Of a DNA stretch of 64,000 nt, positions 1 to 64,000 are shown in pieces. Both the position numbers and the translations under genes were made by a program. The notes beneath the pieces were generated by a model. That model ran no database searches. It was not told the origin of the DNA and was given only the letters and a program-made list of their open reading frames with translations. Positions within the stretch are counted from its first letter, which is position 1, and every line of letters starts with the position of its first letter. Origin of the DNA: Salinispora cortesiana (GTDB lineage Bacteria; Actinomycetota; Actinomycetes; Mycobacteriales; Micromonosporaceae); NCBI RefSeq assembly GCF_000484695.1, contig NZ_AXVR01000005.1, positions 1 through 64,000 on the forward strand. Reading direction: 5' to 3'.

Positions 1-22
1 GGGGAAGGACACCGAGACCGCG

Positions 23-1378
23 ATGAACCATCCGCACCAGGACCACGAACCGAACCGGCCAGGTGGAGGCCGGACGAGGGGACGGTGGTGGACCCTCGGG
101 CTGGCCGGGGTAGCTGGCCTGGCCCTGACCACCGCCGCCGCCACCCCGGCCGCCGCCGCCATCGGACATGCTCTCAGCGCCGACGACCGGCCCTCCGCCG
201 ACGGGCACCGCAAGGCGGGCAAGGGCGACGACAAGAGCAAGGGAGGTAAGGAGAACAAGCCCACGGGCACCCCGGTCCCCTGCAGCGCGGACCAGCTGAT
301 CGCCGCGATCACCCTCGCCAACGCCAACGACGGCGCCGTCCTCGACCTCGCCAAGGACTGCACCTACCTGCTCACCGCCGACATCGACGGCGCCGGCCTC
401 CCCGCCATCACCGCCCCCATCACCCTCAACGGCAGCAAGAACACCACCATCGAACGCTCCACCACCGCCGACGAATTCCGCATCCTCACCGTCAACACCG
501 GCGGCAACCTCACCCTCAACAAACTGAAGATCACCGGCGGAGTATCCGAGAATAATGGTGGGGGCATCCTCGTCAATGAGGGTGGGGAATTGACCGTCAA
601 GCACAGCACCATCACCCGCAACGTCGCCGACAACAACGGCGGGGGAATCGCCAACAACGGCACCACCCGAGTCAAGAACTCCACAATTACCCTCAATCGC
701 GCAGAGGTGGGTGGCGGCATCCAGAGCAACGGCATCCTCACCGTGACGGAAGCGAAGATAACGGACAACGTGGCCTCCGACAACGGAGGCGGCATTGACG
801 CAAACGAGGGTGGCACCACACTGATACACAAGAGTGTCGTCAGCGACAATGTTGCCGAAAGCGAGGGCGGCGGAATAAATGTAGTCGCCAGCATTCTCCA
901 ACTCACCAGGTCGGAAGTCACGGGCAACTCCGGCCCGGAAGAAGGGGGCGGCATCCGACTCGACGAGTCAACGCAGGCCACCCTACAGCACGTGAAAGTC
1001 CTCAAGAACCGCGCTTTCGAAGGCGCCGGAATAAATTCCCTGTCTGGTTCCACGCTCGTGATCGACAAGGCCTTGGTCACGAAGAACATAACCCTGGCGG
1101 ATGGCGGCGGAATCGCCACCGAAGGAGACACCGTAATACGTAATTCCGAGATCGTCAGCAATCTGTCCGAGGACATAGGTGGCGGGATATACAATGACGA
1201 CCCCGGCACGGTCAGCCTGTTCAACACAAAGGTGATCAAGAACCTCGCCGTCCTCGAAGGTGGCGGAATCTTCAACGAAGGCGGCGGCACGGTGAACCTG
1301 AACCCCGCCACCGGCACCGTTGTGATCAAGAACCGGCCGGACAACTGCTCCGGCGACGTACCCGACTGCGTCGGATAG
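23..1378 (+). CDS. Secreted right-handed beta-helix repeat protein
   Basis: This 451-residue protein is probably exported and would fold as a parallel beta-helix on the cell surface or outside. A basic N-terminus is followed by a hydrophobic stretch at about residues 24-47 that ends in an Ala/Pro-rich cleavage region. A charged Lys/Gly/Asp-rich linker follows. From about residue 170 to 430 a GGGI/GGGIxxN motif recurs roughly every 24 residues, with Asn- and Thr-rich turns, as in polymorphic-membrane-protein-like and pectate-lyase-like helices. Two Cys at the extreme C-terminus (NCSGDVPDC) could form a disulfide. ATG at 23 has GGGGAAGGA just upstream; the window begins there, so an earlier start cannot be excluded. 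No catalytic residues are recognisable, so enzyme versus adhesin is undecided. The repeat part is less GC-rich than its neighbours. Confidence 0.75.
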   Translation: MNHPHQDHEPNRPGGGRTRGRWWTLGLAGVAGLALTTAAATPAAAAIGHALSADDRPSADGHRKAGKGDDKSKGGKENKPTGTPVPCSADQLIAAITLANANDGAVLDLAKDCTYLLTADIDGAGLPAITAPITLNGSKNTTIERSTTADEFRILTVNTGGNLTLNKLKITGGVSENNGGGILVNEGGELTVKHSTITRNVADNNGGGIANNGTTRVKNSTITLNRAEVGGGIQSNGILTVTEAKITDNVASDNGGGIDANEGGTTLIHKSVVSDNVAESEGGGINVVASILQLTRSEVTGNSGPEEGGGIRLDESTQATLQHVKVLKNRAFEGAGINSLSGSTLVIDKALVTKNITLADGGGIATEGDTVIRNSEIVSNLSEDIGGGIYNDDPGTVSLFNTKVIKNLAVLEGGGIFNEGGGTVNLNPATGTVVIKNRPDNCSGDVPDCVG

Positions 1379-1404
1379 CAGGATCCGAACACCTCGGACC
1401 CACG

Positions 1405-1447
1405 AGGGGTTTCGTTCCCGCCGCTGGCCGGTGGGGGCGGAACCCCT
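1405..1447 (+). terminator. Stem-loop 3' of the beta-helix gene
   Basis: The outer arms AGGGGTT (1405-1411) and AACCCCT (1441-1447) pair perfectly, and an inner CCGCC/GGCGG pair can extend the stem. It lies 27 bases after the stop codon, between two convergent genes, so a terminator is reasonable. There is no T-run. The rest of the gap 1379-1681 is plain GC-rich sequence in which I see no gene or other site. Confidence 0.4.
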
Positions 1448-1681
1448 CCGCCCGTACGTGCAGCCGGGTGGATTGGCCAGCACCTGCCGGCCAACCCACC
1501 CGGATATCCCCCCGCCCCTCGGCAGCGGCCGGAACGGATACCCCCGTTACCGCCGAACGTCCCCACGCCCGGCGCGCATCCATTCCTGCCTCCACCACGC
1601 CGTCCGCAACCCGGATCCCCGGGCGGACGACGCGGACGGTGCCCGCGCCCCGCTGCGCTGCGGAGCGCGGTCCCCCGCCGA

Positions 1682-2452
1682 CTACTGCAGGTATGCCCCC
1701 AGGGGCGAGAGCAGTAGCCGGCCGAGCAGTTCGGCATGGTTCTCCAGCCGCAACCGCTCCTGCTCGTGGGCGGCCCGATCGTTGCGGCACCGCCAGATCT
1801 TCTTCGCGTTTCGCCAGGCGACGTCGCGGACGTACTCGACCAACTCCCCCTGGTACCAGTCGTCGATGTTCCCGTTGAGCAGGTCGATCACCAGCTGCCA
1901 ATGGTCGAGATAGCCGCGCCGCAGGCTGGGGATCTCCGCGGCGAAGATGTCGTTGATCTTCAGATAGTCGGCATGCTGGTCGCTTCCGTCCACCAGCTCC
2001 GACTCGAGGCTGTCGAACGTCGTCACCAGCGCGAACGGCAGGTCGTAGTTGATGTGCGCGTTGATCCCGGCGGCAGCCGACGGCAACGGCCGAACATCCG
2101 GGCCCTCCATTCGCTGGAACAGGCACGACCATGCCTTCGGGCAGCGCGAGCTGGAGTCGGTCCACAGCCGCAGCGCGTCGAAGTAGCGAGCGGCGAACTC
2201 GACATCCAACCGGGACAGAAAGACCACGTCGGCGAAGGATCCCTCGTACAGGCCCTCCAACACCCGCTCGGTGATAGTCAGGTAGAGCCGGTTGAAGACG
2301 GCCAGCGGGCAGCCATCCTTCGAGGGAGAACGCCGATCCAACAGATCCTGCAACTTGGTCAGGTGGTCAACTACCGCCGGAACGTCCACTGGACGGTCGG
2401 CGAGCAGGTCGACGACGTCCCGGTGCACGAAGCCCCAGACCACATCACTCAT
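1682..2452 (-). CDS. DUF5995-family protein
   Basis: A 256-residue protein that I match to the DUF5995 family of actinobacteria. Features typical of that family are CPLAVFNRLYLTITERV near residue 45, a central DVEFAARYFDALRLW, and the block GINAHINYDLPFAL near residue 125, with conserved Asn/His/Asp residues. No signal peptide or membrane segment is visible and the function is unknown. The open frame runs further upstream to 2659, but ATG at 2452 is preferred: AGGGGAG lies about 6 bases upstream, and the family homology begins after it. It sits 94 bases downstream of the large LuxR-type regulator on the same strand and could be co-transcribed with it. Confidence 0.7.
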   Translation of the reverse strand: MSDVVWGFVHRDVVDLLADRPVDVPAVVDHLTKLQDLLDRRSPSKDGCPLAVFNRLYLTITERVLEGLYEGSFADVVFLSRLDVEFAARYFDALRLWTDSSSRCPKAWSCLFQRMEGPDVRPLPSAAAGINAHINYDLPFALVTTFDSLESELVDGSDQHADYLKINDIFAAEIPSLRRGYLDHWQLVIDLLNGNIDDWYQGELVEYVRDVAWRNAKKIWRCRNDRAAHEQERLRLENHAELLGRLLLSPLGAYLQ

Positions 2453-2546
2453 CTCTGCTCCCCTGCGGCAGACGTCCCGTGGTGCCGTACGCTGCACAGC
2501 CTCGCAGCTGGCAGGAGCAGCGCGAATCAGTAGAACGACGTATTCG

Positions 2547-5453
2547 TCAGCGCACGTCCGGCGGCTGGTTGCGGAGGAGGATCGCGCTCGCCTGCACTCG
2601 GGTACGGACCTGCAGCTTGTCGAAGATGTGCGAGACGTGCACCCCGATGGTCCGCTCACTGATGAACAGCCGCTGGCCGATCTCCTTGTTGGTCAGCCCC
2701 TCGGCCACCGCCGCGAGCACCTCCCGCTCGCGTGCGGTCAGCGCCGCCAACTCGCCCCCACCAACCGGAGCACTGGAGGTTGGGCGATCAGCCGTCGCAT
2801 CCCGCTCCGCCAACGAGACCCGCGCCCGCCCGGCGACGGTCCTGATCTCAGCGGTCAACGGCACCGCGCCCAGCCCCAAGGCCGCCTGATACGCCTGGCG
2901 AAGCAACTTCCCGGCCTTCGCACTCCGGCTGCGTCGGGCGAGCAGCGCCTCCGCCTGGCGCAGCCGCGAGTAGGTTGCCGGATAGGGGTGGTTACGCCGG
3001 TCCCACTCCGTCACCGACCGGGCCCAGAGCTCCGGGTCGCTTCCGTCGATCCGGCTCACCTCGCCGGCGCAGAGGGCCAGGAACGCCTCGACCACGCTGC
3101 GCACCGGGCGGGCCGCCGTCCCGGCCCGCCGAGCCACCCGGTCGGCGGCCGCACGGAGCCGCCGCACCGCCGTCTCGTCCACCGGGATACTCCGGCTGGC
3201 GTGCGCCTCGGCCTCCGCCCGCAAGCCGTGCCAGATCAGGGCGGCGAGGATCACCAGATCGTCGGAGCGGCTCTCGGTCAGGCCCCGTTGTACGGCCTTC
3301 CGGGCCAGATCGTGCCGGCCCTGCCACATGGCCAGCCCGGCTCGCAGGGTTAGCAACGGGATCACGTGTCGCGCCCCGCCACCGGCGCAGAGGGTAGCGA
3401 CCGCGTCGAGATCCCGGTCGGCGGCCTCGATGTCGCCGTATCCGACCGAGAGCCGACAGCGGGCCAGCAGCACCTCGACCGCATCCGCACCGGACGGTCG
3501 GTGCCGTAGCGCCGCCGCGGCCACCTTCTCCGCCTCGGCCCACTGACCTACCCGGAACAGTCCGTTGATGGCGATGGCCAGCAGCCGGGTCTCATAGGTC
3601 CGGCCGAGCCCCAGCTCGGCGACCCGCTCCGCGCCCCGTCGCGCGACGACCACCCCCTCCTCGAGAGTGTTCAGCGGTCCGGTCAGCAGCTCGGCCAGGT
3701 GCAGGTACGCGCAGGCCACATCCTCCGGACGGCCGGACCGCTCAGCCGTGTCCAGGGCCCGGCGCACCACGGCCAGACCCGCCTCCGGGTCCTCCCGAAA
3801 GGCCTCGGAGAAGCCCAACGCCGCGCTGGCCAGCACTACCTCCGAGGTGGAACCCGCAACAGCGTCGGCCAGCTCCAGCGCTTCCCGGGCCCGGGCACCG
3901 GCGTCGGCGTACCGGCCCAGATGTAGCAGCAACTCGGCGAGGTGGGCCGTGATGGTGGCCCGCTCGCGGGGCGTACAGTCGGCGGCAGCGAGGGCTCGCT
4001 GGTATTCGACCTCGGCCAACGCGGAGCGACCGGCGGCGGCGAGGTAGCGGGCCCGCCGGATGGACAGCCCGCAGGTCGGCTGGGCAGCGTCGGCGTCCGC
4101 CACCTCCGCCAGCAGGGTCAGCGCCCGGGCATGCTCACCGCAGTGGTGCGCCGCCTCGGCGGTCCGCTCCAGCAACATCACCCGGTCGGCGGTCGCCCCG
4201 ACGGAGGGCACCTCGGCCAACTGCACGGCGGTCGACCAGTGCCGGTGCGCCTCGACGTAGCCGTGCAGCCGCTCGGCTTCCTCGGCCGCTGCCATCGCCG
4301 CCGGCAGCGCCCGGACCGGCTCCCCGGCGAGGCGCCAGTGATACGCCAGTCGGGCCTGGTGCAGCTCGGCGTGCGCGCCGGTCAACGCCTGCGCGTAGCG
4401 CTGGTGCAGGGCGGCCCGCTCCACTGGCAGCATCTCCTCCTCCAGCACCTCGGCGACCAGCCGGTGTCGTAGCCGGTAGCCCTCGTCCGCGCCGACCAGC
4501 AACCGGTGCGCGACGGCTTCCCGGACCGCGTCGATCAGCTCGTCGTCAGGCAACCGCACCACCTTTGCGAGCAGCCAGTGCTCCACCGGCTCCACGCCGA
4601 CGGCTACCGCGTGCACCACGGCATGCGCGTCCGGCGGCAACACCTCCACCCGGGCCAGAAAGATCTCCCGCACCGTGTCGGAGAGTCCGTCCCGGCCATC
4701 CCGCAGATCGCGAGCCAGCTCCTCCACCACGAAGGGGTTACCACCGCTGCGCCGCCACAGTTGCTCGGCTGCAGTTGTGGACAGGGCCGCACCGGCCACC
4801 GCAGCGGCCAACTGCTCGGTGTCGGCCCGATTCAGCGGCGCCAGGTCGAGCACCCGCACCGTACGCAGGCGGCGCAGCTCGGTGAGCATCCGGCGCAGCG
4901 GGTGCGCGCCCTGGAGGGACTCGGCGCGAACGGCGGCCAGCACCGAGAGGTGTAGGTCGCCCAGCCCTGCGAGCAGGTAGAGCAGGAGCTGCCGGGTGCT
5001 GCGGTCGGCCCATTGGAGGTCATCGAGGACGAGTACCAGCCGCTGCCCGCCGGCAATCAGGTGTAGTCCGTGGGAGACCTGCTCCAACAGCGCTCCGGCA
5101 CCGTCGAGGCTACCGGCCTGGTCAGCGAACATCTCCAGCAGCCCCCGGAGGGCCGCGGAGGCGTGGGTGGGCCGGGTGGTCAGCTCGGCGTCGAGGCGAC
5201 GCAGCGCCTGGCGCAGTGGATGCAGCGGAGAGGCGTCACCGATGTCCAGACAGGCGCCGGTGAGCAGCAGGGCACCCGCCTCCCGCAGCTCAAAACCGAT
5301 CTCACGCAGCAGCCGACTCTTACCAACCCCACTCTCACCGGTGAGGAACACCGCCGTGGGTTGCCCCGGACCAGTACCGGCCAGAGTGGATCGCGCCGCC
5401 GCCAGCATTTCGCCCCGGCCGACGAGCGGCGCACCGTCCACATCGCTGATCAT
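2547..5453 (-). CDS. LuxR-family regulator with AAA ATPase domain (LAL type)
   Basis: A 968-residue transcription regulator of the large ATP-binding LuxR type. The N-terminal AAA module starts with LVGRGEML (residues 10-17), then Walker A GESGVGKS (39-46) and Walker B LVLVLDDLQWAD (139-150). A long TPR-like helical middle follows, and a LuxR/GerE helix-turn-helix begins at about 905 (LTAREREVLAAVAEGLTNKE). In this family ATP and an unknown ligand or protein partner control DNA binding. ATG at 5453 has no clear Shine-Dalgarno sequence, but the VGR motif that opens such proteins is only ten residues in, so the start must be close. The gene diverges from the adenylate-cyclase-like gene at 5651, suggesting that it may regulate that gene or the DUF5995 gene behind it. 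Confidence 0.9.
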   Translation of the reverse strand: MISDVDGAPLVGRGEMLAAARSTLAGTGPGQPTAVFLTGESGVGKSRLLREIGFELREAGALLLTGACLDIGDASPLHPLRQALRRLDAELTTRPTHASAALRGLLEMFADQAGSLDGAGALLEQVSHGLHLIAGGQRLVLVLDDLQWADRSTRQLLLYLLAGLGDLHLSVLAAVRAESLQGAHPLRRMLTELRRLRTVRVLDLAPLNRADTEQLAAAVAGAALSTTAAEQLWRRSGGNPFVVEELARDLRDGRDGLSDTVREIFLARVEVLPPDAHAVVHAVAVGVEPVEHWLLAKVVRLPDDELIDAVREAVAHRLLVGADEGYRLRHRLVAEVLEEEMLPVERAALHQRYAQALTGAHAELHQARLAYHWRLAGEPVRALPAAMAAAEEAERLHGYVEAHRHWSTAVQLAEVPSVGATADRVMLLERTAEAAHHCGEHARALTLLAEVADADAAQPTCGLSIRRARYLAAAGRSALAEVEYQRALAAADCTPRERATITAHLAELLLHLGRYADAGARAREALELADAVAGSTSEVVLASAALGFSEAFREDPEAGLAVVRRALDTAERSGRPEDVACAYLHLAELLTGPLNTLEEGVVVARRGAERVAELGLGRTYETRLLAIAINGLFRVGQWAEAEKVAAAALRHRPSGADAVEVLLARCRLSVGYGDIEAADRDLDAVATLCAGGGARHVIPLLTLRAGLAMWQGRHDLARKAVQRGLTESRSDDLVILAALIWHGLRAEAEAHASRSIPVDETAVRRLRAAADRVARRAGTAARPVRSVVEAFLALCAGEVSRIDGSDPELWARSVTEWDRRNHPYPATYSRLRQAEALLARRSRSAKAGKLLRQAYQAALGLGAVPLTAEIRTVAGRARVSLAERDATADRPTSSAPVGGGELAALTAREREVLAAVAEGLTNKEIGQRLFISERTIGVHVSHIFDKLQVRTRVQASAILLRNQPPDVR

Positions 5454-5482
5454 CCATGCAGACTAGCTACCAGGCCCGGCGT

Positions 5483-5488
5483 ATTCTA
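5483..5488 (-). promoter_or_regulatory. Possible -10 element of the LuxR-type gene
   Basis: Read on the minus strand this is TAGAAT, close to TATAAT, about 30 bases before ATG 5453. It lies in the AT-richer stretch 5460-5550 between the two divergent regulators. No convincing -35 hexamer was found at 16-18 bases, so confidence is low. A start of transcription near 5476 would leave a very short leader, which fits the missing ribosome site. Confidence 0.25.
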
Positions 5489-5650
5489 CCAGCAATTTAG
5501 CTGATTTTCCTCATTCCGTCGGCATTGTGAATAAAAGTGGCAGCCAGCGGAGATACGTCATTCGGCAGATCCCGAAGCGACTCAAAGCTGACAGTCTCGG
5601 ATTGTTGGCAAGGTTCGCAGGAGCCCACCCACGGGGGACCGAAAGGACAG

Positions 5651-8068
5651 ATGCACGCCATGTTGAACGTCACCGCTGGGCCCCCTCTGGTCGCCAACCG
5701 GTATCCCAGCACCCCCCCTCACACCCCACGCGTCGGCGCCGACACACCTGGCCGCTGGCCGGTGCCCGAGGAGAGGCGCACGGTCAGCGTCCTCTTCGCC
5801 GACATCGTCGGGTCCACCCGGCTGGTCGACCAGCTCGACCCCGAGGAGGTACGGGCCCTGCAACAGGCCTACTTCGACACGGTGGCCCGGGTGCTTCGCC
5901 GCTGGGGCGGAGTGGTGGAGAAGTACATCGGCGACGCGGTGATGGCGCTCTTTGGTGCCAGGGAGTCCGACGGCTTCGATGCCTACCGCGCGGTCCGGGC
6001 CGGCCTGGAAATCCAGCGCTCGCTGGACCGGCGGACGTTCCCTGGGGCACCGACGCTAACCGTCCGGGTCGGGGTGGCGACCGGCGAGGCGGTGGTCGAT
6101 CTCAGCACCATCCACGACGGCGCACACGGCATGGCCAGCGGCGCGGTCATCACCGTCGCCGCCCGCCTACAGACCTACGCCCCGCCGGGTGGGGTTGTCC
6201 TCTGCGCCGTCACTCACCGGGCGACCAACCGGCTGATCGGTCAACGGCCGGTGCCCGCGGTGGCGGTCGTCGGTAAGTCTCGGCCCATCGAGGTCTGGCA
6301 CGCCACCGGCCCGGCCCGGCCCGAGCCGACGCGGCACTGCGGGCCCCTGATCGGGCGCCGCGGGGAGCTCGCCGCCGCCCGGGACCAGCTGGTGCGGGCG
6401 GTGCGGGACCGCCGACCCCGTTGGGTCTCGGCGACCGGCCCGGCGGGCAGCGGGCGCAGCCGGCTGCTCCACGAGCTGGTACGCGCGGTCCCGGCAATCG
6501 ACGGAGCCCCGGTCCGCTGGTGTGTGGCGGCGTGCCCGCCGTACCCGGAGCAGCCACTGGCACCCGTAGCCGACCTGGTCCGCGCCTTCGCCGGAGTCGG
6601 TGACCAGGATCCGACCCCGGTAGTCCGGGCCCGGCTCACCTCCGCCGTCGCCACGGTGATCCCGCCGACACGCCGCGCCGAGGTGGTGTCCGCGCTGCAG
6701 GAACTGCTGGCGGAGCCGGACACCGGCGGCAACGCCCATCGGGGGGTGGCGAGATGGCAGGAGTGCCTGCTCGGCCTCGCCGAGCGGCAGCCCGTGGTGG
6801 TGGCGGTTGACGACCTCGACCGAGGCGCCCCGGAGGTGAGCCGCTTCCTGCACCGGCTGCTCGCCGCCGCCCGGATCCGGGCCCTGCCCCTCGCGGTGAT
6901 CGCCCTGCACGGTCCGGGGCCGGCGGCTGCCCGGATCGTCGGAGGCCGGCGGGAAGGGCTGCCGCTGCACCACCTGTCGACCAACGAATCCGAACGGCTC
7001 CTGCACCACCTGCTGCACCGGGCCGGTCAGCCAGCGGCGCTCGCCACAGTGCTACTACCACTGGTCCGCGGCCTCCCCGGTCGGGCCGCCGCGTACGTGG
7101 CGTCGCTGGCCCCCGGCTCCGTGCCATCGGTTCCCGATCCGATCCGGCGTGCCCTCGACACTCGGCTCGACCAGCTGGACGGTACCCGCCGGGCAGTGTT
7201 GATGGCCGCCGCCGCCATCGGGACGCCCATCACGCCGGTGCTGCTGGACCGCGTACTCGGTTGGCCACCGGGCTGGGCGGTCGCGGCGCTGCACGATCTG
7301 GCGAACCAGGACCTGCTGGCCGCAGGGCCGGACGGCTACACCGTGCCGGACCCGGTGGTCGCCGCCGTCGCCGCCGCTCGCCTCACCCGGGCCGTCCGGA
7401 CTCAGTGGCGCACCCGTGCCGCCGTCCCGGCCGGCTCAGGCCCCGTTCAGAGTGCGGCTACGGCCACGGAACTCGGCGATCACCGCACCGTCGTCCCGGG
7501 TGACGGTGACGTCGTAGATCCCGCTGCGGCCGTACCGAACGCACTCGGCGGCCCGGGCAAGCAGCACATCCCCCTCGCGCGCCGGCCGGACAAAGACAAT
7601 GTCCCCGCCGGCCGCGACCGTCACCGGGCCGTAGCTGTTACAGGCCAACGCGAACGCGGTGTCGGCGAGCAGGAACAGATAGCCGCCGTGGGCGATGCGG
7701 TGACCGTTGACCATCGCCTCGGTTACCCGCATCCGGGCCACCGCCGCCCCCGCCGCCGCCTCGACCAGCTCGATGCCGAGCGCACGCGAGGCGGCATCGG
7801 CAGCGAACATGTCGTACGCGGCGTTGCGCCGCTGCGGGTCCGGCTTTGGACGGTGACCGGGCCCGTCCGGCTCCGGCACCGGCGCGCTCTCCCGTCCGGT
7901 CGGCTCCCGCCGGTCCGGGTGGGGCGGACGATCCGACATCGCCGCTCTCCTCACTGCGCCGGACGAACACTTCGACGATCTTGCCACCGTACGCCACCGC
8001 CGCGGGTCCGGCACCACCGACGCCCGCCCGTACCCCGCTGCCACGTGGCCGTACCGCCCCGCCGATAG
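5651..8068 (+). CDS. Adenylate/guanylate cyclase with degenerate AAA domain, 3' end abnormal
   Basis: The class III nucleotidyl cyclase domain spans about residues 35-210: RRTVSVLFADIVGST carries the first metal Asp, and EKYIGDAVMALFG the second. An ATPase-like region follows with a relaxed P-loop (GPAGSGRSRLL). Such proteins normally continue into several hundred residues of TPR-like helices. Here recognisable sequence stops near residue 595 (base 7436). The frame then stays open for about 210 residues to 8068, but that part is exactly antisense to the PaaI thioesterase gene and does not look like protein. The natural C-terminus and stop therefore seem to be lost. ATG 5651 is preceded by GAAAGGA at a short 3-base spacing; an in-frame ATG at 5660 (12-base spacing) is the alternative. 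The frame is also open back to 5537. Confidence 0.75.
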   Translation: MHAMLNVTAGPPLVANRYPSTPPHTPRVGADTPGRWPVPEERRTVSVLFADIVGSTRLVDQLDPEEVRALQQAYFDTVARVLRRWGGVVEKYIGDAVMALFGARESDGFDAYRAVRAGLEIQRSLDRRTFPGAPTLTVRVGVATGEAVVDLSTIHDGAHGMASGAVITVAARLQTYAPPGGVVLCAVTHRATNRLIGQRPVPAVAVVGKSRPIEVWHATGPARPEPTRHCGPLIGRRGELAAARDQLVRAVRDRRPRWVSATGPAGSGRSRLLHELVRAVPAIDGAPVRWCVAACPPYPEQPLAPVADLVRAFAGVGDQDPTPVVRARLTSAVATVIPPTRRAEVVSALQELLAEPDTGGNAHRGVARWQECLLGLAERQPVVVAVDDLDRGAPEVSRFLHRLLAAARIRALPLAVIALHGPGPAAARIVGGRREGLPLHHLSTNESERLLHHLLHRAGQPAALATVLLPLVRGLPGRAAAYVASLAPGSVPSVPDPIRRALDTRLDQLDGTRRAVLMAAAAIGTPITPVLLDRVLGWPPGWAVAALHDLANQDLLAAGPDGYTVPDPVVAAVAAARLTRAVRTQWRTRAAVPAGSGPVQSAATATELGDHRTVVPGDGDVVDPAAAVPNALGGPGKQHIPLARRPDKDNVPAGRDRHRAVAVTGQRERGVGEQEQIAAVGDAVTVDHRLGYPHPGHRRPRRRLDQLDAERTRGGIGSEHVVRGVAPLRVRLWTVTGPVRLRHRRALPSGRLPPVRVGRTIRHRRSPHCAGRTLRRSCHRTPPPRVRHHRRPPVPRCHVAVPPRR
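7436..7939 (-). CDS. paaI: PaaI-type hotdog thioesterase
   Basis: A 167-residue hotdog-fold acyl-CoA thioesterase, probably acting on phenylacetyl-CoA or a related aromatic acyl-CoA. The family signature is NGHRIAHGGYLFLLADTAFA at about residues 82-101: the helix with HGG and the acidic Asp of PaaI enzymes. The C-terminal strand pair DIVFVRPAREGDVLLARA is also typical. The first 45 residues are Pro/Arg-rich and may be disordered. ATG 7939 has GAGGAGAG about 6 bases upstream. No other phenylacetate-pathway gene is in the window. The gene lies entirely within the open tail of the cyclase frame on the other strand, so the two transcripts would be antisense over about 500 bases. Of the two overlapping frames this one is clearly protein-like. 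Confidence 0.85.
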   Translation of the reverse strand: MSDRPPHPDRREPTGRESAPVPEPDGPGHRPKPDPQRRNAAYDMFAADAASRALGIELVEAAAGAAVARMRVTEAMVNGHRIAHGGYLFLLADTAFALACNSYGPVTVAAGGDIVFVRPAREGDVLLARAAECVRYGRSGIYDVTVTRDDGAVIAEFRGRSRTLNGA

Positions 8069-8106
8069 GGTGGGCTCGGTCGGCGGCGGTGGGGATGGGG
8101 GAACGG

Positions 8107-8610
8107 GTGTCCGAACCGGAGCAGCGACGCGTCGACCCCGATGTGGACCTGGCCGTGCCCGCCGATCGAGCCGAGCTGCCCGCCCACCCGGCCGCGGTGC
8201 TCGCCGCCGTCTCCGCCGGCGGTGTGCTGGGCGCGCTGGCCCGCGCCGGCCTCTCGGCTGCGCTGCCGCACGATCCCACCGGCTTCCCGTGGCCGACGTT
8301 CGCGGTCAACCTGAGCGGGTGTCTGCTGATCGGCGTGCTGATGGCGGTGCTCGCCAAGCGGGCCAACCCACCGGTGCTGGCCCGGCCGTTTCTTGGGGTA
8401 GGGGTGCTCGGCGGCTACACCACCTTCGCCACCCACGCCGTGGAGGCGCGGCAGCTGGCCAGCGACGGCGCGGCGACGACCGCCCTGGCCTACCTCGCGG
8501 CGACCCTGGCCGGCGCGCTACTCGCCGTCTGGGTCGGGTACGCGGCCACCGACCGGCTCACGCCGTCGGTCAGCGGCACCGGGGCGGGACAGCGGCGGGT
8601 GCGCAGATGA
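8107..8610 (+). CDS. crcB: Fluoride channel subunit, CrcB/FluC family (first copy)
   Basis: A small four-helix membrane protein of the CrcB/FluC family, which exports fluoride as a dual-topology dimer. The segments GGVLGALARAGLSAALP, FPWPTFAVNLSGCLLIGVL (with the channel Asn) and GVLGGYTTFATHAVEA (the conserved GG-TTF turn) are all present. About 40 mostly hydrophilic residues precede the first helix, making this copy longer (167 residues) than usual. GTG 8107 is chosen because GGGGGAA lies just upstream; ATG 8095 is possible. The stop overlaps the start of the second copy (ATGA). Tandem crcB pairs generally act as heterodimers with the two subunits in opposite orientations. Confidence 0.85.
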   Translation: MSEPEQRRVDPDVDLAVPADRAELPAHPAAVLAAVSAGGVLGALARAGLSAALPHDPTGFPWPTFAVNLSGCLLIGVLMAVLAKRANPPVLARPFLGVGVLGGYTTFATHAVEARQLASDGAATTALAYLAATLAGALLAVWVGYAATDRLTPSVSGTGAGQRRVRR

Positions 8611-8972
8611 CCGCGCTGCTCGTCGCGCTCGGCGCGGCCGTCGGGGCGCCGCTGCGCTACCTCGCCGACCGAGCGGTACAGGACCGCTTCGGCGCCCGCT
8701 TCCCCTGGGGCACGTTGACCGTCAACGTGGCCGGCTCACTGCTGCTCGGGTTTCTGCTGGGGCTCCCGCTCCCGCCGGCGGCCGGTGCGCTGCTCGGCAC
8801 CGGGCTCTGCGGCGCCCTCACCACCTACTCGACATCCAGCTACGAGACCCTGAGCCTGGCCACCGCCGGCCGGTTTCGTCCGGCGGTGGCCAACGCGTTC
8901 CTCGGCGTCGCCGCCGCAGTGGCCGCGGCGGCGCTCGGCCACCTCGCGGCGACCGCTTTGCCCTGGCCGTGA
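8607..8972 (+). CDS. crcB: Fluoride channel subunit, CrcB/FluC family (second copy)
   Basis: A 121-residue partner of the preceding gene, translationally coupled to it by an ATGA overlap. GAAVGAPLRYLADRAVQ and FPWGTLTVNVAGSLLLGFLL carry the conserved Arg and the channel Asn. LLGTGLCGALTTYSTSSYET matches the TTYSTF-like region near the Na+ site and phenylalanine box. Four hydrophobic helices fill almost the whole length. No regulatory gene is adjacent, and no fluoride riboswitch could be recognised upstream of the pair. Confidence 0.88.
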   Translation: MTALLVALGAAVGAPLRYLADRAVQDRFGARFPWGTLTVNVAGSLLLGFLLGLPLPPAAGALLGTGLCGALTTYSTSSYETLSLATAGRFRPAVANAFLGVAAAVAAAALGHLAATALPWP

Positions 8973-9037
8973 GCCGGACCGCCGCTCCCACCACCGGGGT
9001 GGGTCACCTGCGCGGTGGTCGACAACCGGGAGTCAGC

Positions 9038-10699
9038 TCAATGGCCCGACGCGGCCAGGACCGGCTCCGCGGCGAACGCCGCGACCGGGCCGACCACGAA
9101 GACCGCCGGGGGGCCCACGCCCGCCCGAGCCGCCACCACAGCGATCTCGTCCAGGCGCGCGGGCAACGAACGCTGCCCGGGGTGGCCGGCGTCCTGCACG
9201 GCGAGAACGGGGGTGTCCGGGGCGCGCCCGTGCGCGATCAGCTCCGCGGCGACGGCGCCAATCGTCTCGACTCCCATCAGCACCACCAGAGTGCCCCGGG
9301 CCCGGCCCAGTGCCGCCCAGTCGACCAGCGAGTCCGGATGCCCCGGCGGTAGGTGCCCGGAGACCACGGTGAACTCGTGCGCCGTCGCGCGATGGGTGAC
9401 CGGTACCCCGGCCAGGGCGGCCGCGGCCACCGCGCTGGTCACCCCTGGCACCACGGTCACCGGAACCCCGGCCGCCACGCAGGCCAACACCTCCTCGTGC
9501 CCGCGCCCGAAGACGTACGGGTCGCCACCCTTGAGCCGGACCACCCGGCGCCCGGCGCGGGCGTGCCGGACCAGTGCGGTGTTGATGGCGTCCTGCCCGA
9601 CCGACGGCCCCCGCGGTGACTTCGCCGCATCTACCACCCGTACCCCTGGGCGTAATCCGGCGAGCAGGCCCTGCGGGGCGAGCCGGTCCACCACCACCAC
9701 GTCGGCGACCTCCAGCAAGGCCCGACCCCGGACGGTGATCAGATCCGCCGGGCCCGGCCCACCTCCGACGATCGCCACCGCACCCGGCCGCAACGCGGGC
9801 TCAGGGTGCTGGTGCTGGTGCTGGTGCTGGTGACTGTGCCCACCCACCGGGTCGTCCGGGTGGTCGTGCGGGGTCTGCGGCCGACCCACCTTATCGACGA
9901 AGCCCGGCATCGACACCCGGTACGCACAGGTGTCGCAGTTCATCCGAATGTCGCCGCGTACCGCCTCGGCGTGGCGCTCCAGCACCAGGTCGGCAAGGGC
10001 ATCGCAGTCGCCGATCAGGTCCGCCACTCGCAGGTCCAACTCGGGGTGGGCGGCGGCGAACTCCCGCGCCTGGGCCCGGATCCGATCCGGCAGCACCCCG
10101 GCGAACAGGAAGTACGGAGCGACGACGATCCGCCGCGCCCCGAGCCGGCGTAACCGGTCCAGCACCGCCGGCACGGACGGCTCGGCGAGCGAGATGAAGC
10201 CCGGTTCCACGCCCGCGTAACCCCGTCCCTCCCACAACAACCGGGCCACCTTGGCCACCTCGGCGTTCGCGTCCGGGTCGGTGGAGCCACGCCCGATCAA
10301 CGCCACCCACGTGCCGGCCCGATCCGCACCGGCCAGCGCCGCGTCGATCCGCTCCGCAAGGGCGGTCTGCAGCGTCGGGTGCGGACCGAGCGGTCGGCCG
10401 TAGGCGTAGGACAGGCCGGGATGGCGCTGCTCTTCCCGGGCCAGTGCGGCCGGGATGTCGCCCTTGCCGTGCCCGGCCGCGGTCAACACCAGCGGCAGCG
10501 CCACCAGCGCCTGGTGCCCTCGATCGACGAGCGCGCCGACGGCGTCGGTCAGGGGCGGACGAGACAACTCGATGAAGCCGCCCTCGACGTCGCCGACCGT
10601 ATCGCTGGCACGGGTGCGCACCCGCTCGACCAGCGCGGCGAACTGCGCCACTCCCTCGGCGCTGCGGGTGCCGTGTCCAACGATGACCAGTGCGGTCAC
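9038..10699 (-). CDS. cobA: CbiX-CobA fusion: sirohydrochlorin cobaltochelatase plus uroporphyrinogen-III methyltransferase
   Basis: The 553-residue protein joins two steps of early corrin synthesis. Residues 1-250 are CbiX, two chelatase repeats with VIVGHGTRSAEG near the start. Residues 253-258 are MNCDTC, the MXCXXC motif of iron-sulfur-binding CbiX, and a His-rich linker follows (about 278-298, HDH then four HQ units). Residues 305-545 are a SAM-dependent uroporphyrinogen-III C-methyltransferase (VAIVGGGPGPADLITVRG, VRLKGGDPYVFGRG, VVPGVTSA). The protein would methylate uroporphyrinogen III to precorrin-2 and put cobalt into sirohydrochlorin. GTG 10699 overlaps the cobH stop (GTGA). It is the last gene of the cobalamin operon. 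The frame is continuous through the linker, so the fusion is real unless the short repeat there hides a sequencing error. Confidence 0.9.
   Translation of the reverse strand: MTALVIVGHGTRSAEGVAQFAALVERVRTRASDTVGDVEGGFIELSRPPLTDAVGALVDRGHQALVALPLVLTAAGHGKGDIPAALAREEQRHPGLSYAYGRPLGPHPTLQTALAERIDAALAGADRAGTWVALIGRGSTDPDANAEVAKVARLLWEGRGYAGVEPGFISLAEPSVPAVLDRLRRLGARRIVVAPYFLFAGVLPDRIRAQAREFAAAHPELDLRVADLIGDCDALADLVLERHAEAVRGDIRMNCDTCAYRVSMPGFVDKVGRPQTPHDHPDDPVGGHSHQHQHQHQHPEPALRPGAVAIVGGGPGPADLITVRGRALLEVADVVVVDRLAPQGLLAGLRPGVRVVDAAKSPRGPSVGQDAINTALVRHARAGRRVVRLKGGDPYVFGRGHEEVLACVAAGVPVTVVPGVTSAVAAAALAGVPVTHRATAHEFTVVSGHLPPGHPDSLVDWAALGRARGTLVVLMGVETIGAVAAELIAHGRAPDTPVLAVQDAGHPGQRSLPARLDEIAVVAARAGVGPPAVFVVGPVAAFAAEPVLAASGH
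9805..9833 (-). repeat. Hexanucleotide repeat encoding the His-Gln linker
   Basis: On the plus strand GGTGCT is repeated four times (9805-9828) and followed by a partial fifth copy. On the coding strand this gives alternating CAG and CAC, hence HQHQHQHQ in the CbiX-CobA linker. A repeat of six bases can expand or contract by slippage without breaking the frame, changing only the number of histidines. Confidence 0.85.
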
Positions 10700-11286
10700 T
10701 CTTCCCCCTCCACATAGAGCAGGGCGTTGAGGGCAGCGGCGGCCACCGCCGACCCGCCCTTCTCGCCCCGGTTCGAGATTCCCGGCAGGCCGCTGACCCG
10801 CAGCGCGGCCTTCGACTCCGCGGCACCGACGAACCCCACCGGCAGGCCGACCACGAGGGCCGGCCGGGCATCCAGGGTGAGCAGTTCGGTCAACGCGGTA
10901 GGCGCGCAGCCGATCACCCACACCGCACCGGGCCCCACCCGCTCCAGGGCGACCCGCACCGCAGCAGCCGAGCGGGTGATCCCGGCCTGCCGGGCCAGCC
11001 CGGCGGTGCCCGCCTCGGCAACCGGGCAGACCGTCGCCCGACCGGTGATCCCAGCGGCGACCATCGCCACATCGGCCACGACGGGGGCGCCGCACCGGAG
11101 CGCGGCCAGCCCACCGGCCAGCGCGGCCTCGTCACAAACCAGATCGGTCACGTAGCTCAGGTCCGCGCTGGCGTGTACCACCCGCTCGGTGACCGCTCGG
11201 GTCAGCGGCGACAGGTGCCGAAGGTCGACCCGCTCCCGCAGAATTCGGTACGACTCCACCTCGATCGGATGCACCGACCGGCTCAT
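10696..11286 (-). CDS. cobH: Precorrin-8X methylmutase (CobH/CbiC)
   Basis: A 196-residue enzyme that moves the C11 methyl group to C12, turning precorrin-8X into hydrogenobyrinate, or the cobalt form into cobyrinate. The family start HPIEVESYRILRERVDL carries the active region, and GLPVGFVGAAESKAAL and GISNRGEKGGSAVAAAALNALL near the end are highly characteristic. ATG 11286 has GGAGGA four bases upstream and overlaps the ferredoxin stop as ATGA; its own stop overlaps the start of cbiX-cobA. The length is normal for the family. Confidence 0.93.
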   Translation of the reverse strand: MSRSVHPIEVESYRILRERVDLRHLSPLTRAVTERVVHASADLSYVTDLVCDEAALAGGLAALRCGAPVVADVAMVAAGITGRATVCPVAEAGTAGLARQAGITRSAAAVRVALERVGPGAVWVIGCAPTALTELLTLDARPALVVGLPVGFVGAAESKAALRVSGLPGISNRGEKGGSAVAAAALNALLYVEGEE

Positions 11287-11531
11287 CCGTCCTCCTGCGC
11301 AGGTGCGGGGTTGACCGGGGTGATGACCATCGGCTCCTCCAGGTGTCGCGAGCCGGTGGCGCGGATGGCGCCGACCGGGCAGATCTCCAGGCATTCCAGG
11401 CAACCGGTGCAGCGGTCAGCCCGGATGACGAGGCCGCCGGGCACCGGCCGGATGGCGTGCGTGGGGCAAGTCAACAGGCAGGCCCCACAGCCCTGGCAGG
11501 CGTCAACGAATACCGGTGCGGGGCCGGTCAT
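11283..11531 (-). CDS. Small ferredoxin with two 4Fe-4S motifs
   Basis: An 82-residue protein with two classical cluster motifs, CQGCGACLLTCP and CTGCLECLEICP, each with four Cys, spaced as in 2[4Fe-4S] ferredoxins. A C-terminal extension of about 25 residues is rich in Pro. It is coupled to the gene before it (ATG 11531 overlaps the cbiG-cobJ stop) and to cobH after it, so it is made with the pathway enzymes. The likely role is electron supply to a step of corrin synthesis, for example keeping the CbiX cluster or cobalt reduced; this is inferred from position. ATG 11540 is an alternative start. Confidence 0.85.
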   Translation of the reverse strand: MTGPAPVFVDACQGCGACLLTCPTHAIRPVPGGLVIRADRCTGCLECLEICPVGAIRATGSRHLEEPMVITPVNPAPAQEDG

Positions 11532-13261
11532 GCCCGCCACCGGTAGCCCCGCGGGGTAACCATCCGGCCGGCGATCCGGCGCGTCTGGCTACTACCCACG
11601 ACCACGACGCCGTACATGTCGACGATCGCCGGATCGAGGGTGGCCAGGGTGGCCAGGTGCACCCGCTGCCCGTCCCGGCTGGCGTTGCGGACCACGCCGA
11701 CCGGTGTCTCCGGTTTCCGGTGCTCCGCGAAGAGCTGCAGCGCAGCTGGCAACTGCCAGTCCCGTTTCCGGCTACGCGGGTTGTAGAGCACCGCGACGAA
11801 GTCCCCCTGCGCCGCAGCGGCCACCCGGCGGGCGATGACCTCCCACGGGGTGTGCAGGTCGGAGAGGCTCAGGTAGGCGTGGTCGTGCCCCAGCGGCGCC
11901 CCGAGCAGGGCCGCCGCCGCGAGGGCGGCGGTCACCCCGGGCGCGCCGACCACATCGACCCGCTCGTCGGCGTACTCCAGGGCAGGGCTCGCCATCGCGT
12001 ACACCCCGGCGTCGCCGGATCCGACCAGGGCGACGGCATGACCGGCGGTGGCCTCGGCGACGGCGGACCGGGCCCGCTCCTCCTCGGCACCGAGCCCGCT
12101 GGCGAGCACCCGGGTCCCCGGGCGCAACAGGTCGCGGATCTGGTCCAGGTACTGGTCCAAACCGACCACGACGGCGGCCCGCCGTAGCTCGGTCACCGCC
12201 CGGGGGGTACGCAGGTCGGCCGCACCGGGCCCGAGGCCGACCAGGGCGAGCCGGCCGCGCGGCGTGTGCCGGGCGACCGCGACGGTCGCCATCGCGGTCG
12301 CGGTCTTGGCGACCAGCAGTTCGGCGTCGCCGCCGAGCAAGGCCGCGGCCTCCGCGACGCTCGGCGTGCCGACCGCGGCGCGAACCACCTCGCTGGGGTT
12401 GGGTACCGCAACCGCCGCCAGCTCCGCGGCGGACCAGGTTGTCAGGGGTATCCGCAGCGCGTCGGCGGTGCTGCGGATACCGTCCTCGTCAGCCTTGATG
12501 TCGGCGCTGGCCAAACAGCGCAGGCTCGCCGCGCTGAGGCCCGCGGTGGCGAGCACCCGATCCAGCAGGGCACGCACCTCCGCAGCTGGCACGCCACGGC
12601 TCGCCCCGACCCCGGCGACCAGGGAGGGGGGCCGGAGCACGGCGGTCCGCCCGTCCAGGGGCACGATCCGGTCGGTGACCAGCACCCGATAGCGCGCAGC
12701 GGGGGCACCGGCGGGGCCGGCCGGGGCGACGTGGACGTTGGCTGGCAGTGCCGGCAGTGGCCAGGGCGCGTCGGCGACCACCGTGACCGGCTCGCCGTCC
12801 AGGATCGCCCGGCTCACCGCGGCGACCGCCCCCTCGACCGGCCAACCCAGGGTGTCCAGGCCGGGCAGGTCGACCGCGTCGGTGGCGGTGGTGACCACCG
12901 GCGCCGCATCGAGTAGCGCCCCGACGTCGGCAGCGAGGGCGTTGGCACCGCCGGCGTGCCCACCGAGCAGGGCCACCGCGTGCCGAGCTGCCTCGTCCAC
13001 CGTCACCACCGCCGGATCGCTGTGCTTGTCGTCCAGCAGCGGCGCGAGGAGGCGGACCACCGCTCCGGTGGCCAGGAACGCGACGATCTGGTCGCACTCC
13101 GACCAGGCGGCCCGGAGTCCGGCGGCGGCGCTCTCCGCCTCCAGAAGCCGGGCCTGCGGCCAGGCATCGGCGAGGACACGGGCATGCCGGCGCCCCGCCG
13201 CGGTGACCGCGACCAGACCGATCCGGCGCGACCGCGCATCCGTGCATTCGACGTGCTTCAC
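11528..13261 (-). CDS. cobJ: CbiG-CobJ fusion: cobalt-precorrin-5A hydrolase plus precorrin-3B C17-methyltransferase
   Basis: The 577-residue fusion carries two ring-contraction functions. Residues 1-320 are CbiG-like: an N-terminal region with VAFLATGAVVRLLAPLL and LLGGHAGGANALA, then the C-terminal CbiG part with VAGVGASRGVPAAEV and CLASADIKADEDG. Residues about 335-577 are CobJ/CbiH, a SAM methyltransferase (LALVGLGPGAADLRTP, ALVGSGDAGVYAMAS, VVGAPGVTAALAAAALLGAPLGHD, VAVLYNPRSRKRDWQL). CobJ/CbiH methylates C17 with ring contraction, and CbiG opens the resulting lactone with loss of acetaldehyde in the early-cobalt pathway. GTG 13261 overlaps the cobL stop and the end overlaps the ferredoxin start. 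CbiG argues for the cobalt-first route. Confidence 0.92.
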   Translation of the reverse strand: MKHVECTDARSRRIGLVAVTAAGRRHARVLADAWPQARLLEAESAAAGLRAAWSECDQIVAFLATGAVVRLLAPLLDDKHSDPAVVTVDEAARHAVALLGGHAGGANALAADVGALLDAAPVVTTATDAVDLPGLDTLGWPVEGAVAAVSRAILDGEPVTVVADAPWPLPALPANVHVAPAGPAGAPAARYRVLVTDRIVPLDGRTAVLRPPSLVAGVGASRGVPAAEVRALLDRVLATAGLSAASLRCLASADIKADEDGIRSTADALRIPLTTWSAAELAAVAVPNPSEVVRAAVGTPSVAEAAALLGGDAELLVAKTATAMATVAVARHTPRGRLALVGLGPGAADLRTPRAVTELRRAAVVVGLDQYLDQIRDLLRPGTRVLASGLGAEEERARSAVAEATAGHAVALVGSGDAGVYAMASPALEYADERVDVVGAPGVTAALAAAALLGAPLGHDHAYLSLSDLHTPWEVIARRVAAAAQGDFVAVLYNPRSRKRDWQLPAALQLFAEHRKPETPVGVVRNASRDGQRVHLATLATLDPAIVDMYGVVVVGSSQTRRIAGRMVTPRGYRWRA

Positions 13262-14544
13262 AGGCGCTCCCCGGTGAGGACGACCACCGGATTGGTGGCC
13301 GCGAGACGGATCGACCCGCCGGGCAGGTCGGCGAGGCGGGCGGCGGAGAGTTGGACACCGTTGACCGTGTAGCCGGCGGTACGCAGCACGCCCCGGGCCG
13401 GGGCGACCCGGTCCAGCGCGGCGAGCGCGACGAGTACCCGCGCCGGTCGGCGGGCCGCCACCGCGGCAAGCACCCCGATACCGCCCCCGCCGACAAAGAC
13501 CGAGTCGGCGTCGGGGAGCCCGTCCAGGGCGGCCGGGGCAACACCGGGAACCACCCGTACGTCCACGCCGTGCCGAGCGGCGTTGTCGTGCACCAGGTCG
13601 ACGGCGGCCGGGTCCCGCTCAACCGCGACGACCGCCGCACCGAGCAGGGCACACTCGATGCCCACCGAGCCGCTGCCGGCACCCACGTCCCACACCAACC
13701 GGCCAAGCCGGGGCCGCAGCCCGGCCACGACCAGCGCCCGCACCTCCGCCTTGGTGATCATCGAGTCGCGGTGCCGGTACGCCCCCTCGGGCAGCGCCCA
13801 CCCGGCGGCCGGGGCGGCGGCCGGCTGGTTGTCCACCCGCGCTGCTCCGACCGGTGTGGGGGCGAGGCTCAGCAGCACGTGCGGATCGGTCCAGCTACCG
13901 GCCGCCGCCTCCGCCGGGGTCGTCCAGGTGATCCGTTCGGCGTCGGTGCCGAGGTGCTCGGCCACCACCAGCCGACGCGACCAGCCCGCCAGACCGGCAC
14001 TGAGCTCGGCGGCCCCCGCACCCGGCGCGGTGAGCACCGCGACCCGGGGCAACGCCCGGCAGGCGTTGAGCGCCGCTCGGGCGTCCCGACCGTGGGCGCT
14101 GACCACGGCCGCGCCATCCCAGGAGAGCCCGGCCCGGGCGAACGCGGCGGCGACGCTGGACACCGCCGGTAGCACCCGCACCGGCAGCCCGGCCGCCCGC
14201 AGCCGCCGCACGATCCCGAAGCAGCCCGGATCACCGCTGGCGAGGACGACGGCCGGAATGCCGGCGGCAACCGCGGTGGTGAGCCGCTCCAGGGCCGGCG
14301 ACAACGGACCGAGCACAACCGTCTCCACCCCGGCCGGCACCGGCGCAGCCGCCAGGTGGCGGGCCGCACCCACCACGAGCCCCGCCCGCACCAGCTCGGC
14401 GGCGAGGGCGGGGTGTGCCGGGTTACCGGCGGCGTCCACACCGGCCACCGTCACCACCGGCGCTGCGGCAGCGGAACCACCGGCGACGCCGGAGTCACCG
14501 AGGCCGTCGGCGCTGGTGCTCCGCCGACCTGGCGTACCGGTCAC
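13258..14544 (-). CDS. cobL: Precorrin-6Y C5,15-methyltransferase, decarboxylating (CbiE-CbiT type)
   Basis: A 428-residue bifunctional enzyme that methylates C5 and C15 and decarboxylates the C12 acetate. The N-terminal CbiE half has VVLASGDPGCFGIVRRL and VLPAVSSVAAAFARAGLSWDGA. The C-terminal CbiT half has YRHRDSMITKAEVRAL followed by the SAM-binding LVWDVGAGSGSVGIECAL and SVFVGGGG. GTG 14544 is chosen because it overlaps the cbiD stop as GTGA, as elsewhere in this operon; another GTG at 14574 would extend it by ten residues. A Ser/Ala-rich stretch of about 30 residues precedes the enzyme core. Confidence 0.92.
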   Translation of the reverse strand: MTGTPGRRSTSADGLGDSGVAGGSAAAAPVVTVAGVDAAGNPAHPALAAELVRAGLVVGAARHLAAAPVPAGVETVVLGPLSPALERLTTAVAAGIPAVVLASGDPGCFGIVRRLRAAGLPVRVLPAVSSVAAAFARAGLSWDGAAVVSAHGRDARAALNACRALPRVAVLTAPGAGAAELSAGLAGWSRRLVVAEHLGTDAERITWTTPAEAAAGSWTDPHVLLSLAPTPVGAARVDNQPAAAPAAGWALPEGAYRHRDSMITKAEVRALVVAGLRPRLGRLVWDVGAGSGSVGIECALLGAAVVAVERDPAAVDLVHDNAARHGVDVRVVPGVAPAALDGLPDADSVFVGGGGIGVLAAVAARRPARVLVALAALDRVAPARGVLRTAGYTVNGVQLSAARLADLPGGSIRLAATNPVVVLTGERL

Positions 14545-15683
14545 CGGGCCCACCGCCCACTGGCGGCCACGCACCGCACGCCGGCGAAGTCGACCATCGC
14601 CACGTCAACGGCGACGGCGTCCCCGGCGAAGCGTCTCAGCACCGCGCGGACCCGACGGCAGAGCAGGTCACCGGCACCGCCGAGCAGGCCGGCCGCCTCC
14701 CACAACTCGTACACGTGCCGACCGGTGTTGGCGGCGGTGACGGCGGCGGCCAGCTCGGCGGTGCCGCCCGCCTCGACCGTGACGGTGCCGAGGAGCGACA
14801 GGTCCACCTTGGAACGGGTGTAGTGGGTCATCAGCACCCCGGCGGCGAGCTTGGCCAGCTTGCCGGCCATGCCGACGAAGACCACCCCGGACAGGCCATG
14901 CGTGACGGCGGCGGTGACCGCCGCACCGGTGAAGTCACCCACCTCCACGAAGCACACCTCCGGCAGCTCCGGCAGCAGCTCTCGGGCGGCCCGCTCGGTC
15001 CGCCCGCCCGTGCACAGCACCACCGTCGACTCTTTCTGAGCAGCCGCCACCTGTACGGCCTGCACGACGCTGGCCCGCCAGGACGCGGTGGAGAAGGGTC
15101 TGACCACACCGGTCGTACCGAGGATCGAAATGCCGCCGAGGATGCCGAGCCGACGGTTCGTGGTCTTCCGGGCCATGATCTCGCCGCGCGGGACGCTGAT
15201 CACCACCCGGACGCCGAGGACGGCCAGGTCGACCAGCTCGGCGACCGCCGCACCGATCATCTGACGCGGAGTGTCGTTGATCGCCGGTCCACCGACCGGC
15301 AGCCCCAGCCCCGGCTTGGTCACCGTGCCCACCCCGGGCCCACCCTCCAGGGCCAGTCCGGGGACCCGCCGCCAGCCAACCGTGGCGGTCAGCTCGGCGC
15401 CGTGGGTGACGTCCGGGTCGTCGCCGGCGTCCTTGACCACCACCGCCTCGGCGCCGCCAGCCGTACGGTCGCAGCGGGCCACCGGGAAGCGCACCCGCCG
15501 CCCGGCCGGCAGTCCGATCTCGACCTGCTCCGGCGACACTCCGGTGACCAGGGCGGTCAGCGCGGCCTTCGTCGCGGCCGTCGCGCAGGCGCCGGTGGTC
15601 CAGCCGGTACGTAGCGCCACGGGCCGGACCTTCGCGGTACGCGGCAGGTCCGGCTCGCGCAGCGGCGGCAGGTCGTAGGCCAT
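14541..15683 (-). CDS. cbiD: Cobalt-precorrin-5B C1-methyltransferase (CbiD)
   Basis: The 380-residue CbiD transfers a methyl group to C1 of cobalt-precorrin-5B. The diagnostic start LRTGWTTGACATAATKAAL (about residues 24-42) is followed by KDAGDDPDVTHGAEL, GLGLPVGGPAINDTPRQMI, and FVGMAGKLAKLAAGVLMTHYTRSKVDL. This enzyme replaces CobF of the oxygen-dependent route. ATG 15683 shares one base with the cobM stop (TGATG) and the end overlaps the cobL start. The length is normal. Confidence 0.93.
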   Translation of the reverse strand: MAYDLPPLREPDLPRTAKVRPVALRTGWTTGACATAATKAALTALVTGVSPEQVEIGLPAGRRVRFPVARCDRTAGGAEAVVVKDAGDDPDVTHGAELTATVGWRRVPGLALEGGPGVGTVTKPGLGLPVGGPAINDTPRQMIGAAVAELVDLAVLGVRVVISVPRGEIMARKTTNRRLGILGGISILGTTGVVRPFSTASWRASVVQAVQVAAAQKESTVVLCTGGRTERAARELLPELPEVCFVEVGDFTGAAVTAAVTHGLSGVVFVGMAGKLAKLAAGVLMTHYTRSKVDLSLLGTVTVEAGGTAELAAAVTAANTGRHVYELWEAAGLLGGAGDLLCRRVRAVLRRFAGDAVAVDVAMVDFAGVRCVAASGRWAR

Positions 15684-16594
15684 CAGGTCGGCTGATCCGC
15701 CTGTTCCGACCCCGGTCCGGCGGGGCCGGAGCGGGCCGGACCACCGGTGCTGGAATCGGCGGTGCTGGAATCGCCAGCCCTCGGCGCCCCCCGATCGGTG
15801 GCCTCCCGACGAAGGGCGGCCCGCGCGGCCGGCTCCGCCCGCCGGTGACCGTGGAAGTGCCCCGGGTGGTAGAGGTGCGAACGGGTACCGGCAGCCGCCA
15901 GCGCCGGCCCGACCAGGATGAGGGTGTGCTTCCAGAGCCGGTGTTCCCGGACCGTCGCCGCGAGGGTGCCGACGGTGCAGTGCGCCACCAGCTCGTCCGG
16001 CCAGGTCGCCTGATATGCCACGACCGCCGGGGTGTCGGCCGAGTACCCTCCGGCGAGCAGCTCGGCCTGCACCTGACCGGAGCGCGCGGCGGAGAGGAAC
16101 AACGCCATCGTGGTGCCGTGCCGGGCGAACTCACGCACCCGCTCACCCGGCGGCATCGGCGTCTTCCCGCCCTCCAACCGGGTGAGGATGACCGACTGCG
16201 CAATCTCCGGAACGGTCAACTCCCGACTGACCCGGGCGGCGACCGCGGTGAACGAGGAGACCCCCGGCACGATCTCCACGGCCAGCCCGAGTGCCCGACA
16301 CAGGTCGAGCTGCTCCTGCACCGCGCCCCACAGCGCCGGGTCGCCCGAGTGGATCCGGGCCACGGTCAACCCGTCGGCGGCGGCCCGCCGGTACAGGGGC
16401 AGCACCCCCTCCATCGGCAGCCGCGACGAGTCGACGATCTCGGCGTCCGGTCGGGCGTGGGCCAGCACGTCGGCGTGGACCAGGCTGGCCGCCCAGACCA
16501 CCACGTCAGCGGTGGCGATCACCCGGGCCGCGCGCAGGGTCAGCAGATCCGCCGCGCCAGGCCCGGCGCCCACGAACCAGACGGTGCCGCTCAC
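15683..16594 (-). CDS. cobM: Precorrin-4 C11-methyltransferase (CobM/CbiF)
   Basis: A 303-residue SAM-dependent methyltransferase acting on C11 of precorrin-4 or its cobalt form. VWFVGAGPGAADLLTLRAARVI opens the tetrapyrrole-methylase fold; ARIHSGDPALWGAVQEQL and EIVPGVSSFTAVAARVSREL are the substrate loops typical of CobM. After about residue 250 there is an extra tail of about 50 residues rich in Arg, Ala, Ser and Pro with a short His cluster (HLYHPGHFHGHRR), not part of the usual enzyme. GTG 16594 overlaps the cobI stop (GTGA); the longer upstream frame has no homology. Confidence 0.92.
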   Translation of the reverse strand: MSGTVWFVGAGPGAADLLTLRAARVIATADVVVWAASLVHADVLAHARPDAEIVDSSRLPMEGVLPLYRRAAADGLTVARIHSGDPALWGAVQEQLDLCRALGLAVEIVPGVSSFTAVAARVSRELTVPEIAQSVILTRLEGGKTPMPPGERVREFARHGTTMALFLSAARSGQVQAELLAGGYSADTPAVVAYQATWPDELVAHCTVGTLAATVREHRLWKHTLILVGPALAAAGTRSHLYHPGHFHGHRRAEPAARAALRREATDRGAPRAGDSSTADSSTGGPARSGPAGPGSEQADQPT

Positions 16595-17334
16595 AGTTTC
16601 CCCCCTCGGCGGTCCCGGCGGGCCGGGACCAGCAGTGTCGACAGATACGGCGGGTCGTCGCCGGCCTCGGTGGCTGGACCGACGCGGTCGCCGGCCAGAC
16701 CCAGCCCGCTGCCCAGCACCGCGTCGGTGAGTCGACCCTGCCGGCGGAGCTCGGCCAGCAGCTCCGCGTGCCGCCGCCACCCCTTGTAGGCGACGACCGT
16801 GCCGGGCCCGGCGACCGCGTCAGCGAAGAGCGCCAGCCCGGCGGTGGCCGGCAGCAGGGTCAGCGGCTCTCGCCCCTCGCAGAGTGGAACTCCGCTTCTG
16901 GCGGCGAGTTCCTGCATGGCCGTGATGCCGGGGACGGTGTGCACGGCGACCGCCGGCCGCAGTTCGCGGAGGGTCTGCGCCAGATAGCCGAAGGTGGAGT
17001 AGACGTTGGGGTCGCCGATGGTGGCGAAGGCCAGTGCGCGGGCGCCGTCGTCGACGGCGGTGGCGACCGCCTGCGCGGCGGCGTTCCACGCGCTCTCCCG
17101 CCGTTGGGTCACCCCACCCCGGTCGTCCAGTGCGAACGGCAGCCGGCGTAGCCGCTCCGGCGAAACGTACGGGGCGACGGTGGTCTCGGCCCGGCCGACG
17201 GCCCGGGCACCCTCGGGCCGGTCCAGCACGGGTACGAAGACCACGTCGGCCTCGCGCAGCACCCGTACCGCACGCACGGTGAGTAGCTCGGGGTCGCCAG
17301 GTCCCACCCCGACCCCGGTCAGCGTCGCGGTCAC
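16591..17334 (-). CDS. cobI: Precorrin-2 C20-methyltransferase (CobI/CbiL)
   Basis: A 247-residue enzyme that methylates C20 of precorrin-2 or cobalt-factor II. It has LTGVGVGPGDPELLTVRAVRVL at the N-terminus, ALAFATIGDPNVYSTFGYLAQTL, and HTVPGITAMQELAARSGVPLCEG, all diagnostic for CobI/CbiL. GTG 17334 overlaps the cobB stop (GTGA), and its own stop overlaps cobM. The frame upstream of 17334 is antisense-like Arg/Pro-rich sequence and was left out. Confidence 0.93.
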   Translation of the reverse strand: MTATLTGVGVGPGDPELLTVRAVRVLREADVVFVPVLDRPEGARAVGRAETTVAPYVSPERLRRLPFALDDRGGVTQRRESAWNAAAQAVATAVDDGARALAFATIGDPNVYSTFGYLAQTLRELRPAVAVHTVPGITAMQELAARSGVPLCEGREPLTLLPATAGLALFADAVAGPGTVVAYKGWRRHAELLAELRRQGRLTDAVLGSGLGLAGDRVGPATEAGDDPPYLSTLLVPARRDRRGGKL

Positions 17335-18686
17335 CGGGTCGCCGCCGCTACCAGCCGCTGGGCTGCTCGGGGCTGGCCGGCCCAGTGGGTGTGTAGGTAC
17401 GAGGCGTGGATCCGACCGGCGACGAAGCCGTGCGCGACGCCGTCCCACCGCCACGCCGGCAGCTCACCGTGACCGGGGTCGGTGCCGGTGCGGTGAAACT
17501 CGTGCCCCCGGACCCGGTCACCGGCGGCGTGCGCCACCGAATCGGCGGCAGCGACGGCCGTCCGGTAACCAAGGGTGAGCCGTCCGGTCATTCGGGCGGT
17601 CAGGTCAAGTCGGCCGCACATCGGCACCCCGTCCAGTTCACGTCCCAGGTAGAGCAGGCCCGCGCACTCGGCCACCACCGGCCCGTCGAAGGCGGCCAGA
17701 TCGGCGCGCAGCCCGGTGTTGGCGGCGAGCGCCTCCACGTGCACCTCGGGGAAGCCTCCGCCGACAACCACCGCCCGGGTGCCCGACGGCAGCGCCGCAT
17801 CGCGGAGCGGGTCGAAGGAGACGACGGTCCCACCGGCGGCGGTGAGCAGCTCGGTCGTCTCGGCGTAACCGAAGGTGAAGGCCGGGCCACCGGCGACGGC
17901 GACCACCGGACGGTCGGACCCGGCCGGGCCGCCGACGGCGGCGACGGGGTCCCAGGCCGACGCGGTCAGTGGCGGCGCGCTCCGGGCCAGCTCCAACACC
18001 GCATCGAGGTCCACGGTGGCTCCCACCAGGTCGGCCAACGCGTCCACCACGGCGATCGACTCGGCGGCCCGCTCCGCGACCGGCACCAGGCCGAGGTGGC
18101 GGGCGGGGGCGGCGACCTCGGCGTCCCGGGTGACCGCGCCCAGCACCGGTACGCCGACCTCGGCCAGGGCCGCGCGCAGCAACGACTCGTGCCGGGGCGA
18201 GCCGACCCGGTTGAGAACCACCCCACCGATTCGCACCGCCGGGTCGAAGGCGCTCATTCCGAGGGCCAGGGCGGCGGCGCTGCGCCCCTGGGCGGTGGTA
18301 TCGAGCACCAGCAACACGGGCGCGGCGACGAGCCGGGCGACGTGGGCGGTGGAGGCATACCCGCGGTGGCCGACCGCACCGTCGTGCAGCCCCATCACCC
18401 CCTCGATCACCGCGATGTCGGCGGGGCGGGGCACGGCCGCGCCGTGCCGCAGCAGACCGGCGATCCGCGCCTCCCCCACCAGCCACGGGTCGAGGTTGCG
18501 GCCGGGCCGGCCGGCGGCGAGCGCGTGGTAGCCGGCGTCGATGTAGTCCGGGCCGACCTTGTGTGGACTGACCGTGTGGCCCCGACGGCGCAGTGCGGCG
18601 AGCAGCCCGGTGGCGATTGTGGTCTTGCCGTGGCCGCTGGCCGGTGCGGCGACCACGACCCGTGGCAGTGACCAGGGGACGCTCAC
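17331..18686 (-). CDS. cobB: Cobyrinic (or hydrogenobyrinic) acid a,c-diamide synthase
   Basis: The 451-residue CobB/CbiA amidates the a and c side chains using glutamine and ATP. The N-terminal dethiobiotin-synthetase-like domain begins VVVAAPASGHGKTTIATGLLAAL (P-loop) and continues with KVGPDYIDAGYH and IEGVMGLHDG. The C-terminal triad-type glutaminase domain has VVAECAGLLYLGREL with the nucleophilic Cys, and a His-rich end (ASYLHTHW). GTG 18686 overlaps the cobO stop. The enzyme accepts the product of the methyltransferases encoded downstream and hands on to CobO. Confidence 0.93.
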   Translation of the reverse strand: MSVPWSLPRVVVAAPASGHGKTTIATGLLAALRRRGHTVSPHKVGPDYIDAGYHALAAGRPGRNLDPWLVGEARIAGLLRHGAAVPRPADIAVIEGVMGLHDGAVGHRGYASTAHVARLVAAPVLLVLDTTAQGRSAAALALGMSAFDPAVRIGGVVLNRVGSPRHESLLRAALAEVGVPVLGAVTRDAEVAAPARHLGLVPVAERAAESIAVVDALADLVGATVDLDAVLELARSAPPLTASAWDPVAAVGGPAGSDRPVVAVAGGPAFTFGYAETTELLTAAGGTVVSFDPLRDAALPSGTRAVVVGGGFPEVHVEALAANTGLRADLAAFDGPVVAECAGLLYLGRELDGVPMCGRLDLTARMTGRLTLGYRTAVAAADSVAHAAGDRVRGHEFHRTGTDPGHGELPAWRWDGVAHGFVAGRIHASYLHTHWAGQPRAAQRLVAAATR

Positions 18687-19294
18687 CACTCGATGCCCTT
18701 CTGGCCCTTCTGGCCGGCGTCCATCGGATGCTTCACCTTGGTCAGTTCGGCAACCAGGTCGGCGGCGGCCACCAGGCGCGGGTCGGCGTCCCGGCCGGTG
18801 ATGACGACGTGTTGAAAACCGGGTCGGGTGGTGAGGGTGTCGACCACCTCGGCGACGTCCACCCAGCCCCACTTCATCGGGTAGGTGAACTCGTCAAGCA
18901 CATAGAGGCCGTACCGCTGGGCAGCCAGGTCGCGTTGGATCTGCCGCCACCCCTCACGGGCGTCGGCGGCGTGGTCGGCCGCGCCGTCGCGCTGGATCCA
19001 GGACCAGCCCTCACCCATCTTGTGCCAGCTCACCGGGGCGCCCTGACCGGTCTGCTCGTGTACTTCGCCGAGGGCGCGGAACGCGCTCTCCTCGCCCACC
19101 CGCCACTTGGCGCTCTTGACGAACTGGAACACCCCGATCGGCAGTCCCGCGGTCCAGGCCCGCAGCGCGAGACCGAAGGCGGCGGTGGACTTTCCCTTCA
19201 TCGATCCGGTGTGGACGATCAGCAACGGGCGGTTCCGCCGCTGCCGGGTCGTGAGCCCGTCGGCCGGCACGTGCGTCGGTTTACCCTGCGGCAT
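18683..19294 (-). CDS. cobO: Corrinoid adenosyltransferase CobO/CobA type
   Basis: A 203-residue ATP:cob(I)alamin adenosyltransferase that attaches the upper 5'-deoxyadenosyl ligand. The P-loop is IVHTGSMKGKSTAAFGLALR, followed by VFQFVKSAKWRVGEE, WSWIQRD and the switch region LYVLDEFTYPMKWGWVDVAEV, all as in CobO. ATG 19294 shares one base with the preceding stop (TGATG) and its stop overlaps cobB. The length is normal. Confidence 0.94.
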   Translation of the reverse strand: MPQGKPTHVPADGLTTRQRRNRPLLIVHTGSMKGKSTAAFGLALRAWTAGLPIGVFQFVKSAKWRVGEESAFRALGEVHEQTGQGAPVSWHKMGEGWSWIQRDGAADHAADAREGWRQIQRDLAAQRYGLYVLDEFTYPMKWGWVDVAEVVDTLTTRPGFQHVVITGRDADPRLVAAADLVAELTKVKHPMDAGQKGQKGIEW

Positions 19295-21513
19295 CAGAGC
19301 ACGCTCCGCTCCGCGGCGAAGCCGGCGGTCGCCAACGCCGCCAACGGGGCGGTTGTCACGGTGGGCAGGGGATGGTGGGCGGCGGCCAGCTGGGTGGCCA
19401 GGCGGCGGGCCAGGTCGAGGCGGACGGGGCCGGACTCGCAGTCCACGACGACACAGGGGGTGCCGGTCGCGCGCAGCACCGCCGCCGCCCGCGCCGCGCG
19501 GGGCAACGGGTCCGCCCCGGCGGTGGCCCTACCGTCGGTCAGGACCAGGGTCAACGGTCGCCGGCGGGGGTCTCGTAGGCGCTCCACCCGCAACAGCTCA
19601 GCGGCGGCGAGCAGGCCCTCCGCGAGCGGGGTACGCCCACCGGTGGGTAGCTCGGCCAGCCGGGTGGAGGCAGCGAGCACCGAGGCGGTAGCGGGCAGCA
19701 GGACCTGCGCGCCAGCACCGCGGAAGGCGACCACCGCCACCTTGTCGCGGCGCTGGTAGGCGTCGGTGAGCAGCGCGAGCACCGCGCCCTTGACGGCACT
19801 CATCCGCTGCCGGGCACCCATCGAACCGCTGGCGTCCACCACGAAGAGCACCAGGTTGCCCGCTCGCCCCTCCCGAACGGCCTCCCGTACGTCAGCCGGG
19901 CGAATCCGCAGCGGTCCACCGGCCCGTCCCCGGGTGACCTGGTGTCCGACGGCGGCGCGGATCGTCGCCGGCAGGTGCAGCGCGCCGAGACGCCCGGCCG
20001 GTACCCGGGCGCCGGTGGTGCGGCCCCGCCCGGTCCGCGCCAGCGACCGCCGGCCCGGCACCCCCTCACCGCGGCCCGGCGCGGTGAACAACCGCGCCCG
20101 GAGCCCGAGCTGCGGTGCGGCCACCGGGTGCGGGACCCCACTCGAATCCGCATCCCGGCTCGGGTGCGTGGACTGGGGCGCATCGTCTTCGGCGACCGCG
20201 GGCCGGTCCGGACCGGACGGGTCCGCCATCGGGTCGGCGCCGCCACCGGGGTGGATGTCTGCCGCGGCGCCGACGTCCGGCTCGGGCCCGGTGTCGCCAG
20301 CCGGGCCGCCCGCACCACTGGGACCGGTGCCCCCGCCGGGGCCGCCGTCGGGTGTGGTGCCGCCCCCCGGATCACCGTCGGGTCCGGCATCATCGCCCGG
20401 ACCACGGTCGGTGCCGCTGTCGTCCGGGTCGTCGGGATGCTCCTCCTGCGCCCGGTTCAGCGCCTCATCGAGGCGCTGTTCGTCCAGTCCCGGAGGGTCG
20501 AACGGGTCCCGGCGGCGACGGTGTGGCAGGGCGAGTCGGGCGGCCACCCGAACGTCTTCCGCGCTCACCCGGTCCCGGCGCTGCCAGGCGGCGTGCGCCA
20601 CGGCGGTCCGGGCGGTGACGATGTCGGCCCGCATCCCGTCCACATCGAAGGCTGCGCAGACCTCGGCGATCTGCCGCAGGGCGGCGTCGGTCAGCACCAC
20701 CCGGTCCAGCCGGGCGCGGGCGTCGGCCACCCGCCCGGCAACCGCCGCGTCCTCCCCCGCCCAGCGGGCGGCGAAGCCAGCCGGGTCCGCGTCGGCGTCG
20801 AGCCGACGACGCACCACCTCCACCCGTACGGCCGGGTCGCGGCTGGCCGTCACCTCCACGGTCAGCCCAAACCGGTCGAGGAACTGTGGACGTAGCTCCC
20901 CCTCCTCCGGGTTCATCGTGCCGACCAGCAGAAACCGGGCTGCGTGGCGGACCGACACGCCCTCCCGCTCGACGTGGCAGCGCCCCATCGCGGCGGCATC
21001 CAACAGCAGGTCAACCAGATGGTCGTGGAGCAGGTTCACCTCGTCGACATAGAGCACCCCCCGGTGGGCAGCGGCGAGCAGGCCGGGCTCGTAGGCGCGG
21101 ATCCCGTCGGCGAGCACCCGCTCCAGGTCGAGCGAGCCGACCACCCGGTCCTCGGCGGCGCCGACCGGCAGCTCGACCAACGCGGCCGGGCGACGTTCGG
21201 TCGCCGGCACCCCCGGGTGGGGACCGTCCGGGCAGCCGGGGTCGGGCGTCTGCGGATCACAGGCGAACCGGCAGCCGGCGACCCGGACCACCGGTGGCAG
21301 CAGAGCGGCGAGGGCGCGCACCGCGGTGGACTTGGCGGTGCCCTTCTCGCCGCGCACCAGCACCCCGCCGATCGCCGGGTTGACCGCGTTCAGCAGCAGC
21401 GCCAGACGCATGTCGGCCATACCGAGCACGGCCGAGAACGGGTAGTTCGCCCCGGGCGCCTCCGGTCGCGGCGGCCGTGGAACCCGCATGCCCGGTTCAC
21501 TCGTCGTGCTCAT
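19294..21513 (-). CDS. Fused ChlI/ChlD-type chelatase ATPase subunit (partner of CobN)
   Basis: A 739-residue AAA+ protein combining both small chelatase subunits. Residues 25-350 are the ChlI/BchI-like motor: Walker [11 protein letters not shown], Walker [11 protein letters not shown], and sensor region [23 protein letters not shown] long Gly/Asp/Pro-rich acidic linker (about 355-470) follows, as in BchD. The C-terminal von Willebrand A domain has [16 protein letters not shown] with the metal-ion-dependent adhesion site DxSxS. Together with CobN it should form an ATP-driven metal chelatase. ATG 21513 overlaps the cobN stop as ATGA. Confidence 0.9.
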
Positions 21514-24500
21514 CCGCGGTCCTCCAGATCACCCTCACTGGCCAGATACGTCTCCCGGAGCCGATCCAGGGTGCTCGGCTCCGGCTTCGCCCATAGCCCC
21601 CGGTCGGCGGCCTCGAGCAGCCGTTCGGTCATACCGCGCAGCGCCCACGGGTTGGACCGCTCCAGGAACTCCCGGGTCTCTTCGTCAAACAGGTACGCCT
21701 CAGCGAGCCGCTCGTACATCCAGTCATCGACCACACCCGCCGTGGCGTCGTAGCCGAACAGGTAGTCGACGGTGGCCGCCAGCTCGAAAGCGCCCTTGTA
21801 GCCGTGCCGACGCATCGCCGCGACCCACCTCGGGTTGACCACCCGGGCCCGGAAGATCCGGCGGGTCTCCTCACTGAGGGTGCGGGTCCGCACGTCGTGC
21901 GGCATCGCCGAGTCGCCGACGTACGCGGCCGGTGCGGCGCCGGTGAGGTGCCGGACCATCGCCACCATTCCGCCGTGGTACTGGAAGTAGTCGTCGGAGT
22001 CGACGATGTCGTGCTCCCGGGTGTCCTGGTTCTTCACCGCCACCGCGATCCGCGCGAAGGCACGTTCCATGTCGGTGCGGGCCTCCCGGCCGTCCAGCCC
22101 CCGCCCGTACGCGTAGCCACCCCACACCGCGTACACCTCGGCCAAGTCGGCGTCACTGCGCCAGTTCCGGGCATCGATCAGCGGAAGCAGTCCGGCCCCG
22201 TACGCGCCCGGCTTCGACCCGAAGATCCGCGCGGTGGCCCGGCGCTCGTCGCCGTGCCCGGCGAGGTCCTCGGCCACGTGCGCCCGGAGGTAGTTGTCCG
22301 CGGCCGACTCGTCCAGCGCGGCCACCTGTCGTACCGCGTCGTCCACGAGCGCCACCACGTGCGGAAAAGCGTCCCGGAAGAAGCCGGAGATACGGACGGT
22401 CACATCGATGCGGGGGCGACCCAACTCGGTCAGGGGCACCACCTCGACCCCGGTCACCCGCCGGGACCGGTCGTCCCAGGTGGGCCGACAGCCGAGTAGC
22501 GCGAGCACCTCGGCGATGTCGTCGCCCTGCGTCCGCATGGCGCTGGTGCCCCACACGGTGAGCCCGACCGAGCGCGGGTACGCCCCGGTGTCGGCGAGGT
22601 GCCGGCTCAGCAGCGAGTCGGCTAGGGCCACGCCGACCTCCCAGGCGTTGCGGCTCGGGATCGCCTTCGGGTCAACCGAGTAGAAGTTGCGGCCGGTGGG
22701 CAGCACGTTGACCAGGCCCCGGGTGGGTGAGCCGGACGGCCCCGGGGGCACGAACCGCCCGTTGAGGGCGGCGAGGGTGTGCGCCAGCTCGTCGGTGGTG
22801 CGCTCCAGCCGCGGCACCAGTTCGGTGGCGGCGAAGCGCAGTACCGCGGCGACCTCCGGAATCGCCCGGCCGGTGACCTCGACGACGGCCTCCTCCACCC
22901 GGTCGGAGGGCCAGCCGAGCGTCTCCATCCCGAGGGCGAGGCGCCGGGCCAGACCCTCGATCAGGTCGACGGCGTCGGCGGCGGTGCCGGCCGGGCCATC
23001 GGCCACCTCGGTCAACGCGGCCGGTACCCGCACCCGGTCCCCGGGCGCGGCAAGCAGCGCGGACTCGTCCAGGCCGTAGCTTGCGGCGAGGGCCTGCCGC
23101 AGCCCGGGCAGGGCCCGGGTCCCGCCCCACACCTGTGGGGCACGCAGCACGGCCAGCACCAGGTTGACCCGAGCCTCGCCGACGGGTGCTTCGGCCAGCA
23201 CGTGCAGGCCGTCGCGGATCTGCACGTCCTTGACCTCGCAGAGGTAACCGTCGAGGTGCAGCACGAAGTCGTCGAAGTCGTCGGCGGCCGGCATCTCCGA
23301 CTGGTGCAGGTCGTGGTGCAGCTCCGCGGTGCGTACCAGCTCCCAGATCTGTCCCCGTACGACGGGCACCTTCGCCGGGTCGAGCGCCTGCACGGTCGCG
23401 TACTCGTCGAGTAGCTGCTCCAGCTTCGCCAGGTCCCCGTAGGTCTCGGCGCGGGCCATCGGCGGCACCAGGTGGTCGACGACGACCGCGTGCGCGCGGC
23501 GCTTGGCCTGCGTCCCCTCCCCGGGGTCGTTGACGATGAACGGGTACACCAGCGGCAGGTCACCGAGGACCGCGTCCGGTGCGCAGTCGGCGGCCAGTCC
23601 GAGGCCCTTGCCCGGCAGCCACTCCAGGGTGCCGTGCTTGCCCAGGTGCACCACGGCGTCCGCGCCGAAGCCCCCCGCCGTGGCGGGGGCGGCCAGCCAC
23701 CGGTACACGGCCAGGTAGTGGTGACTCGGGGGCAGGTCCGGGTCGTGGTAGATGGCGATCGGGTTCTCCCCGAAGCCGCGGGGCGGCTGAATCAGCAGGA
23801 CCACGTTGCCGAACCGCAGGCCGGCCAGGACGAGGTCGCCGCCGTCGGTGTACAGCTCGCCCGGCGGCTCCCCCCAGTGGCTGACCATGGCGGCGCGCAG
23901 CGGCGCCGGCACCTCGTCGAACCACCGCCGGTACGTCTCCCGCGGCACCCGTGCGCTGGCGGCGGCGAGCTGCTCGGGGGTGAGCCACTCGACATCGTGG
24001 CCGCCGGCGGCGATGAGGGCGTGGATGAGGGCGTCCCCGTCGTCCGGGACGGGTGCCGCGCCGAGGTCGTAGCCGGCGGCGGCCAGCGCGGCGAGCAGCC
24101 GCACCGCGCTGGCCGGAGTGTCCAGGCCGACGGCGTTGCCGACCCGGGAGTGCTTTGTCGGGTACGAGCTGAGCACCACCGCCACCCGCTTGCCGGCGTT
24201 CGGCAGGTGCCGCAGCCGGGCGTGCCGGACGGCGATTCCGGCCACCCGGGCGGCGCGCTCCGGCTCCGGCGCGTAGACCGACAGCCCGTCGGCGTCGATC
24301 TGCTTGAAGGAGAACGGCACGGTGACGATCCGCCCGTCAAACTCGGGGATCGCCACCTGCATCGCCGCGTCCAACGGGGACAGCCCGGCGTCGCTGTCGG
24401 CCCACTGCTCCCGCGTGCTGGTGAGGCAGAGCGCCTGGATGACCGGCAGGTCGAGGGCGGCGAGCGCACCCACGTCCCAGGCGTCCTCGTCGCCACCGCC

Positions 24501-25178
24501 GGCCGCGTCGGCGGCCACGGTGCCCCCGGCGGCGAGCACGGTGACCAGCAGCGCGTCGCAGCGGGCGAAGAGTTCCAGTGGACCCGCGCCAGCGGTCAGC
24601 CCGCGCAACGAGCCGCAGAAGATCGGCACCGCGTTGCCCCCCGCGGCCTCCACGGCGTCGGCGAGCGTGTCCACAAAGGCGGTGTTGCCGGCGAGCGCGT
24701 GTGCCCGATAGAAGACGATCCCGACGGTGGGTCGGTCCGGATCGGTCGACCGTTCACCGTGCATCCCGTACGCCGGAGTCGGTGCGGGGGGCGCGAACCC
24801 CTCGCCGGTGAGCAGCACCGTGTCGGAGAGGAACCGGGCCAGCTGCGCCAGGTTCTCCGGGCCCCCCTCGACCAGGTAGGACAGGGCTTGGGTGGTGACA
24901 CCGGAGGGCACGGTGGAGGCGGCGGTCAGCTCGGCGTCGGGGACGCTCTCCCCGCCCAACACCACCGTCGGCACGTCCGAGCGGAGGACCGCGGCCAGTC
25001 CGTCCGGCCAGGCGGCCCGGCCACCGAGCAGACGTACGACGGCCAGGTCCACGCCGTCGAGCAGTTCCGGGACGCCCTCAATGGCCACCCGGGTCGGGTT
25101 GGCCAGGCGATAGTCGGCCCCGCTGGCCCGCGCGGCGAGCAGGTCGGTGTCGGCGGTGGAGAGCAGCAGAATGCGCAC
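21510..25178 (-). CDS. cobN: Cobaltochelatase large subunit CobN
   Basis: The 1222-residue catalytic subunit of the ATP-dependent cobalt chelatase, relative of ChlH/BchH. Recognisable blocks include [52 protein letters not shown] (metal/porphyrin binding region), [22 protein letters not shown] and [18 protein letters not shown] at the end. It is the first large gene of the cobalamin operon. GTG 25178 has GGAG seven bases upstream. It lies about 250 bases downstream of a cobalamin riboswitch, with a possible small ORF between. It inserts cobalt into hydrogenobyrinate a,c-diamide in the late-insertion route, which conflicts with the CbiX/CbiG/CbiD set downstream. Confidence 0.95.
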
Positions 25179-25264
25179 GGCAAACTCCGGAGAGTGACGC
25201 CCGCGCCGGGGTGCGGGCGATCAGCGAAACGGGAGACGATTCAGCCTCGCGGGCACCGCCTCAG

Positions 25265-25282
25265 GCCGCCCGACCGGGCGGC
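25265..25282 (-). promoter_or_regulatory. Perfect GC hairpin between the small ORF and cobN
   Basis: GCCGCCC and GGGCGGC pair perfectly around a four-base loop, 82 bases before the cobN start. It is too close to cobN and lacks a T-run, so it is not an obvious terminator. It could be an attenuating or processing hairpin of the riboswitch-controlled leader. Confidence 0.4.
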
Positions 25283-25308
25283 TGACCGGGGCGCGCGTCA
25301 GGCAGCGA

Positions 25309-25392
25309 TCAACCGCGCGGCTCGGTCGCGGGCATACCGCCATCCGCCGGTTTGATACGACAAATGTCGATGAATGAGGTGCTACGCGTCAT
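25309..25392 (-). CDS. Possible 27-residue small protein or leader peptide
   Basis: An ATG at 25392 is preceded by GAGGAGGA at four bases, one of the best ribosome sites in the window, and opens a 27-codon frame beginning MTRSTSFIDICRIKPADG. It starts about 40 bases after the 3' edge of the cobalamin riboswitch and ends 130 bases before cobN. The riboswitch could hide this site: TCCTCC in the riboswitch (opposite 25511-25516) can pair with its GGAGGA. I recognise no family. It may be a regulatory leader peptide or a small protein made with the operon. Translation is not proved. Confidence 0.45.
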   Translation of the reverse strand: MTRSTSFIDICRIKPADGGMPATEPRG

Positions 25393-25431
25393 CGGGTCCT
25401 CCTCGGGTATCCACGCCCTGGGGTGCACCGA

Positions 25432-25605
25432 CGGCCGAAGTATCCTGGCTCCCGGATCAACGCTCACCTCCGGCCTTCCAACCGCGCGACGCACGGTCGT
25501 GGCTCCACAAGGAGGATCACTCCCCGGTGACAGTGGCGGGACCGCGCCGGATTCACACCGGCTTCCTTCACTGCCGTCCGGCCGCGAACTCTGCCACACC
25601 AATAC
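25432..25605 (-). ncRNA. Cobalamin riboswitch upstream of the cob operon
   Basis: On the minus strand the order of conserved elements is as expected for a class-I B12 element. GGTGTGGCAG comes near the 5' end, then GAAGCCGGTGTGAATCCGGC (25546-25565), CGCGGTCCCGCCACTGTCAC with the B12 box GCCACTG (opposite 25531-25537), and a 3' element GGAGCCAGGATACTTCGG (25435-25452). It points towards cobN. Binding of adenosylcobalamin would switch off the operon, probably at translation, because a strong ribosome site follows and no T-run does. The stretch between it and the gene at 25678 shows nothing else. Confidence 0.9.
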
Positions 25606-25677
25606 GTCCCGGTCAACGAGCGACGGGAGACCAGCGGTCAACCAGGCCCCGAGGCCATGCCCGCGGGGCCACAGCGA

Positions 25678-26022
25678 CTACCGAACGCGCCGCTCCGGGT
25701 GGGCCCGGTTCCAGGCGCGCATCCGCTCCGGATAGCCGATTTTGGCCGCTTCGTACAGCGGCAGGGCCAGCCGGCGGGCAAGCTCCGCGGCAACCCGTGG
25801 CGACCTGGTACGGCGGCGGATCCACTCGCCGTCGTGAGCGATCGCCACCACCGTCGTGTCCGTCGCCGTCGTCTCCGGCTCCAGGTAGAACTCGACCCCG
25901 GTCCGGCTGGTGACGAACTGTTCCAGCGCCACCAGGTCCTCGCGGGTGCCCTCCCGGTCGAGCTTCGTCGGCACCCCGTCAGCTCCCCAGGTGCGCGACC
26001 GCTTCCGACTGAACCAGCCCAT
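25678..26022 (-). CDS. Conserved hypothetical protein
   Basis: A 114-residue soluble basic protein starting MGWFSRKR, with no signal peptide or membrane segment and no Cys. A central pattern alternates hydrophobic strands (VEFYLEPETTATDTTVVAIAHDGEWIRR) with a helix (AAELARRLALPLYEAAKIGYPERMRAWN), giving the look of a small alpha/beta fold. I do not recognise a characterised family. ATG 26022 has AAGGAGGAG six bases upstream, so expression is likely. It stands alone upstream of the cobalamin riboswitch on the same strand; no terminator was seen between them. Confidence 0.65.
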   Translation of the reverse strand: MGWFSRKRSRTWGADGVPTKLDREGTREDLVALEQFVTSRTGVEFYLEPETTATDTTVVAIAHDGEWIRRRTRSPRVAAELARRLALPLYEAAKIGYPERMRAWNRAHPERRVR

Positions 26023-26160
26023 GCCGCTCCTCCTTGAGTCTCCAGTGCCGCCGGCCTCCAGTGCAGCACCTTTGGCTGAGCGCCACCTGTACGCCCCCTG
26101 ATGCTGTGCTGGGGGTGCGGTGGATGGGGAGCCATGTCCGCACCGGAGGCACCCGCCGGC

Positions 26161-27392
26161 TCACCGTCCCGGGGGTGGGAGTGAGGCGTGCGTCACCGCG
26201 AGCACGAGCCGGTCCCAGGAGTGGGTCAGACTGCGGCCGGTGAGCTCGGTGAGACGGCGGAGCCGATGGCGCATGGTCTGCGGGTGCAGTCCGACCGCGG
26301 TCGCGGCCTCGATCGCCGACCCGTGGGTGAGGTACGCGTCGAGCCCTTCGAGCAGGTGGGCGTTGGCGGGGGTGAGCACCGGCCCGAGGACCGCGGCGTG
26401 CAGTGCGGCCCGGTCGACGGGGGGGGTGCGCCGTGCAGTACCGCGACGGTGAGCGCGTCGCCGCGGTCGAGCAGGGTCCGGCGGGCGAACGCCGCCGCGG
26501 GTGCGTGCTCGAGCGCGGCTACCGCAGCCCGGTAGTCCTGGGGCAGGGTCGCCGGGGAGGCACCGCTGATCAGGCAGGCCCGCCAACCGCCCGCAGCCAC
26601 GGCCGTCGCAACCGCGGAGTGATCGTGCTCGTCCGGGAGCAGCAGGACACCCGCACCGGCGCGCATCATGCTCAGCAGCGCACCGGTAGTCAGGTCGACC
26701 GGGCCGTGGTCCGCGCCGACGGCTGGAGCCGCAACGAGCGCGGCGACGCGGGCCGGGTGGGCCTCCGGGCTCGTCGGGTCGCCGACGGCGAGGAGGAGGC
26801 CGAAGCTGGCGGGAACGCGGACGTTGAGCTGCTCGGTGCGGTCGGCGAGGGCGCCGGGCGAGGTCTGGCGACCGGCGAGCAGATCGTGCAGGAACTCGTC
26901 GATCAGCTGACTTCGGTCGGTGATCAACTCGGCGGCCTTATGCTGGTAGCCGTTGGCCAGCGCCTCGGACAACTCGTCGAGCGCGGCGACGAGGGCCTGC
27001 ACCAACGCCGCGAGGTCGGCGACGGTCAGCCCGGGCGGGGCATGCTCGGCGACAGCGTCCGTGATGACAGCCGCCGCGACCCGATAGGCGCGCAACACCG
27101 CCAGCAGTGGCCGACCGTCGGTGGCCCGGGTGGCGCCGATGCCCCGAAAGCGGCTGATGTCCCGGGTGGTCAGCCGAGTACCGTCAACCCACATCTCGGT
27201 GAGCCGGGTGACGGCCCACCGGGCGATGGCCGTGACCTCCCGCAGTTGGGTGTCGCTGAGTTCGCGGTAGATCGGGACCTGGTCAACGACCGCGCCGACC
27301 ATCTCGTCCACGAGGGTCGCGCTACGCTCCGTGAGCATCCGATGCACGGTCAGCCGTTCCGCGAGGCCCACCCCGGTCACCGCCCCTCGCAC
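26161..27392 (-). pseudogene. PucR/CdaR-type regulator interrupted by a frameshift in a C8 tract
   Basis: Two frames together make one regulator. From GTG 27392 to about 26427 the protein has an N-terminal helical sensor region and a GGDEF-like middle (FGLLLAVGDPTSPEAHPARV to AAFARRTLLDRGDALTVAVLHG). The C-terminal PucR-type helix-turn-helix (LLEGLDAYLTHGSAIEAATA, then GLHPQTMRHRLRRLTELTG) lies in another frame ending at 26161. The switch falls in a run of eight G on the plus strand (26419-26426). One more or two fewer bases would restore a protein of about 410 residues. As written the product loses its DNA-binding domain. This could be a true mutation, phase variation or a sequencing error. 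It diverges from the FAD dehydrogenase at 27573, its likely target. The exact start is uncertain. Confidence 0.75.
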
Positions 27393-27572
27393 TGCCAGCC
27401 GGCCCGCCCACCCACGAACCGCGTGGGATGACCATACTCATACTCATCCGGCGCGGAAGTGGTGGCGTCACCCCGTTGACTGCGGCACGGTGAGGCAACC
27501 CCCGGCGCCGGCCCGCTCCCGCGATCGGCCCGGAAGCGGGTCAGTGCCCGCCCGCACCGATAGGAGGCATCC

Positions 27573-29228
27573 GTGGAAGCTGACGTCGTCGTGGTAGGAG
27601 CCGGTCTGGCCGGGTTGGTCGCCGCCGCCGAGGCAGCAGACCTCGGCCGCAGCGTGCTCCTCGTTGACCAGGAGGGGGAGCAGAACCTGGGCGGGCAGGC
27701 ATTCTGGAGCCTGGGCGGACTGTTCCTGGTCGACAGCCCCGAGCAGCGGCGGTTGGGCGTTCAGGACTCCCTCGAGCTGGCCCGGCAGGACTGGTTCGGC
27801 AGCGCCCAGTTCGACCGCGACGAGGACCGGTGGCCGCGCGCCTGGGCCGAGGCGTACCTGGAGTTCGCCGCCGGCGAGAAGCGGTCCTGGCTGCGGCAGT
27901 ACGGGCATCGCTTCTTCCCGGTGGTCGGCTGGGCCGAACGCGGCGACGGCCGGCCCGGTGGGCACGGCAACTCGGTTCCGCGGTTCCACATCACCTGGGG
28001 CACCGGTCCCGGCGTGGTGGAGCCGTTCGAGCGACGGGTACGGGCGCACGTCGACACCGGGCGGATCCGGTTCGCGTTCCGCCACCAGGTTGACGGGCTG
28101 CTCGTGGAAGCCGGTGCGGTGGTCGGGGTGCATGGCAGCCGGCTGGAGCCGACCACGGCCGAGCGAGGCCGGCCGAGCAGCCGGACCATGGTCGGCGAGT
28201 TCCAGGCCCGGTCCCAGGCCGTCATCGTCACCAGCGGCGGCATTGGCGGCAACCACGACCTGATCCGCCGGGCATGGCCGGCGCGGCTCGGCAGCCCGCC
28301 GAAGCGGATGGTGGCAGGAGTGCCGGCCCACGTGGACGGCCGGATGCTGGGCATCGCCGAGCAAGCCGGCGCCAACATCATCAACCCGGACCGGATGTGG
28401 CACTACGTCGAAGGGCTCCGGAACTGGGATCCGATCTGGGAGAACCACGGAATTCGCATCCTGCCCGGCCCCTCCTCGCTCTGGCTGGACGCCGCCGGCA
28501 ACCGGCTACCGGCTCCGTACTTCCCCGGCTTCGACACCCTCGGCACCCTGCGCCACCTACGCCACAGCGGGTACGACTACTCCTGGTTCCTACTTACCCA
28601 GAAGATCATCGAGAAGGAGTTTGCGCTCTCCGGCTCCGAGCAGAACCCGGACCTGACCGGCAGGGACCTCAAGCTGCTGCTGTCCCGGGTGCGGGCCGGT
28701 GCTCCCGGACCGGTCGAGGCGTTCAAGCGGCACGGCGAGGACTTCGTCGTCGCGGACACCCTCGACGACCTCGTCACCGGGATGAACCGCATCGCCGACC
28801 CAGACGTGCCGGCGATCGAAGTCGGCCGGATCCGTACGCTCGTCACCGAACGGGACCGACAGCTCACCAACACCTTCTGCAAGGATGCCCAGGTCAAGGC
28901 GATCCGCTCCGCCCGCAACTACCGCGGTGACCGGCTCCTGCGGGTCGCCGCGCCGCATCGCCTCCTGGATCCGAAGGCCGGGCCGCTGATCGCCGTACGG
29001 CTCAATGTTCTCTCCCGCAAGACCCTCGGTGGGCTGGAGACCGACCTGGACGGTCGCTGCCGGACTCCCGACGGCGACGCCTTTCCCGGCCTCTACGCCG
29101 CCGGCGAGGTCGCCGGGTTCGGCGGTGGCGGCATGATGGGCTACAACGCCCTGGAAGGTTCCTTCCTCGGCGGCTGTCTCTTCTCCGGCCGGGTCGCCGG
29201 CCGCGCCGCCGCCCGCCAGATCAGCTGA
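27573..29228 (+). CDS. FAD-binding dehydrogenase (KstD / fumarate-reductase flavoprotein family)
   Basis: A 551-residue flavoenzyme. The N-terminal dinucleotide fold is VVVVGAGLAGLVAAAEAADLG (GxGxxG at residues 8-13) with VLLVDQE ending the second strand. GGQAFWSLGGLFLV marks the FAD contact, VIVTSGGIGGN the middle, and FPGLYAAGEVAGFGGGGMMG the C-terminal FAD-binding motif. It resembles 3-ketosteroid delta1-dehydrogenase-like proteins annotated only as FAD-binding dehydrogenase; the substrate is unknown and no steroid genes are nearby. No signal peptide is seen. GTG 27573 has AGGAGG at seven bases. The divergent PucR-type regulator is the probable controller. Confidence 0.88.
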   Translation: MEADVVVVGAGLAGLVAAAEAADLGRSVLLVDQEGEQNLGGQAFWSLGGLFLVDSPEQRRLGVQDSLELARQDWFGSAQFDRDEDRWPRAWAEAYLEFAAGEKRSWLRQYGHRFFPVVGWAERGDGRPGGHGNSVPRFHITWGTGPGVVEPFERRVRAHVDTGRIRFAFRHQVDGLLVEAGAVVGVHGSRLEPTTAERGRPSSRTMVGEFQARSQAVIVTSGGIGGNHDLIRRAWPARLGSPPKRMVAGVPAHVDGRMLGIAEQAGANIINPDRMWHYVEGLRNWDPIWENHGIRILPGPSSLWLDAAGNRLPAPYFPGFDTLGTLRHLRHSGYDYSWFLLTQKIIEKEFALSGSEQNPDLTGRDLKLLLSRVRAGAPGPVEAFKRHGEDFVVADTLDDLVTGMNRIADPDVPAIEVGRIRTLVTERDRQLTNTFCKDAQVKAIRSARNYRGDRLLRVAAPHRLLDPKAGPLIAVRLNVLSRKTLGGLETDLDGRCRTPDGDAFPGLYAAGEVAGFGGGGMMGYNALEGSFLGGCLFSGRVAGRAAARQIS

Positions 29229-29231
29229 CGG
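29211..29231 (+). repeat. 21-base direct repeat, left copy
   Basis: The last codons and stop of the FAD dehydrogenase plus four bases. An identical 21-base copy lies at 30232-30252. The repeat begins GCCCGCCAGATCAGC and ends TGACGG. The two copies flank the hydroxypyruvate isomerase gene. Confidence 0.9.
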
Positions 29232-29254
29232 CAAAGCCAGGCGGGGCCACCGTT

Positions 29255-29277
29255 CGGAGGTGGACATCCACCGTCCG
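29255..29277 (+). terminator. Hairpin after the FAD dehydrogenase
   Basis: GGTGGA and TCCACC pair around CA, extended by CGGA/TCCG with one bulged base. It lies 26 bases past the stop of the plus-strand gene, in the gap between convergent genes. No T-run, so moderate confidence. Confidence 0.4.
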
Positions 29278-29294
29278 AGGCGACGCTGACCCGC

Positions 29295-29312
29295 ACCGCG
29301 ATCGGGCGCGGT
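29295..29312 (-). terminator. Hairpin after the isomerase gene
   Basis: ACCGCG and CGCGGT pair around a six-base loop, 12 bases past the stop of the minus-strand isomerase gene. A second, separate stem for the opposite transcript would be sensible in this convergent gap. No T-run. Confidence 0.35.
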
Positions 29313-29324
29313 CGGCACACCCGG

Positions 29325-30104
29325 TCAACTGCGGGCGGCCTCGACGGCCGGCTGGGCGAAGACCTGGAAGGCCTGCCGCAGTGCGGCGACCGGGTCGCCC
29401 CGCGGGATGAACTCGTGGGTCACATACCCGGGGTAGCCGTGCTCCCGCAGCGTTGCGGCGATCGCCTGCCAGTTCACCTCCTGGCGGTCGTCGAGTTCGG
29501 CTCTGCCTGGCACACCGGCCACGTGGACGTGGCCAATAAAGGAAAACTTTTCCCTTATTGTCCGAATAAGGTCACCTTCCATGATCTGCATGTGGTACAT
29601 GTCGTAGAGCATCCGCAGCGCCGGCGAGCCGACCCGCTCGACGACCGCCGCCGCCCACGCCGTTGAGTCGCACTCGTGCCCGACGTGGTCCACCTTCGAG
29701 TTGAGCGGTTCCAGCAGCAGCCCCACATGTGCGGCCTCGGCCTCGGCGGCGAGGGGCGCCAGGCCCTCGGCACAGATACTGATCCCGTCATGCGGAGGGC
29801 CGGACCAGTTGCCCGAAGCGACCGCAAGGTTCAGCACCCCTCCGGCGGTCGCGACCTCCAGGTTGCGGCGTACCTCATCGGCCAGCGCCCGGTGATTGGC
29901 CCGATCACTGAAGCCGACCTCGACACACTCGTGGCCATCGATAACAGTTAGTTGCAGGCCCAGGTCGTAGGCCTCCTGCCAACGGTCGCGGGGCAGGAAT
30001 TCGACGCCCTGGCAGCCGATCGCTGCGGCCTGCCGCAACAGGTCGGGCGCCTGCTGCGGTGCCGCCGCGAACGACCACCAGGCGAAACACTGCTTGATGC
30101 TCAC
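29325..30104 (-). CDS. hyi: Hydroxypyruvate isomerase-like TIM-barrel protein
   Basis: A 259-residue sugar-isomerase/AP-endonuclease-type barrel of the Hyi group, which interconverts hydroxypyruvate and tartronate semialdehyde or acts on related sugars. Metal and active-site motifs are present: LLLEPLNSKVDHVGH (metal Glu), MLYDMYHMQIMEGD, FIGHVHVAGVPGRAELDD, and YVTHEFIPRGDP with the last Glu. GTG 30104 has GGGGG just upstream. Codons around residues 177-190 are very unlike the rest of the gene. The gene is flanked by 21-base direct repeats, hinting at insertion. The MFS and LacI genes upstream may belong to the same sugar or acid pathway, but that is only proximity. Confidence 0.82.
   Translation of the reverse strand: MSIKQCFAWWSFAAAPQQAPDLLRQAAAIGCQGVEFLPRDRWQEAYDLGLQLTVIDGHECVEVGFSDRANHRALADEVRRNLEVATAGGVLNLAVASGNWSGPPHDGISICAEGLAPLAAEAEAAHVGLLLEPLNSKVDHVGHECDSTAWAAAVVERVGSPALRMLYDMYHMQIMEGDLIRTIREKFSFIGHVHVAGVPGRAELDDRQEVNWQAIAATLREHGYPGYVTHEFIPRGDPVAALRQAFQVFAQPAVEAARS
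29534..29571 (-). repeat. AT-rich overlapping inverted repeats inside the isomerase gene
   Basis: The 27 bases 29534-29560 form a near-perfect palindrome (12 of 13 pairs, centred on one C), with arms starting CAATAA and ending TTATTG. A second inverted repeat, CCTTATT/AATAAGG, overlaps it at 29553-29571. The block is strongly AT-rich inside a very GC-rich gene and corresponds to a run of rare codons (ATT, ACA, ATA, AGG, TTT). Confidence 0.85.
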
Positions 30105-30231
30105 GATGCCCCCATCTCACTCATCGTGCGCGGTCCGGCGGCGGCACCGACGGGCCGGGTGGCGTCATGACCCCTTGGCCGTCAAAGTACGCGCCGCTGC
30201 TCCGGCACGAGGACCGGATGTCCGAAGTCGG

Positions 30232-30252
30232 GCCCGCCAGATCAGCTGACGG
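30232..30252 (+). repeat. 21-base direct repeat, right copy
   Basis: Exact copy of 29211-29231, here in the 171-base non-coding gap between the isomerase start and the MFS stop. It looks like a stray copy of the end of the FAD dehydrogenase gene, since it contains the same codons and stop. No larger similarity was seen on either side. Confidence 0.9.
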
Positions 30253-30275
30253 GTGCAGCTAGGCCGCCAGTACGG

Positions 30276-31490
30276 TCAGCGAGGAGGGCGGGTCGCCGGC
30301 AGCAGCGCCAGCGACGGCAGTAGCAGAATCGGCACGACCAACAGGGCGTGCAGCGTCCCGACCCGGTCCCCGATCAGGCCCAACAGGGGCGCTCCGGCGA
30401 GGAACGCGGTGTAGCCGATCACGGCCACCACGCTGACCCGGGCCGGGGCGTGCTCCTCCTCGTCGGCCGCTGCGCTCATCCCCACCGGGAAGCTGAGGGC
30501 AATGCCGAGGCCCCACAACGCTACGCCGGCGACCGCGACCGGCCCGGAACCGGCCAGCACCGCCACGCTCGCGCCGACCACGGCAAGCAGGATCGTGGCG
30601 CCGAGCACGGGTACCCGGCCCCAGCGGTCCAGGGCGAGGGTGCCGACGGTCCGGCCGATGGTCATGCCGATCACGAACACGCCGTAGACGGCGGCTCCGG
30701 CCGCCTCGGTGACGCCGTAGCCGTCCACGAATGCGACCGCGACCCAGTCGGTGGCAGCCCCTTCGCTGAACGCCGCGACCAGTACGAACAGACCGATCAG
30801 CAGGGTCCGTGGTTCCCGCCAGGCGGCCAGCAGCGCCCGGCGGCGGGCTGCCGGGGAGACTCCGTCGGCGGCCGGCGTTGTCTCGGAGACCGGCAGGAAG
30901 GCCCGGGCGCCGAACACCGCGCCGACCAGCACCACCCCGGCAGTCAGCGGCAGGTGGACGGCCACCGCCAGCCCCACCTGGGCGGCCACCGCACCGAGGC
31001 CGGCCCCGGCTACCGAGCCCAGGCTCCACGCGGCGTGGAACCGAGGCATGATCGTGCGGCCGAGCCGTCGCTCAACGGCAGCACCCTCGATGTTCATCGC
31101 GACATCCCAGGTGCCGGTGCCATAGCCGAAGGCGAAGAGGCCCACCGCAACCCCGGGCAGCCAGGCGGCCGTGCTGGCGAAGGCACCGGCGGTCCCCAAG
31201 CCCACGGAGACCAGAAGGGCCCCCAGCGCCACCGTCCGGGCGGTACCCAACCGCTGGGCGACCAGACCGGAGGTGGGCATCGCCACCACCGCTCCCGTCG
31301 ACATGGCGAGCAGCAGCAGCCCGAGCCGACCCGCGCTGAGGTCGAGTGTCTCCCGGACCGCCGGTACCCGGGCAAACCAGGACCCGATGGCGAGGCCGTT
31401 GAGGGCGAACGCCACCGCGACCCCGGTGCGGGCGGCCAGCACCGACCGAGGGCCGGCAGCGGAGGCGACCGGAGTAGTAACGCTGTTCAC
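30276..31490 (-). CDS. MFS transporter
   Basis: A 404-residue major-facilitator protein with about twelve hydrophobic segments. The N-half has LNGLAIGSWFARVPAVRETLDLS and GLVAQRLGTARTVALGALL (motif-A region), the loop PRFHAAWSLGSVAGAGLGA, and the second half YGVFVIGMTIGRTVGTLALDRWG. It looks like the FucP/YbjJ-like group of importers or exporters; the substrate is unknown. GTG 31490 has GAGAGGA about 10 bases upstream; the longer frame upstream is not protein-like. It diverges from the LacI-type gene at 31659 and the palindromic operator lies between, so it is probably repressed by that protein. Confidence 0.85.
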   Translation of the reverse strand: MNSVTTPVASAAGPRSVLAARTGVAVAFALNGLAIGSWFARVPAVRETLDLSAGRLGLLLLAMSTGAVVAMPTSGLVAQRLGTARTVALGALLVSVGLGTAGAFASTAAWLPGVAVGLFAFGYGTGTWDVAMNIEGAAVERRLGRTIMPRFHAAWSLGSVAGAGLGAVAAQVGLAVAVHLPLTAGVVLVGAVFGARAFLPVSETTPAADGVSPAARRRALLAAWREPRTLLIGLFVLVAAFSEGAATDWVAVAFVDGYGVTEAAGAAVYGVFVIGMTIGRTVGTLALDRWGRVPVLGATILLAVVGASVAVLAGSGPVAVAGVALWGLGIALSFPVGMSAAADEEEHAPARVSVVAVIGYTAFLAGAPLLGLIGDRVGTLHALLVVPILLLPSLALLPATRPPR

Positions 31491-31542
31491 GACAGGGGTC
31501 CTCTCGCGCAAAGTGATCAGGGCCGACCGCACGAGCACACCT

Positions 31543-31558
31543 CTGAGAACGTTCTCAG
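31543..31558. promoter_or_regulatory. Palindromic operator for the LacI-type regulator
   Basis: CTGAGAACGTTCTCAG is a perfect 16-base palindrome with the central CG typical of LacI-family operators. It lies 52 bases before the MFS start and 100 before the regulator start, so one dimer could control both divergent genes. Confidence 0.8.
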
Positions 31559-31658
31559 GGCAAACCGAAAAGTCCTCGCAGGCCATCGCCGTCGAGCCGA
31601 GCAATAATGTCCTGACCACACACGTCGCCCGACGGCGGGAAAACGGGGAGGGATCACG

Positions 31659-32645
31659 ATGCCGGCACCGCAGCGTGCGCCGACTCTGGCGGATGTGGCG
31701 CGGGCGGCCGACGTCTCCCGGGCCACCGCCTCTCGGGTGCTCGCCAACAACGGGTACGCCGCGCCCCACACCCGCGACCGGGTCACTGCCGCCGCCGAAC
31801 AGCTCGGCTACGTGCCGGACCCGGCCGCCCGCGCCCTGGTCCGCGGCACCGGTGTGCGGCTGGTCACGGTGGTCCACGGCACCTCACCCCAGGTGCTCGA
31901 GGACCCGTACGTCGACCAGGTTGTCGGCGCCGCCGCCCGGGTGTGCGCCCCGCACGGCGTCGGCGTGGCCCTGCACTGGCTGCCGACCCGGGACCTGGCC
32001 CAGCTGCGTCGGCTCGCCGAGCAGCGCGGGGTGAGCGGGCTGATCCTGGTTAACACCACCCCCGCGGTCCTGGCCGCCGTGCCGCCCACGCTGCGCGGCC
32101 GGGTCGCCTCGCTCGGCGTCGGCTCCCCCGTGGTGGCCTCCTTCGACATCGACAACGGTGGCGGCACCACAGCCCTGGTGGAGCACCTGTACGCCACGGG
32201 CCGCCGCCGCATCGCCATGATCAGTGGTTCTCGCTGGCTACCCTGCGCCGGCCGCTCGGTGCGCGCCTACCGGGCGGTGCTGCGAGCGGCGGGGCTGCCG
32301 CCCCGGCTGGTTCGGGGTGACTTCACCGCGGGCCGAGGGCGTGCCGCCACTCGGGAGGTCCTGGCCCGCTGGCCGGACACCGACGCGATCGTCGGCGCCA
32401 GCGACGTGACCTCGTTCGGTGTGCTCAACGGGCTCCTTCGGGATGGCGTCCAGGTCCCCGGGGACATCGCGGTGACCGGCTTCGACGACACCCCACTGGC
32501 CGCGATGACCAACCCCTCGCTCACCACGTCCACCCACCCGGTGGCCGGAATCGCGACTGCCGCCGTGACCGCCGTACTCAACAGCGACGCGGTCCTACCG
32601 CCAACACTCTTTCCGTCCCGCCCGGTGCACCGGATGAGCGGCTGA
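31659..32645 (+). CDS. LacI-family transcriptional regulator
   Basis: A 328-residue repressor-type protein. The N-terminal DNA-binding domain is PTLADVARAADVSRATASRV with hinge helix PDPAARALVRG. A periplasmic-binding-protein-like effector domain follows (SGLILVNTTPAVLA, TALVEHLYATGRRRIAMISGS, PDTDAIVGASDVTSFGVL, DIAVTGFDDTPLAAMTNPSLTT). ATG 31659 follows GGGGAGGG at six bases. The effector is probably a sugar or sugar acid, but no sugar-binding gene in the window identifies it. The perfect palindrome upstream and the divergent MFS gene make a self-contained control unit. Confidence 0.9.
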   Translation: MPAPQRAPTLADVARAADVSRATASRVLANNGYAAPHTRDRVTAAAEQLGYVPDPAARALVRGTGVRLVTVVHGTSPQVLEDPYVDQVVGAAARVCAPHGVGVALHWLPTRDLAQLRRLAEQRGVSGLILVNTTPAVLAAVPPTLRGRVASLGVGSPVVASFDIDNGGGTTALVEHLYATGRRRIAMISGSRWLPCAGRSVRAYRAVLRAAGLPPRLVRGDFTAGRGRAATREVLARWPDTDAIVGASDVTSFGVLNGLLRDGVQVPGDIAVTGFDDTPLAAMTNPSLTTSTHPVAGIATAAVTAVLNSDAVLPPTLFPSRPVHRMSG

Positions 32646-32739
32646 CGTAACACGCTTCTCCGCAAAACGGGTGCAGTGATAGCCTCCCGCTTGGGTGCCG
32701 CAGCCCCGTCTCCCACCTTTTATCCAGAAGGAAGTTGCG

Positions 32740-33387
32740 ATGACGGGCATTCCAGCCGACCCAGGGGTCCTACATCCGATGCCCGAACAGTCACGTGTGG
32801 TGCTGCTGAAGCCGCTGATCACCTCGCCACTGATCGAAGTCGGGGAGTTTACCTACTACGACGACCCGGACGATCCGACCGCTTTCGAGGTTCGGAACGT
32901 TCTCTATCACTACGGGCCGGAGCGGCTGGTCATCGGGAAATTCTGTGCATTGGGCGAGGGCGTGCGGTTCATCATGAACGGCGCCAATCACCGCCTGGAC
33001 GGGCCCTCGACCTTCCCGTTTCCGATTATGGGTGGCTCCTGGAGCGAACACTTCGATCTCATCGCCAACCTGCCCGGGCGGGGTGACACGGTGGTTGGTA
33101 ACGACGTGTGGTTCGGCTACCACACCATGATTATGCCCGGCGTCCACATCGGTAGCGGTGCGATCATTGCTTCTGGATCTGTCGTCGTTGACGATGTTCC
33201 CGAATACAGCATCGTCGGCGGCAACCCGGCCCGGGTGATCCGCCGCCGCTTCCATGAAGAAGAGGTTGCCCGGCTGATGGCGCTCGCCTGGTGGGACTGG
33301 CCGTTGCAACACATCACCGATCACATTCGTACGATCATGTCCGGCAGCATTGACGCTCTGGAGGCCGTGGCACCGCCAACGAGCTGA
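32740..33387 (+). CDS. Vat-type xenobiotic acetyltransferase (left-handed beta-helix)
   Basis: A 215-residue hexapeptide-repeat acetyltransferase of the streptogramin/virginiamycin acetyltransferase type. Diagnostic pieces are GKFCALGEGVRFIMNGANHRLDGPST with the catalytic His, FPFPIMGGSW, GDTVVGNDVWFGYHTMIMPGV, hexapeptide turns IGSGAIIASGSVVVDDV, and YSIVGGNPARVIRRRF. Members inactivate streptogramin A antibiotics, and others acetylate other small molecules. ATG 32740 has GAAGGAA seven bases upstream; the frame reaches 15 codons further. Codon use is somewhat more AT-rich than in neighbours. It may be a true resistance gene or a housekeeping relative; no streptogramin biosynthesis genes are here. 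Confidence 0.82.
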   Translation: MTGIPADPGVLHPMPEQSRVVLLKPLITSPLIEVGEFTYYDDPDDPTAFEVRNVLYHYGPERLVIGKFCALGEGVRFIMNGANHRLDGPSTFPFPIMGGSWSEHFDLIANLPGRGDTVVGNDVWFGYHTMIMPGVHIGSGAIIASGSVVVDDVPEYSIVGGNPARVIRRRFHEEEVARLMALAWWDWPLQHITDHIRTIMSGSIDALEAVAPPTS

Positions 33388-33654
33388 TGAGTCTTGTTGT
33401 CCCCCAGCCACCACGACGCCAGCTCCGCGACCACCCACGGAGTTCACGAGGGACGGATGGCTGGCACCCACCCCGACCGACGACAGCAACAGAATCGGCA
33501 CCGTCAGCGCGCCGCGCCGCTGCCGCCCCACTGGCCCGGTCCTTGTTAACGTGAGTAAGCGGCGACACCGCACCTGCCGGCACTCCCCTCGTACCTGGCA
33601 CCGACCGCACCACCCTTCGGCCCGGCGGACCGGTTGACGGACGAGGGAGGCGAC

Positions 33655-34554
33655 ATGGCCGAAGGCCCGCCGGCGGAGATGCCCTCGCCGGCCGTACCCC
33701 CCGATCCGAAGGAGCATCGCCCAGCCACGCCCGACGCCGCGGGACCCGCCCGCTGGGCTCGTCCGGTGCGGGCCTGCCGACGGAGCGCCGCCCGGCTGGC
33801 AGCCGGAGTGCGGCGAGTCGCCACCCGGCTGGCACCGGCCGTCCGGCGGCTGTGGCGGTGGCTGCTCACCGTGGCCCGTACGGTCGACACAGCCGCGAAG
33901 CAGGGGCCGGCCCCGCCCCCACCACAGGATCCGATCGAGCGGCGTGAGCCGGCCGGGCAGATCACCGTCTTCGCCCGGGGTTACGTCTTCACCTTCACCA
34001 TCCGCGCCGACCTCACCTGGCGTTCGCAGGGACTGCGACCCGATCAGCTGGCCTGGTACGCCCACTACTTTCTGCCACCGGCCACCCAGCGGCTAGCCAG
34101 CATCGCCGCCGATCTCGCCCGCACCGTCGCACCGCACCGGGCCGGTGAGCTGGAAGCGCAGCTGCAACGGAAGCTCGCCCAACAGGAACCGTGGTCGTTC
34201 GAGCGCGGCGGTCAAACGGTCACCTGCCGCCCCAGGGCACGGGTGCAGCTCGACGAGCGAGTCCGACAAGCCCTCCAGCCCTACTGGGAACGCGTGATCG
34301 CGCTGGACTGCCGGCACGAGGAGCTGCTGCGCCGCGCCCGCTACGCCGAGCAGCTCAACCGACGCTGGTCGGCGATCCTCGCCGACCTGCCCGACGCCGA
34401 CGTCCCGGAGGCGGTCCGCGAGGAGCTGGCCCGCGCCCGGGAGCGGGTCCTCGCCGAGCAGCGGGCCGCCGCGCGGTGGAGCGGCGAGCTGCTACGCCAA
34501 CGCCACACCGGCTCGGAGGCCGAAGCGGAGCCGGAGCCGGAGGTCTCCGGCTAA
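33655..34554 (+). CDS. Conserved hypothetical protein, helical C-terminal half
   Basis: A 299-residue protein of unknown function. It starts with about 25 acidic/Pro-rich residues, then an Arg-rich helical stretch (about 30-75) containing a weak hydrophobic patch (RLWRWLLTVA). A beta-type segment follows (GQITVFARGYVFTFTIRADLTWRSQGL), and a long charged helical region (about 150-290) that could be coiled coil. No signal peptide or catalytic motif is visible. ATG 33655 has GAGGGAGG five bases upstream. The preceding gap 33388-33654 shows nothing recognisable. It converges on the ABC permease gene. Confidence 0.65.
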   Translation: MAEGPPAEMPSPAVPPDPKEHRPATPDAAGPARWARPVRACRRSAARLAAGVRRVATRLAPAVRRLWRWLLTVARTVDTAAKQGPAPPPPQDPIERREPAGQITVFARGYVFTFTIRADLTWRSQGLRPDQLAWYAHYFLPPATQRLASIAADLARTVAPHRAGELEAQLQRKLAQQEPWSFERGGQTVTCRPRARVQLDERVRQALQPYWERVIALDCRHEELLRRARYAEQLNRRWSAILADLPDADVPEAVREELARARERVLAEQRAAARWSGELLRQRHTGSEAEAEPEPEVSG

Positions 34555-34580
34555 CGGCCCGGAATGGAGCTGCGGGCCAC

Positions 34581-36203
34581 TCAGTTGGGGACGTCGCGGC
34601 GGCGGAAGCCAGCCAGCCCGGCGGCGAACAGCGCACCGGCCACGGCGACAAGCAGCACCAGCGGCAGCGTGGTTGCCTCGACCGCCGGCACTGCGGGGAC
34701 ATGGGTGTACGGCGAGAGGTTGAGCACCGCCTGCGGCAGGTCGAGCGCCGCGCCGAGCTGCCCCAACAGCAGGAGCCCGATCAGCACCGCCCAGGACAGC
34801 GACACCGACCACCGGGGAACCAGCCCGAGCAGCGCGGTCACCAAGCCCGCCACCACCAGCAACGCCGGTAGCTGAAGCAGCCCGGCCCCGCCCAGTTCAA
34901 GCGCATTCCGGCCCGGATCGCCGGCTGCGAGTCCGTAGCCGAGGCCGGTCGCGAGCCCGGCCAGCAGCACGAGGACCGCCGCGCCCAGGACGGCGCCCAC
35001 CACCTGGGTGGTCAGCCAGCGAACCCGGCCCACCGCAGTCGCGAGTACCGCCTCCAGGACGCCGCCCGACTCGTCGGCGCGGGTTCGCAGCAACGCCTGC
35101 ACCACGTACGCGCCGATGGCCAACGCGAACACCCCCAGCATCGCGGCGAGGAACGCGTCAACCAGGTCGTCAACCCCGCCCCCCATCGCGGCGATCAGCT
35201 CGGCGGCGGCCGGATTCTCGGCGATCACATCGTTGACCTCGTCCGCGGCGAAGCCCATCGAGACCCCGAGGGCCACCACCGCCACCGACCAGCCGACCAG
35301 GGAGCCGCGGTGTAGCCGCCAGAGCAGCCCGCTCGGGCTGAGCAGGCCGGTGGCGGCCCGGGCCGGCCCCCGCCGGTCGCTGAGCAGGCCGGCGCCGAGG
35401 TCCCGCCGACGGGCGAGACCGAACGCGGCCAGGGTGGCGCCGATCAGCAACACGACCGGCAGGCCCAGAACCCACCACCGCTCGGCGCCGAACGCGCGTA
35501 CCTGGTTGCCCCAACCGAGCGGGGAGAGCCAGGACGGCCAGGCGCTCACCAGTTGCAGGCCGTCCCGCTCGCCGAGGACATCCCCGGCGGCGCGGAGCAG
35601 GAACGCCACCCCGACGGTGGCCGCTGCCAGCGCGTTCGCACCACGGGAGGTAATCGTGAGCTGGGCGGCGACGGCGGCGACGCCGGTGAAGGCGACACCG
35701 ACCCCACCGACCGCCCCGGCGGCGGCGAGGGATCCGGGCAGCGGCAGGCCGGCAGCCGCGAAGGCCAGCCCGAGGAGTAGGGCGGCGGCGACGTTCGCCC
35801 CGACGACAACCAGCAACGGGGCGGTGAGCAACGCATGCCGACCGACGACCGCCGCACCAAGCAGCTCCGCCCGGCCGGTCTCCTCGTTCTGTCGGGTGTG
35901 CCGGACGACGGCGAACGTGCTGACCAGGGCGGCGAGCAGGGTTAGCGTCAGGTACGCCTCGGCGACGACGATCGAGCCCAGCTCGGCGTTGAAGATCGGC
36001 CCGTTGAAGGCGCGCGCCACCACGCTGGTGAGCGCGGTGTCGGCATAGCTGAGGCGAGCGGCCTCGTCGGGGTAGAACTCGATGACACTACCGGCGAGGG
36101 CGAACCCGAGCAGCGGCGTACCGAGCAGCCAGGCCCCGAGCTTGATCCGGTCGCGGCGCAGGACGAGCCGGGCCAGTCGGCCGGTGCCGGTGAATGCGCT
36201 CAC
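34581..36203 (-). CDS. ABC-2 type exporter permease (polyketide-antibiotic exporter type)
   Basis: A 540-residue membrane protein with about twelve hydrophobic segments, double the size of a usual DrrB-like permease and typical of the Actinobacteria polyketide-antibiotic exporter permeases. It has [16 protein letters not shown] near the start, [22 protein letters not shown] in the first half, and the matching [21 protein letters not shown] in the second half, showing an internal duplication. ATG 36203 overlaps the ATPase stop as ATGA, so the two proteins form one exporter. The substrate is unknown; lipids, peptides or drugs are possible. Confidence 0.88.
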
Positions 36204-37126
36204 TGGGCCCGCTCCGCGCCGCTGTCGGCGACGACCCGGCCGTCGTCGGCCCCGTCGTAGTGCCGCAGGAACAGCTCCTCCAGGGTGGGCGGTGCACTCA
36301 CCAGCGCCCGGATCTCAAAGCGGATCAGGTGGGTGAGCAACGCGTCGAGGTGCTCCGGCTCGACCTCCAACCGGACCCGGCCGTCAACGGCCCGGACCTC
36401 GTGCACGCCGGGTAGCTCCGCGACGCCGGTCAACGGGCGCACCGTCTCGACGGTGACCGTGGTGCGGGCGAGGTGCCGCAGCTCACTCAGGGAGCCGGAC
36501 TCGACGGTACGGCCGGCGCGGATGATGCTGACCCGGTCGCAGAGCGCCTCCACCTCGGCGAGCACGTGACTGGAGAGCAGCACCGTGGCTCCGTTGCCGG
36601 TGAGCCGCCGGACCTCTTCCTGGAACACCGCCTCCATCAACGGGTCGAGCCCGGAGGTCGGCTCGTCGAGCACGTACAGCTCGACATCGGAGGCGAAGGC
36701 GGCGACGATCGCCACCTTCTGCCGGTTGCCCTTGGAGTAGGCCCGGCACTTCTTGGTCGGGTCGAGGTCGAATCGCTCCAGCAGCTCATCCCGACGGCGC
36801 TGGTCCAGGCCACCGCGCAGCGCCCCGAACAGGTCAATCGCCTCCCCGCCGGAGAGGTTGGGCCACAGGTTCACGTCGCCCGGCACGTAGGCGAGTCGGC
36901 GGTGCAGCGCCACCGCGTCGCGCCAGGGATCACCGTCGAGCAGCTGCACCTTGCCGGCGTCACCGCGCAACAGCCCGAGCAGGACGCGGATGGTGGTGGA
37001 CTTCCCGGAGCCGTTGGGCCCGAGGAAACCGTGCACCTCCCCCGCCTCCACCTGCAGATTGAGCCCGTCGAGCGCGCGGACCGCACCGAAGCTCTTCACC
37101 AGTCCGTCAATCGCGATAACGGGCAT
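36200..37126 (-). CDS. ABC transporter ATP-binding protein (DrrA-like)
   Basis: A 308-residue ATPase. Walker A is [14 protein letters not shown], the signature is the variant [16 protein letters not shown] found in this exporter group, and Walker B is [14 protein letters not shown], followed by a His-loop [11 protein letters not shown]-terminal domain of about 90 residues follows, as in DrrA proteins. ATG 37126 has AGGAGA five to six bases upstream; the frame extends to 37177 without homology. It is co-translated with the permease. Confidence 0.92.
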
Positions 37127-37218
37127 GGCATCTCCTGTCGCCGTCAGTTCGCGCTGGTTACGCGTGTCCGGACCCACCCGGTGAACCGATCGCCACCAGC
37201 CTAGGGGTCCCGCGCCAC

Positions 37219-37247
37219 GCTATACCGATCTCGAATCCGGCTCTGAA
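37219..37247 (-). promoter_or_regulatory. Candidate promoter of the ABC exporter operon
   Basis: On the minus strand TTCAGA (opposite 37242-37247) and TATAGC (opposite 37219-37224) are spaced by exactly 17 bases, a fair sigma-70-like match, giving a leader of about 85 bases. The remainder of the 321-base divergent gap 37127-37447 is GC-rich and shows no other recognisable site beyond the ribosome site of the amidotransferase. Confidence 0.4.
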
Positions 37248-37447
37248 CTCGGTCCGGCCGGCGGCGGGCACCGGACCGGGTTTGAGTGACCCGATCACGG
37301 GTACCCGGCGCACCCGTCCGCGGGACGGGGGCCCGGGCCCATGCCCGGTGGCCAGATGAGACGGTGCGACGGGACGGTAGCCATGAATTCGACGCTCGGC
37401 CATCGGCCCGCCCGGACCGCCGGACAGCGGCCGGAGGGGCACTGAGC

Positions 37448-39229
37448 GTGTGCGGCATCAGCGGGGAAGCGCGTTTTGACGGATCGAGGCCGGACACCGA
37501 CGCGGTGATCCGGATGAGCCAGGCGATGGAGTCCCGCGGCCCGGACGACACCGGCCACTGGACGGACGGTTGGGTGGCCCTCGGGCACCGCCGGCTCACC
37601 ATCATCGACCTCTCCGACACCGGCGCGCAGCCGATGGTGCGCGAGGACCTCGGTTCCGCGCTGGTCTTCAACGGATGCATCTATAACTATCCGCAGTTGC
37701 GCGAGGAGCTCCGGGCCGCCGGGCACACCTTCCGCTCCACCAGCGACACCGAGGTCATCCTGGTGGCGTACGCCGAGTGGGGAGAGGCCTTCGTCGACCA
37801 CCTGGTCGGCATGTTCGCCATTGGGCTGTTCGACCGGACCCGCCAGCGGCTGGTGCTGGCCCGCGACCGGCTCGGCATCAAGCCGCTCTATCTGGCGGAG
37901 TCCCCCGGCCGCCTGCGCTTCGCCTCCACCCTGCCCGCGCTCCTGCACGCCGGCGACGTGGCCACCGACATCGACCCGGTGGCCCTGCACCACTACCTCT
38001 CCTGGCACTCGATTGTGCCGGCGCCGCGGACCGTGCTGCGCGGCGTCCGGAAGCTGCCCCCGGCGACGCTGCGGGTGGTCGAGGCGGACGGGCGCAGCCG
38101 CGACCACGTCTACTGGCAGCCGGAGTACGCCCGCGACCCCGCCCACGCCGGCCGGGATGCCCGGGACTGGCAGGCGGCGGTCGGTGACGCCCTGCGCGCG
38201 GCGGTTCGCCGCCGGCTGGTGGCGGACGTACCGGTCGGGGTGCTGCTCTCCGGTGGCCTGGACTCCAGTCTCATCGTGGCCCTGCTCGCCGAGGCGGGCC
38301 AACACCACCTGCAGACGTTCAGCATCGGGTTCGACAGCCGGGGCGACGAGGCCGGCGACGAATTCCACTACTCCGACCAGGTGGCCCGGGCCTTCGGCAC
38401 CGATCACCGCCGGATCCGGCTCGCCGACAACGACCTTCTGCCGGCGGTCCAGGCCACGGTCGCCGCGATGACCGAGCCGATGGGCAGCCACGACGTGGTG
38501 GCCTTCCACCTGCTCAGCGAACAGGTGGCCAAGCACGTCAAGGTGGCCCAGTCGGGGCAGGGCGCCGACGAGGTGTTCGCCGGGTACGGCTACCACCAGC
38601 CGCTCGCGACGGCGCCCCGGGACGGGGCGGCGGAGGTCTTCGCCGCATCGTTCTTCGACCGCGACCACGCCGAGCTGTCCCGGGTTGTCAGTCCGGCGTA
38701 CGCCCACGACCGAGATGCCAGCCGGGAGTTGCTCGTCGCCGAGTTGGCCGCGCCCGGCGCGGAGACCGCGCTGGACGCGGTGCTACGCCTGGATACCCAC
38801 CGGATGCTCCCCGATGACCCGGTCAAGCGGGTGGACAGCATGTCCATGGCGTGGGGGCTGGAGGTCCGCACCCCCTTCCTGGACCAGGACCTGGTCGCGC
38901 TCGCCGCGGCCTGTCCGCCGGAGCACAAGGTGGCGCAGGGTGGTAAGGGCGTGCTCAAGGAGATCGCCCGGGAGGTGCTGCCGGCCGAGGTGATCGACCG
39001 GCGGAAGGGGTACTTTCCGGTGCCGGCGCTGCGCAACGTCTCCGGGCGGGTGCGGGAGCTGGTGCTCGACGCGCTGCGGGCACCGGCCGCCCAGGAGCGG
39101 GGGCTGTTCCAGCCCGAGTACGTCAACGAACTGCTCGCCGACCCGGCGGCGACGCAGGCCGCGGCCGGCAGCAACAAGCTGTGGCAGCTCGGGCTGCTGG
39201 AGCTGTGGCTGCAGACGCACCAGCGGTAG
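37448..39229 (+). CDS. Asparagine-synthetase-family amidotransferase, probably N-acetylglutaminylglutamine amidotransferase type
   Basis: A 593-residue glutamine-dependent amidotransferase. The start is set at GTG 37448 because the class II glutaminase needs Cys at position 2 (CGISGEARFDG); GGAGGGG lies eight bases upstream. The glutaminase domain has RGPDDTGHW, ALGHRRLTIIDLS, FNGCIYNYPQLREEL and RDRLGIKPLY. The synthetase domain has the pyrophosphate loop LLSGGLDSSLIVALL near 268-274 and SGQGADEVFAGYG. The stretch HHYLSWHSIVPAPRTVLRGV resembles the amidotransferase of the dipeptide-osmolyte (NAGGN) system more than plain AsnB. The usual GNAT/ATP-grasp partner is not next to it, so the substrate is uncertain. 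Confidence 0.82.
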   Translation: MCGISGEARFDGSRPDTDAVIRMSQAMESRGPDDTGHWTDGWVALGHRRLTIIDLSDTGAQPMVREDLGSALVFNGCIYNYPQLREELRAAGHTFRSTSDTEVILVAYAEWGEAFVDHLVGMFAIGLFDRTRQRLVLARDRLGIKPLYLAESPGRLRFASTLPALLHAGDVATDIDPVALHHYLSWHSIVPAPRTVLRGVRKLPPATLRVVEADGRSRDHVYWQPEYARDPAHAGRDARDWQAAVGDALRAAVRRRLVADVPVGVLLSGGLDSSLIVALLAEAGQHHLQTFSIGFDSRGDEAGDEFHYSDQVARAFGTDHRRIRLADNDLLPAVQATVAAMTEPMGSHDVVAFHLLSEQVAKHVKVAQSGQGADEVFAGYGYHQPLATAPRDGAAEVFAASFFDRDHAELSRVVSPAYAHDRDASRELLVAELAAPGAETALDAVLRLDTHRMLPDDPVKRVDSMSMAWGLEVRTPFLDQDLVALAAACPPEHKVAQGGKGVLKEIAREVLPAEVIDRRKGYFPVPALRNVSGRVRELVLDALRAPAAQERGLFQPEYVNELLADPAATQAAAGSNKLWQLGLLELWLQTHQR

Positions 39230-39248
39230 GACGGGCGGCCGCACCAGC

Positions 39249-40385
39249 TCAGGCCGGGGCGGGGCGGGTCTCTGCGGCCAGGTGGGCCAGGACGGCGCGG
39301 ACGTCGCAGCCGGTCCGCTCCAGAATCCGACGCTGCCGTGCCGCGCCGGTACCCTCGTCCCGGAGCCGAGTCAGCTGGTCGAGCACGTACCCCCGATCGC
39401 CCTGGCGTTCCAGGGCGGGCGTGACGAGGGCGAACATCTCATCCACCAGGTCCCAGGCCGGCCGGGCGTGCCCGGTACGAAGATCGACAAGGTCACCGTC
39501 GAGCCCGTCGTGGGCGGCTCGCCAGTGGGCGGCGGAGACCAGGCAGCCACGGATCCGGGTCGCCCGGACCCCGTTCTGGGCATCCGCCGCGAGGGTCGCG
39601 ACGAGGGCTCGTACCAGCGCAGCCACCAGCACCGTGTCGTCCACGGTGAGGCAGACGTCGCCAACCCGAACCTCGACCGTGGGGTACGCGACGGAGGGCC
39701 GGACATACCAGTAGACCATCCCGGCGTCGAGCATGATCCCCGCCTTGATCAGGTCCGCCACCGTGGCGTCGTAGTCGGCGGCCGAGTCGAAGAACGGGGT
39801 GGGGCCGATGCTCGGCCAACGCTCCAGTTGCATCCCCCGCCAGCTCGCGTGCCCGGTGTCCTGGCCGTCGTGCAGCGGCGAGTTGACGGTGAGGGCCTGC
39901 ACAACCGGCAACCACGGGCGCAGGTGATTGCAGACCTGGACCGCCAGTTCCCGGTCGGGCAGGCCGACGTGCACGTGGCAGCCGCAGACCGCCGGATCGT
40001 GCGCGACCGGTCCGAACCGCCGGGACATCGCGTGGTAGCGGGGTTCGTCCGGTACGGTCCGGTGCGCCTCGTTCACCGGAGTCGCACCCACCGCGACGAG
40101 GCGGGCGCCGGCGTCCTCGGCCGCGTCAATGGCGGCGGTACGCAGCGCCACCAGGTGCCGCCGCAGCTCGGTCAGGTCGGAAACGACCGGCGTGACCATC
40201 TCGACCATGCTGTGTCGAAACTCCCGCCGGCTCTGCTCGTAGGCGGCGCCAGACAACCCGTCGAGTACCCGGGCGGCGATCGGCATGCTCTCCCCCGTAT
40301 CGGAGTCCAGCAGCAGAAACTCCTCCTCGACCCCGAGGGTGAGGTTGTCCAGGTCGGGACGGTCGGTGGCCGGACGGTACGTCAT
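39249..40385 (-). CDS. ybdK: YbdK-type carboxylate-amine ligase (glutamate-cysteine ligase 2 family)
   Basis: A 378-residue enzyme of the GCS2 family that joins a carboxylate to an amine with ATP; some members make gamma-glutamylcysteine weakly. Markers are LTLGVEEEFLLLDSDTGE (residues 15-32, metal-binding Glu), CGCHVHVGLPDREL, ASWRGMQLERWPSIGPTPFF and VRPSVAYPTVEVRVGDVCLTVDD. ATG 40385 has only a weak ribosome site. It converges on the amidotransferase with 19 bases between stops. Both act on amino-acid carboxylates, so a shared small-peptide pathway is possible but not shown. Confidence 0.88.
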   Translation of the reverse strand: MTYRPATDRPDLDNLTLGVEEEFLLLDSDTGESMPIAARVLDGLSGAAYEQSRREFRHSMVEMVTPVVSDLTELRRHLVALRTAAIDAAEDAGARLVAVGATPVNEAHRTVPDEPRYHAMSRRFGPVAHDPAVCGCHVHVGLPDRELAVQVCNHLRPWLPVVQALTVNSPLHDGQDTGHASWRGMQLERWPSIGPTPFFDSAADYDATVADLIKAGIMLDAGMVYWYVRPSVAYPTVEVRVGDVCLTVDDTVLVAALVRALVATLAADAQNGVRATRIRGCLVSAAHWRAAHDGLDGDLVDLRTGHARPAWDLVDEMFALVTPALERQGDRGYVLDQLTRLRDEGTGAARQRRILERTGCDVRAVLAHLAAETRPAPA

Positions 40386-40423
40386 GGCGATCGGCGTCCG
40401 TTCGTCGGGCGGCGCGCGAGACG

Positions 40424-40495
40424 CCGCGTTGCCGGGGTGCCGCGGTGACGGCTTCCCGGCCGCGTTGCCGGGGTGCCGCGGTGACGATTTCCCGG
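40424..40495. repeat. Two tandem 36-base repeats
   Basis: Copies at 40424-40459 and 40460-40495 match at 34 of 36 positions; each begins CCGCGTTGCCGGGGTGCC. They fill most of the 153-base gap between the ligase start and the Fur-family stop. There are no spacers, so this is a simple tandem duplication and not a CRISPR array. Confidence 0.9.
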
Positions 40496-40538
40496 CCGAC
40501 GGGGCGGGAAACGCCCCGGCTGGTGGCAGCCGGTCGGG

Positions 40539-40961
40539 TCAGGACGCGGCGCAGCCGGCGCAGTTGCCGAAGATCTCCAGGGTGTGCCCGACCTCGGTGA
40601 AGCCGTGCTCGGCCGCCACCTGGTCGGCCCAGCGTTCGACCGCCGGGCCGGCCACCTCCACGGTCCGTCCGCAGGACCGGCAGACTAGGTGATGGTGGTG
40701 ACGACTCTGGCTGCACTGGCGGAAGAGCTGTTCGCCGCCGGGCAACCGGGTGGAGTCGATCTCACCGGCGTCCACCAGAAGCTGGAGGGTCCGGTAGACG
40801 GTGGTCAGGCCCACCCGGGCGTCCCGATCGCAGAGCATCCGGTGCAGTTGCTGCGCCGTGTGGAACCCGTCAACCTCCCCGAGCAGCGCGAGCACCTCGC
40901 CCCGCTGCCGGGTGTTCCGCGTTGCGTTCGGAATCGTCCGCGGCACCGTACTCCCCACCAT
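40539..40961 (-). CDS. Fur-family metal-responsive regulator (Fur or Zur)
   Basis: A 140-residue dimeric repressor. The winged helix spans residues 15-75 (RQRGEVLALLGEVDGFHTAQ, then VGLTTVYRTLQLLVDAGEI). The metal-binding core is RHHHHLVCRSCGRTVEV (His cluster and first Cys pair), and a second Cys pair is in EIFGNCAGC, forming the structural zinc site. The length is standard. ATG 40961 is chosen because family homology begins right after it, although GGGAG abuts it without spacing; the frame continues open to 41333 without homology. Whether it senses zinc or iron cannot be told; no zinc transporter is adjacent and no Zur or Fur box was found. Confidence 0.85.
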   Translation of the reverse strand: MVGSTVPRTIPNATRNTRQRGEVLALLGEVDGFHTAQQLHRMLCDRDARVGLTTVYRTLQLLVDAGEIDSTRLPGGEQLFRQCSQSRHHHHLVCRSCGRTVEVAGPAVERWADQVAAEHGFTEVGHTLEIFGNCAGCAAS

Positions 40962-41219
40962 CTCCCGTGTGCTGACCGCCGAGGGCGGCTCCGGCGTACC
41001 CACATTATGCGCCGTCGGGTCGAACCCGCCCGCGGCGTACACCGCGGCACCGGCCGCCCCCGTCGCCGACGGGTCGACTGACCGTCGGGTCAAGTCAGCC
41101 ACGCCAGCGCCCGACCGGACCCAGACCTCGCGGTTACGAGGAAATTTGACTCCGATACCTTGCAATCGCCGGGGATGAGCGGGGCAACAGCTCTCGGATG
41201 CAGACGCTAGGGTGACCAG

Positions 41220-41645
41220 GTGACGAGGTTCCGGATCGGGGAAGCGGCCGAGCTGCTCGGGGTGAGTGCCGACACCGTCCGCCGCTGGATCGACGCCGGG
41301 CGGATTCGGGCAGAACGCGACGAGCACGGACACCGGGCCGTGGACGGGGTGGATCTGGCGGCGTTCGCCCGCGCGCAGGCGGCCGAGCGCGACGAGCGCT
41401 CCGACGCCTCGTCGGCCCGCAACCGACTACGCGGCATCGTCGTCGGCGTCGTCCGGGACACCGTGATGGCCCAGGTCGACATCCAGGCCGGCCCGTTCCG
41501 CATCGTCTCCCTGATGAGCCGGGAGGCCGTCGACGAATTGGAGCTACGGGTCGGCTCGCTGGCCGTCGCCGTGATCAAGTCGACGAACGTACTGGTCGAG
41601 CGAGCTACGCCGCCGGCCGGCACCCGGGGAAGGCCGGCGCCGTGA
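41220..41645 (+). CDS. HTH protein with C-terminal molybdate-binding Mop/TOBE domain
   Basis: A 141-residue protein that joins a MerR/excisionase-type DNA-binding helix-turn-helix (FRIGEAAELLGVSADTVRRW, residues 4-23) to a Mop domain (about 70-131: ARNRLRGIVVGVVRDTVMAQ to LAVAVIKSTNVLVE), the fold that binds molybdate or tungstate. It leads the molybdate transport genes and is coupled to modA by GTGA. It is most likely the molybdate-sensing regulator of this operon or a molybdenum storage protein; DNA binding is inferred from the HTH. GTG 41220 has a weak upstream GGTG. Confidence 0.85.
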   Translation: MTRFRIGEAAELLGVSADTVRRWIDAGRIRAERDEHGHRAVDGVDLAAFARAQAAERDERSDASSARNRLRGIVVGVVRDTVMAQVDIQAGPFRIVSLMSREAVDELELRVGSLAVAVIKSTNVLVERATPPAGTRGRPAP

Positions 41646-42418
41646 GGCCGCGCGCCTCGGTCGTGGCGGGTGCCGTCGCGCTGGTCCTGGCCGGCTGCGG
41701 CGCCCCGGGCGGCGAAGCTGCCGGCGGTGGGGTGGCCGGCACGGTGACCGTCTTCGCCGCCGCGTCACTCACCGCATCGTTCGACCGGATCGGGCGCGAC
41801 TTCGAGGCAGCCCATCCGGGCAGCACCGTCGTGTTCAACTTCGCCGGCAGCTCCGCGCTCGCCACCCAGATCACCGAAGGGGCCCCGGCGGATGTCTTCG
41901 CCTCCGCCGCCCCGCAGCACCTGGCCGCCGTCACCACCGCCGACGGCGTCAACGGCGCGGCCGGCACGCCGGCTGTCTTCGTCCGCAACCAGCTCGTCAT
42001 CGCGGTCGCCGCCGGCAACCCCGAGGGCGTACGGAGCCTGAGTGACCTGACCCGGCCTGGGCTGAAGGTGGCGCTCTGCGCCGAGCAGGTGCCGTGTGGG
42101 TCGGCGGCCCGCCGCGCGCTCGACGCCGCCGGAGTCACGCTGACCCCGGTCACCCTGGAGGCGGACGTGCGGGGGGCCCTGGCGAAGGTACGGCTGGGTG
42201 AGGTGGACGCCGCCCTCGTCTACCGCACCGACACGCGGGCCGCCGCGCCGGACGTGACGGCGGTGGAGTTCCCCGAGTCCGCCCAGGCCGTCAACGACTA
42301 CCCGATCGCCGTGTTGGCCGACGCGCCGAACCCGACCGCGGCTCACGCCTTCGTGGCCCACGTCCGGTCTGCCCAGTCCCAGGCGGTGCTCACCGAGGCC
42401 GGGTTTCAGGCGCCATGA
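41642..42418 (+). CDS. modA: Molybdate ABC transporter substrate-binding lipoprotein
   Basis: A 258-residue exported binding protein. The lipobox is LVLAGCG (Cys near residue 19), so it is anchored in the membrane. The mature part begins VTVFAAASLTASFDRIGRDF, the ModA start, with NFAGSSALATQITEGAPADVFASA carrying the oxyanion-binding Ser and the expected C-terminal pattern VNDYPIAVLADAPN. GTG 41642 and the stop both overlap neighbours, so it is translated with the regulator and the permease. Confidence 0.93.
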   Translation: MRPRASVVAGAVALVLAGCGAPGGEAAGGGVAGTVTVFAAASLTASFDRIGRDFEAAHPGSTVVFNFAGSSALATQITEGAPADVFASAAPQHLAAVTTADGVNGAAGTPAVFVRNQLVIAVAAGNPEGVRSLSDLTRPGLKVALCAEQVPCGSAARRALDAAGVTLTPVTLEADVRGALAKVRLGEVDAALVYRTDTRAAAPDVTAVEFPESAQAVNDYPIAVLADAPNPTAAHAFVAHVRSAQSQAVLTEAGFQAP

Positions 42419-43263
42419 CGCTCATCGAGCATCCGCTCCGCCGGCCGGCGGGTTCCCGCCGGCCGCGCGGTTCGCGGCGGCGGGGCGGTGGCGTTCCGGT
42501 CGCGTTGCTGCTGCCGGCGCTGCTCGGGCTGGCCTTCCTGACCCTGCCGCTGATCGGGCTGCTGGCCCGCACCCCGTGGAGCACGCTGCCGCAGCGGCTC
42601 ACCGAGCCAGGGGTGCTCGCCGCGCTACGGCTGTCGCTGCTCACCGCCACCCTGGCGACCCTGCTCTGCCTGCTGCTCGGGGTGCCGCTGGCGTGGCTGC
42701 TCGCCCGGTTGGAGTTCCCCGGCCGGCGGCTGGTGCGCGCCCTGGTCACCGTGCCCCTGGTACTCCCGCCGGTGGTGGGCGGGGTGGCCCTGCTACTGGT
42801 CTTCGGTCGGCGCGGGCTGATCGGCGGCTGGCTCGACCAGACCCTCGGGATCACGCTGCCGTTCACCACCACCGGCGTGGTGTTCGCCGAGGCGTTCGTG
42901 GCGATGCCGTTCCTGGTCATCGCCGTGGAGGGGGCGCTACGGGGTGCCGACCGCCGATACGAGGAGGCCGCGGCCACCCTCGGCGCCGGACGGTGGACCA
43001 CGTTCACGCACGTCACCGTGCCGCTGGTCGGCCCGGGCCTGGCCGCCGGCGCGGTGCTGTGCTGGGCCCGCGCGCTGGGCGAGTTCGGTGCCACGATCAC
43101 CTTCGCCGGCAACTATCCGGGCCGGACCCAGACCATGCCGCTCGCGGTCTACCTGGCGCTGGAGACCGATGTCGAGGCCGCGATCGTACTCAGCCTGATC
43201 CTGCTCGTCGTCTCGGTCGTGATCCTGGCGGGGTTGCGCGACCGGTGGATCAGCACACCGTGA
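42415..43263 (+). CDS. modB: Molybdate ABC transporter permease
   Basis: A 282-residue inner-membrane protein with about six helices after a basic N-terminal stretch. The ModB/CysT-type loop interacting with the ATPase is EEAAATLGAGRWTTFTHVTV, and FGATITFAGNYPGRTQTMPLAVYLALE near the end is characteristic of ModB. ATG 42415 overlaps the modA stop (ATGA); its stop overlaps modC (GTGA). Confidence 0.93.
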   Translation: MTLIEHPLRRPAGSRRPRGSRRRGGGVPVALLLPALLGLAFLTLPLIGLLARTPWSTLPQRLTEPGVLAALRLSLLTATLATLLCLLLGVPLAWLLARLEFPGRRLVRALVTVPLVLPPVVGGVALLLVFGRRGLIGGWLDQTLGITLPFTTTGVVFAEAFVAMPFLVIAVEGALRGADRRYEEAAATLGAGRWTTFTHVTVPLVGPGLAAGAVLCWARALGEFGATITFAGNYPGRTQTMPLAVYLALETDVEAAIVLSLILLVVSVVILAGLRDRWISTP

Positions 43264-44324
43264 CCGGGCACCTACTGGACGCACGCCTCGCCGTGGAGCG
43301 AGGCGACTTCCAGCTGGACGTACCGCTACGAGTCGCCGCCGGTGAGGTGGTGGCGCTGCTGGGTCCAAACGGCGCCGGCAAAACGACCGCCCTAAGGGCG
43401 CTTGCCGGCCTGCAGCCCCTGACCGCCGGCCACATCACGGTGGCGGGCAGCGACCTGGACCGGCCGGACCGGCGCAGGTTCGTCCCCGCCGAGCACCGTT
43501 CGGTCGGCGTGGTCTTCCAGGACTACCTGCTCTTCCCACACCTGAACGCGCTCGACAATGTGGCCTTCGGCCCGCGCCGGCACGGCGCCAACCGGCGGGC
43601 GGCCCGGCGGAGCGCCGGCGACTGGCTGGCCCGGGTGGGGCTGGTCGAGCACGCCCGCCGGCGACCCGGGCAGCTCTCCGGCGGGCAGGCGCAGCGGGTG
43701 GCGCTGGCTCGGGCGCTCGCGGTACGGCCGGCCGTGCTGCTGCTCGACGAGCCGCTGGCCGCCCTGGACGCCCGTACCCGCCTGGACACCCGCGCCGAGC
43801 TGCACCGGCACCTGGCCGCCCACCCCGGCGCCACCGTGCTGGTCACGCACGACCCCCTCGACGCTCTGGTGCTGGCCGACCGGCTGGTGATCGTGGAGGA
43901 GGGCCGGGTGGTCCAGGAGGGGGACGCGGCCACCGTCACCGCCCGGCCCCGTACCGACTACGTCGCCCAACTGGTCGGCCTGAACCTGCACCGGGGCCGA
44001 GCCGAGAACAACCACATTCGGATCGCCGACGAGCTCCTGCTCACCGTCCCGGAGCACCTCGATGGGGACGCGTTCGTCGCGTTCCGCCCCTCGGCGGTGG
44101 CGCTACACGACGACCAGCCCGCCGGTAGCCCACCCAACACCTGGCCGGCGACGGTCACCGGGGTACAGCGCCACGGTGACAACCTGCGGGTGCAGTTGGA
44201 CGGGCCGGTCCGAGTAGCGGCCGACGTACCACCCACGACCGCGGCGACCCTGCGCCTGATTCCAGGTCAACGGGTGTGGGCCGCGGTCGGGGTGACGGAG
44301 ACGCACGCCTACCCAGCGGGGTAG
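43260..44324 (+). CDS. modC: Molybdate ABC transporter ATP-binding protein
   Basis: A 354-residue ATPase. Walker A is LLGPNGAGKTTAL, the Q-loop FQDYLLFPHL, the signature QLSGGQAQRVALARAL, and Walker B LLLDEPLAALD. A C-terminal extension of about 120 residues contains a TOBE/Mop-like domain that may bind molybdate and inhibit transport. GTG 43260 overlaps the modB stop; the frame is open far upstream but only because it shadows modB. Confidence 0.93.
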   Translation: MTGHLLDARLAVERGDFQLDVPLRVAAGEVVALLGPNGAGKTTALRALAGLQPLTAGHITVAGSDLDRPDRRRFVPAEHRSVGVVFQDYLLFPHLNALDNVAFGPRRHGANRRAARRSAGDWLARVGLVEHARRRPGQLSGGQAQRVALARALAVRPAVLLLDEPLAALDARTRLDTRAELHRHLAAHPGATVLVTHDPLDALVLADRLVIVEEGRVVQEGDAATVTARPRTDYVAQLVGLNLHRGRAENNHIRIADELLLTVPEHLDGDAFVAFRPSAVALHDDQPAGSPPNTWPATVTGVQRHGDNLRVQLDGPVRVAADVPPTTAATLRLIPGQRVWAAVGVTETHAYPAG

Positions 44325-44356
44325 CGGGCGCGGCGATGCGGTCAACCTCTGGGCCG

Positions 44357-44403
44357 CCCGAGGCGCCGCCCCGTCCTCGCTCAGCCTGAGGGGGCGCCTC
44401 GGG
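44357..44403. terminator. Bidirectional terminator between modC and desD
   Basis: CCCGAGGCGCC (44357-44367) and GGCGCCTCGGG (44393-44403) form a perfect 11-base-pair stem in the 89-base gap between convergent operons. It could stop transcripts from both sides. No long T-run follows on either side. Confidence 0.7.
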
Positions 44404-44413
44404 TTCGGGCCCT

Positions 44414-46204
44414 TCAGGTCCCGGGACGGTACGGGGCGAGCGGGTTGGCCAACGTCCCCACGAGCTGCAACGCCCCCGCCGGATCGGCGAGGTCAACCAT
44501 CTGCTGGTTGTCCCGCAGCTGGAGCCGGTTGAGGCAGGAGAGCGCGAACTCGGGCGCGAAGAGCTCGTACCGCCGGGCCCGCTCGGCCAGGTGCGGCACC
44601 CGGTCCAGGTATCCCGTTGCGGATTCGGCGACCGTCCGCCAGAAGGTCTCCTCCGGACAGACCCCCGCCTCGACCAGCACGGCGTTGAGGTGCCGCAGGA
44701 AACAGTCAACGACATCGGTGAAGATCGACAACAGTCGCATCTCTTCCGGTACGTCCGCCCGGATCCGCTCCACCGCCGGGGGCAACGGCGCGTCGACGCT
44801 CATCACCGCGATCTCCTCGGCGATGTCCTTGAAGATCACCCGCTCAACCACGCCCTCGTGCAGGACCAGGATGACGTTCTCGCCGTGCGGCATGAACGCG
44901 AGGTCGTGCGCGTAGAAGGCATGCAGCAACGGCACCAGGTAGGCGTCGAGGTAGCGGCGGAGCCAGGCCGCCGGGGTGAGCCCCGAGGCAGCGATCAGCG
45001 CGGCGGTGTGGGACCGGCCGTCCGGGTCAACGTGCAAGAGCGAGGCCATGGTGGCCAGTCGCCGACCCGGCGCCAACCCCTGCACCGGGCTCTCCCGCCA
45101 CAGCGCCGCCAGCATCTTCCGGTACGGGGAGTAGCGATCCGTCGCCGCCTCGTACTGCCGATGCCGGTAGCCGACGGCAGCCCGCTCACGCAGGATGGTC
45201 AGCCCGGTGCTGCGGAACACCTCGTCGCCGTCGATCAGGTCGGCGAGCCAGTCGTTGATTGCCGGAGTGGCCGCCATGTAGGCGGCCGACAGGCCCCGCA
45301 TGAAGCCCATGTTCAGCACCGACAGCGCGGTCTTGACATAGTGCCGGCTGGGTTCGGTGAGGTTGAAGAAAGTCCGGATGGACTGCTGGGCCCGGTAGTC
45401 GTCCGGCCCCGCACCGAGGTAGACCAGGTGCCGGCGGGCCACCTCCCCGGCGAAGGTGACCGAGAGCTTGTGCTGCCACTGCCAGGGATGCACCGGGATC
45501 AGATGATGGTCGGCGAGGTCCAGGCCGAGTCCGGCCAGGGTGGCAGCGAACCGGGCCCGGGTCTGCTCATCCAACTCGGCCTGGATGAGGGTGTCGTAGT
45601 CCAGCTCGGCCGAGCAGCTGAAGGTCGAGTGGTCGCGGTGCGCGGCGAGCCAGATCAGCCGTACCGGCGTGGCGGCCTCCGGCGCGTACCGGTGGTACTC
45701 GTCGGAGCTGAACCCGAGCCGGCCGTTGTTGGCTACGAAGCAGGGATGCCCCTCGGTCATCGCCGATTCCACGGTCTGGAAGTCGGCGTCGACCAGCTTC
45801 TCCGCCGCCGGCCCACCTCGGGCGAGCTTGTACGCCGTCCCGGCGAGGGTGGCGGTGATCTCCTCCAGGTAGACCGGCAGGACCCGGTCGGAGAGACCGA
45901 GTGCGCCCCGCAGTTCCAGGCAGAAGTCGGCGGCATCAGGTGGCAACTGCCCAGACTCCCCGTGTCGGGTGATGCTGTCCGGGTCAATCTGCCAGTGGTC
46001 CAGGGCGAGCAGCCGGGCGGTGAAGCGATACTCGACCGTGCCGTCGTCGCTGCGGACCCGGTAGCGACCCGGCTCGGCCGGAATCGGCTCCGGGGTGAGT
46101 AGCCGTTCGTGGGCGAACTCGGCGAGGGCCTTGCGCACCAGCAGTCGGTTGGCCTGCTCCCAGCGCGCCGGGGTGAGGTGCGTGACGGCGTCGCCGGGGA
46201 TCAT
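44414..46204 (-). CDS. desD: Desferrioxamine synthetase DesD (NIS family)
   Basis: A 596-residue NRPS-independent siderophore synthetase that condenses and cyclises N-hydroxy-N-succinyl- or acetyl-cadaverine units using ATP. IucA/IucC-family motifs are EGHPCFVANNGRLGFSSDEY (about 160-180), VHPWQWQHKLSVTF, SIRTFFNLTEPSRHYVKTAL, and the C-terminal FhuF-like DLAFMPHGENVILVLHEG. ATG 46204 overlaps the desC stop (ATGA). It ends the desABCD run. The length is as in other DesD proteins. Confidence 0.94.
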   Translation of the reverse strand: MIPGDAVTHLTPARWEQANRLLVRKALAEFAHERLLTPEPIPAEPGRYRVRSDDGTVEYRFTARLLALDHWQIDPDSITRHGESGQLPPDAADFCLELRGALGLSDRVLPVYLEEITATLAGTAYKLARGGPAAEKLVDADFQTVESAMTEGHPCFVANNGRLGFSSDEYHRYAPEAATPVRLIWLAAHRDHSTFSCSAELDYDTLIQAELDEQTRARFAATLAGLGLDLADHHLIPVHPWQWQHKLSVTFAGEVARRHLVYLGAGPDDYRAQQSIRTFFNLTEPSRHYVKTALSVLNMGFMRGLSAAYMAATPAINDWLADLIDGDEVFRSTGLTILRERAAVGYRHRQYEAATDRYSPYRKMLAALWRESPVQGLAPGRRLATMASLLHVDPDGRSHTAALIAASGLTPAAWLRRYLDAYLVPLLHAFYAHDLAFMPHGENVILVLHEGVVERVIFKDIAEEIAVMSVDAPLPPAVERIRADVPEEMRLLSIFTDVVDCFLRHLNAVLVEAGVCPEETFWRTVAESATGYLDRVPHLAERARRYELFAPEFALSCLNRLQLRDNQQMVDLADPAGALQLVGTLANPLAPYRPGT

Positions 46205-46767
46205 GCGGGCGCTCCTTGGGTCGCGGCGCGGAAGGCCGCGCGGGTGCAGATGCTCAGTAGGGCGGTCTTCGTCGGTAGCTCCACCGGGCCGACGACCTGG
46301 AAGCCCACGGCGGCGTTCAGGGCGTGGACCGCGGTGTTGCGGATGTCCGGCTCGACCACGACCCGCTGGGTGGCGGGGTCGGTGAAGAGCCAGTCCAGCA
46401 CCGCTGTGATGACGGCATGGGTGAATCCGTGCACCGGTGTCTCGGTGGGAGCGCAGAGGAAGTGCATGCCGACGTCGCCGGGGCGGGCGTCGTACCGGCC
46501 CACGAGTTCCACGTGGGCCGGGTCGTAGCGTTCGGCGAGGAACACCGGCGCCCCCTCGTGCCACCCGAGGTACGCGTCGTGGTGCGGGTGGTCGGCGATC
46601 CGCCGGTACTCGGCGGCGACCTGCGCCACGTCGGCGTCCTGCATCAGCCAGAAGGCCGCCTTCGGATGGGTGACCCAGCGGTGCAGCAGCGGGGCGTCCC
46701 CGTCCGGGTCGAGAGCGCGCAGCGTGAACTCGCCCAGGAGCGGATCCTGGCGGGTGTGCACGGTCAC
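46201..46767 (-). CDS. desC: Siderophore acyltransferase DesC (GNAT)
   Basis: A 188-residue GNAT-fold enzyme of the siderophore (RhbD/IucB) subgroup that acylates N-hydroxycadaverine with succinyl- or acetyl-CoA. Markers are [32 protein letters not shown], and [22 protein letters not shown], the CoA-binding region. GTG 46767 overlaps the desB stop, and its stop overlaps desD. A second protein of the same subgroup is encoded at 55957. Confidence 0.92.
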
Positions 46768-48050
46768 GAATCCACCGCCGCCGGGGCCCCGAACTCCTGG
46801 AAGGTGACGCTCTTCTCCACCTGGTAGTACTCTCGGCCGAGCATTTCCCGGATGAGGTACGAGTTCCGGTACGGCCCCATACCCAGGTCGGGTGAGGTAA
46901 CGCTGTGCGTGTGGGTGCCGCCGTTCTGGAGAAAGACCTCCTGGCCAGTGTGGTCGATGCTGTAGTTACGGGCGATGTCGAACCGGCCGTGGCTGTCCCA
47001 GCGGAGCCGGTCCCGGATCCCGTCCACGAACGCCGGCACCGGGAACCGGTAGCCGGTGGCCAGCACCAGGCCCTCAGTGTCGAGGGTGAAGTCCCTGCCC
47101 TGCTCGTGGTGGCGCAGACCCAACGTGTACGTACCGGCGTCGTGGGCCGCGCTGACCAGCTCGGTGTTGGTGATCAGGCGGGTACGGACCGGGCCGGCGG
47201 TGCTCCGCGCGTACAACAGGTCGAAGATACTGTTGATCAGGTCGGAGTTGATCCCCTTCAGCAGCCCGACCTGCTCCCGCTCCAGCTGGTAGCGGGTCTC
47301 CTCCGGCAGCGCGTGGAAGTAGTCCACGTAGTCCGGTGAGGTCATCTCCAGCGTCAGCTTCGTGTACTCGAGCGGGAAGAAGCGGGGCGACCGCGTCACC
47401 CAGTTGAGCTGATAGCCGTAGCTGTCGATGTCGGTGAGCAGTTCGTGGTAGATCTCGGCGGCGCTCTGCCCACTACCGACGATCGTGATGCTCCGCTTGC
47501 TCCGCAGTGCGTCGCGGTGCTCGAGGTAGTTGGAGTTGTGGAACGCGTCCCCACCCAGCCCCTGGCAGACGGCGGGCAGCTCCGGCGCGGTGCCGGTGCC
47601 GAGCACCAGGCGCCGGGCCCGGTGGGTGACCGGACCGTCGGCGGTCTCCGCGTGCACCACGTACTCGCCGTTGGCCTCGTCGTAGGACACCGTGGTGACG
47701 GTGTGCCCGAAGCGCAGGTTCGACAGCCGGTCCGCCGCCCACCGGCAGTACGCGTCGTACTCCGCCCGCAGCGGGAAGAAGCTCTCCCGGATGTAGAAGG
47801 GGTAGAGCCGGCCGGTCTCCTTCAGGTAGTTGACGAAGGAGAACGGCGAGGTGGGGTCGGCGAAGGTCACCAGGTCGGCGAGGAACGGCGTCTGCAGTCG
47901 GGTGGACTCCAGCAGCATGCCGGGGTGCCAGGAGACATCGGCGCGGGCCTCCAGGAAGAGCCCGTCCAGCTCGGAGATCGGCTCGGTCAGGCAGGCCAGG
48001 CCGAGGTTGTACGGGCCGAGTCCGATCGCGATGAAGTCGCGGGTGGTCAT
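46764..48050 (-). CDS. desB: Lysine/cadaverine N-hydroxylase DesB
   Basis: A 428-residue flavin-dependent N-monooxygenase using FAD, NADPH and O2 to hydroxylate cadaverine. FAD site [19 protein letters not shown] (residues 6-24), substrate region [27 protein letters not shown] site [18 protein letters not shown], and the C-terminal [14 protein letters not shown] are all intact. ATG 48050 has a weak ribosome site; the gap to desA is 36 bases. The N-terminal GLGPYNLG is the usual variant in siderophore N-hydroxylases. Confidence 0.94.
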
Positions 48051-48086
48051 GTGGTTCTCCAGACGGGGTGTTGCGGGGATGATTGG

Positions 48087-49688
48087 TCAGGCGACCGAGC
48101 AGGACAGGTCGGCGGGGCGGTCGCTCCGCCCGGAGGCGTGGTCGTGCGCGTACCGACCGGCGTGTTCGGCGATCAGGTCCAGCACGAGGGTCACGTCCGC
48201 GCCCGTGGTCGCGGGATTGAGCAGGGTAAACTTGAGGTGCGCCCGGCCGTCTACCATGGTGCCGGCCACCATGGCGGCACCGGAGGCGGCGAGTTGGGCC
48301 CGGGCGTGCCGGTTGGCCTCGTCGGCCAGCTCGGCATCGGTGCCGGCGGGGCACCAACGGAAGACGACGGTGCTCAGCGGTGAGCGGGCGACCACCTCGA
48401 AGCGGGGGTCGGCGTCGGCGAGGGCCCAGGCGTCAACGGCGCGGCGGCAGACCTCGTCGAAGAGCGCGCCGACCGCGTCCGGGCCCATCACCCGCAGGGT
48501 CAACCACAGCTTCAGCGCGTCGAACCGGCGGGTGGTCTGCAGACTCTTGTCCACTTGGTTCGGGATCCGCTCGGCGACCGCCCGGGCCGGGTTGAGGTAG
48601 TCGGCGTGGTAGGTGGCGTGCCGCAGCACCTGACGGTCCCGTACCAGCAGCGCGCTTGAGCTGACCGGCTGGAAGAAGGACTTGTGGAAGTCGACGGTCA
48701 CCGAATCGGCCTGCTCGATGCCGTCGAGCAGGTGCCGGCGGGTCGGCGAGACCAGCAGGCCGCAGCCGTACGCGGCGTCGACGTGCAGCCAGACGCCAGC
48801 GGTGGCGCAGCGCCCGACGATCTGCGGCAGCGGGTCAATGGTGCCGAAGTCGGTGGTCCCGGCGGTGGCGACCACCGCCATCACCGGCAGGTCGGCCCGC
48901 TGACAACGCTCCAGCTCCCGGTCCAACGCCTGCGGGCACATCCGCCGGGCCGCGTCGGTCTCGACGGTAATCACCGCGTCCGGGGCCAGTCCGAGTAGCT
49001 TCGCGGCCTTCTGGACGCTGAAGTGCCCGGCGGCGGAGGTGAGGATGCGCAGCCGGGGCAGGAGCGCGGCCCGGGCGTCGGCATCGGCGGCGTGCGCGAC
49101 GGCCTCCTCCCGGGCCAGCAGCAGGGCGTGCAGGTTGGACTGGGTTCCACCGCTGGTGAAGATCCCGTCGGCAGTCGCTCCGAGGCCGATCCGGGCAGCC
49201 GTCCACTCGATCAACCGGCGCTCGATGAAGGTGGCGCCAGCGCTCTGGTCCCAGGTGTCCAGCGACGGGTTGACCGCGGTGAGCATCGCCTCGCCGAGCA
49301 ACGCGGGGATTGCCACCGGACAGTTGAGGTGGGCCAGGGAACGGGGGTGGTGGAACCAGACCGCGTCGCGCAGCCACAGCTCGTCCAACTCGTCCAGGGC
49401 GGTGGCGTGGTCGCCGAGCGGCCGGTCGAGCTCGACGCCGCCGACGAGCGGGGCCAGCTCGTCCGGGGCGACCCCGGTGAAGGGTCGGTCGACCGTTGCG
49501 ACCCGACTGGCGACCCGCTCCACCCCGTCGGCGAGCGCCTGTCGGTAGTGGTCGACCGAACCGTTGCCGAGCAGGTACGCCTGGGCTGCCTCGGCAGCGC
49601 CCGGGGACGCGGACTCCGCGTCGGGTCGGACCGAGGTGGGCCCTTGGTCGAGCGGTACGGCGTCAGCGGGGTCTGCGGACGGGTTCAT
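48087..49688 (-). CDS. desA: Lysine decarboxylase DesA
   Basis: A 533-residue PLP-dependent group II decarboxylase converting lysine to cadaverine, the first step of desferrioxamine. It has HPRSLAHLNCPVAIPAL, FTSGGTQSNLHALL (PLP phosphate contact), WLHVDAAYGCGLLVS (PLP-pyridine Asp) and the Schiff-base lysine in VTVDFHKSFFQPVSSSALL. ATG 49688 has GAGGA five bases upstream. Its own iron box was not found, so it is probably read from the promoter of the binding-protein gene, through a hairpin at 49779-49808. Confidence 0.94.
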   Translation of the reverse strand: MNPSADPADAVPLDQGPTSVRPDAESASPGAAEAAQAYLLGNGSVDHYRQALADGVERVASRVATVDRPFTGVAPDELAPLVGGVELDRPLGDHATALDELDELWLRDAVWFHHPRSLAHLNCPVAIPALLGEAMLTAVNPSLDTWDQSAGATFIERRLIEWTAARIGLGATADGIFTSGGTQSNLHALLLAREEAVAHAADADARAALLPRLRILTSAAGHFSVQKAAKLLGLAPDAVITVETDAARRMCPQALDRELERCQRADLPVMAVVATAGTTDFGTIDPLPQIVGRCATAGVWLHVDAAYGCGLLVSPTRRHLLDGIEQADSVTVDFHKSFFQPVSSSALLVRDRQVLRHATYHADYLNPARAVAERIPNQVDKSLQTTRRFDALKLWLTLRVMGPDAVGALFDEVCRRAVDAWALADADPRFEVVARSPLSTVVFRWCPAGTDAELADEANRHARAQLAASGAAMVAGTMVDGRAHLKFTLLNPATTGADVTLVLDLIAEHAGRYAHDHASGRSDRPADLSCSVA

Positions 49689-49778
49689 GCGCGATCCTCA
49701 TGTTCGTGGCGCCCGAATGCGGGCAGCCGCCATCGTCCGCCGTACGCGGACGGCGGTTGCGGTGAGTGGTTCGGGCGG

Positions 49779-49808
49779 GTCCCGGCCGACGGCGTCGCCG
49801 GCCGGGAC
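49779..49808 (-). terminator. Strong hairpin between desE-like gene and desA
   Basis: GTCCCGGCCG (49779-49788) pairs perfectly with CGGCCGGGAC (49799-49808) around a ten-base loop, eight bases past the binding-protein stop. It may end most transcripts or protect the 3' end of the binding-protein message so that desA-D are made at a lower level. No T-run. Confidence 0.5.
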
Positions 49809-49815
49809 GCGATGG

Positions 49816-50847
49816 TCAGCTGACCTTCTTTGCACCCTTGATCGCGGTGGCCAGGTTCTCCAGCAGCGGAGCGGCACCGGCGTACGAGAAGCGGGGCACG
49901 GAGTCCCAGGCGGTGACCTGGTTGGCCGCCACGGCCGGTAGCTTCGCCCAGGTCGGCTTGGCGGCGAGGTCGTCGGCCTGCAGCGCGGTGCCACGGTTGT
50001 CGAGCAGAAGCAGGTCGGCCGGGAACTTGCCGGCGTTTTCCCAGCTGAGTGCCTCGAAGTAGTCGCCCGCCTCCAGTTTGGTGGGCACTACGAGGTCGAC
50101 GCCGAGCTCGGCGAAGTACATCAAGTCGGTGCTCACCTGCGGGTTGGAGACGTAGAACAGGTCGGGACTGCCGGAGCAGGCCATCACCTTGATACCCGGG
50201 TTGGCCTTGACGGCTTCACGGACCGACTCCGCCGCGGCTTCGAAGCGGGCCTTCGCCTTGGCGACCGCCGGCGCGGACAGGTCCGCGCCGAGGGACTCGG
50301 CGAGCTGCGCGTATCGTTCGATGGGCTGGGTCATCGGCACCCGGGCGGTGGTGATCGCCGCGACCGGGGCGAGGGGGACAATCTTGTCTTTGCTCTCGTC
50401 CGGCACGTACCAGAGCGCATCGGGGTCGTACATGTGGGTGACCAGCAGTTCGGGCCGCAGGCCGACGTACTTCTCCAGATTGAACTCGCCCCAGGTGTTG
50501 CCCAGGATCTCCACGCTCTCCACGTTCAGCTCCCCGGCCTGCGGGTCCTTGCTGCCATCGGCGCGGGTGGTCTCGCCGAACACGCCGACGACCTGCTCGT
50601 TGAGGCCGAAGTCGACCAGCGCCGCGGCCACTCCGGTGAAGGCGACGACGCGGGTCGGAGACGCGTCGGCGGAGAGCTTCTCGCCTCGGTCGTCGGTGAA
50701 GGACCAGGGGCCGGATTTAGCGTCGGCGGAGGGGTTGTCGGTGTCCTCGCTGCCGCAGCTGGCGAGGAGGGCGGCCAGGCTGACACCGCCGGCGGCGGCG
50801 AGCAGGCCACGACGGGAAAGTCGACGGGCGGAAGCGGGGTGCGACAT
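49816..50847 (-). CDS. desE: Ferric-siderophore binding lipoprotein (DesE-like)
   Basis: A 343-residue exported binding protein of the FepB/FhuD type. The N-terminus combines a twin-arginine-like run (RRLSRRGLLAAAGGVSLAA) with a lipobox LLASCG (Cys near 31), so it is a Tat-dependent lipoprotein. The mature part has [39 protein letters not shown] and DLVVPTKLEAGDYFEALSWEN. It should capture ferrioxamine for the FecCD permeases encoded divergently. The 19-base iron box lies 46 bases upstream. Confidence 0.92.
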   Translation of the reverse strand: MSHPASARRLSRRGLLAAAGGVSLAALLASCGSEDTDNPSADAKSGPWSFTDDRGEKLSADASPTRVVAFTGVAAALVDFGLNEQVVGVFGETTRADGSKDPQAGELNVESVEILGNTWGEFNLEKYVGLRPELLVTHMYDPDALWYVPDESKDKIVPLAPVAAITTARVPMTQPIERYAQLAESLGADLSAPAVAKAKARFEAAAESVREAVKANPGIKVMACSGSPDLFYVSNPQVSTDLMYFAELGVDLVVPTKLEAGDYFEALSWENAGKFPADLLLLDNRGTALQADDLAAKPTWAKLPAVAANQVTAWDSVPRFSYAGAAPLLENLATAIKGAKKVS

Positions 50848-50892
50848 GTTAGATCTTTCGGTCGGGGTCGCGGGCGACCATGGACAGCGGGG

Positions 50893-50911
50893 TTAGGCTA
50901 ACCTAACCTAA
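50893..50911. promoter_or_regulatory. DtxR/IdeR-type iron box
   Basis: TTAGGCTAACCTAACCTAA matches the iron-box consensus at 17 of 19 positions when read on the minus strand. It lies in the 65-base divergent region between the binding-protein gene and the FecCD permease gene, and ends one base before the permease ATG. An iron-loaded DmdR/IdeR repressor bound here would shut both directions. Confidence 0.9.
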
Positions 50912-50912
50912 G

Positions 50913-52013
50913 ATGCTGTCAAGTCCCGCCCCGGCGATTCGCACCAACTCGGAGCTCACCCTGTCCGTCACTCATTCACCGCCGTCCGCTGCGCAAACGG
51001 TGTCGGCGCACCCCGTCCGACGCGGTCGCACCGCCACCCGCGTCAGCGGCCTCGCCGCCGCCGTTCTTCTGCTCGCCGTCGTCGCGGTGCTCAGCATCGC
51101 CGTCGGGGCAAAAGCCCTCCCCCTCGCCGACATCTGGCCCGGACTACTCGACCCCGACGCGGACGAATACACCGTGGTCCACCAGATGCGCCTGCCCCGC
51201 ACGCTGCTCGGCCTGCTCGCCGGGGCCGCCCTCGGGGTTGCCGGGGCGGTCATGCAGGCACTCACCCGCAACCCGCTCGCCGACCCCGGGCTACTCGGCA
51301 TCAACGCCGGCGCCTCCGCGGCGGTAGCCACCGGCACGGCCCTCGTCGGTGTCGCGGGGCTGGACGGACAGGTCTGGTTCGCGCTGATCGGCGCTGCCGC
51401 CGTCACCGCCGCCGGCTACGTCGTGGGCGGCGGGCGCGGCGCCACCCCCGCGCGGCTGGCCCTCGCCGGCGCCGCGCTCAACGCCACCCTCTACTCATAC
51501 GTGAGCGCGATCATGCTGCTCGACGCCGCCTCACTGGAACGACTGCGGTTCTGGACCGTGGGCTCCCTGGCCAGCGCCGAACTGGCCATCGTCGGCACAG
51601 TGGCGCCGTTCATCGCGGCGGGGCTGCTGCTCGCTCTCGCCGTGGCCCGCCCACTGAACGCCCTCGCCCTCGGCGACGACACCGCACGGGCGCTCGGCGC
51701 ACGGCCGGCGCTGATCCGGGCGGCGGTCATCGCGGCGGTCACCCTGCTCTGTGGTGCCGCCACCGCCGCCTGTGGACCGATCGTCTTCGTCGGGCTACTG
51801 GTCCCGCACCTGGTACGCGCGCTGACCGGGCCGGACCTACGGTGGCTGCTGCCCTACTGCGCCGTACTCGCACCCGTGCTCCTGCTCGGCGCCGACGTGC
51901 TCGGCCGGATCCTCAGCCGCCCCGGCGAACTCCAGGTCGGCATGGTCACCGCCGTGCTGGGTGGGCCGCTCTTCCTCTGGCTGGTACTCCGCGGGCGGGT
52001 GGGGCAGCCATGA
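50913..52013 (+). CDS. FecCD-family siderophore permease (first)
   Basis: A 366-residue permease of the BtuC/FecC type with about nine to ten helices. It has MRLPRTLLGLLAGAALGVAGAVMQALTRNPLADPGLLGINAGA, the family hallmark, and CGPIVFVGLLVPHLVRALTGPD with the ATPase-contact glycines. The first 45 residues are hydrophilic. ATG 50913 has no ribosome site and abuts the iron box, suggesting a leaderless message; a GTG at about 51000 could be an alternative start. Its stop overlaps the next permease as ATGA. Confidence 0.9.
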   Translation: MLSSPAPAIRTNSELTLSVTHSPPSAAQTVSAHPVRRGRTATRVSGLAAAVLLLAVVAVLSIAVGAKALPLADIWPGLLDPDADEYTVVHQMRLPRTLLGLLAGAALGVAGAVMQALTRNPLADPGLLGINAGASAAVATGTALVGVAGLDGQVWFALIGAAAVTAAGYVVGGGRGATPARLALAGAALNATLYSYVSAIMLLDAASLERLRFWTVGSLASAELAIVGTVAPFIAAGLLLALAVARPLNALALGDDTARALGARPALIRAAVIAAVTLLCGAATAACGPIVFVGLLVPHLVRALTGPDLRWLLPYCAVLAPVLLLGADVLGRILSRPGELQVGMVTAVLGGPLFLWLVLRGRVGQP

Positions 52014-53038
52014 TTGTCCTGCGCACTCCTGGCGGTGTCTCGCTGCGCCTGCACCCGCGCGCCCTCACCGTCGGCCTGACCTGCGCGCTACTCACCCTGG
52101 CCGTGGGTGTGCTGGCACTGGGTAGCGGCGACTACCCGCTGAGCGCCGCCGACGTGCTCCGCACCCTGGCCGGTGACGGCACCCCGGCCGAGGAGTTCAT
52201 CGTCCACGAGCTGCGGCTTCCCCGGCTGGCCACCGCCATCGCGGTCGGCGCCGCCCTGGCTCTGGCCGGCGCCGTCTTCCAGACCCTGGTCCGCAACCCC
52301 CTCGGCAGTCCCGACCTGCTCGGCTTCACCCAGGGCGCAGCGACCGGCGCGCTGGTGGTGATCGTCGTCGGCGGCACCAGCACGATGCTCTCCGGCGCCG
52401 CCGCCGCCAGCGGACTCGCCACCGGCCTCCTGGTCTACATGATCGCCTGGCGACGCGGAGTGCACGGCTACCGACTCGTACTGGCCGGCATCGGGGTCGC
52501 CGCGATCCTTACCGGAATCAATGGATGGCTGCTCACCCGCGCCCCACTGATGGACGCCGCCCGGGCCGTACTCTGGCTCACCGGCAGCCTCGACGGCCGG
52601 GGCTGGATACACGCCCTGCCGGTCCTGATCGCCCTCGCCCTACTCGGGCCGGCGGTGCTGGCCGGCGCCGGACCCGCCCTGCGGCTGATGGAGATGGGCG
52701 ATGACTCCGCCAACGCCCTCGGCGTGCCGGTCGAGCGCCTGCGGCTGGCCCTGCTCGGCGCGGCCGTGCTGCTGGTCTCCCTCGCCTCGGCGGCTGCCGG
52801 CCCGGTCAACTTCGTGGCGCTCACCGCGCCGCACCTGGCCCGACGACTCACCCGCGCACCCGGTCCCAACCTGCTGCCCTCGGCGCTGCTCGGGGCATTA
52901 CTACTGGTCATTGCCGACCAGATCGCTCAGCGCGCCATCCCCGGCCACCAACTGCCGGTAGGCGTGGTGACCGGCTTGATCGGCGGCGGATACCTGATCT
53001 GGCTACTGGCGGCTGAGCGCCGGGCGGGTCGACTGTGA
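52010..53038 (+). CDS. FecCD-family siderophore permease (second)
   Basis: A 342-residue partner permease. It has LRLPRLATAIAVGAALALAGAVFQTLVRNPLGSPDLLGFTQGA and AAGPVNFVALTAPHLARRL, parallel to the first permease, and about nine hydrophobic segments. ATG 52010 overlaps the upstream stop, and its stop overlaps the ATPase start (GTGA), so the transport proteins are translated as a set. Confidence 0.92.
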   Translation: MIVLRTPGGVSLRLHPRALTVGLTCALLTLAVGVLALGSGDYPLSAADVLRTLAGDGTPAEEFIVHELRLPRLATAIAVGAALALAGAVFQTLVRNPLGSPDLLGFTQGAATGALVVIVVGGTSTMLSGAAAASGLATGLLVYMIAWRRGVHGYRLVLAGIGVAAILTGINGWLLTRAPLMDAARAVLWLTGSLDGRGWIHALPVLIALALLGPAVLAGAGPALRLMEMGDDSANALGVPVERLRLALLGAAVLLVSLASAAAGPVNFVALTAPHLARRLTRAPGPNLLPSALLGALLLVIADQIAQRAIPGHQLPVGVVTGLIGGGYLIWLLAAERRAGRL

Positions 53039-53874
53039 CAACGACGGAGAACGGAGCACCGAAAATGCGGTCCCGGCTACGCGGTAGCGCGATGACCCTG
53101 GCGTACGAACGGCGGACCATCTCCCGCGAGTTGACCGTCGATGTTCCGGACCAGTCGTTCACCGTCGTCATCGGCCCGAACGCGTGCGGCAAGTCCACCC
53201 TGCTGCGCGCCCTGTCCCGGCTGCTTCGGCCGAGCGCCGGCGCGGTCCTGCTGGATGGGGCGGACATCCACCGACGTCCCGCCCGGGAGATCGCGAAGAC
53301 CCTTGGCCTGCTGCCCCAGTCCTCGATCGCCCCGGACGGCATCGGGGTGGCCGAACTCGTCTCCCGGGGCCGATACCCACACCAGGGGCTACTACGGCAG
53401 TGGTCCCGCGAGGACGAGGCAGTGGTCGCCGAGTCGATGGCGGCCACCGGCGTCACCGACCTCGCCGACCGTCCAGTAGCCGAACTCTCCGGCGGGCAAC
53501 GACAACGGGTCTGGCTCGCCATGGCCCTCGCCCAGCAGACCCCGCTGCTGCTGCTCGACGAACCCACCACCTATCTGGATATCGCCCACCAGATCGAGAT
53601 CCTCGACCTCTGCGCCCGGCTACACGAGGAGGAGGGCCGTACGCTGGTCGCCGTACTCCACGACCTGAACCAGGCCGCCCGCTACGCGACCCACCTGATC
53701 GCGATGCGCGACGGGCAGGTGGTGGCGACGGGCCCACCCCAGACGGTGGTTACCGCCGCGCTCGTCGAAGAGGTCTTCGGCCTCACCTGCCGGGTCATCG
53801 ACGATCCGGAGACCGGCACCCCGCTGGTGGTGCCGGCGGCCCGGCGCCGGACCGCGATCGGAGTCACGGCGTGA
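53035..53874 (+). CDS. Siderophore ABC transporter ATP-binding protein
   Basis: A 279-residue FepC/FhuC-type ATPase. Walker A is VIGPNACGKSTLLRAL, the Q-loop LLPQSSIAPDGIGVAELVSRGRYPHQG, the signature ELSGGQRQRVWLAMAL, and Walker B LLLLDEPTTYLDIAHQIEIL followed by HDLNQAARYATH. All are classic for ferric-siderophore import. The N-terminus looks about 15 residues longer than usual; an internal ATG (MTLAYERRTISREL) is the other possible start. Confidence 0.93.
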   Translation: MTTTENGAPKMRSRLRGSAMTLAYERRTISRELTVDVPDQSFTVVIGPNACGKSTLLRALSRLLRPSAGAVLLDGADIHRRPAREIAKTLGLLPQSSIAPDGIGVAELVSRGRYPHQGLLRQWSREDEAVVAESMAATGVTDLADRPVAELSGGQRQRVWLAMALAQQTPLLLLDEPTTYLDIAHQIEILDLCARLHEEEGRTLVAVLHDLNQAARYATHLIAMRDGQVVATGPPQTVVTAALVEEVFGLTCRVIDDPETGTPLVVPAARRRTAIGVTA

Positions 53875-55964
53875 GACTCTTCCGAGACCAGTGGGGTGTC
53901 CCGCACCTGCGGGCCGCCGGCCCCGACGAGCTGGCATACGCCCAGGGCCGGGTCACCGCGTACGACCGGGCCTGGCAGATCGAGGTGGAGCGGCACCGAT
54001 CGCTGGGGGCGAGCGCCGCGTTCCTCGGCCCCGAGGCGGTGCCGTGGGACCGACTCGCCCGCCAGGCCCGCCTCGCCGACACTGCCCGGCGCTGCCATGC
54101 TCGCCTCGACCCGGCGACCGCCTCCTGGGTGGGCCGGTACGTGGCCGGAATCAACGCCGGTCTGGCGGCGGGGGCGGCCCGCGACCCGCGCTTCGCCACC
54201 GCTGGGCTCGACGCCGGTCGGTGGGAGCCGTGGACCCCGCTGGCGATCTGGCTGGCCCACCACGTCCTCTTCGCCGGCTTCCCCAGCAAGCTCTGGCGCG
54301 AGCACGTCACCCGGCGACTCGGCCCGGACGCCGTCGCGCTCTTCCAGGCCGACGCGCCGATCAGCTCCGGCAGTAACGGCTGGCTGCTGGCCGGCGGACG
54401 TACTGCCACCGGCGCCGCCCTCATCGCCGGCGACCCACACCGGTACATCGAGGACCCGGGCATCTACCAGCAGGTCCGCCTCGCCTGCCCGGCGTACGAC
54501 GTGGTCGGCCTGGCGGTACCGGGGGTTCCCGGCATCGCCCACTTCGGGCACACCGGCGAGGTCGCCTGGGCGATCACCAACGCGATGGCCGACTACCAGG
54601 ACCTGTACGCCGAGCGGCTACGTCGACGGGGTAGCGGCGTGGAGGCGTACGGGCCGGATGGTTGGGAGCCGACGCGCACCCACGCAGAGACGATCGCGGT
54701 GGCCGGCGGCGAGCCGGTCGAGGTGGAGGTGGTGGAGACCGACCGGGGGCCGGTGGTGGTCGGCGGCCCGGAGTCGGCCGAGGCGATCAGCCTCCGCTAC
54801 CCACCCCGGGTCACCGGCGAGCTGGGCTTCGCCGCGTTGCCGGCGCTACTGCGGGCACGCACCGTCGCCGACGTTGACGCCGCCGTGGAGCACTGGGTGG
54901 AGCCGGTCAACGTGGTGCTCGCCGCCGACACCACCGGTGGACTACTGCACCGGGTCGCCGGTGCGGTGCCGGCCCGCCCCCCGGCCAACGGCGTACGGGT
55001 CGTGCCGGCGTGGGAGCCCCGGTACGCCTGGTCTGGCTGGTGCTCGATGCCGCGGGCAACCGTCAACGAGGTCGCCGTGATGGCCAATGAGCGGGCTGTC
55101 TCCGCTCCGCTGGGGGTCGAGTTCGCACCCCCGCACCGGGCCCGGCGCATCCGCGAGCTGCTCGACGCGACCGCCGGTTGGACGGCGGAGCGAATGACCG
55201 ACGTGCACACCGACACGTACACGGCCGCCGCTGGGCCGCTGCTCACCCTCCTGGCGGGCCTGGCGGAGCTGCCGACGCCGGCCGCCGCGCTGCGCGACCG
55301 GCTGCTGCGCTGGGATCGACGGATGGCCGCCGAGAGCACCGACGCGGGCGCCTTCGCCGCCGTCCGGGCCGCCCTGGTCCGGCGGATCACCGCCCACCCG
55401 GCGCTGGCGGCGCTGACCGACCCACCGGCGTACCCGGAGGTCTTCGCGCCCTGGTTGGCGCTGGCCCCTCGGGTGGGGACGGCGCTGGCCGCGCTGCTCG
55501 CTCCCGACGCGCTACCCGGACTGGACGCGCCGGCCCTGGTCCGGGCCGCGCTGCTGGAGGTCGCGGGCAGCGACCTCGACCCCGCCGTCGGCGGTGAGGC
55601 AGCCCGGTGGGGTGCCCGGCACCGGCTTGCACCCTGGCGGGCGGTGCCGGTCAGTGTTGGCGCGGACAAACTGGGGCCAGGCTCCGCGGGGGCGGCTGCC
55701 GGACCGGAACTCGACGGGGAGCACGACTGCGTGCTCTCCACCTCCAGCGTGCCCGGGGTGACCGACCGGTGCGGGCGCGGGCCGGCCGCCCGGTACGCCT
55801 GGGACCTCGCGCGGCGCGAGAACAGCCGCTGGGTGGTGCCCCTCGGCGCGGATGGCGTGCCTGGCTCGGCGCACGACGACGACCAGCTGACCGCCTGGCA
55901 ACGCGGGGAACTGCTGCCGGTAGTCACCGACTGGGACAAGCTGACTGAGGAGCGAAATGGGTGA
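53871..55964 (+). CDS. Penicillin-amidase-family Ntn hydrolase of the des locus (DesG-like)
   Basis: A 697-residue N-terminal-nucleophile amidase that makes or breaks amide bonds of acylated compounds. The alpha part starts directly with RDQWGVPHLRA, so there is no signal peptide and the protein should stay in the cytoplasm. The self-cleavage site and catalytic Ser are at SSGSNGWLLAGG (Ser near 168); LIAGDPHRYIEDPG and the beta-chain Asn region PVNVVLAADTTGG follow. It is coupled to the siderophore ATPase (GTGA). Amidases have been reported in desferrioxamine clusters as desG, tied to acyl/aryl variants; that link is from memory. It may add, remove or exchange acyl groups. Confidence 0.85.
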   Translation: MRLFRDQWGVPHLRAAGPDELAYAQGRVTAYDRAWQIEVERHRSLGASAAFLGPEAVPWDRLARQARLADTARRCHARLDPATASWVGRYVAGINAGLAAGAARDPRFATAGLDAGRWEPWTPLAIWLAHHVLFAGFPSKLWREHVTRRLGPDAVALFQADAPISSGSNGWLLAGGRTATGAALIAGDPHRYIEDPGIYQQVRLACPAYDVVGLAVPGVPGIAHFGHTGEVAWAITNAMADYQDLYAERLRRRGSGVEAYGPDGWEPTRTHAETIAVAGGEPVEVEVVETDRGPVVVGGPESAEAISLRYPPRVTGELGFAALPALLRARTVADVDAAVEHWVEPVNVVLAADTTGGLLHRVAGAVPARPPANGVRVVPAWEPRYAWSGWCSMPRATVNEVAVMANERAVSAPLGVEFAPPHRARRIRELLDATAGWTAERMTDVHTDTYTAAAGPLLTLLAGLAELPTPAAALRDRLLRWDRRMAAESTDAGAFAAVRAALVRRITAHPALAALTDPPAYPEVFAPWLALAPRVGTALAALLAPDALPGLDAPALVRAALLEVAGSDLDPAVGGEAARWGARHRLAPWRAVPVSVGADKLGPGSAGAAAGPELDGEHDCVLSTSSVPGVTDRCGRGPAARYAWDLARRENSRWVVPLGADGVPGSAHDDDQLTAWQRGELLPVVTDWDKLTEERNG

Positions 55965-56511
55965 CCGGGTGGTCTTCGGGCGGGTAGTCCCGGGCTTCGG
56001 CGAGGTGCAGCTGCGGCCGGTGGATCCGGAGGGCGACCTGGACCTGATCCACGGCTGGGTCAGCCAGGAGCGGGCCCGGTACTGGGGGATGCGCGACGCC
56101 GGTCGGGATCGGGTGGCGGAGATCTACCGCTACCTGGACTCACTTCCCACTCACCATGCCTGGCTGGCGCTACGCGACGGGGCTCCGGCGGCGTTGTTCC
56201 AGACGTACCAGCCGGACGCCGATCCAGTCGGTGAGGTGTACCCGGTCCAGCCCGGCGACCATGGCATACATTTTCTGATCGGCCCGCCGACCCGCCCCGA
56301 GCCGGGCTTCACCGGCCACCTCTTCGGGATCCTGGTCGACTTCGTCTTCGCCGACCCCACCCACCACCGGATCGTCGCCGAGCCGGATGCCCGCAACGAG
56401 CGGGCACAGGCCCGACTGCGCCGTACCGGCTTCGTCGACGGGCCGCTGGTCGACCTGCCGGACAAGCAGGCCCGACTGATGTTCCTGGACCGCGCCGCCG
56501 CCGGCCGCTGA
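55957..56511 (+). CDS. Second siderophore-type GNAT acyltransferase (DesH-like)
   Basis: A 184-residue protein of the same GNAT subgroup as DesC: IHGWVSQERARYWGMRDAGR, PGDHGIHFLIGP and RIVAEPDARNERAQARLRRTGF align with the DesC blocks. It begins eight bases before the amidase stop, with GAGGAGCG upstream, so the two are made together. It probably supplies a different acyl group to hydroxycadaverine or to a finished desferrioxamine. The gap to the next, convergent gene (56512-56635) shows no convincing terminator. Confidence 0.88.
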   Translation: MGDRVVFGRVVPGFGEVQLRPVDPEGDLDLIHGWVSQERARYWGMRDAGRDRVAEIYRYLDSLPTHHAWLALRDGAPAALFQTYQPDADPVGEVYPVQPGDHGIHFLIGPPTRPEPGFTGHLFGILVDFVFADPTHHRIVAEPDARNERAQARLRRTGFVDGPLVDLPDKQARLMFLDRAAAGR

Positions 56512-56635
56512 CTGGCCGCCGGTAGCGGGAAGGCCCAGGCCATGACGATGGGTGTCATCGCGCCCCGCCGCCCGCGCCCCGCCGCGGGCTACAGCGGGGA
56601 TCGCGGCGTGTGAGCATCCACACCAGATACTGCCA

Positions 56636-57325
56636 TCAGCCAGGACAACGGTCGGAGAGGGCGTAGCGGACCAACGCGACATCGCCGATCTGTCGTACCT
56701 CGGCGATCTGGGCCCGGTGATTGGCATGCCACGGAAAGGAGCCGTCCCGGACGAAGCGAGGTGCCCGGCCGTCCCCGACGAAGAACGGGGCGATCACCAG
56801 ATGCAGCTCGTCGGCGAGCCCGCTGGCGAGGAACTGGGTGTGCATGCTCGCGCCCCCCTCCACCAGCAACCGACCAATCCCCCGTGCGGCTAGGTCGGCA
56901 AGCACCGACACCAGGTCAACCGGCTCCCCGGCGTCAACCACGGTGGCGAGGTCGCCGAGGCGTTCCCGGACCTTGACCACCCCCGAGGAGGCACAGTAGA
57001 TCAACCGTACGGTCGCACCGGTGGTGAACACCCGAGCCCGTGGGTCAAGGTCGCCGCAGCCGGTGACGGTCACCCGGGCGGGCGAGGCAGCCAGGCCACG
57101 GGCAACCCGCTCGGCACGTCGCGCCGCGGACCGCACCAGCAGCCGTGGATCGTCTCGCCGGATGGTGCCCGCACCAACCAGGATCGCGTCGCAGCCAGCC
57201 CGCACCCCGTCGATCCGCTCCAGATCGGCGTCGTTGGAGAGCACCAGCCGCTGACTGGTCGCATCGTCGATGTAGCCGTCCAACGACGTGGCACAGCTAA
57301 GCAGGACGTACGGGCGCTCAGTCAC
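56636..57325 (-). CDS. RibD C-terminal-type pyrimidine reductase, stand-alone
   Basis: A 229-residue reductase of the RibD-C/dihydrofolate-reductase-like fold. It has VLLSCATSLDGYIDD (substrate end), CDAILVGAGTIRRDDPRLLVR (NADPH and ribose contact), and RLLVEGGASMHTQFLASGLADELHL. The deaminase half of bacterial RibD is absent, as in archaeal and fungal enzymes that reduce the ribosyl group before deamination. It should turn the product of the GTP cyclohydrolase II next to it into a ribitylamino-pyrimidine. GTG 57325 overlaps the cyclohydrolase stop by eight bases, so both are produced together. It is the last gene of the operon. Confidence 0.88.
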   Translation of the reverse strand: MTERPYVLLSCATSLDGYIDDATSQRLVLSNDADLERIDGVRAGCDAILVGAGTIRRDDPRLLVRSAARRAERVARGLAASPARVTVTGCGDLDPRARVFTTGATVRLIYCASSGVVKVRERLGDLATVVDAGEPVDLVSVLADLAARGIGRLLVEGGASMHTQFLASGLADELHLVIAPFFVGDGRAPRFVRDGSFPWHANHRAQIAEVRQIGDVALVRYALSDRCPG

Positions 57326-57962
57326 GAACGAAGGGCAGGTCGAGGGCGTGCTCGCCGCGAGTCGCCTTGACCGCCAGATAGTCGGCGTTGGCCGGGGAGA
57401 GGAAGACTCCGGTGGTCACCCGTTCGCTGATGGCGATGCCGTGTCGGTTCAGCTGTGCGCTCTTGTCCGGGTTGTTGCTGAGCAGTGCGACCCGGTCCAC
57501 GCCGAGGGCGGCGAGCATCTGTACGGCGACGGTGTAGTCCCGCTCGTCCGCCTGGTGGCCGAGGGCGATATTCGCCTCGTACGTGTCCAACCCGGTGTCC
57601 TGCAACGCGTACGCCGCCAACTTCGCGAACAGGCCGATGTCCCGGCCCTCCTGGCGCAGATAGAGCAGGTAGCCACCGCGCTCGGCGATCCGTTCGACCG
57701 CCTCGCGCAGCTGCGGGCCGCAGTCGCAGCGCTGGCTGCCGAACACGTCCCCGGTGAGGCACTCGCTGTGCGGCCGCACCAGCGGCACCGAGCGCTCCGC
57801 CGGCACAACAGCTGGGTCAGCCCGGTCGCCGAGCCCGAAAGCCAGGTGCTCGCGGCCGTCAACCAATCCAGCGAAGGAGTAGACCCGGGCGGTGGTGGCA
57901 TACCCGTCTGGAAATCGTAGCGGGACGCTGACCTCGGTGCGGATCGTGGCAATGGGATGCAT
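57318..57962 (-). CDS. ribA: GTP cyclohydrolase II, monofunctional
   Basis: A 214-residue enzyme opening the GTP imidazole ring and releasing formate and pyrophosphate. Zinc ligands are Cys68, Cys79 and Cys81 (HSECLTGDVFGSQRCDCG), followed by YLRQEGRDIGLFAKLAAYALQ and ADERDYTVAVQML. Tyr118 corresponds to the catalytic Tyr105 of the E. coli enzyme, so normal chemistry is expected. There is no fused RibB domain, unlike many bacterial housekeeping enzymes, and the neighbours are not the other riboflavin genes. ATG 57962 has GAGGAG six bases upstream. Confidence 0.92.
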   Translation of the reverse strand: MHPIATIRTEVSVPLRFPDGYATTARVYSFAGLVDGREHLAFGLGDRADPAVVPAERSVPLVRPHSECLTGDVFGSQRCDCGPQLREAVERIAERGGYLLYLRQEGRDIGLFAKLAAYALQDTGLDTYEANIALGHQADERDYTVAVQMLAALGVDRVALLSNNPDKSAQLNRHGIAISERVTTGVFLSPANADYLAVKATRGEHALDLPFVRD

Positions 57963-57973
57963 CGGACTCCTCG

Positions 57974-58975
57974 TCAGACGGTGCCAGCCGGCACGGGGAC
58001 ACGACGGGCCGCCAGGACGGCGGCCCCGGGAAGACTGGCGACGAGCACCAAGGCTCCATAGACGATGGCGGTAGCGACGCCCTCCGCGGCGGAGAGGCCG
58101 GCTGCGCCGAAAGCCCACGCGGCCGCCCCCTCGCGGGGCCCGAAGCCAGCGATGTTCGCCGGAATCCCCATGGCGAGCAGAGCCAGCAGGGTCAACGGCA
58201 ACAGCAGTGACAGCGGCGCCGTGGAGCCGGCGGTTCGGGCGGCGAGCACAAAGGTCGCCAGGTGCCCCACCACGGCCAGGGTCGAGGCGAGCAGCACCCC
58301 GAGCCAGGTGCGGCGAGCCAGTAGGCCGGCGCGGATGTCGGCGATGGCCACGCGGACCACCCGCGCCCACCGGGACTGACCGGCGGGACGTACCCACGCC
58401 AGCAGCGCTGCGCCGAGGCCGATCCCGGCCAGCGTAGCGGTCACCACCGGCAGGTACGGCCGGACCGGGGACGGGAACGCGGCCAGTACCACCACCGCGA
58501 CCACCGCGAGGACCAGCTGGCCGGCGGTCCGCTCCCAGAGGACGGCCCGGACACCCCGGCCGAGGTCCCCCGTGGCCCGCCCGTGGCGAACCGCCCGGTG
58601 CACGTCGCCCAGGATCCCGCCGGGCAGGGTCGCGTTGAGAAAGACCGCCCGGTAGCAGTGGGCGACGGCGGTGCGCAGCGGCAGCCGGACCCCGAGTCCC
58701 CGGGCCACCAGGCTCCAGCGCCACGCGCCGCAGACCGTGGTGACCCCACCGATCGCCAGCGCCGCGGCCAACGCCGGAACGGTGATCAGACGCAGCCCGG
58801 CAAGGATCGGGCCGGTGCCTACCAGCCACAGCAGCAGCGCCAGCAGACCGAGACCACCCAGTGTCCGGGCCCATGCCCAGAGCCGGCCGCTGGCCGGCGG
58901 TAGCAGGGCATCGCCCTCGCCATCCGACCCGCCCTCGCGGTCTATCCGTGGGTAGGCCCGCTCCACCGCGGTCAC
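57974..58975 (-). CDS. Flippase-like integral membrane protein (LPG-synthase TM / UPF0104 family)
   Basis: A 333-residue protein with about eight transmembrane helices, of the family found in lysylphosphatidylglycerol synthase and AglD-like proteins. Family marks include WRWSLVARGLGVRLPLRTAV, RAVFLNATLPGGILGDVHRAV, RAVLWERTAGQLVLAV and ANIAGFGPREGAAAWAFG. Such proteins move or accept lipid-linked groups. About 30 charged residues precede the first helix. GTG 58975 overlaps the methyltransferase stop (GTGA) and only 11 bases separate it from ribA. It suggests that the operon's product is lipid-linked or membrane-delivered. Confidence 0.88.
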   Translation of the reverse strand: MTAVERAYPRIDREGGSDGEGDALLPPASGRLWAWARTLGGLGLLALLLWLVGTGPILAGLRLITVPALAAALAIGGVTTVCGAWRWSLVARGLGVRLPLRTAVAHCYRAVFLNATLPGGILGDVHRAVRHGRATGDLGRGVRAVLWERTAGQLVLAVVAVVVLAAFPSPVRPYLPVVTATLAGIGLGAALLAWVRPAGQSRWARVVRVAIADIRAGLLARRTWLGVLLASTLAVVGHLATFVLAARTAGSTAPLSLLLPLTLLALLAMGIPANIAGFGPREGAAAWAFGAAGLSAAEGVATAIVYGALVLVASLPGAAVLAARRVPVPAGTV

Positions 58976-59820
58976 GGGTTCGTCGCCGGCAGGGCCAACA
59001 GGTCCCGGTGGTCCACCAGCACGGACAGCCGGCCGGCCACGAGGTCGGCCTGGCGGCGACGCACGTACCCGGTCAGCGGACCGGCCAGCTGGGGCCGCTG
59101 CTCTCGGGCTGCGTCGGTCCAGCCGGTAAACCACTCCCCCAACAGGTCCACGTCGGCGGGGCCGAGCCGCCACGGGCTGGACCGCAGCGTGACCGTAGCG
59201 CCCTGGTTGGCAAAGGCCGCGGCGGTGCCGGCCACGGCGTCCGGACCGAGCAGGCGCCGTCCCCGAACAGTGCGGCGCTGGTGGTCGTCGAACGCCGCGG
59301 CGACCTCCGCGTCGAGCGGGTCCGTGGGGTCGAGCCGGACCTGACCGACCACCGAGAGTGTGAAGAGGGCCGGCCGGCCGAGGCAGGCCGCCGCTACCCG
59401 TGCGACCTCCTCGGCGGTGAGCATGTCCAGCAGCGCGGAGGCGGTGATCAGGTCAGCCTCGGCCAGCTCGTTGGCGGTGAGCCGGGTCAGGTCATCGCGA
59501 CGGGTCTCGACGGTGACCGGGCTCCCATCGGCGGCAGCCGGTGGTGGGTGGGCGGCGGCCCGGGCCAGCAGGCCGGCGTCCGCGTCGTGCAGAACCCAGT
59601 GTTGCGGCCCGGGTAGGCGGGGGGCGAGCCACCGGCCCATCGCGCCGGTGCCGCTGCCCAGGTCGTGGACGACGACCGGGCGGGTGCCGGCGAGCCGGGA
59701 CCGGACCCGATCGGCGAGGTCGACAACGCGAGCGGCGGCGTCGGCCGGTTCCCGCCGGGTGAGCCAGTCCGCGAAGGCCGCCGGCAGGCCCAGCTCGAGG
59801 TCACAGTCCTGCTCTGTCAT
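58972..59820 (-). CDS. SAM-dependent methyltransferase
   Basis: A 282-residue class I methyltransferase. Motif I is VVHDLGSGTGAMGRWL (about residues 50-65), with an acidic loop HDADAGLL and LITASALLDML after it. The C-terminal part (LLGEWFTGWTDAAREQRPQL) has no known substrate signature. ATG 59820 overlaps the glycosyltransferase stop, and its stop overlaps the membrane gene. A role in methylating the glycosylated product is inferred from the operon. Confidence 0.85.
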   Translation of the reverse strand: MTEQDCDLELGLPAAFADWLTRREPADAAARVVDLADRVRSRLAGTRPVVVHDLGSGTGAMGRWLAPRLPGPQHWVLHDADAGLLARAAAHPPPAAADGSPVTVETRRDDLTRLTANELAEADLITASALLDMLTAEEVARVAAACLGRPALFTLSVVGQVRLDPTDPLDAEVAAAFDDHQRRTVRGRRLLGPDAVAGTAAAFANQGATVTLRSSPWRLGPADVDLLGEWFTGWTDAAREQRPQLAGPLTGYVRRRQADLVAGRLSVLVDHRDLLALPATNP

Positions 59821-60851
59821 CTTGCTCCTTCCAGCGCTGCCGCGAGCGACCGGGTGGTGGTGCTCCAGCAGGTGAGAGTCTCCCGGCGGGCCCGCGCGGC
59901 GCGGCGCAGCCGGTCCCGCAAGGCCGGGTCGGTGAGCCAGCGGCGGAGCGCCCCGGCGAGGGCGGTCGGGTCGTCTGGGGGCACCAGCATGCCGGGCACC
60001 GTCCCGTCCGGCGCGCGGCCGAGGGTGTCGGGCAACCCACCGGCGGTGGTAGCCAGCACCGGTACGCCCCGCGCCAGCGCCTCCGTCACCACCATCCCGT
60101 ACGTCTCGACCCGGGAGGCCAGCACCAGCAGGTCGGCGGTGGCGTACCCGGTGGCCAGGGCGGATCCGGTCCGGGGTCCGGCGAGATGCACCCGCCGGGT
60201 GAGGCCCAGCTCGTCGATCCGTTCCCGGAGCCGTTTGACGAAGCCCGGCTCATGGGTGAGCGACCCGAGGCAGTCACAGCGCCAGGTCAGCTCCCCGACG
60301 AGAGCGAGGGCGTCCACCAGCGTGTCGTGTCCCTTGTGCGGGGTGAGGGCGGCGACGCAGAGCAGCCGCTCGCCTGCTGCCGAGCCGGACCCGGCGGCGG
60401 CCCGGTCGACCCCGGGCGCCGCGACGTACACCCGCTCGGCGGGCAGCTGGTACCGATCGAGCAGCCACCGGCGGGTCCAGGTACTGGTCGCCACGATCAC
60501 TGTGGCGTGCCGCAGGGCCACCCGCTCTGCCACGCTGTCCAGCGGCAGGTGCACCAGCACGGCCAGGCGCAGCCGCCCGGCGTGCGGGGCCAGGAGCTCC
60601 GGCACCGTGCTGGCGACGAGCCCGTCGAGCAGGACGAGCGACCCGGACGGCAGTGTGTCGAGCACCCCGGCGAGGACGGAGCGGTCCGCGCTCGCCGGGT
60701 ACGGCCAGGCTCCGGGCACCGGGTACTCGTGGACTGACCAGCCGGCGGCCGCCAGCCCGTCAAGGACCCGCCGGTCGTACCGGTTGCCGCCACTCGGGTT
60801 GGCCGGATCGTCCACGTTGCCCGGTAGCACCGCGTGCAGGGCGCGGGTCAC
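59817..60851 (-). CDS. GT4-family glycosyltransferase
   Basis: A 344-residue retaining GT-B enzyme. The N-terminal acceptor half has [16 protein letters not shown], and the donor half has [33 protein letters not shown] (phosphate/ribose contact), and [20 protein letters not shown], containing the EX7E motif. It should transfer a hexose from a nucleotide sugar. No signal peptide or membrane segment is seen. GTG 60851 overlaps the PTPS stop, placing it between the pterin and methyl steps in the operon. Confidence 0.9.
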
Positions 60852-61246
60852 AACGACCGTTCGTAGCTGGCCCAGGCGACGTGCGACTCGTGCAGGGTGA
60901 CGCTGATGCCGGTCAGGCCAGCGACGCCCGCGCCCAGCTCCCCGGCGTGAACCCGAGCCGCGAGGCGGTCGGCGACAGTGCGGGCCAGGACCTCGGTGGT
61001 GGTGTTCACCCCGGCGAACTCCGGCTCGTCGTCCAGGTTGCGGTAGGTCAGCTCGGCGAGGACCGCGCGCAGCTGCGCAGTCGCCCGACCTATGTCAACC
61101 ACAACCCCGTCAGCGTCCAGTTCACTGCGGCGGAAGGTCGCGTCCACCACGAACGTCGCCCCGTGTAGTCGCTGGGCGGGACCGAACACCGCGCCCTGAA
61201 AGCTGTGGGCAATCATCATGTGGTCCCGGACGGTCACGCTGAACAC
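60848..61246 (-). CDS. 6-pyruvoyl-tetrahydropterin synthase / QueD-like protein with altered zinc site
   Basis: A 132-residue T-fold protein of the PTPS/QueD family. The zinc motif is partly lost. His14 (IAHSF) and His28 are present, but the usual HGH is HGA (Ala30) and the catalytic Cys upstream of HGH is missing ([12 protein letters not shown]). The Glu-containing NTTTEVLA and the end [14 protein letters not shown], near the pterin-binding Glu, are kept. The protein could still bind a pterin or pyrimidine but may not run the classic reaction. GTG 61246 follows the dehydrogenase stop by four bases. Confidence 0.85.
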
Positions 61247-61250
61247 AGTG

Positions 61251-62231
61251 TCACTCTCCGTCGTAGGTGATGAGGTGGCAGAGGGCCGGCAACCGCCGGT
61301 CGGCGAGTCGGGGCAGCACGTCGGGCAGGTCCGCGAATCGGGACTCCCCGGTCAGCAGGGCGTCGAAGACCGGGTCGGTGAGGAGATCCAGCGCCAGGCG
61401 GAGCCGGTCGGTGTGGCTACGCCGGCTCCGCCGGGCCAGGGCGACCCGTCCCACCTGGCTGCTGCGCAGGGTGAGCCGACCGGTGTGGAACTGCGCGCCG
61501 AGTGGCAGCGCCACCTCGCGGTCGCCGTACCAGCTCAGCTCCAGCACCGTGCCCTCCGGTGCCACCAGCTCCAGGCAGCGACGCAGGCCGGCGGCGGTCG
61601 CGCTGGCGTGCACCACCAGGTCCCGTCCGGCCGCCGCGTCGGCCGGTGCGGCGAACCCGACGCCGAGCGCCCCGGCGAGCGCGGCCCGGGTCGGGTCCAC
61701 ATCGACAAGCTGCACCCGTACGCCGGGAATCCGGGCCAGCAGGGCCGCGACGGCCGCACCGACCATCCCGGCACCGACCACAGTGACCCGGTCGCCGACC
61801 AGGGGTGGCTCGTCCCAGAGCGCGTTCACCGCGGTCTCCACCGTGCCGGCGAGCACCGCCCGGGCCGCCGGCACCTGCTCGGGCACCACCACCACAGCCT
61901 CGGCCGGGACCACGTACGCCGTCTGGTGCGGGTACAGGCAGAAGACGGTCCGCCCGTGCAGTTCGGTCGGACCCTGTTCGACCACGCCCACGCTCAGGTA
62001 GCCATACTTGATCGGGGCCGGGAAGTCACCCTCCTGGAACGGGGCGCGCATCGCCGGATACTGTCCGCTCGGGACAGCGCCGGTGAACACCAGCGTCTCG
62101 GTGCCGCGGCTCACGCCGGAGTAGCGGGTCCGGACGAGCACTTCGCCGGCGTTCGGGGTGGGCACCAGCACCGAGCGGAGCTCGCCTCGGCCGGGCGTGG
62201 CCAGCCAGAAGGCGCGTGCGGTCGGGCTCAC
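61251..62231 (-). CDS. MDR-family dehydrogenase without the usual zinc motif (BchC-like)
   Basis: A 326-residue medium-chain dehydrogenase. The N-terminal domain has [20 protein letters not shown]; where zinc enzymes have GHE it reads [13 protein letters not shown], so catalytic zinc is not expected. The NAD(P) site is [19 protein letters not shown] with the second strand ending QLVDVD. It resembles BchC-like proteins that oxidise a side-chain hydroxyl. GTG 62231 has GAGAGGAG six bases upstream. It is the first gene of the seven-gene operon and diverges from the CDP-alcohol transferase fusion, with 90 bases between starts. Confidence 0.87.
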
Positions 62232-62321
62232 CGGCTACTCCTCTCCACGGCCCCGGCGAACCGGAGCGATGCGTTGTCCGTAGACCCTGTCAGAGTGGTC
62301 GATCATAGACAGGGAGGCACG

Positions 62322-64000
62322 GTGGCCACGGTTCGAAACGGTCCGTTGATTGGGCTGTCCCTCCAGATTCTCCTGTCAACCGGGTTGGCCGGGACGGTGG
62401 GGCTCGGCGCCGCCGGTTGGTGCGCCGGCCTCGCGTACGGGTTGGTGGTGTGCCTGGCGCTCAGTCGCGGCCTGCACCTGGCGGCGAGGGGCCTCGGGCC
62501 GGCCGACCGAGTGACGCTCGCTCGGGCGGTGCTCATCGGCGCGGTCGTCGCGCTGGTGGCGGACGGGCTCACCGGCCGCCCGGTGCCGGTCGGGCTCCTG
62601 ACCGCTCTCGCCGCGGTGGCGCTGTCGCTGGACGCGGTTGATGGCTACGTGGCCCGACGCACCGGCACCGAGAGCGCGTTCGGCGCCCGGTTCGACATGG
62701 AGATCGACAGCGTCCTGGTGGCGGTGCTCAGTCTGCACGTGGCACCCGTGGTGGGGCCCTGGGTGCTGATCCTCGGTGCGATGCGGTACGTGTTCCTCGT
62801 CGCCGGCTGGGCCCTGCCCTGGCTACGCGGGCCGCTCCCGCCGCGCTACTGGCGCAAGGTGGTCGCGGCGGCCCTCGGCGTGGTGTTGCTGGTGGTGACG
62901 TCCCGACTGCTGTCGAGCGCGGTCGGCGGGCTGCTCGCCCTGGCGGTGTTGGTGCTGCAACTGGAGTCGTTTGGCCGGGACGTGGCCTGGCGGTGGCGGC
63001 GCCGCGCCGACCCGCCGCCGGCCCCGCTGCCGACGGCACCCACCGAGGCAGCGGGGCCACGGTGGCCGGCATGGCGGCGACGGATACCCGCCACGCTGGC
63101 GGTGCTGCTGGTGTTGGCCGCCCTCACCGTGCCGCGGCAGCCCAGTCACCTGGTACCGGCCGCGCTACTGCGGATCCCGCTGGAAGGTCTCGCGTTGGCG
63201 GCTCTCCTGCTCGCCGTGCCCGCCCGGGCACGGCGGCCGGTGGCCGCACTGGCGGGGACGCTGCTCGGGCTGCTGGTGGTGGTCAAGGCTGCCGACCTGA
63301 GCTTCCACAGCACCCTCGGCCGGCCGGTCGACCTGGCCCTGGACTGGCGCCTCCTCGACGAGACGTTCACCTTTGTCAGCGCCTCGGTTGGCCGAGGCGG
63401 CGCGATCGTGGCGTCCGTCGGCGCCGGCCTACTGGTGGGGACGCTGTTGACGGTCACCACCTGGGCGGTCCTGCGGCTGAGTCGACTGCTGTCCGGGCGC
63501 CCGGACAGCGCGCGGCGGATACTGGTGGGCCTGGTGGTGCTCTGGCTGGTGGCCGCCGCCACCGGGGTACGGATTGTCCCCGGTCTCCCGGTGGCCGACG
63601 CCGCCACAACCGACCTGGTCCGGGCGCACGCCGCGCAGGTGCAGGCACGCCTTCAGGACCGCGCGAACTTCGCCGACCGGGTGAACATCGACCCGTACCG
63701 CCTGGTCCCCGACGATCAGCTGCTGACCGCGCTGGAGGGCAAGGATGTCCTGGTCGCCTTCGTGGAGAGCTACGGGCGGGACGTGGTGCAGGAGCCGGAG
63801 TTCGCCGCCGTCGAGAGGGTGCTCGACGAGGGGCAGCGGCGACTCTCCGCCGCCGGCTTCGGTGCCCGCAGCGCCTTCCTCACCTCGCCCACCGCCGGAG
63901 GGGGTAGCTGGCTGGCCCACGCGACGCTGCTCTCCGGGCTCTGGATCGACAACAACCAGCGGCACCAGACGCTGCTGGCCAGCGAGCGGACCCCTCTCGG
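62322..64000 (+). CDS. CDP-alcohol phosphatidyltransferase fused to a sulfatase-like domain (partial, runs off window)
   Basis: An uninterrupted frame of at least 559 codons leaves the window. Residues 60-180 are a CDP-alcohol phosphatidyltransferase with every motif residue of D-x2-DG-x2-AR-x8-G-x3-D-x3-D: Asp104, Asp107, Gly108, Ala111, Arg112, Gly121, Asp125, Asp129. Further hydrophobic segments follow (about 255-420). From about residue 475 there is an alkaline-phosphatase-superfamily pattern (LVAFVESYGRDVVQ, SPTAGGGSWLAHATLLSGL) as in LTA-synthase-like sulfatases. It should join a phospho-alcohol to lipid and modify or transfer it outside. GTG 62322 has AGGGAGG five bases upstream. It diverges from the pteridine-type operon and probably belongs to it. 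Confidence 0.85.
   Translation, partial: MATVRNGPLIGLSLQILLSTGLAGTVGLGAAGWCAGLAYGLVVCLALSRGLHLAARGLGPADRVTLARAVLIGAVVALVADGLTGRPVPVGLLTALAAVALSLDAVDGYVARRTGTESAFGARFDMEIDSVLVAVLSLHVAPVVGPWVLILGAMRYVFLVAGWALPWLRGPLPPRYWRKVVAAALGVVLLVVTSRLLSSAVGGLLALAVLVLQLESFGRDVAWRWRRRADPPPAPLPTAPTEAAGPRWPAWRRRIPATLAVLLVLAALTVPRQPSHLVPAALLRIPLEGLALAALLLAVPARARRPVAALAGTLLGLLVVVKAADLSFHSTLGRPVDLALDWRLLDETFTFVSASVGRGGAIVASVGAGLLVGTLLTVTTWAVLRLSRLLSGRPDSARRILVGLVVLWLVAAATGVRIVPGLPVADAATTDLVRAHAAQVQARLQDRANFADRVNIDPYRLVPDDQLLTALEGKDVLVAFVESYGRDVVQEPEFAAVERVLDEGQRRLSAAGFGARSAFLTSPTAGGGSWLAHATLLSGLWIDNNQRHQTLLASERTPL

Follow-up and report, generated by a model that had tools for sequence, protein, structure and literature searches.

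At one end of the window, by which we mean the whole 64,000-nucleotide stretch analysed (contig NZ_AXVR01000005.1 of Salinispora cortesiana, GCF_000484695.1), lie seven reverse-strand genes in the order MDR, PTPS-like, GT4, MT, FLIP, GCH2 and RED, and a fusion gene, CDPA, which diverges from them (Table 1). All seven operon genes and the fusion gene were recovered, and a check against Pfam and NCBIfam bore out the families that an earlier, sequence-only reading had named for the eight, with one label (sulfatase) corrected below. The tight packing of the operon described there is equally real, neighbouring genes overlapping by as much as 8 bp or lying at most 11 bp apart, and 90 bp separate the start of MDR from the divergent CDPA gene, which extends beyond the window (62322-64682 on the contig). 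An alternative start for FLIP lies at 59173. A scan for promoters and terminators gave nothing above shuffled sequences. The E-x7-E motif of GT4 and the SAM-type motif of MT are conserved. For MDR, the Pfam match to ADH_zinc_N is sub-threshold and the best NCBIfam match, BchC, is far under its cut-off; the usual catalytic-zinc Cys and His were not seen in the map of conserved residues.

Table 1. Genes of the operon and the divergent fusion gene, with their positions in the window.
Gene	Assignment	Position	Strand	Profile match
RED	stand-alone RibD-C-type reductase, no deaminase domain	56636..57325	-	Pfam RibD_C, 142 bits
GCH2	stand-alone GTP cyclohydrolase II	57318..57962	-	Pfam GTP_cyclohydro2, 184 bits
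FLIP	flippase-like membrane protein	57974..58975	-	Pfam PF03706 LPG_synthase_TM, 96 bits
MT	class I SAM methyltransferase	58972..59820	-	Pfam PF13649 Methyltransf_25, 29 bits
GT4	family 4 glycosyltransferase	59817..60851	-	Pfam PF00534 Glycos_transf_1, 98 bits
PTPS-like	T-fold protein, SCO6650 orthologue	60848..61246	-	Pfam PTPS, 84 bits
MDR	medium-chain dehydrogenase, BchC-like	61251..62231	-	weak ADH_zinc_N, TIGR01202
CDPA	CDP-alcohol phosphotransferase, membrane region and LtaS/GacH-type domain	62322..64000 (to window end)	+	Pfam PF01066, 46 bits

The proposal that the operon links GTP-pathway genes beyond housekeeping riboflavin synthesis with glycosyl-, methyl- and membrane-acting genes is supported. 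A search of the same genome for a second riboflavin locus found RibD (with its deaminase domain), RibBA and RibH on another contig (C9), and because this separate locus exists, GCH2 and RED are not the housekeeping ribA and ribD, a reading we have discarded. As had also been claimed, the two proteins are without the extra domains of their housekeeping counterparts, RED having no deaminase domain and GCH2 standing alone. Since both belong to riboflavin-pathway families, the operon could be imagined to supplement riboflavin synthesis and so raise the flavin supply, with a flavin conjugate or lipid as the product of its remaining genes. We regard this as very unlikely in view of the locus on C9 and of the operon itself, whose families include no deaminase, lumazine synthase, riboflavin synthase or DHBP synthase.

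Aligned to 2bz0, the GCH2 of the window keeps the zinc Cys residues of GTP cyclohydrolase II and has Tyr118 at the position of E. coli Tyr105; it is predicted to make the deformylated product, 2,5-diamino-6-ribosylamino-4(3H)-pyrimidinone 5'-phosphate (APy). Among 110 relatives with a readable cyclohydrolase (it was unreadable in 27 of 137 loci, for some because the contig ends), a creatininase gene is found in none of the 45 loci with a Tyr-type enzyme, the window's type, and in 64 of the 65 loci whose enzyme is without this tyrosine; in the remaining one (L072) a creatininase lies about 13 kb away. The switch position is occupied by Met120 in the cyclohydrolase of L049. The two types also differ in descent, for 41 of the 45 Tyr-type sequences branch apart from all 65 of the non-Tyr ones. 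The window's GCH2 lies in a Tyr-type branch separate from RibBA, and the non-Tyr enzymes are nested, with 97% bootstrap support, as a single clade within sequences of RibBA type. Non-orthologous modules therefore serve one and the same core, and the existence of two precursor modules, a Tyr-type cyclohydrolase or a non-Tyr cyclohydrolase with a creatininase, is a new observation of this work; since the non-Tyr enzymes form one clade, the match between residue and creatininase represents one evolutionary event, and the Fisher value computed from these counts does not give the probability that the two are coupled. The relatives' creatininase (Pfam Creatininase, 214 bits) is likely a formamidase acting on the formyl compound FAPy, a putative role suggested by a single line of evidence, its pairing with the non-Tyr cyclohydrolase. 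The window locus contains neither a creatininase nor a non-Tyr cyclohydrolase, and the only creatininase match in its genome is an unlinked paralogue of the same subfamily (contig C2, 61% identity). Three genomes (G250, G189 and G362) have the core with a single cyclohydrolase genome-wide and no close creatininase, the genome-wide cyclohydrolase search having covered 15 genomes.

RED finds its best NCBIfam match in the archaeal-type reductase TIGR01508 (132.4 bits, under the cut-off of 186.45), and its best PDB matches, above the RibD chains, are the 5xux family (conserved protein) and 6p8c, a TIGR01508-type reductase. Its likely substrate, judged by these similarities, is APy, which would be reduced before deamination. 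A RED orthologue (at least 47% identity) occurs in 47 of 56 cluster genomes and in 9 of 70 cluster-negative controls, a comparison that concerns close RED only, that is confounded by relatedness and that comes from a search omitting G051. Six more cluster genomes have a RED-like gene inside the locus, variants counted on the cluster side alone, which brings RED or RED-like genes, in or outside the locus, to 53 of 56, likewise a new observation. Where a non-Tyr sample locus itself lacks RED, the gene is found at another place in the same genome (28 of 28 cases), and in a genome-wide count RED varies less than the other precursor genes. In the stretches fetched from the nine cluster-negative genomes with RED no cyclohydrolase was found, and RED may therefore have other roles.

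The PTPS-like protein is closely similar to SCO6650 of Streptomyces coelicolor (PDB 3d7j; phmmer E 2.8e-62; 97 of 132 residues identical, 73%) and scores under the NCBIfam cut-offs. It shares the T-fold family with QueD and 6-pyruvoyltetrahydropterin synthase but differs from them in having Ala24, Ala30 and Thr67-Tyr68 at the positions of the catalytic Cys, a zinc His and the Asp-His pair. In each of the 13 PTPS sequences aligned, other residues take the place of the catalytic Cys, the Asp-His and one zinc His, a loss for which we reject a canonical PTPS/QueD identity and which leaves the suggested action on pterins without support. A pterin pathway would give this protein, the marker gene of the cluster, a place: rearrangement and ring closure would turn APy into a dihydroneopterin-like phosphate, chemistry that is normally the work of GTP cyclohydrolase I, the PTPS-fold protein would handle the pterin, and the product would be a glycosylated pterin, a type of compound that cyanobacteria have. 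The C-terminal Glu (E120) is invariant in the alignment and residues of 3d7j are reportedly suited to binding a pterin-like ligand, both of which would fit. We consider this pathway unlikely, as it requires, in addition to a role for a protein with these replacements, that the ribose remain unreduced, yet RED or a RED-like gene accompanies nearly every cluster.

The fusion protein CDPA has the full D-x2-DG-x2-AR-x8-G-x3-D-x3-D motif of the CDP-alcohol phosphotransferases. Its C-terminal half, previously labelled a sulfatase, scores 24.3 bits as a sulfatase-fold domain in the whole protein (cut-off 25) and 26.2 bits as a domain alone. The sole PDB match of the profile of this half is the lipoteichoic acid primase 4uop, and the predicted fold of the domain is closest to LtaP (Z 22.3), LtaS (Z 22.1) and GacH (Z 21.0); on this model the half is LtaS/GacH-like, an assignment that is new here and replaces the sulfatase label. 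The phosphoethanolamine transferase EptC is tied with GacH (Z 20.7), and because such transferases score nearly equally, the fold does not fix the donor, the group or the acceptor. Across 37 sequences of the LtaS-like domain, Glu102 and Asp329-His330 are invariant and Thr144 is conserved in at least 90%, residues that correspond to the metal and nucleophile positions of LtaS. The domain thus has the predicted fold and the Glu, Thr and Asp-His residues in common with LtaS, LtaP and GacH, but is 10-17% identical to them and is fused to, or lies beside, a CDP-alcohol phosphotransferase. Folding all 786 residues of the fusion from the one sequence gave a model of no use for structure comparison (mean pLDDT 41.7).

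The gene set is conserved in actinomycetes from both soil and sea. Of 394 Actinomycetes genomes sampled, 60 contain a match to the PTPS-like protein. In the 51 complete sample loci, all of which have the PTPS-fold gene by selection, tblastn placement located MDR and GT4 in 51 each, FLIP and the CDP-alcohol transferase (CDPT) in 47 each, MT in 44 and a cyclohydrolase in 43; an LtaS-like domain is close to the core in just 16. Of these 51, 41 have the whole six-gene core (MDR, PTPS, GT4, MT, flippase and CDP-alcohol transferase), so that the grouping claimed from the window withstood the check across actinomycete genomes, and because it recurs in many actinomycete families the arrangement is beyond chance. 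Left out were two genomes with weak PTPS matches and no other cluster gene (G268, G276) and L148, a duplicate of L039; the named relatives, the best 80 of at least 410, lean towards close relatives of the window. Three sampled genomes (G002, G281, G352) have only MDR-PTPS-GT4, without a RED orthologue. A FastTree phylogeny of the joined PTPS and MDR proteins contains four changes of module label, only one of which is forced by well-supported branches, and no number of module swaps is drawn from it. The same counts bear on a cell-envelope explanation, according to which the cyclohydrolase and reductase are neighbours with a separate role, and a glycopolymer or lipid of the cell surface is made or modified by GT4, the flippase, the CDP-alcohol transferase and the LtaS/GacH-like domain. 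It would accommodate three loci (L054, L073, L083) that have the core but neither cyclohydrolase nor creatininase, although RED is still present elsewhere in their genomes, as well as four loci (L051, L065, L077, L082) that carry RED but no GCH2, two of them in genomes (G365, G367) with a single cyclohydrolase. We hold it to be quite unlikely, since the cyclohydrolases found in most complete loci come from two separate family branches, unlike chance neighbours, and since MDR, together with the selected PTPS-fold gene, is missing from none of these loci.

The system had been thought undescribed, and this does not hold throughout, because the close relative SCO6650 has a solved structure; we know of no role for it. 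SCO6655 is said, in a study of 2006, to halt at FAPy. In print it is tabulated as a GTP cyclohydrolase II, and its anticorrelation with modelled flux is common to SCO2687 in the same table (PMC2853524). The window has the MDR-PTPS-GT4-MT-FLIP order of SCO6650-type loci. The five loci nearest to SCO6650 (L168, L171, L161, L146 and L150; PTPS identity 94.7-97.7%), through which, rather than through the S. coelicolor genome, the SCO6650-SCO6655 region was compared, contain MDR, PTPS, GT4, MT, FLIP and CDPT with a Met-type cyclohydrolase and a creatininase; the window differs in its Tyr-type cyclohydrolase of another branch, in the reductase within the operon and in the LtaS-like fusion. The archaeal ArfA/ArfB/ArfC route, which serves riboflavin synthesis, likewise forms FAPy, removes its formyl group with a creatininase-family enzyme and carries out the reduction ahead of the deamination. 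A bacterial precedent is BrbF, a creatininase-family FAPy formamidase whose route makes riboflavin in rhizobia, according to PMC9478397, and the same deformylation of FAPy is predicted for the actinomycete loci. What sets the latter apart from both routes is that the genes adjoin glycosyl-, methyl- and membrane-acting genes, in the window's genome in addition to a separate RibBA, and that the window has a predicted one-step cyclohydrolase. The passages of PMC7288161 in which FAPy was looked for deal with cyclohydrolase III alone, and a hybrid NRPS-pteridine synthase cluster has been reported (PMC5384830). Our literature search, conducted largely without subscription papers, returned no paper on the product of this locus.

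We favour, with a probability of about 0.5, a dedicated branch off the first riboflavin step that feeds a glycosylated, methylated and probably membrane- or surface-linked product, the reactions being those we infer from gene families, conservation, residue patterns and co-occurrence. The window's own GTP cyclohydrolase II, of the Tyr type, would convert GTP to APy, and RED would reduce it to the ribitylamino compound without prior deamination, committing it to the pathway. In Streptomyces-type loci the non-Tyr cyclohydrolase would halt at FAPy, the creatininase-family formamidase would strip the formyl group to give APy, and RED, usually encoded elsewhere in the genome, would act next. MDR and the altered PTPS-fold protein may then oxidise, condense or cyclise the side chain or ring, GT4 would add a sugar and MT a methyl group. 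The product, or its carrier alcohol, would probably be joined to a phospholipid by the CDP-alcohol transferase domain and moved outward by the flippase-like protein, and the LtaS/GacH-like domain, where present, could transfer a phospho-headgroup to an outer acceptor.

The creatininase next door is the likely consumer of FAPy, which predicts a precursor common to both types of locus and singles out RED as the branch-point enzyme. Should the product prove to carry an aminopyrimidine on a surface lipid or conjugate, we know of no description of such a class. It is tempting, if decidedly tentative, to speculate that actinomycetes make phosphoglycolipids or surface conjugates of an unrecognised class that carry an aminopyrimidine or pteridine, in Streptomyces around aerial growth and sporulation. 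Their precursor may come from the first riboflavin step through one of two enzyme sets that can replace each other, a one-step cyclohydrolase plus a reductase or a FAPy-forming cyclohydrolase with a creatininase-family formamidase.

Family profile searches agreed with the sequence-only reading on all the gene families of the seven-gene operon and its divergent neighbour, except for the name given to the last domain of the fusion gene, which is closer to lipoteichoic-acid enzymes. The same reading took the system to be undescribed, and this has to be withdrawn: searched against the PDB (E 0.001), the single PTPS-like protein had one match, 3d7j, which is its orthologue SCO6650 of Streptomyces coelicolor (E 2.8e-62; 97 of 132 residues identical), and the locus represents a variant of the one already known from SCO6650/SCO6655. 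SCO6650 reportedly showed no zinc and no PTPS activity in its structure paper, and the cyclohydrolase SCO6655 is said, in a 2006 paper, to halt at the formylated form (FAPy) of the pyrimidinone phosphate APy owing to Met in place of Tyr at position 120. Residue 120 is also Met in the cyclohydrolase of locus L049. MDR, PTPS, GT4, MT, FLIP and the CDP-alcohol transferase, which we refer to as the six-gene core, are present in all five loci nearest SCO6650 (94.7-97.7% PTPS identity), and every one of these carries a creatininase and a Met-type cyclohydrolase. This gene order fits SCO6650 as PTPS and SCO6655 as cyclohydrolase, by which the methyltransferase would be SCO6652. The literature searched gave no product of the locus.

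Genes of the operon, the divergent fusion gene and a further creatininase of the same genome
Gene	Position	Strand	Basis
MDR	61251-62231	minus	family profile searches
PTPS-like	60848-61246	minus	family profile searches
GT4	59817-60851	minus	family profile searches
Methyltransferase (MT)	58972-59820	minus	family profile searches
Flippase-like protein (FLIP)	57974-58975	minus	family profile searches
GTP cyclohydrolase II	57318-57962	minus	family profile searches
RED, RibD-C-type reductase	56636-57325	minus	family profile searches
Divergent fusion: CDP-alcohol phosphotransferase + sulfatase-fold domain	62322-64682 (end read on contig)		family profile searches
Second creatininase	L215:1963-2679 (contig C2, own genome)

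The operon is adjoined by a GNAT acetyltransferase (Acetyltransf_8; 55957-56511), and a similar gene stands beside it in L101, L109, L112 and L114. By eye, 49816-53874 encodes an iron-siderophore binding protein, two FecCD-type permeases and an ABC ATPase, and the second half of a long plus-strand ORF (53184-55964) resembles penicillin-acylase-type hydrolases. Just beyond the fusion gene, outside the window, lies an acyltransferase-3 membrane protein (L003:9734-10942), seen beside the locus otherwise only in L101 among the mapped loci.

In 394 genomes sampled evenly across the class Actinomycetes, PTPS-like matches at E 0.001 or below were found in 60, the window's own included, and three of these matches are weak. 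Of 60 stretches retrieved, those of G268 and G276, in which blast detected no cluster gene, were excluded, which left 58 loci in 57 genomes. Scanning named genomes added 80 further loci (one a duplicate), the best 80 of 410 relatives, whose hosts include Micromonospora, Salinispora, Actinoplanes, Streptomyces, Amycolatopsis, Pseudonocardia, Actinomadura, Kutzneria, Marmoricola and Thermoleophilia bins. In L101 and L109, loci of Salinispora fenicalii and S. oceanensis, the PTPS-like protein is 93-94% identical to the window's. A metagenome bin labelled Burkholderiaceae (L130), probably mis-binned, also carries a locus of actinomycete type, with 74% PTPS identity. Among the 51 complete sample loci, with at least 6 kb either side of PTPS, all carry MDR and GT4, 47 FLIP, 47 the CDP-alcohol transferase, 44 MT, 43 the cyclohydrolase, 31 a creatininase, 19 RED or a RED-like gene and 16 the LtaS-like domain. 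The six-gene core is complete in 41/51, and the eight proposed families all co-occur in 10/51 (8/51 if the LtaS-like domain is required). The named set, biased to the window's close relatives, gave 54/63 for the core, 25/63 for all eight families and 16/63 with the LtaS-like domain.

That these genes are distinct from the housekeeping ribA and ribD was upheld. Two GTP cyclohydrolase II matches were found in the window's genome (5.18 Mb): one is the window copy, the other lies on contig C9 in a locus that encodes a deaminase-bearing RibD, RibBA (a DHBP synthase-cyclohydrolase fusion) and lumazine synthase. Riboflavin synthesis thus has a locus of its own, and the window genes come on top of it. 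An NMN-transporter-family gene within the housekeeping riboflavin locus (L216:7044-7745) is perhaps a riboflavin transporter.

The cyclohydrolases fall into two classes by a switch residue (Tyr118 in the window), readable in 110 of 137 distinct loci. Tyr occupies it in 45, none with a creatininase in the locus and all with RED or a RED-like gene. The other 65 have Met, His, Leu or Gln there; a creatininase accompanies 64 of them within the locus (that of L049 matches Pfam PF02633 at 214 bits) and lies about 13 kb from PTPS in the last, L072. Genome-wide, 22 of 24 cyclohydrolase copies in 14 genomes have Tyr, the other two being creatininase-type cluster copies. According to an excerpt of PMC9478397, in Sinorhizobium and Brucella the creatininase-family protein BrbF takes formate off FAPy. 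On the simplest view, the cyclohydrolase of Streptomyces-type loci lost deformylation and the creatininase provides it instead. Because the non-Tyr cyclohydrolases all group together in a single clade among RibBA-type sequences (97% of bootstraps), the match between residue and creatininase represents one event, and its Fisher value is therefore not evidence of repeated coupling. It is informative, though, that within this clade the switch residue has drifted among four amino acids, with no return to Tyr in 65 sequences. Most Tyr-type cyclohydrolases (41/45) lie on the window's branch, which also includes stand-alone copies adjoining RED in L221, L236, L241 and L243; the remaining Tyr-type sequences, L088, L090, L092 and L147, have long branches and are placed on the RibBA side of the tree. 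In those four Streptomyces-family (f21) genomes the Tyr-type cyclohydrolase/RED pair lies away from the PTPS locus, whereas the window has the same pair inside it.

Creatininases of this subfamily (at least 59% identity) occur in 2/70 cluster-negative genomes and in 0/17 genomes with Tyr-type or cyclohydrolase-less RED loci (best 41%). The window's own genome encodes an unlinked creatininase with 61% identity to the enzyme of the Streptomyces cluster, and this paralogue counts against a strict exclusion of creatininase from Tyr-type genomes. The C2 gene directly follows an HTH/TPR regulator, with genes for an S9 peptidase and a glycosyltransferase after it; contig C2 carries no cyclohydrolase.

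RED, whose closest NCBIfam model is an archaeal-type reductase (score below the model's cut-off), was sought in 56 of the 57 cluster genomes. An orthologue (at least 47% identity) is present in 47, in two pieces in G362, and six others, four of them Streptomyces-family genomes, have a RED-like gene within the locus instead; it is absent from three (G002, G281, G352), whose loci consist of MDR, PTPS and GT4 only. All 28 non-Tyr sample loci lacking RED have it elsewhere in the genome. Three genomes (G250, G189, G362) have the core without cyclohydrolase or creatininase and a single cyclohydrolase genome-wide, and these too have RED elsewhere. Since RED is so constant, the branch compound is most likely a reduced, still 2-amino, ribitylaminopyrimidine phosphate. 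At the same threshold RED was found in 9/70 cluster-negative controls, a comparison confounded by relatedness and made for close RED only, RED-like variants being left out of the control search. The nine control stretches (L224-L232, about 7-9 kb each side) contain no cyclohydrolase, so RED may also function in some other pathway.

Aligned to two canonical PTPS chains (3i2b and 2g64), the PTPS-like protein has Ala30 in place of the HGH motif's second His, Ala24 in place of the catalytic Cys (2g64) and Thr67-Tyr68 in place of the Asp-His pair. Both alanines are invariant in 13 aligned sequences, and neither Asp at 67 nor His at 68 occurs in any of them. As these canonical residues are replaced while His14, His28 and Glu120 are retained, this is a T-fold protein, binding or catalytic, whose site has been rebuilt. 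The MDR protein is BchC-like (weak match), and its sequence shows none of the usual catalytic-zinc Cys/His.

At the membrane end, the CDP-alcohol domain carries the complete family motif. The only PDB match of a profile built from 37 second-domain sequences was lipoteichoic acid primase (E 6.5e-06 for the whole sequence). The predicted fold (mean pLDDT 85.2) aligned with LtaP (Z 22.3, rmsd 3.3, 267 aligned), LtaS (Z 22.1, rmsd 3.4, 265 aligned) and the phosphoglycerol transferase GacH (Z 21.0, rmsd 3.9, 267 aligned); the phosphoethanolamine transferase EptC (Z 20.7) is level with GacH, while MCR/EptA score about 19.5, so phosphoglycerol and phosphoethanolamine are both candidates for the group transferred. 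Glu102 and Asp329-His330 are invariant, Thr144 nearly so. The CDP-alcohol/LtaS-like pair fits a lipid-headgroup relay; the LtaS-like domain is absent from the neighbourhood of most creatininase-type loci. In L040 (family f19), the cyclohydrolase and LtaS-like genes have a PMT-type glycosyltransferase (3343-5052) between them.

An excerpt of PMC3610822 gives log2 values for SCO6652 in second versus first mycelium of 0.8, 4.3 and 4.1 at 24, 48 and 72 h, stages labelled there substrate, aerial and spores. This pattern would suit a product of differentiation, but it concerns a single gene whose place in the locus follows from its number alone. SCO6655 and SCO2687 are both among the genes anticorrelated with modelled flux in an excerpt of PMC2853524, and because it is common to both, the anticorrelation does not separate them.

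The observation is confirmed as a conserved, real pathway, for which we infer the product, the order of decoration and the membrane chemistry. New are the supply of the precursor by two kits, RED as the constant element and the assignment of the last fusion domain to LtaS/GacH, and one informative point is that a single core is supplied by two separate modules.
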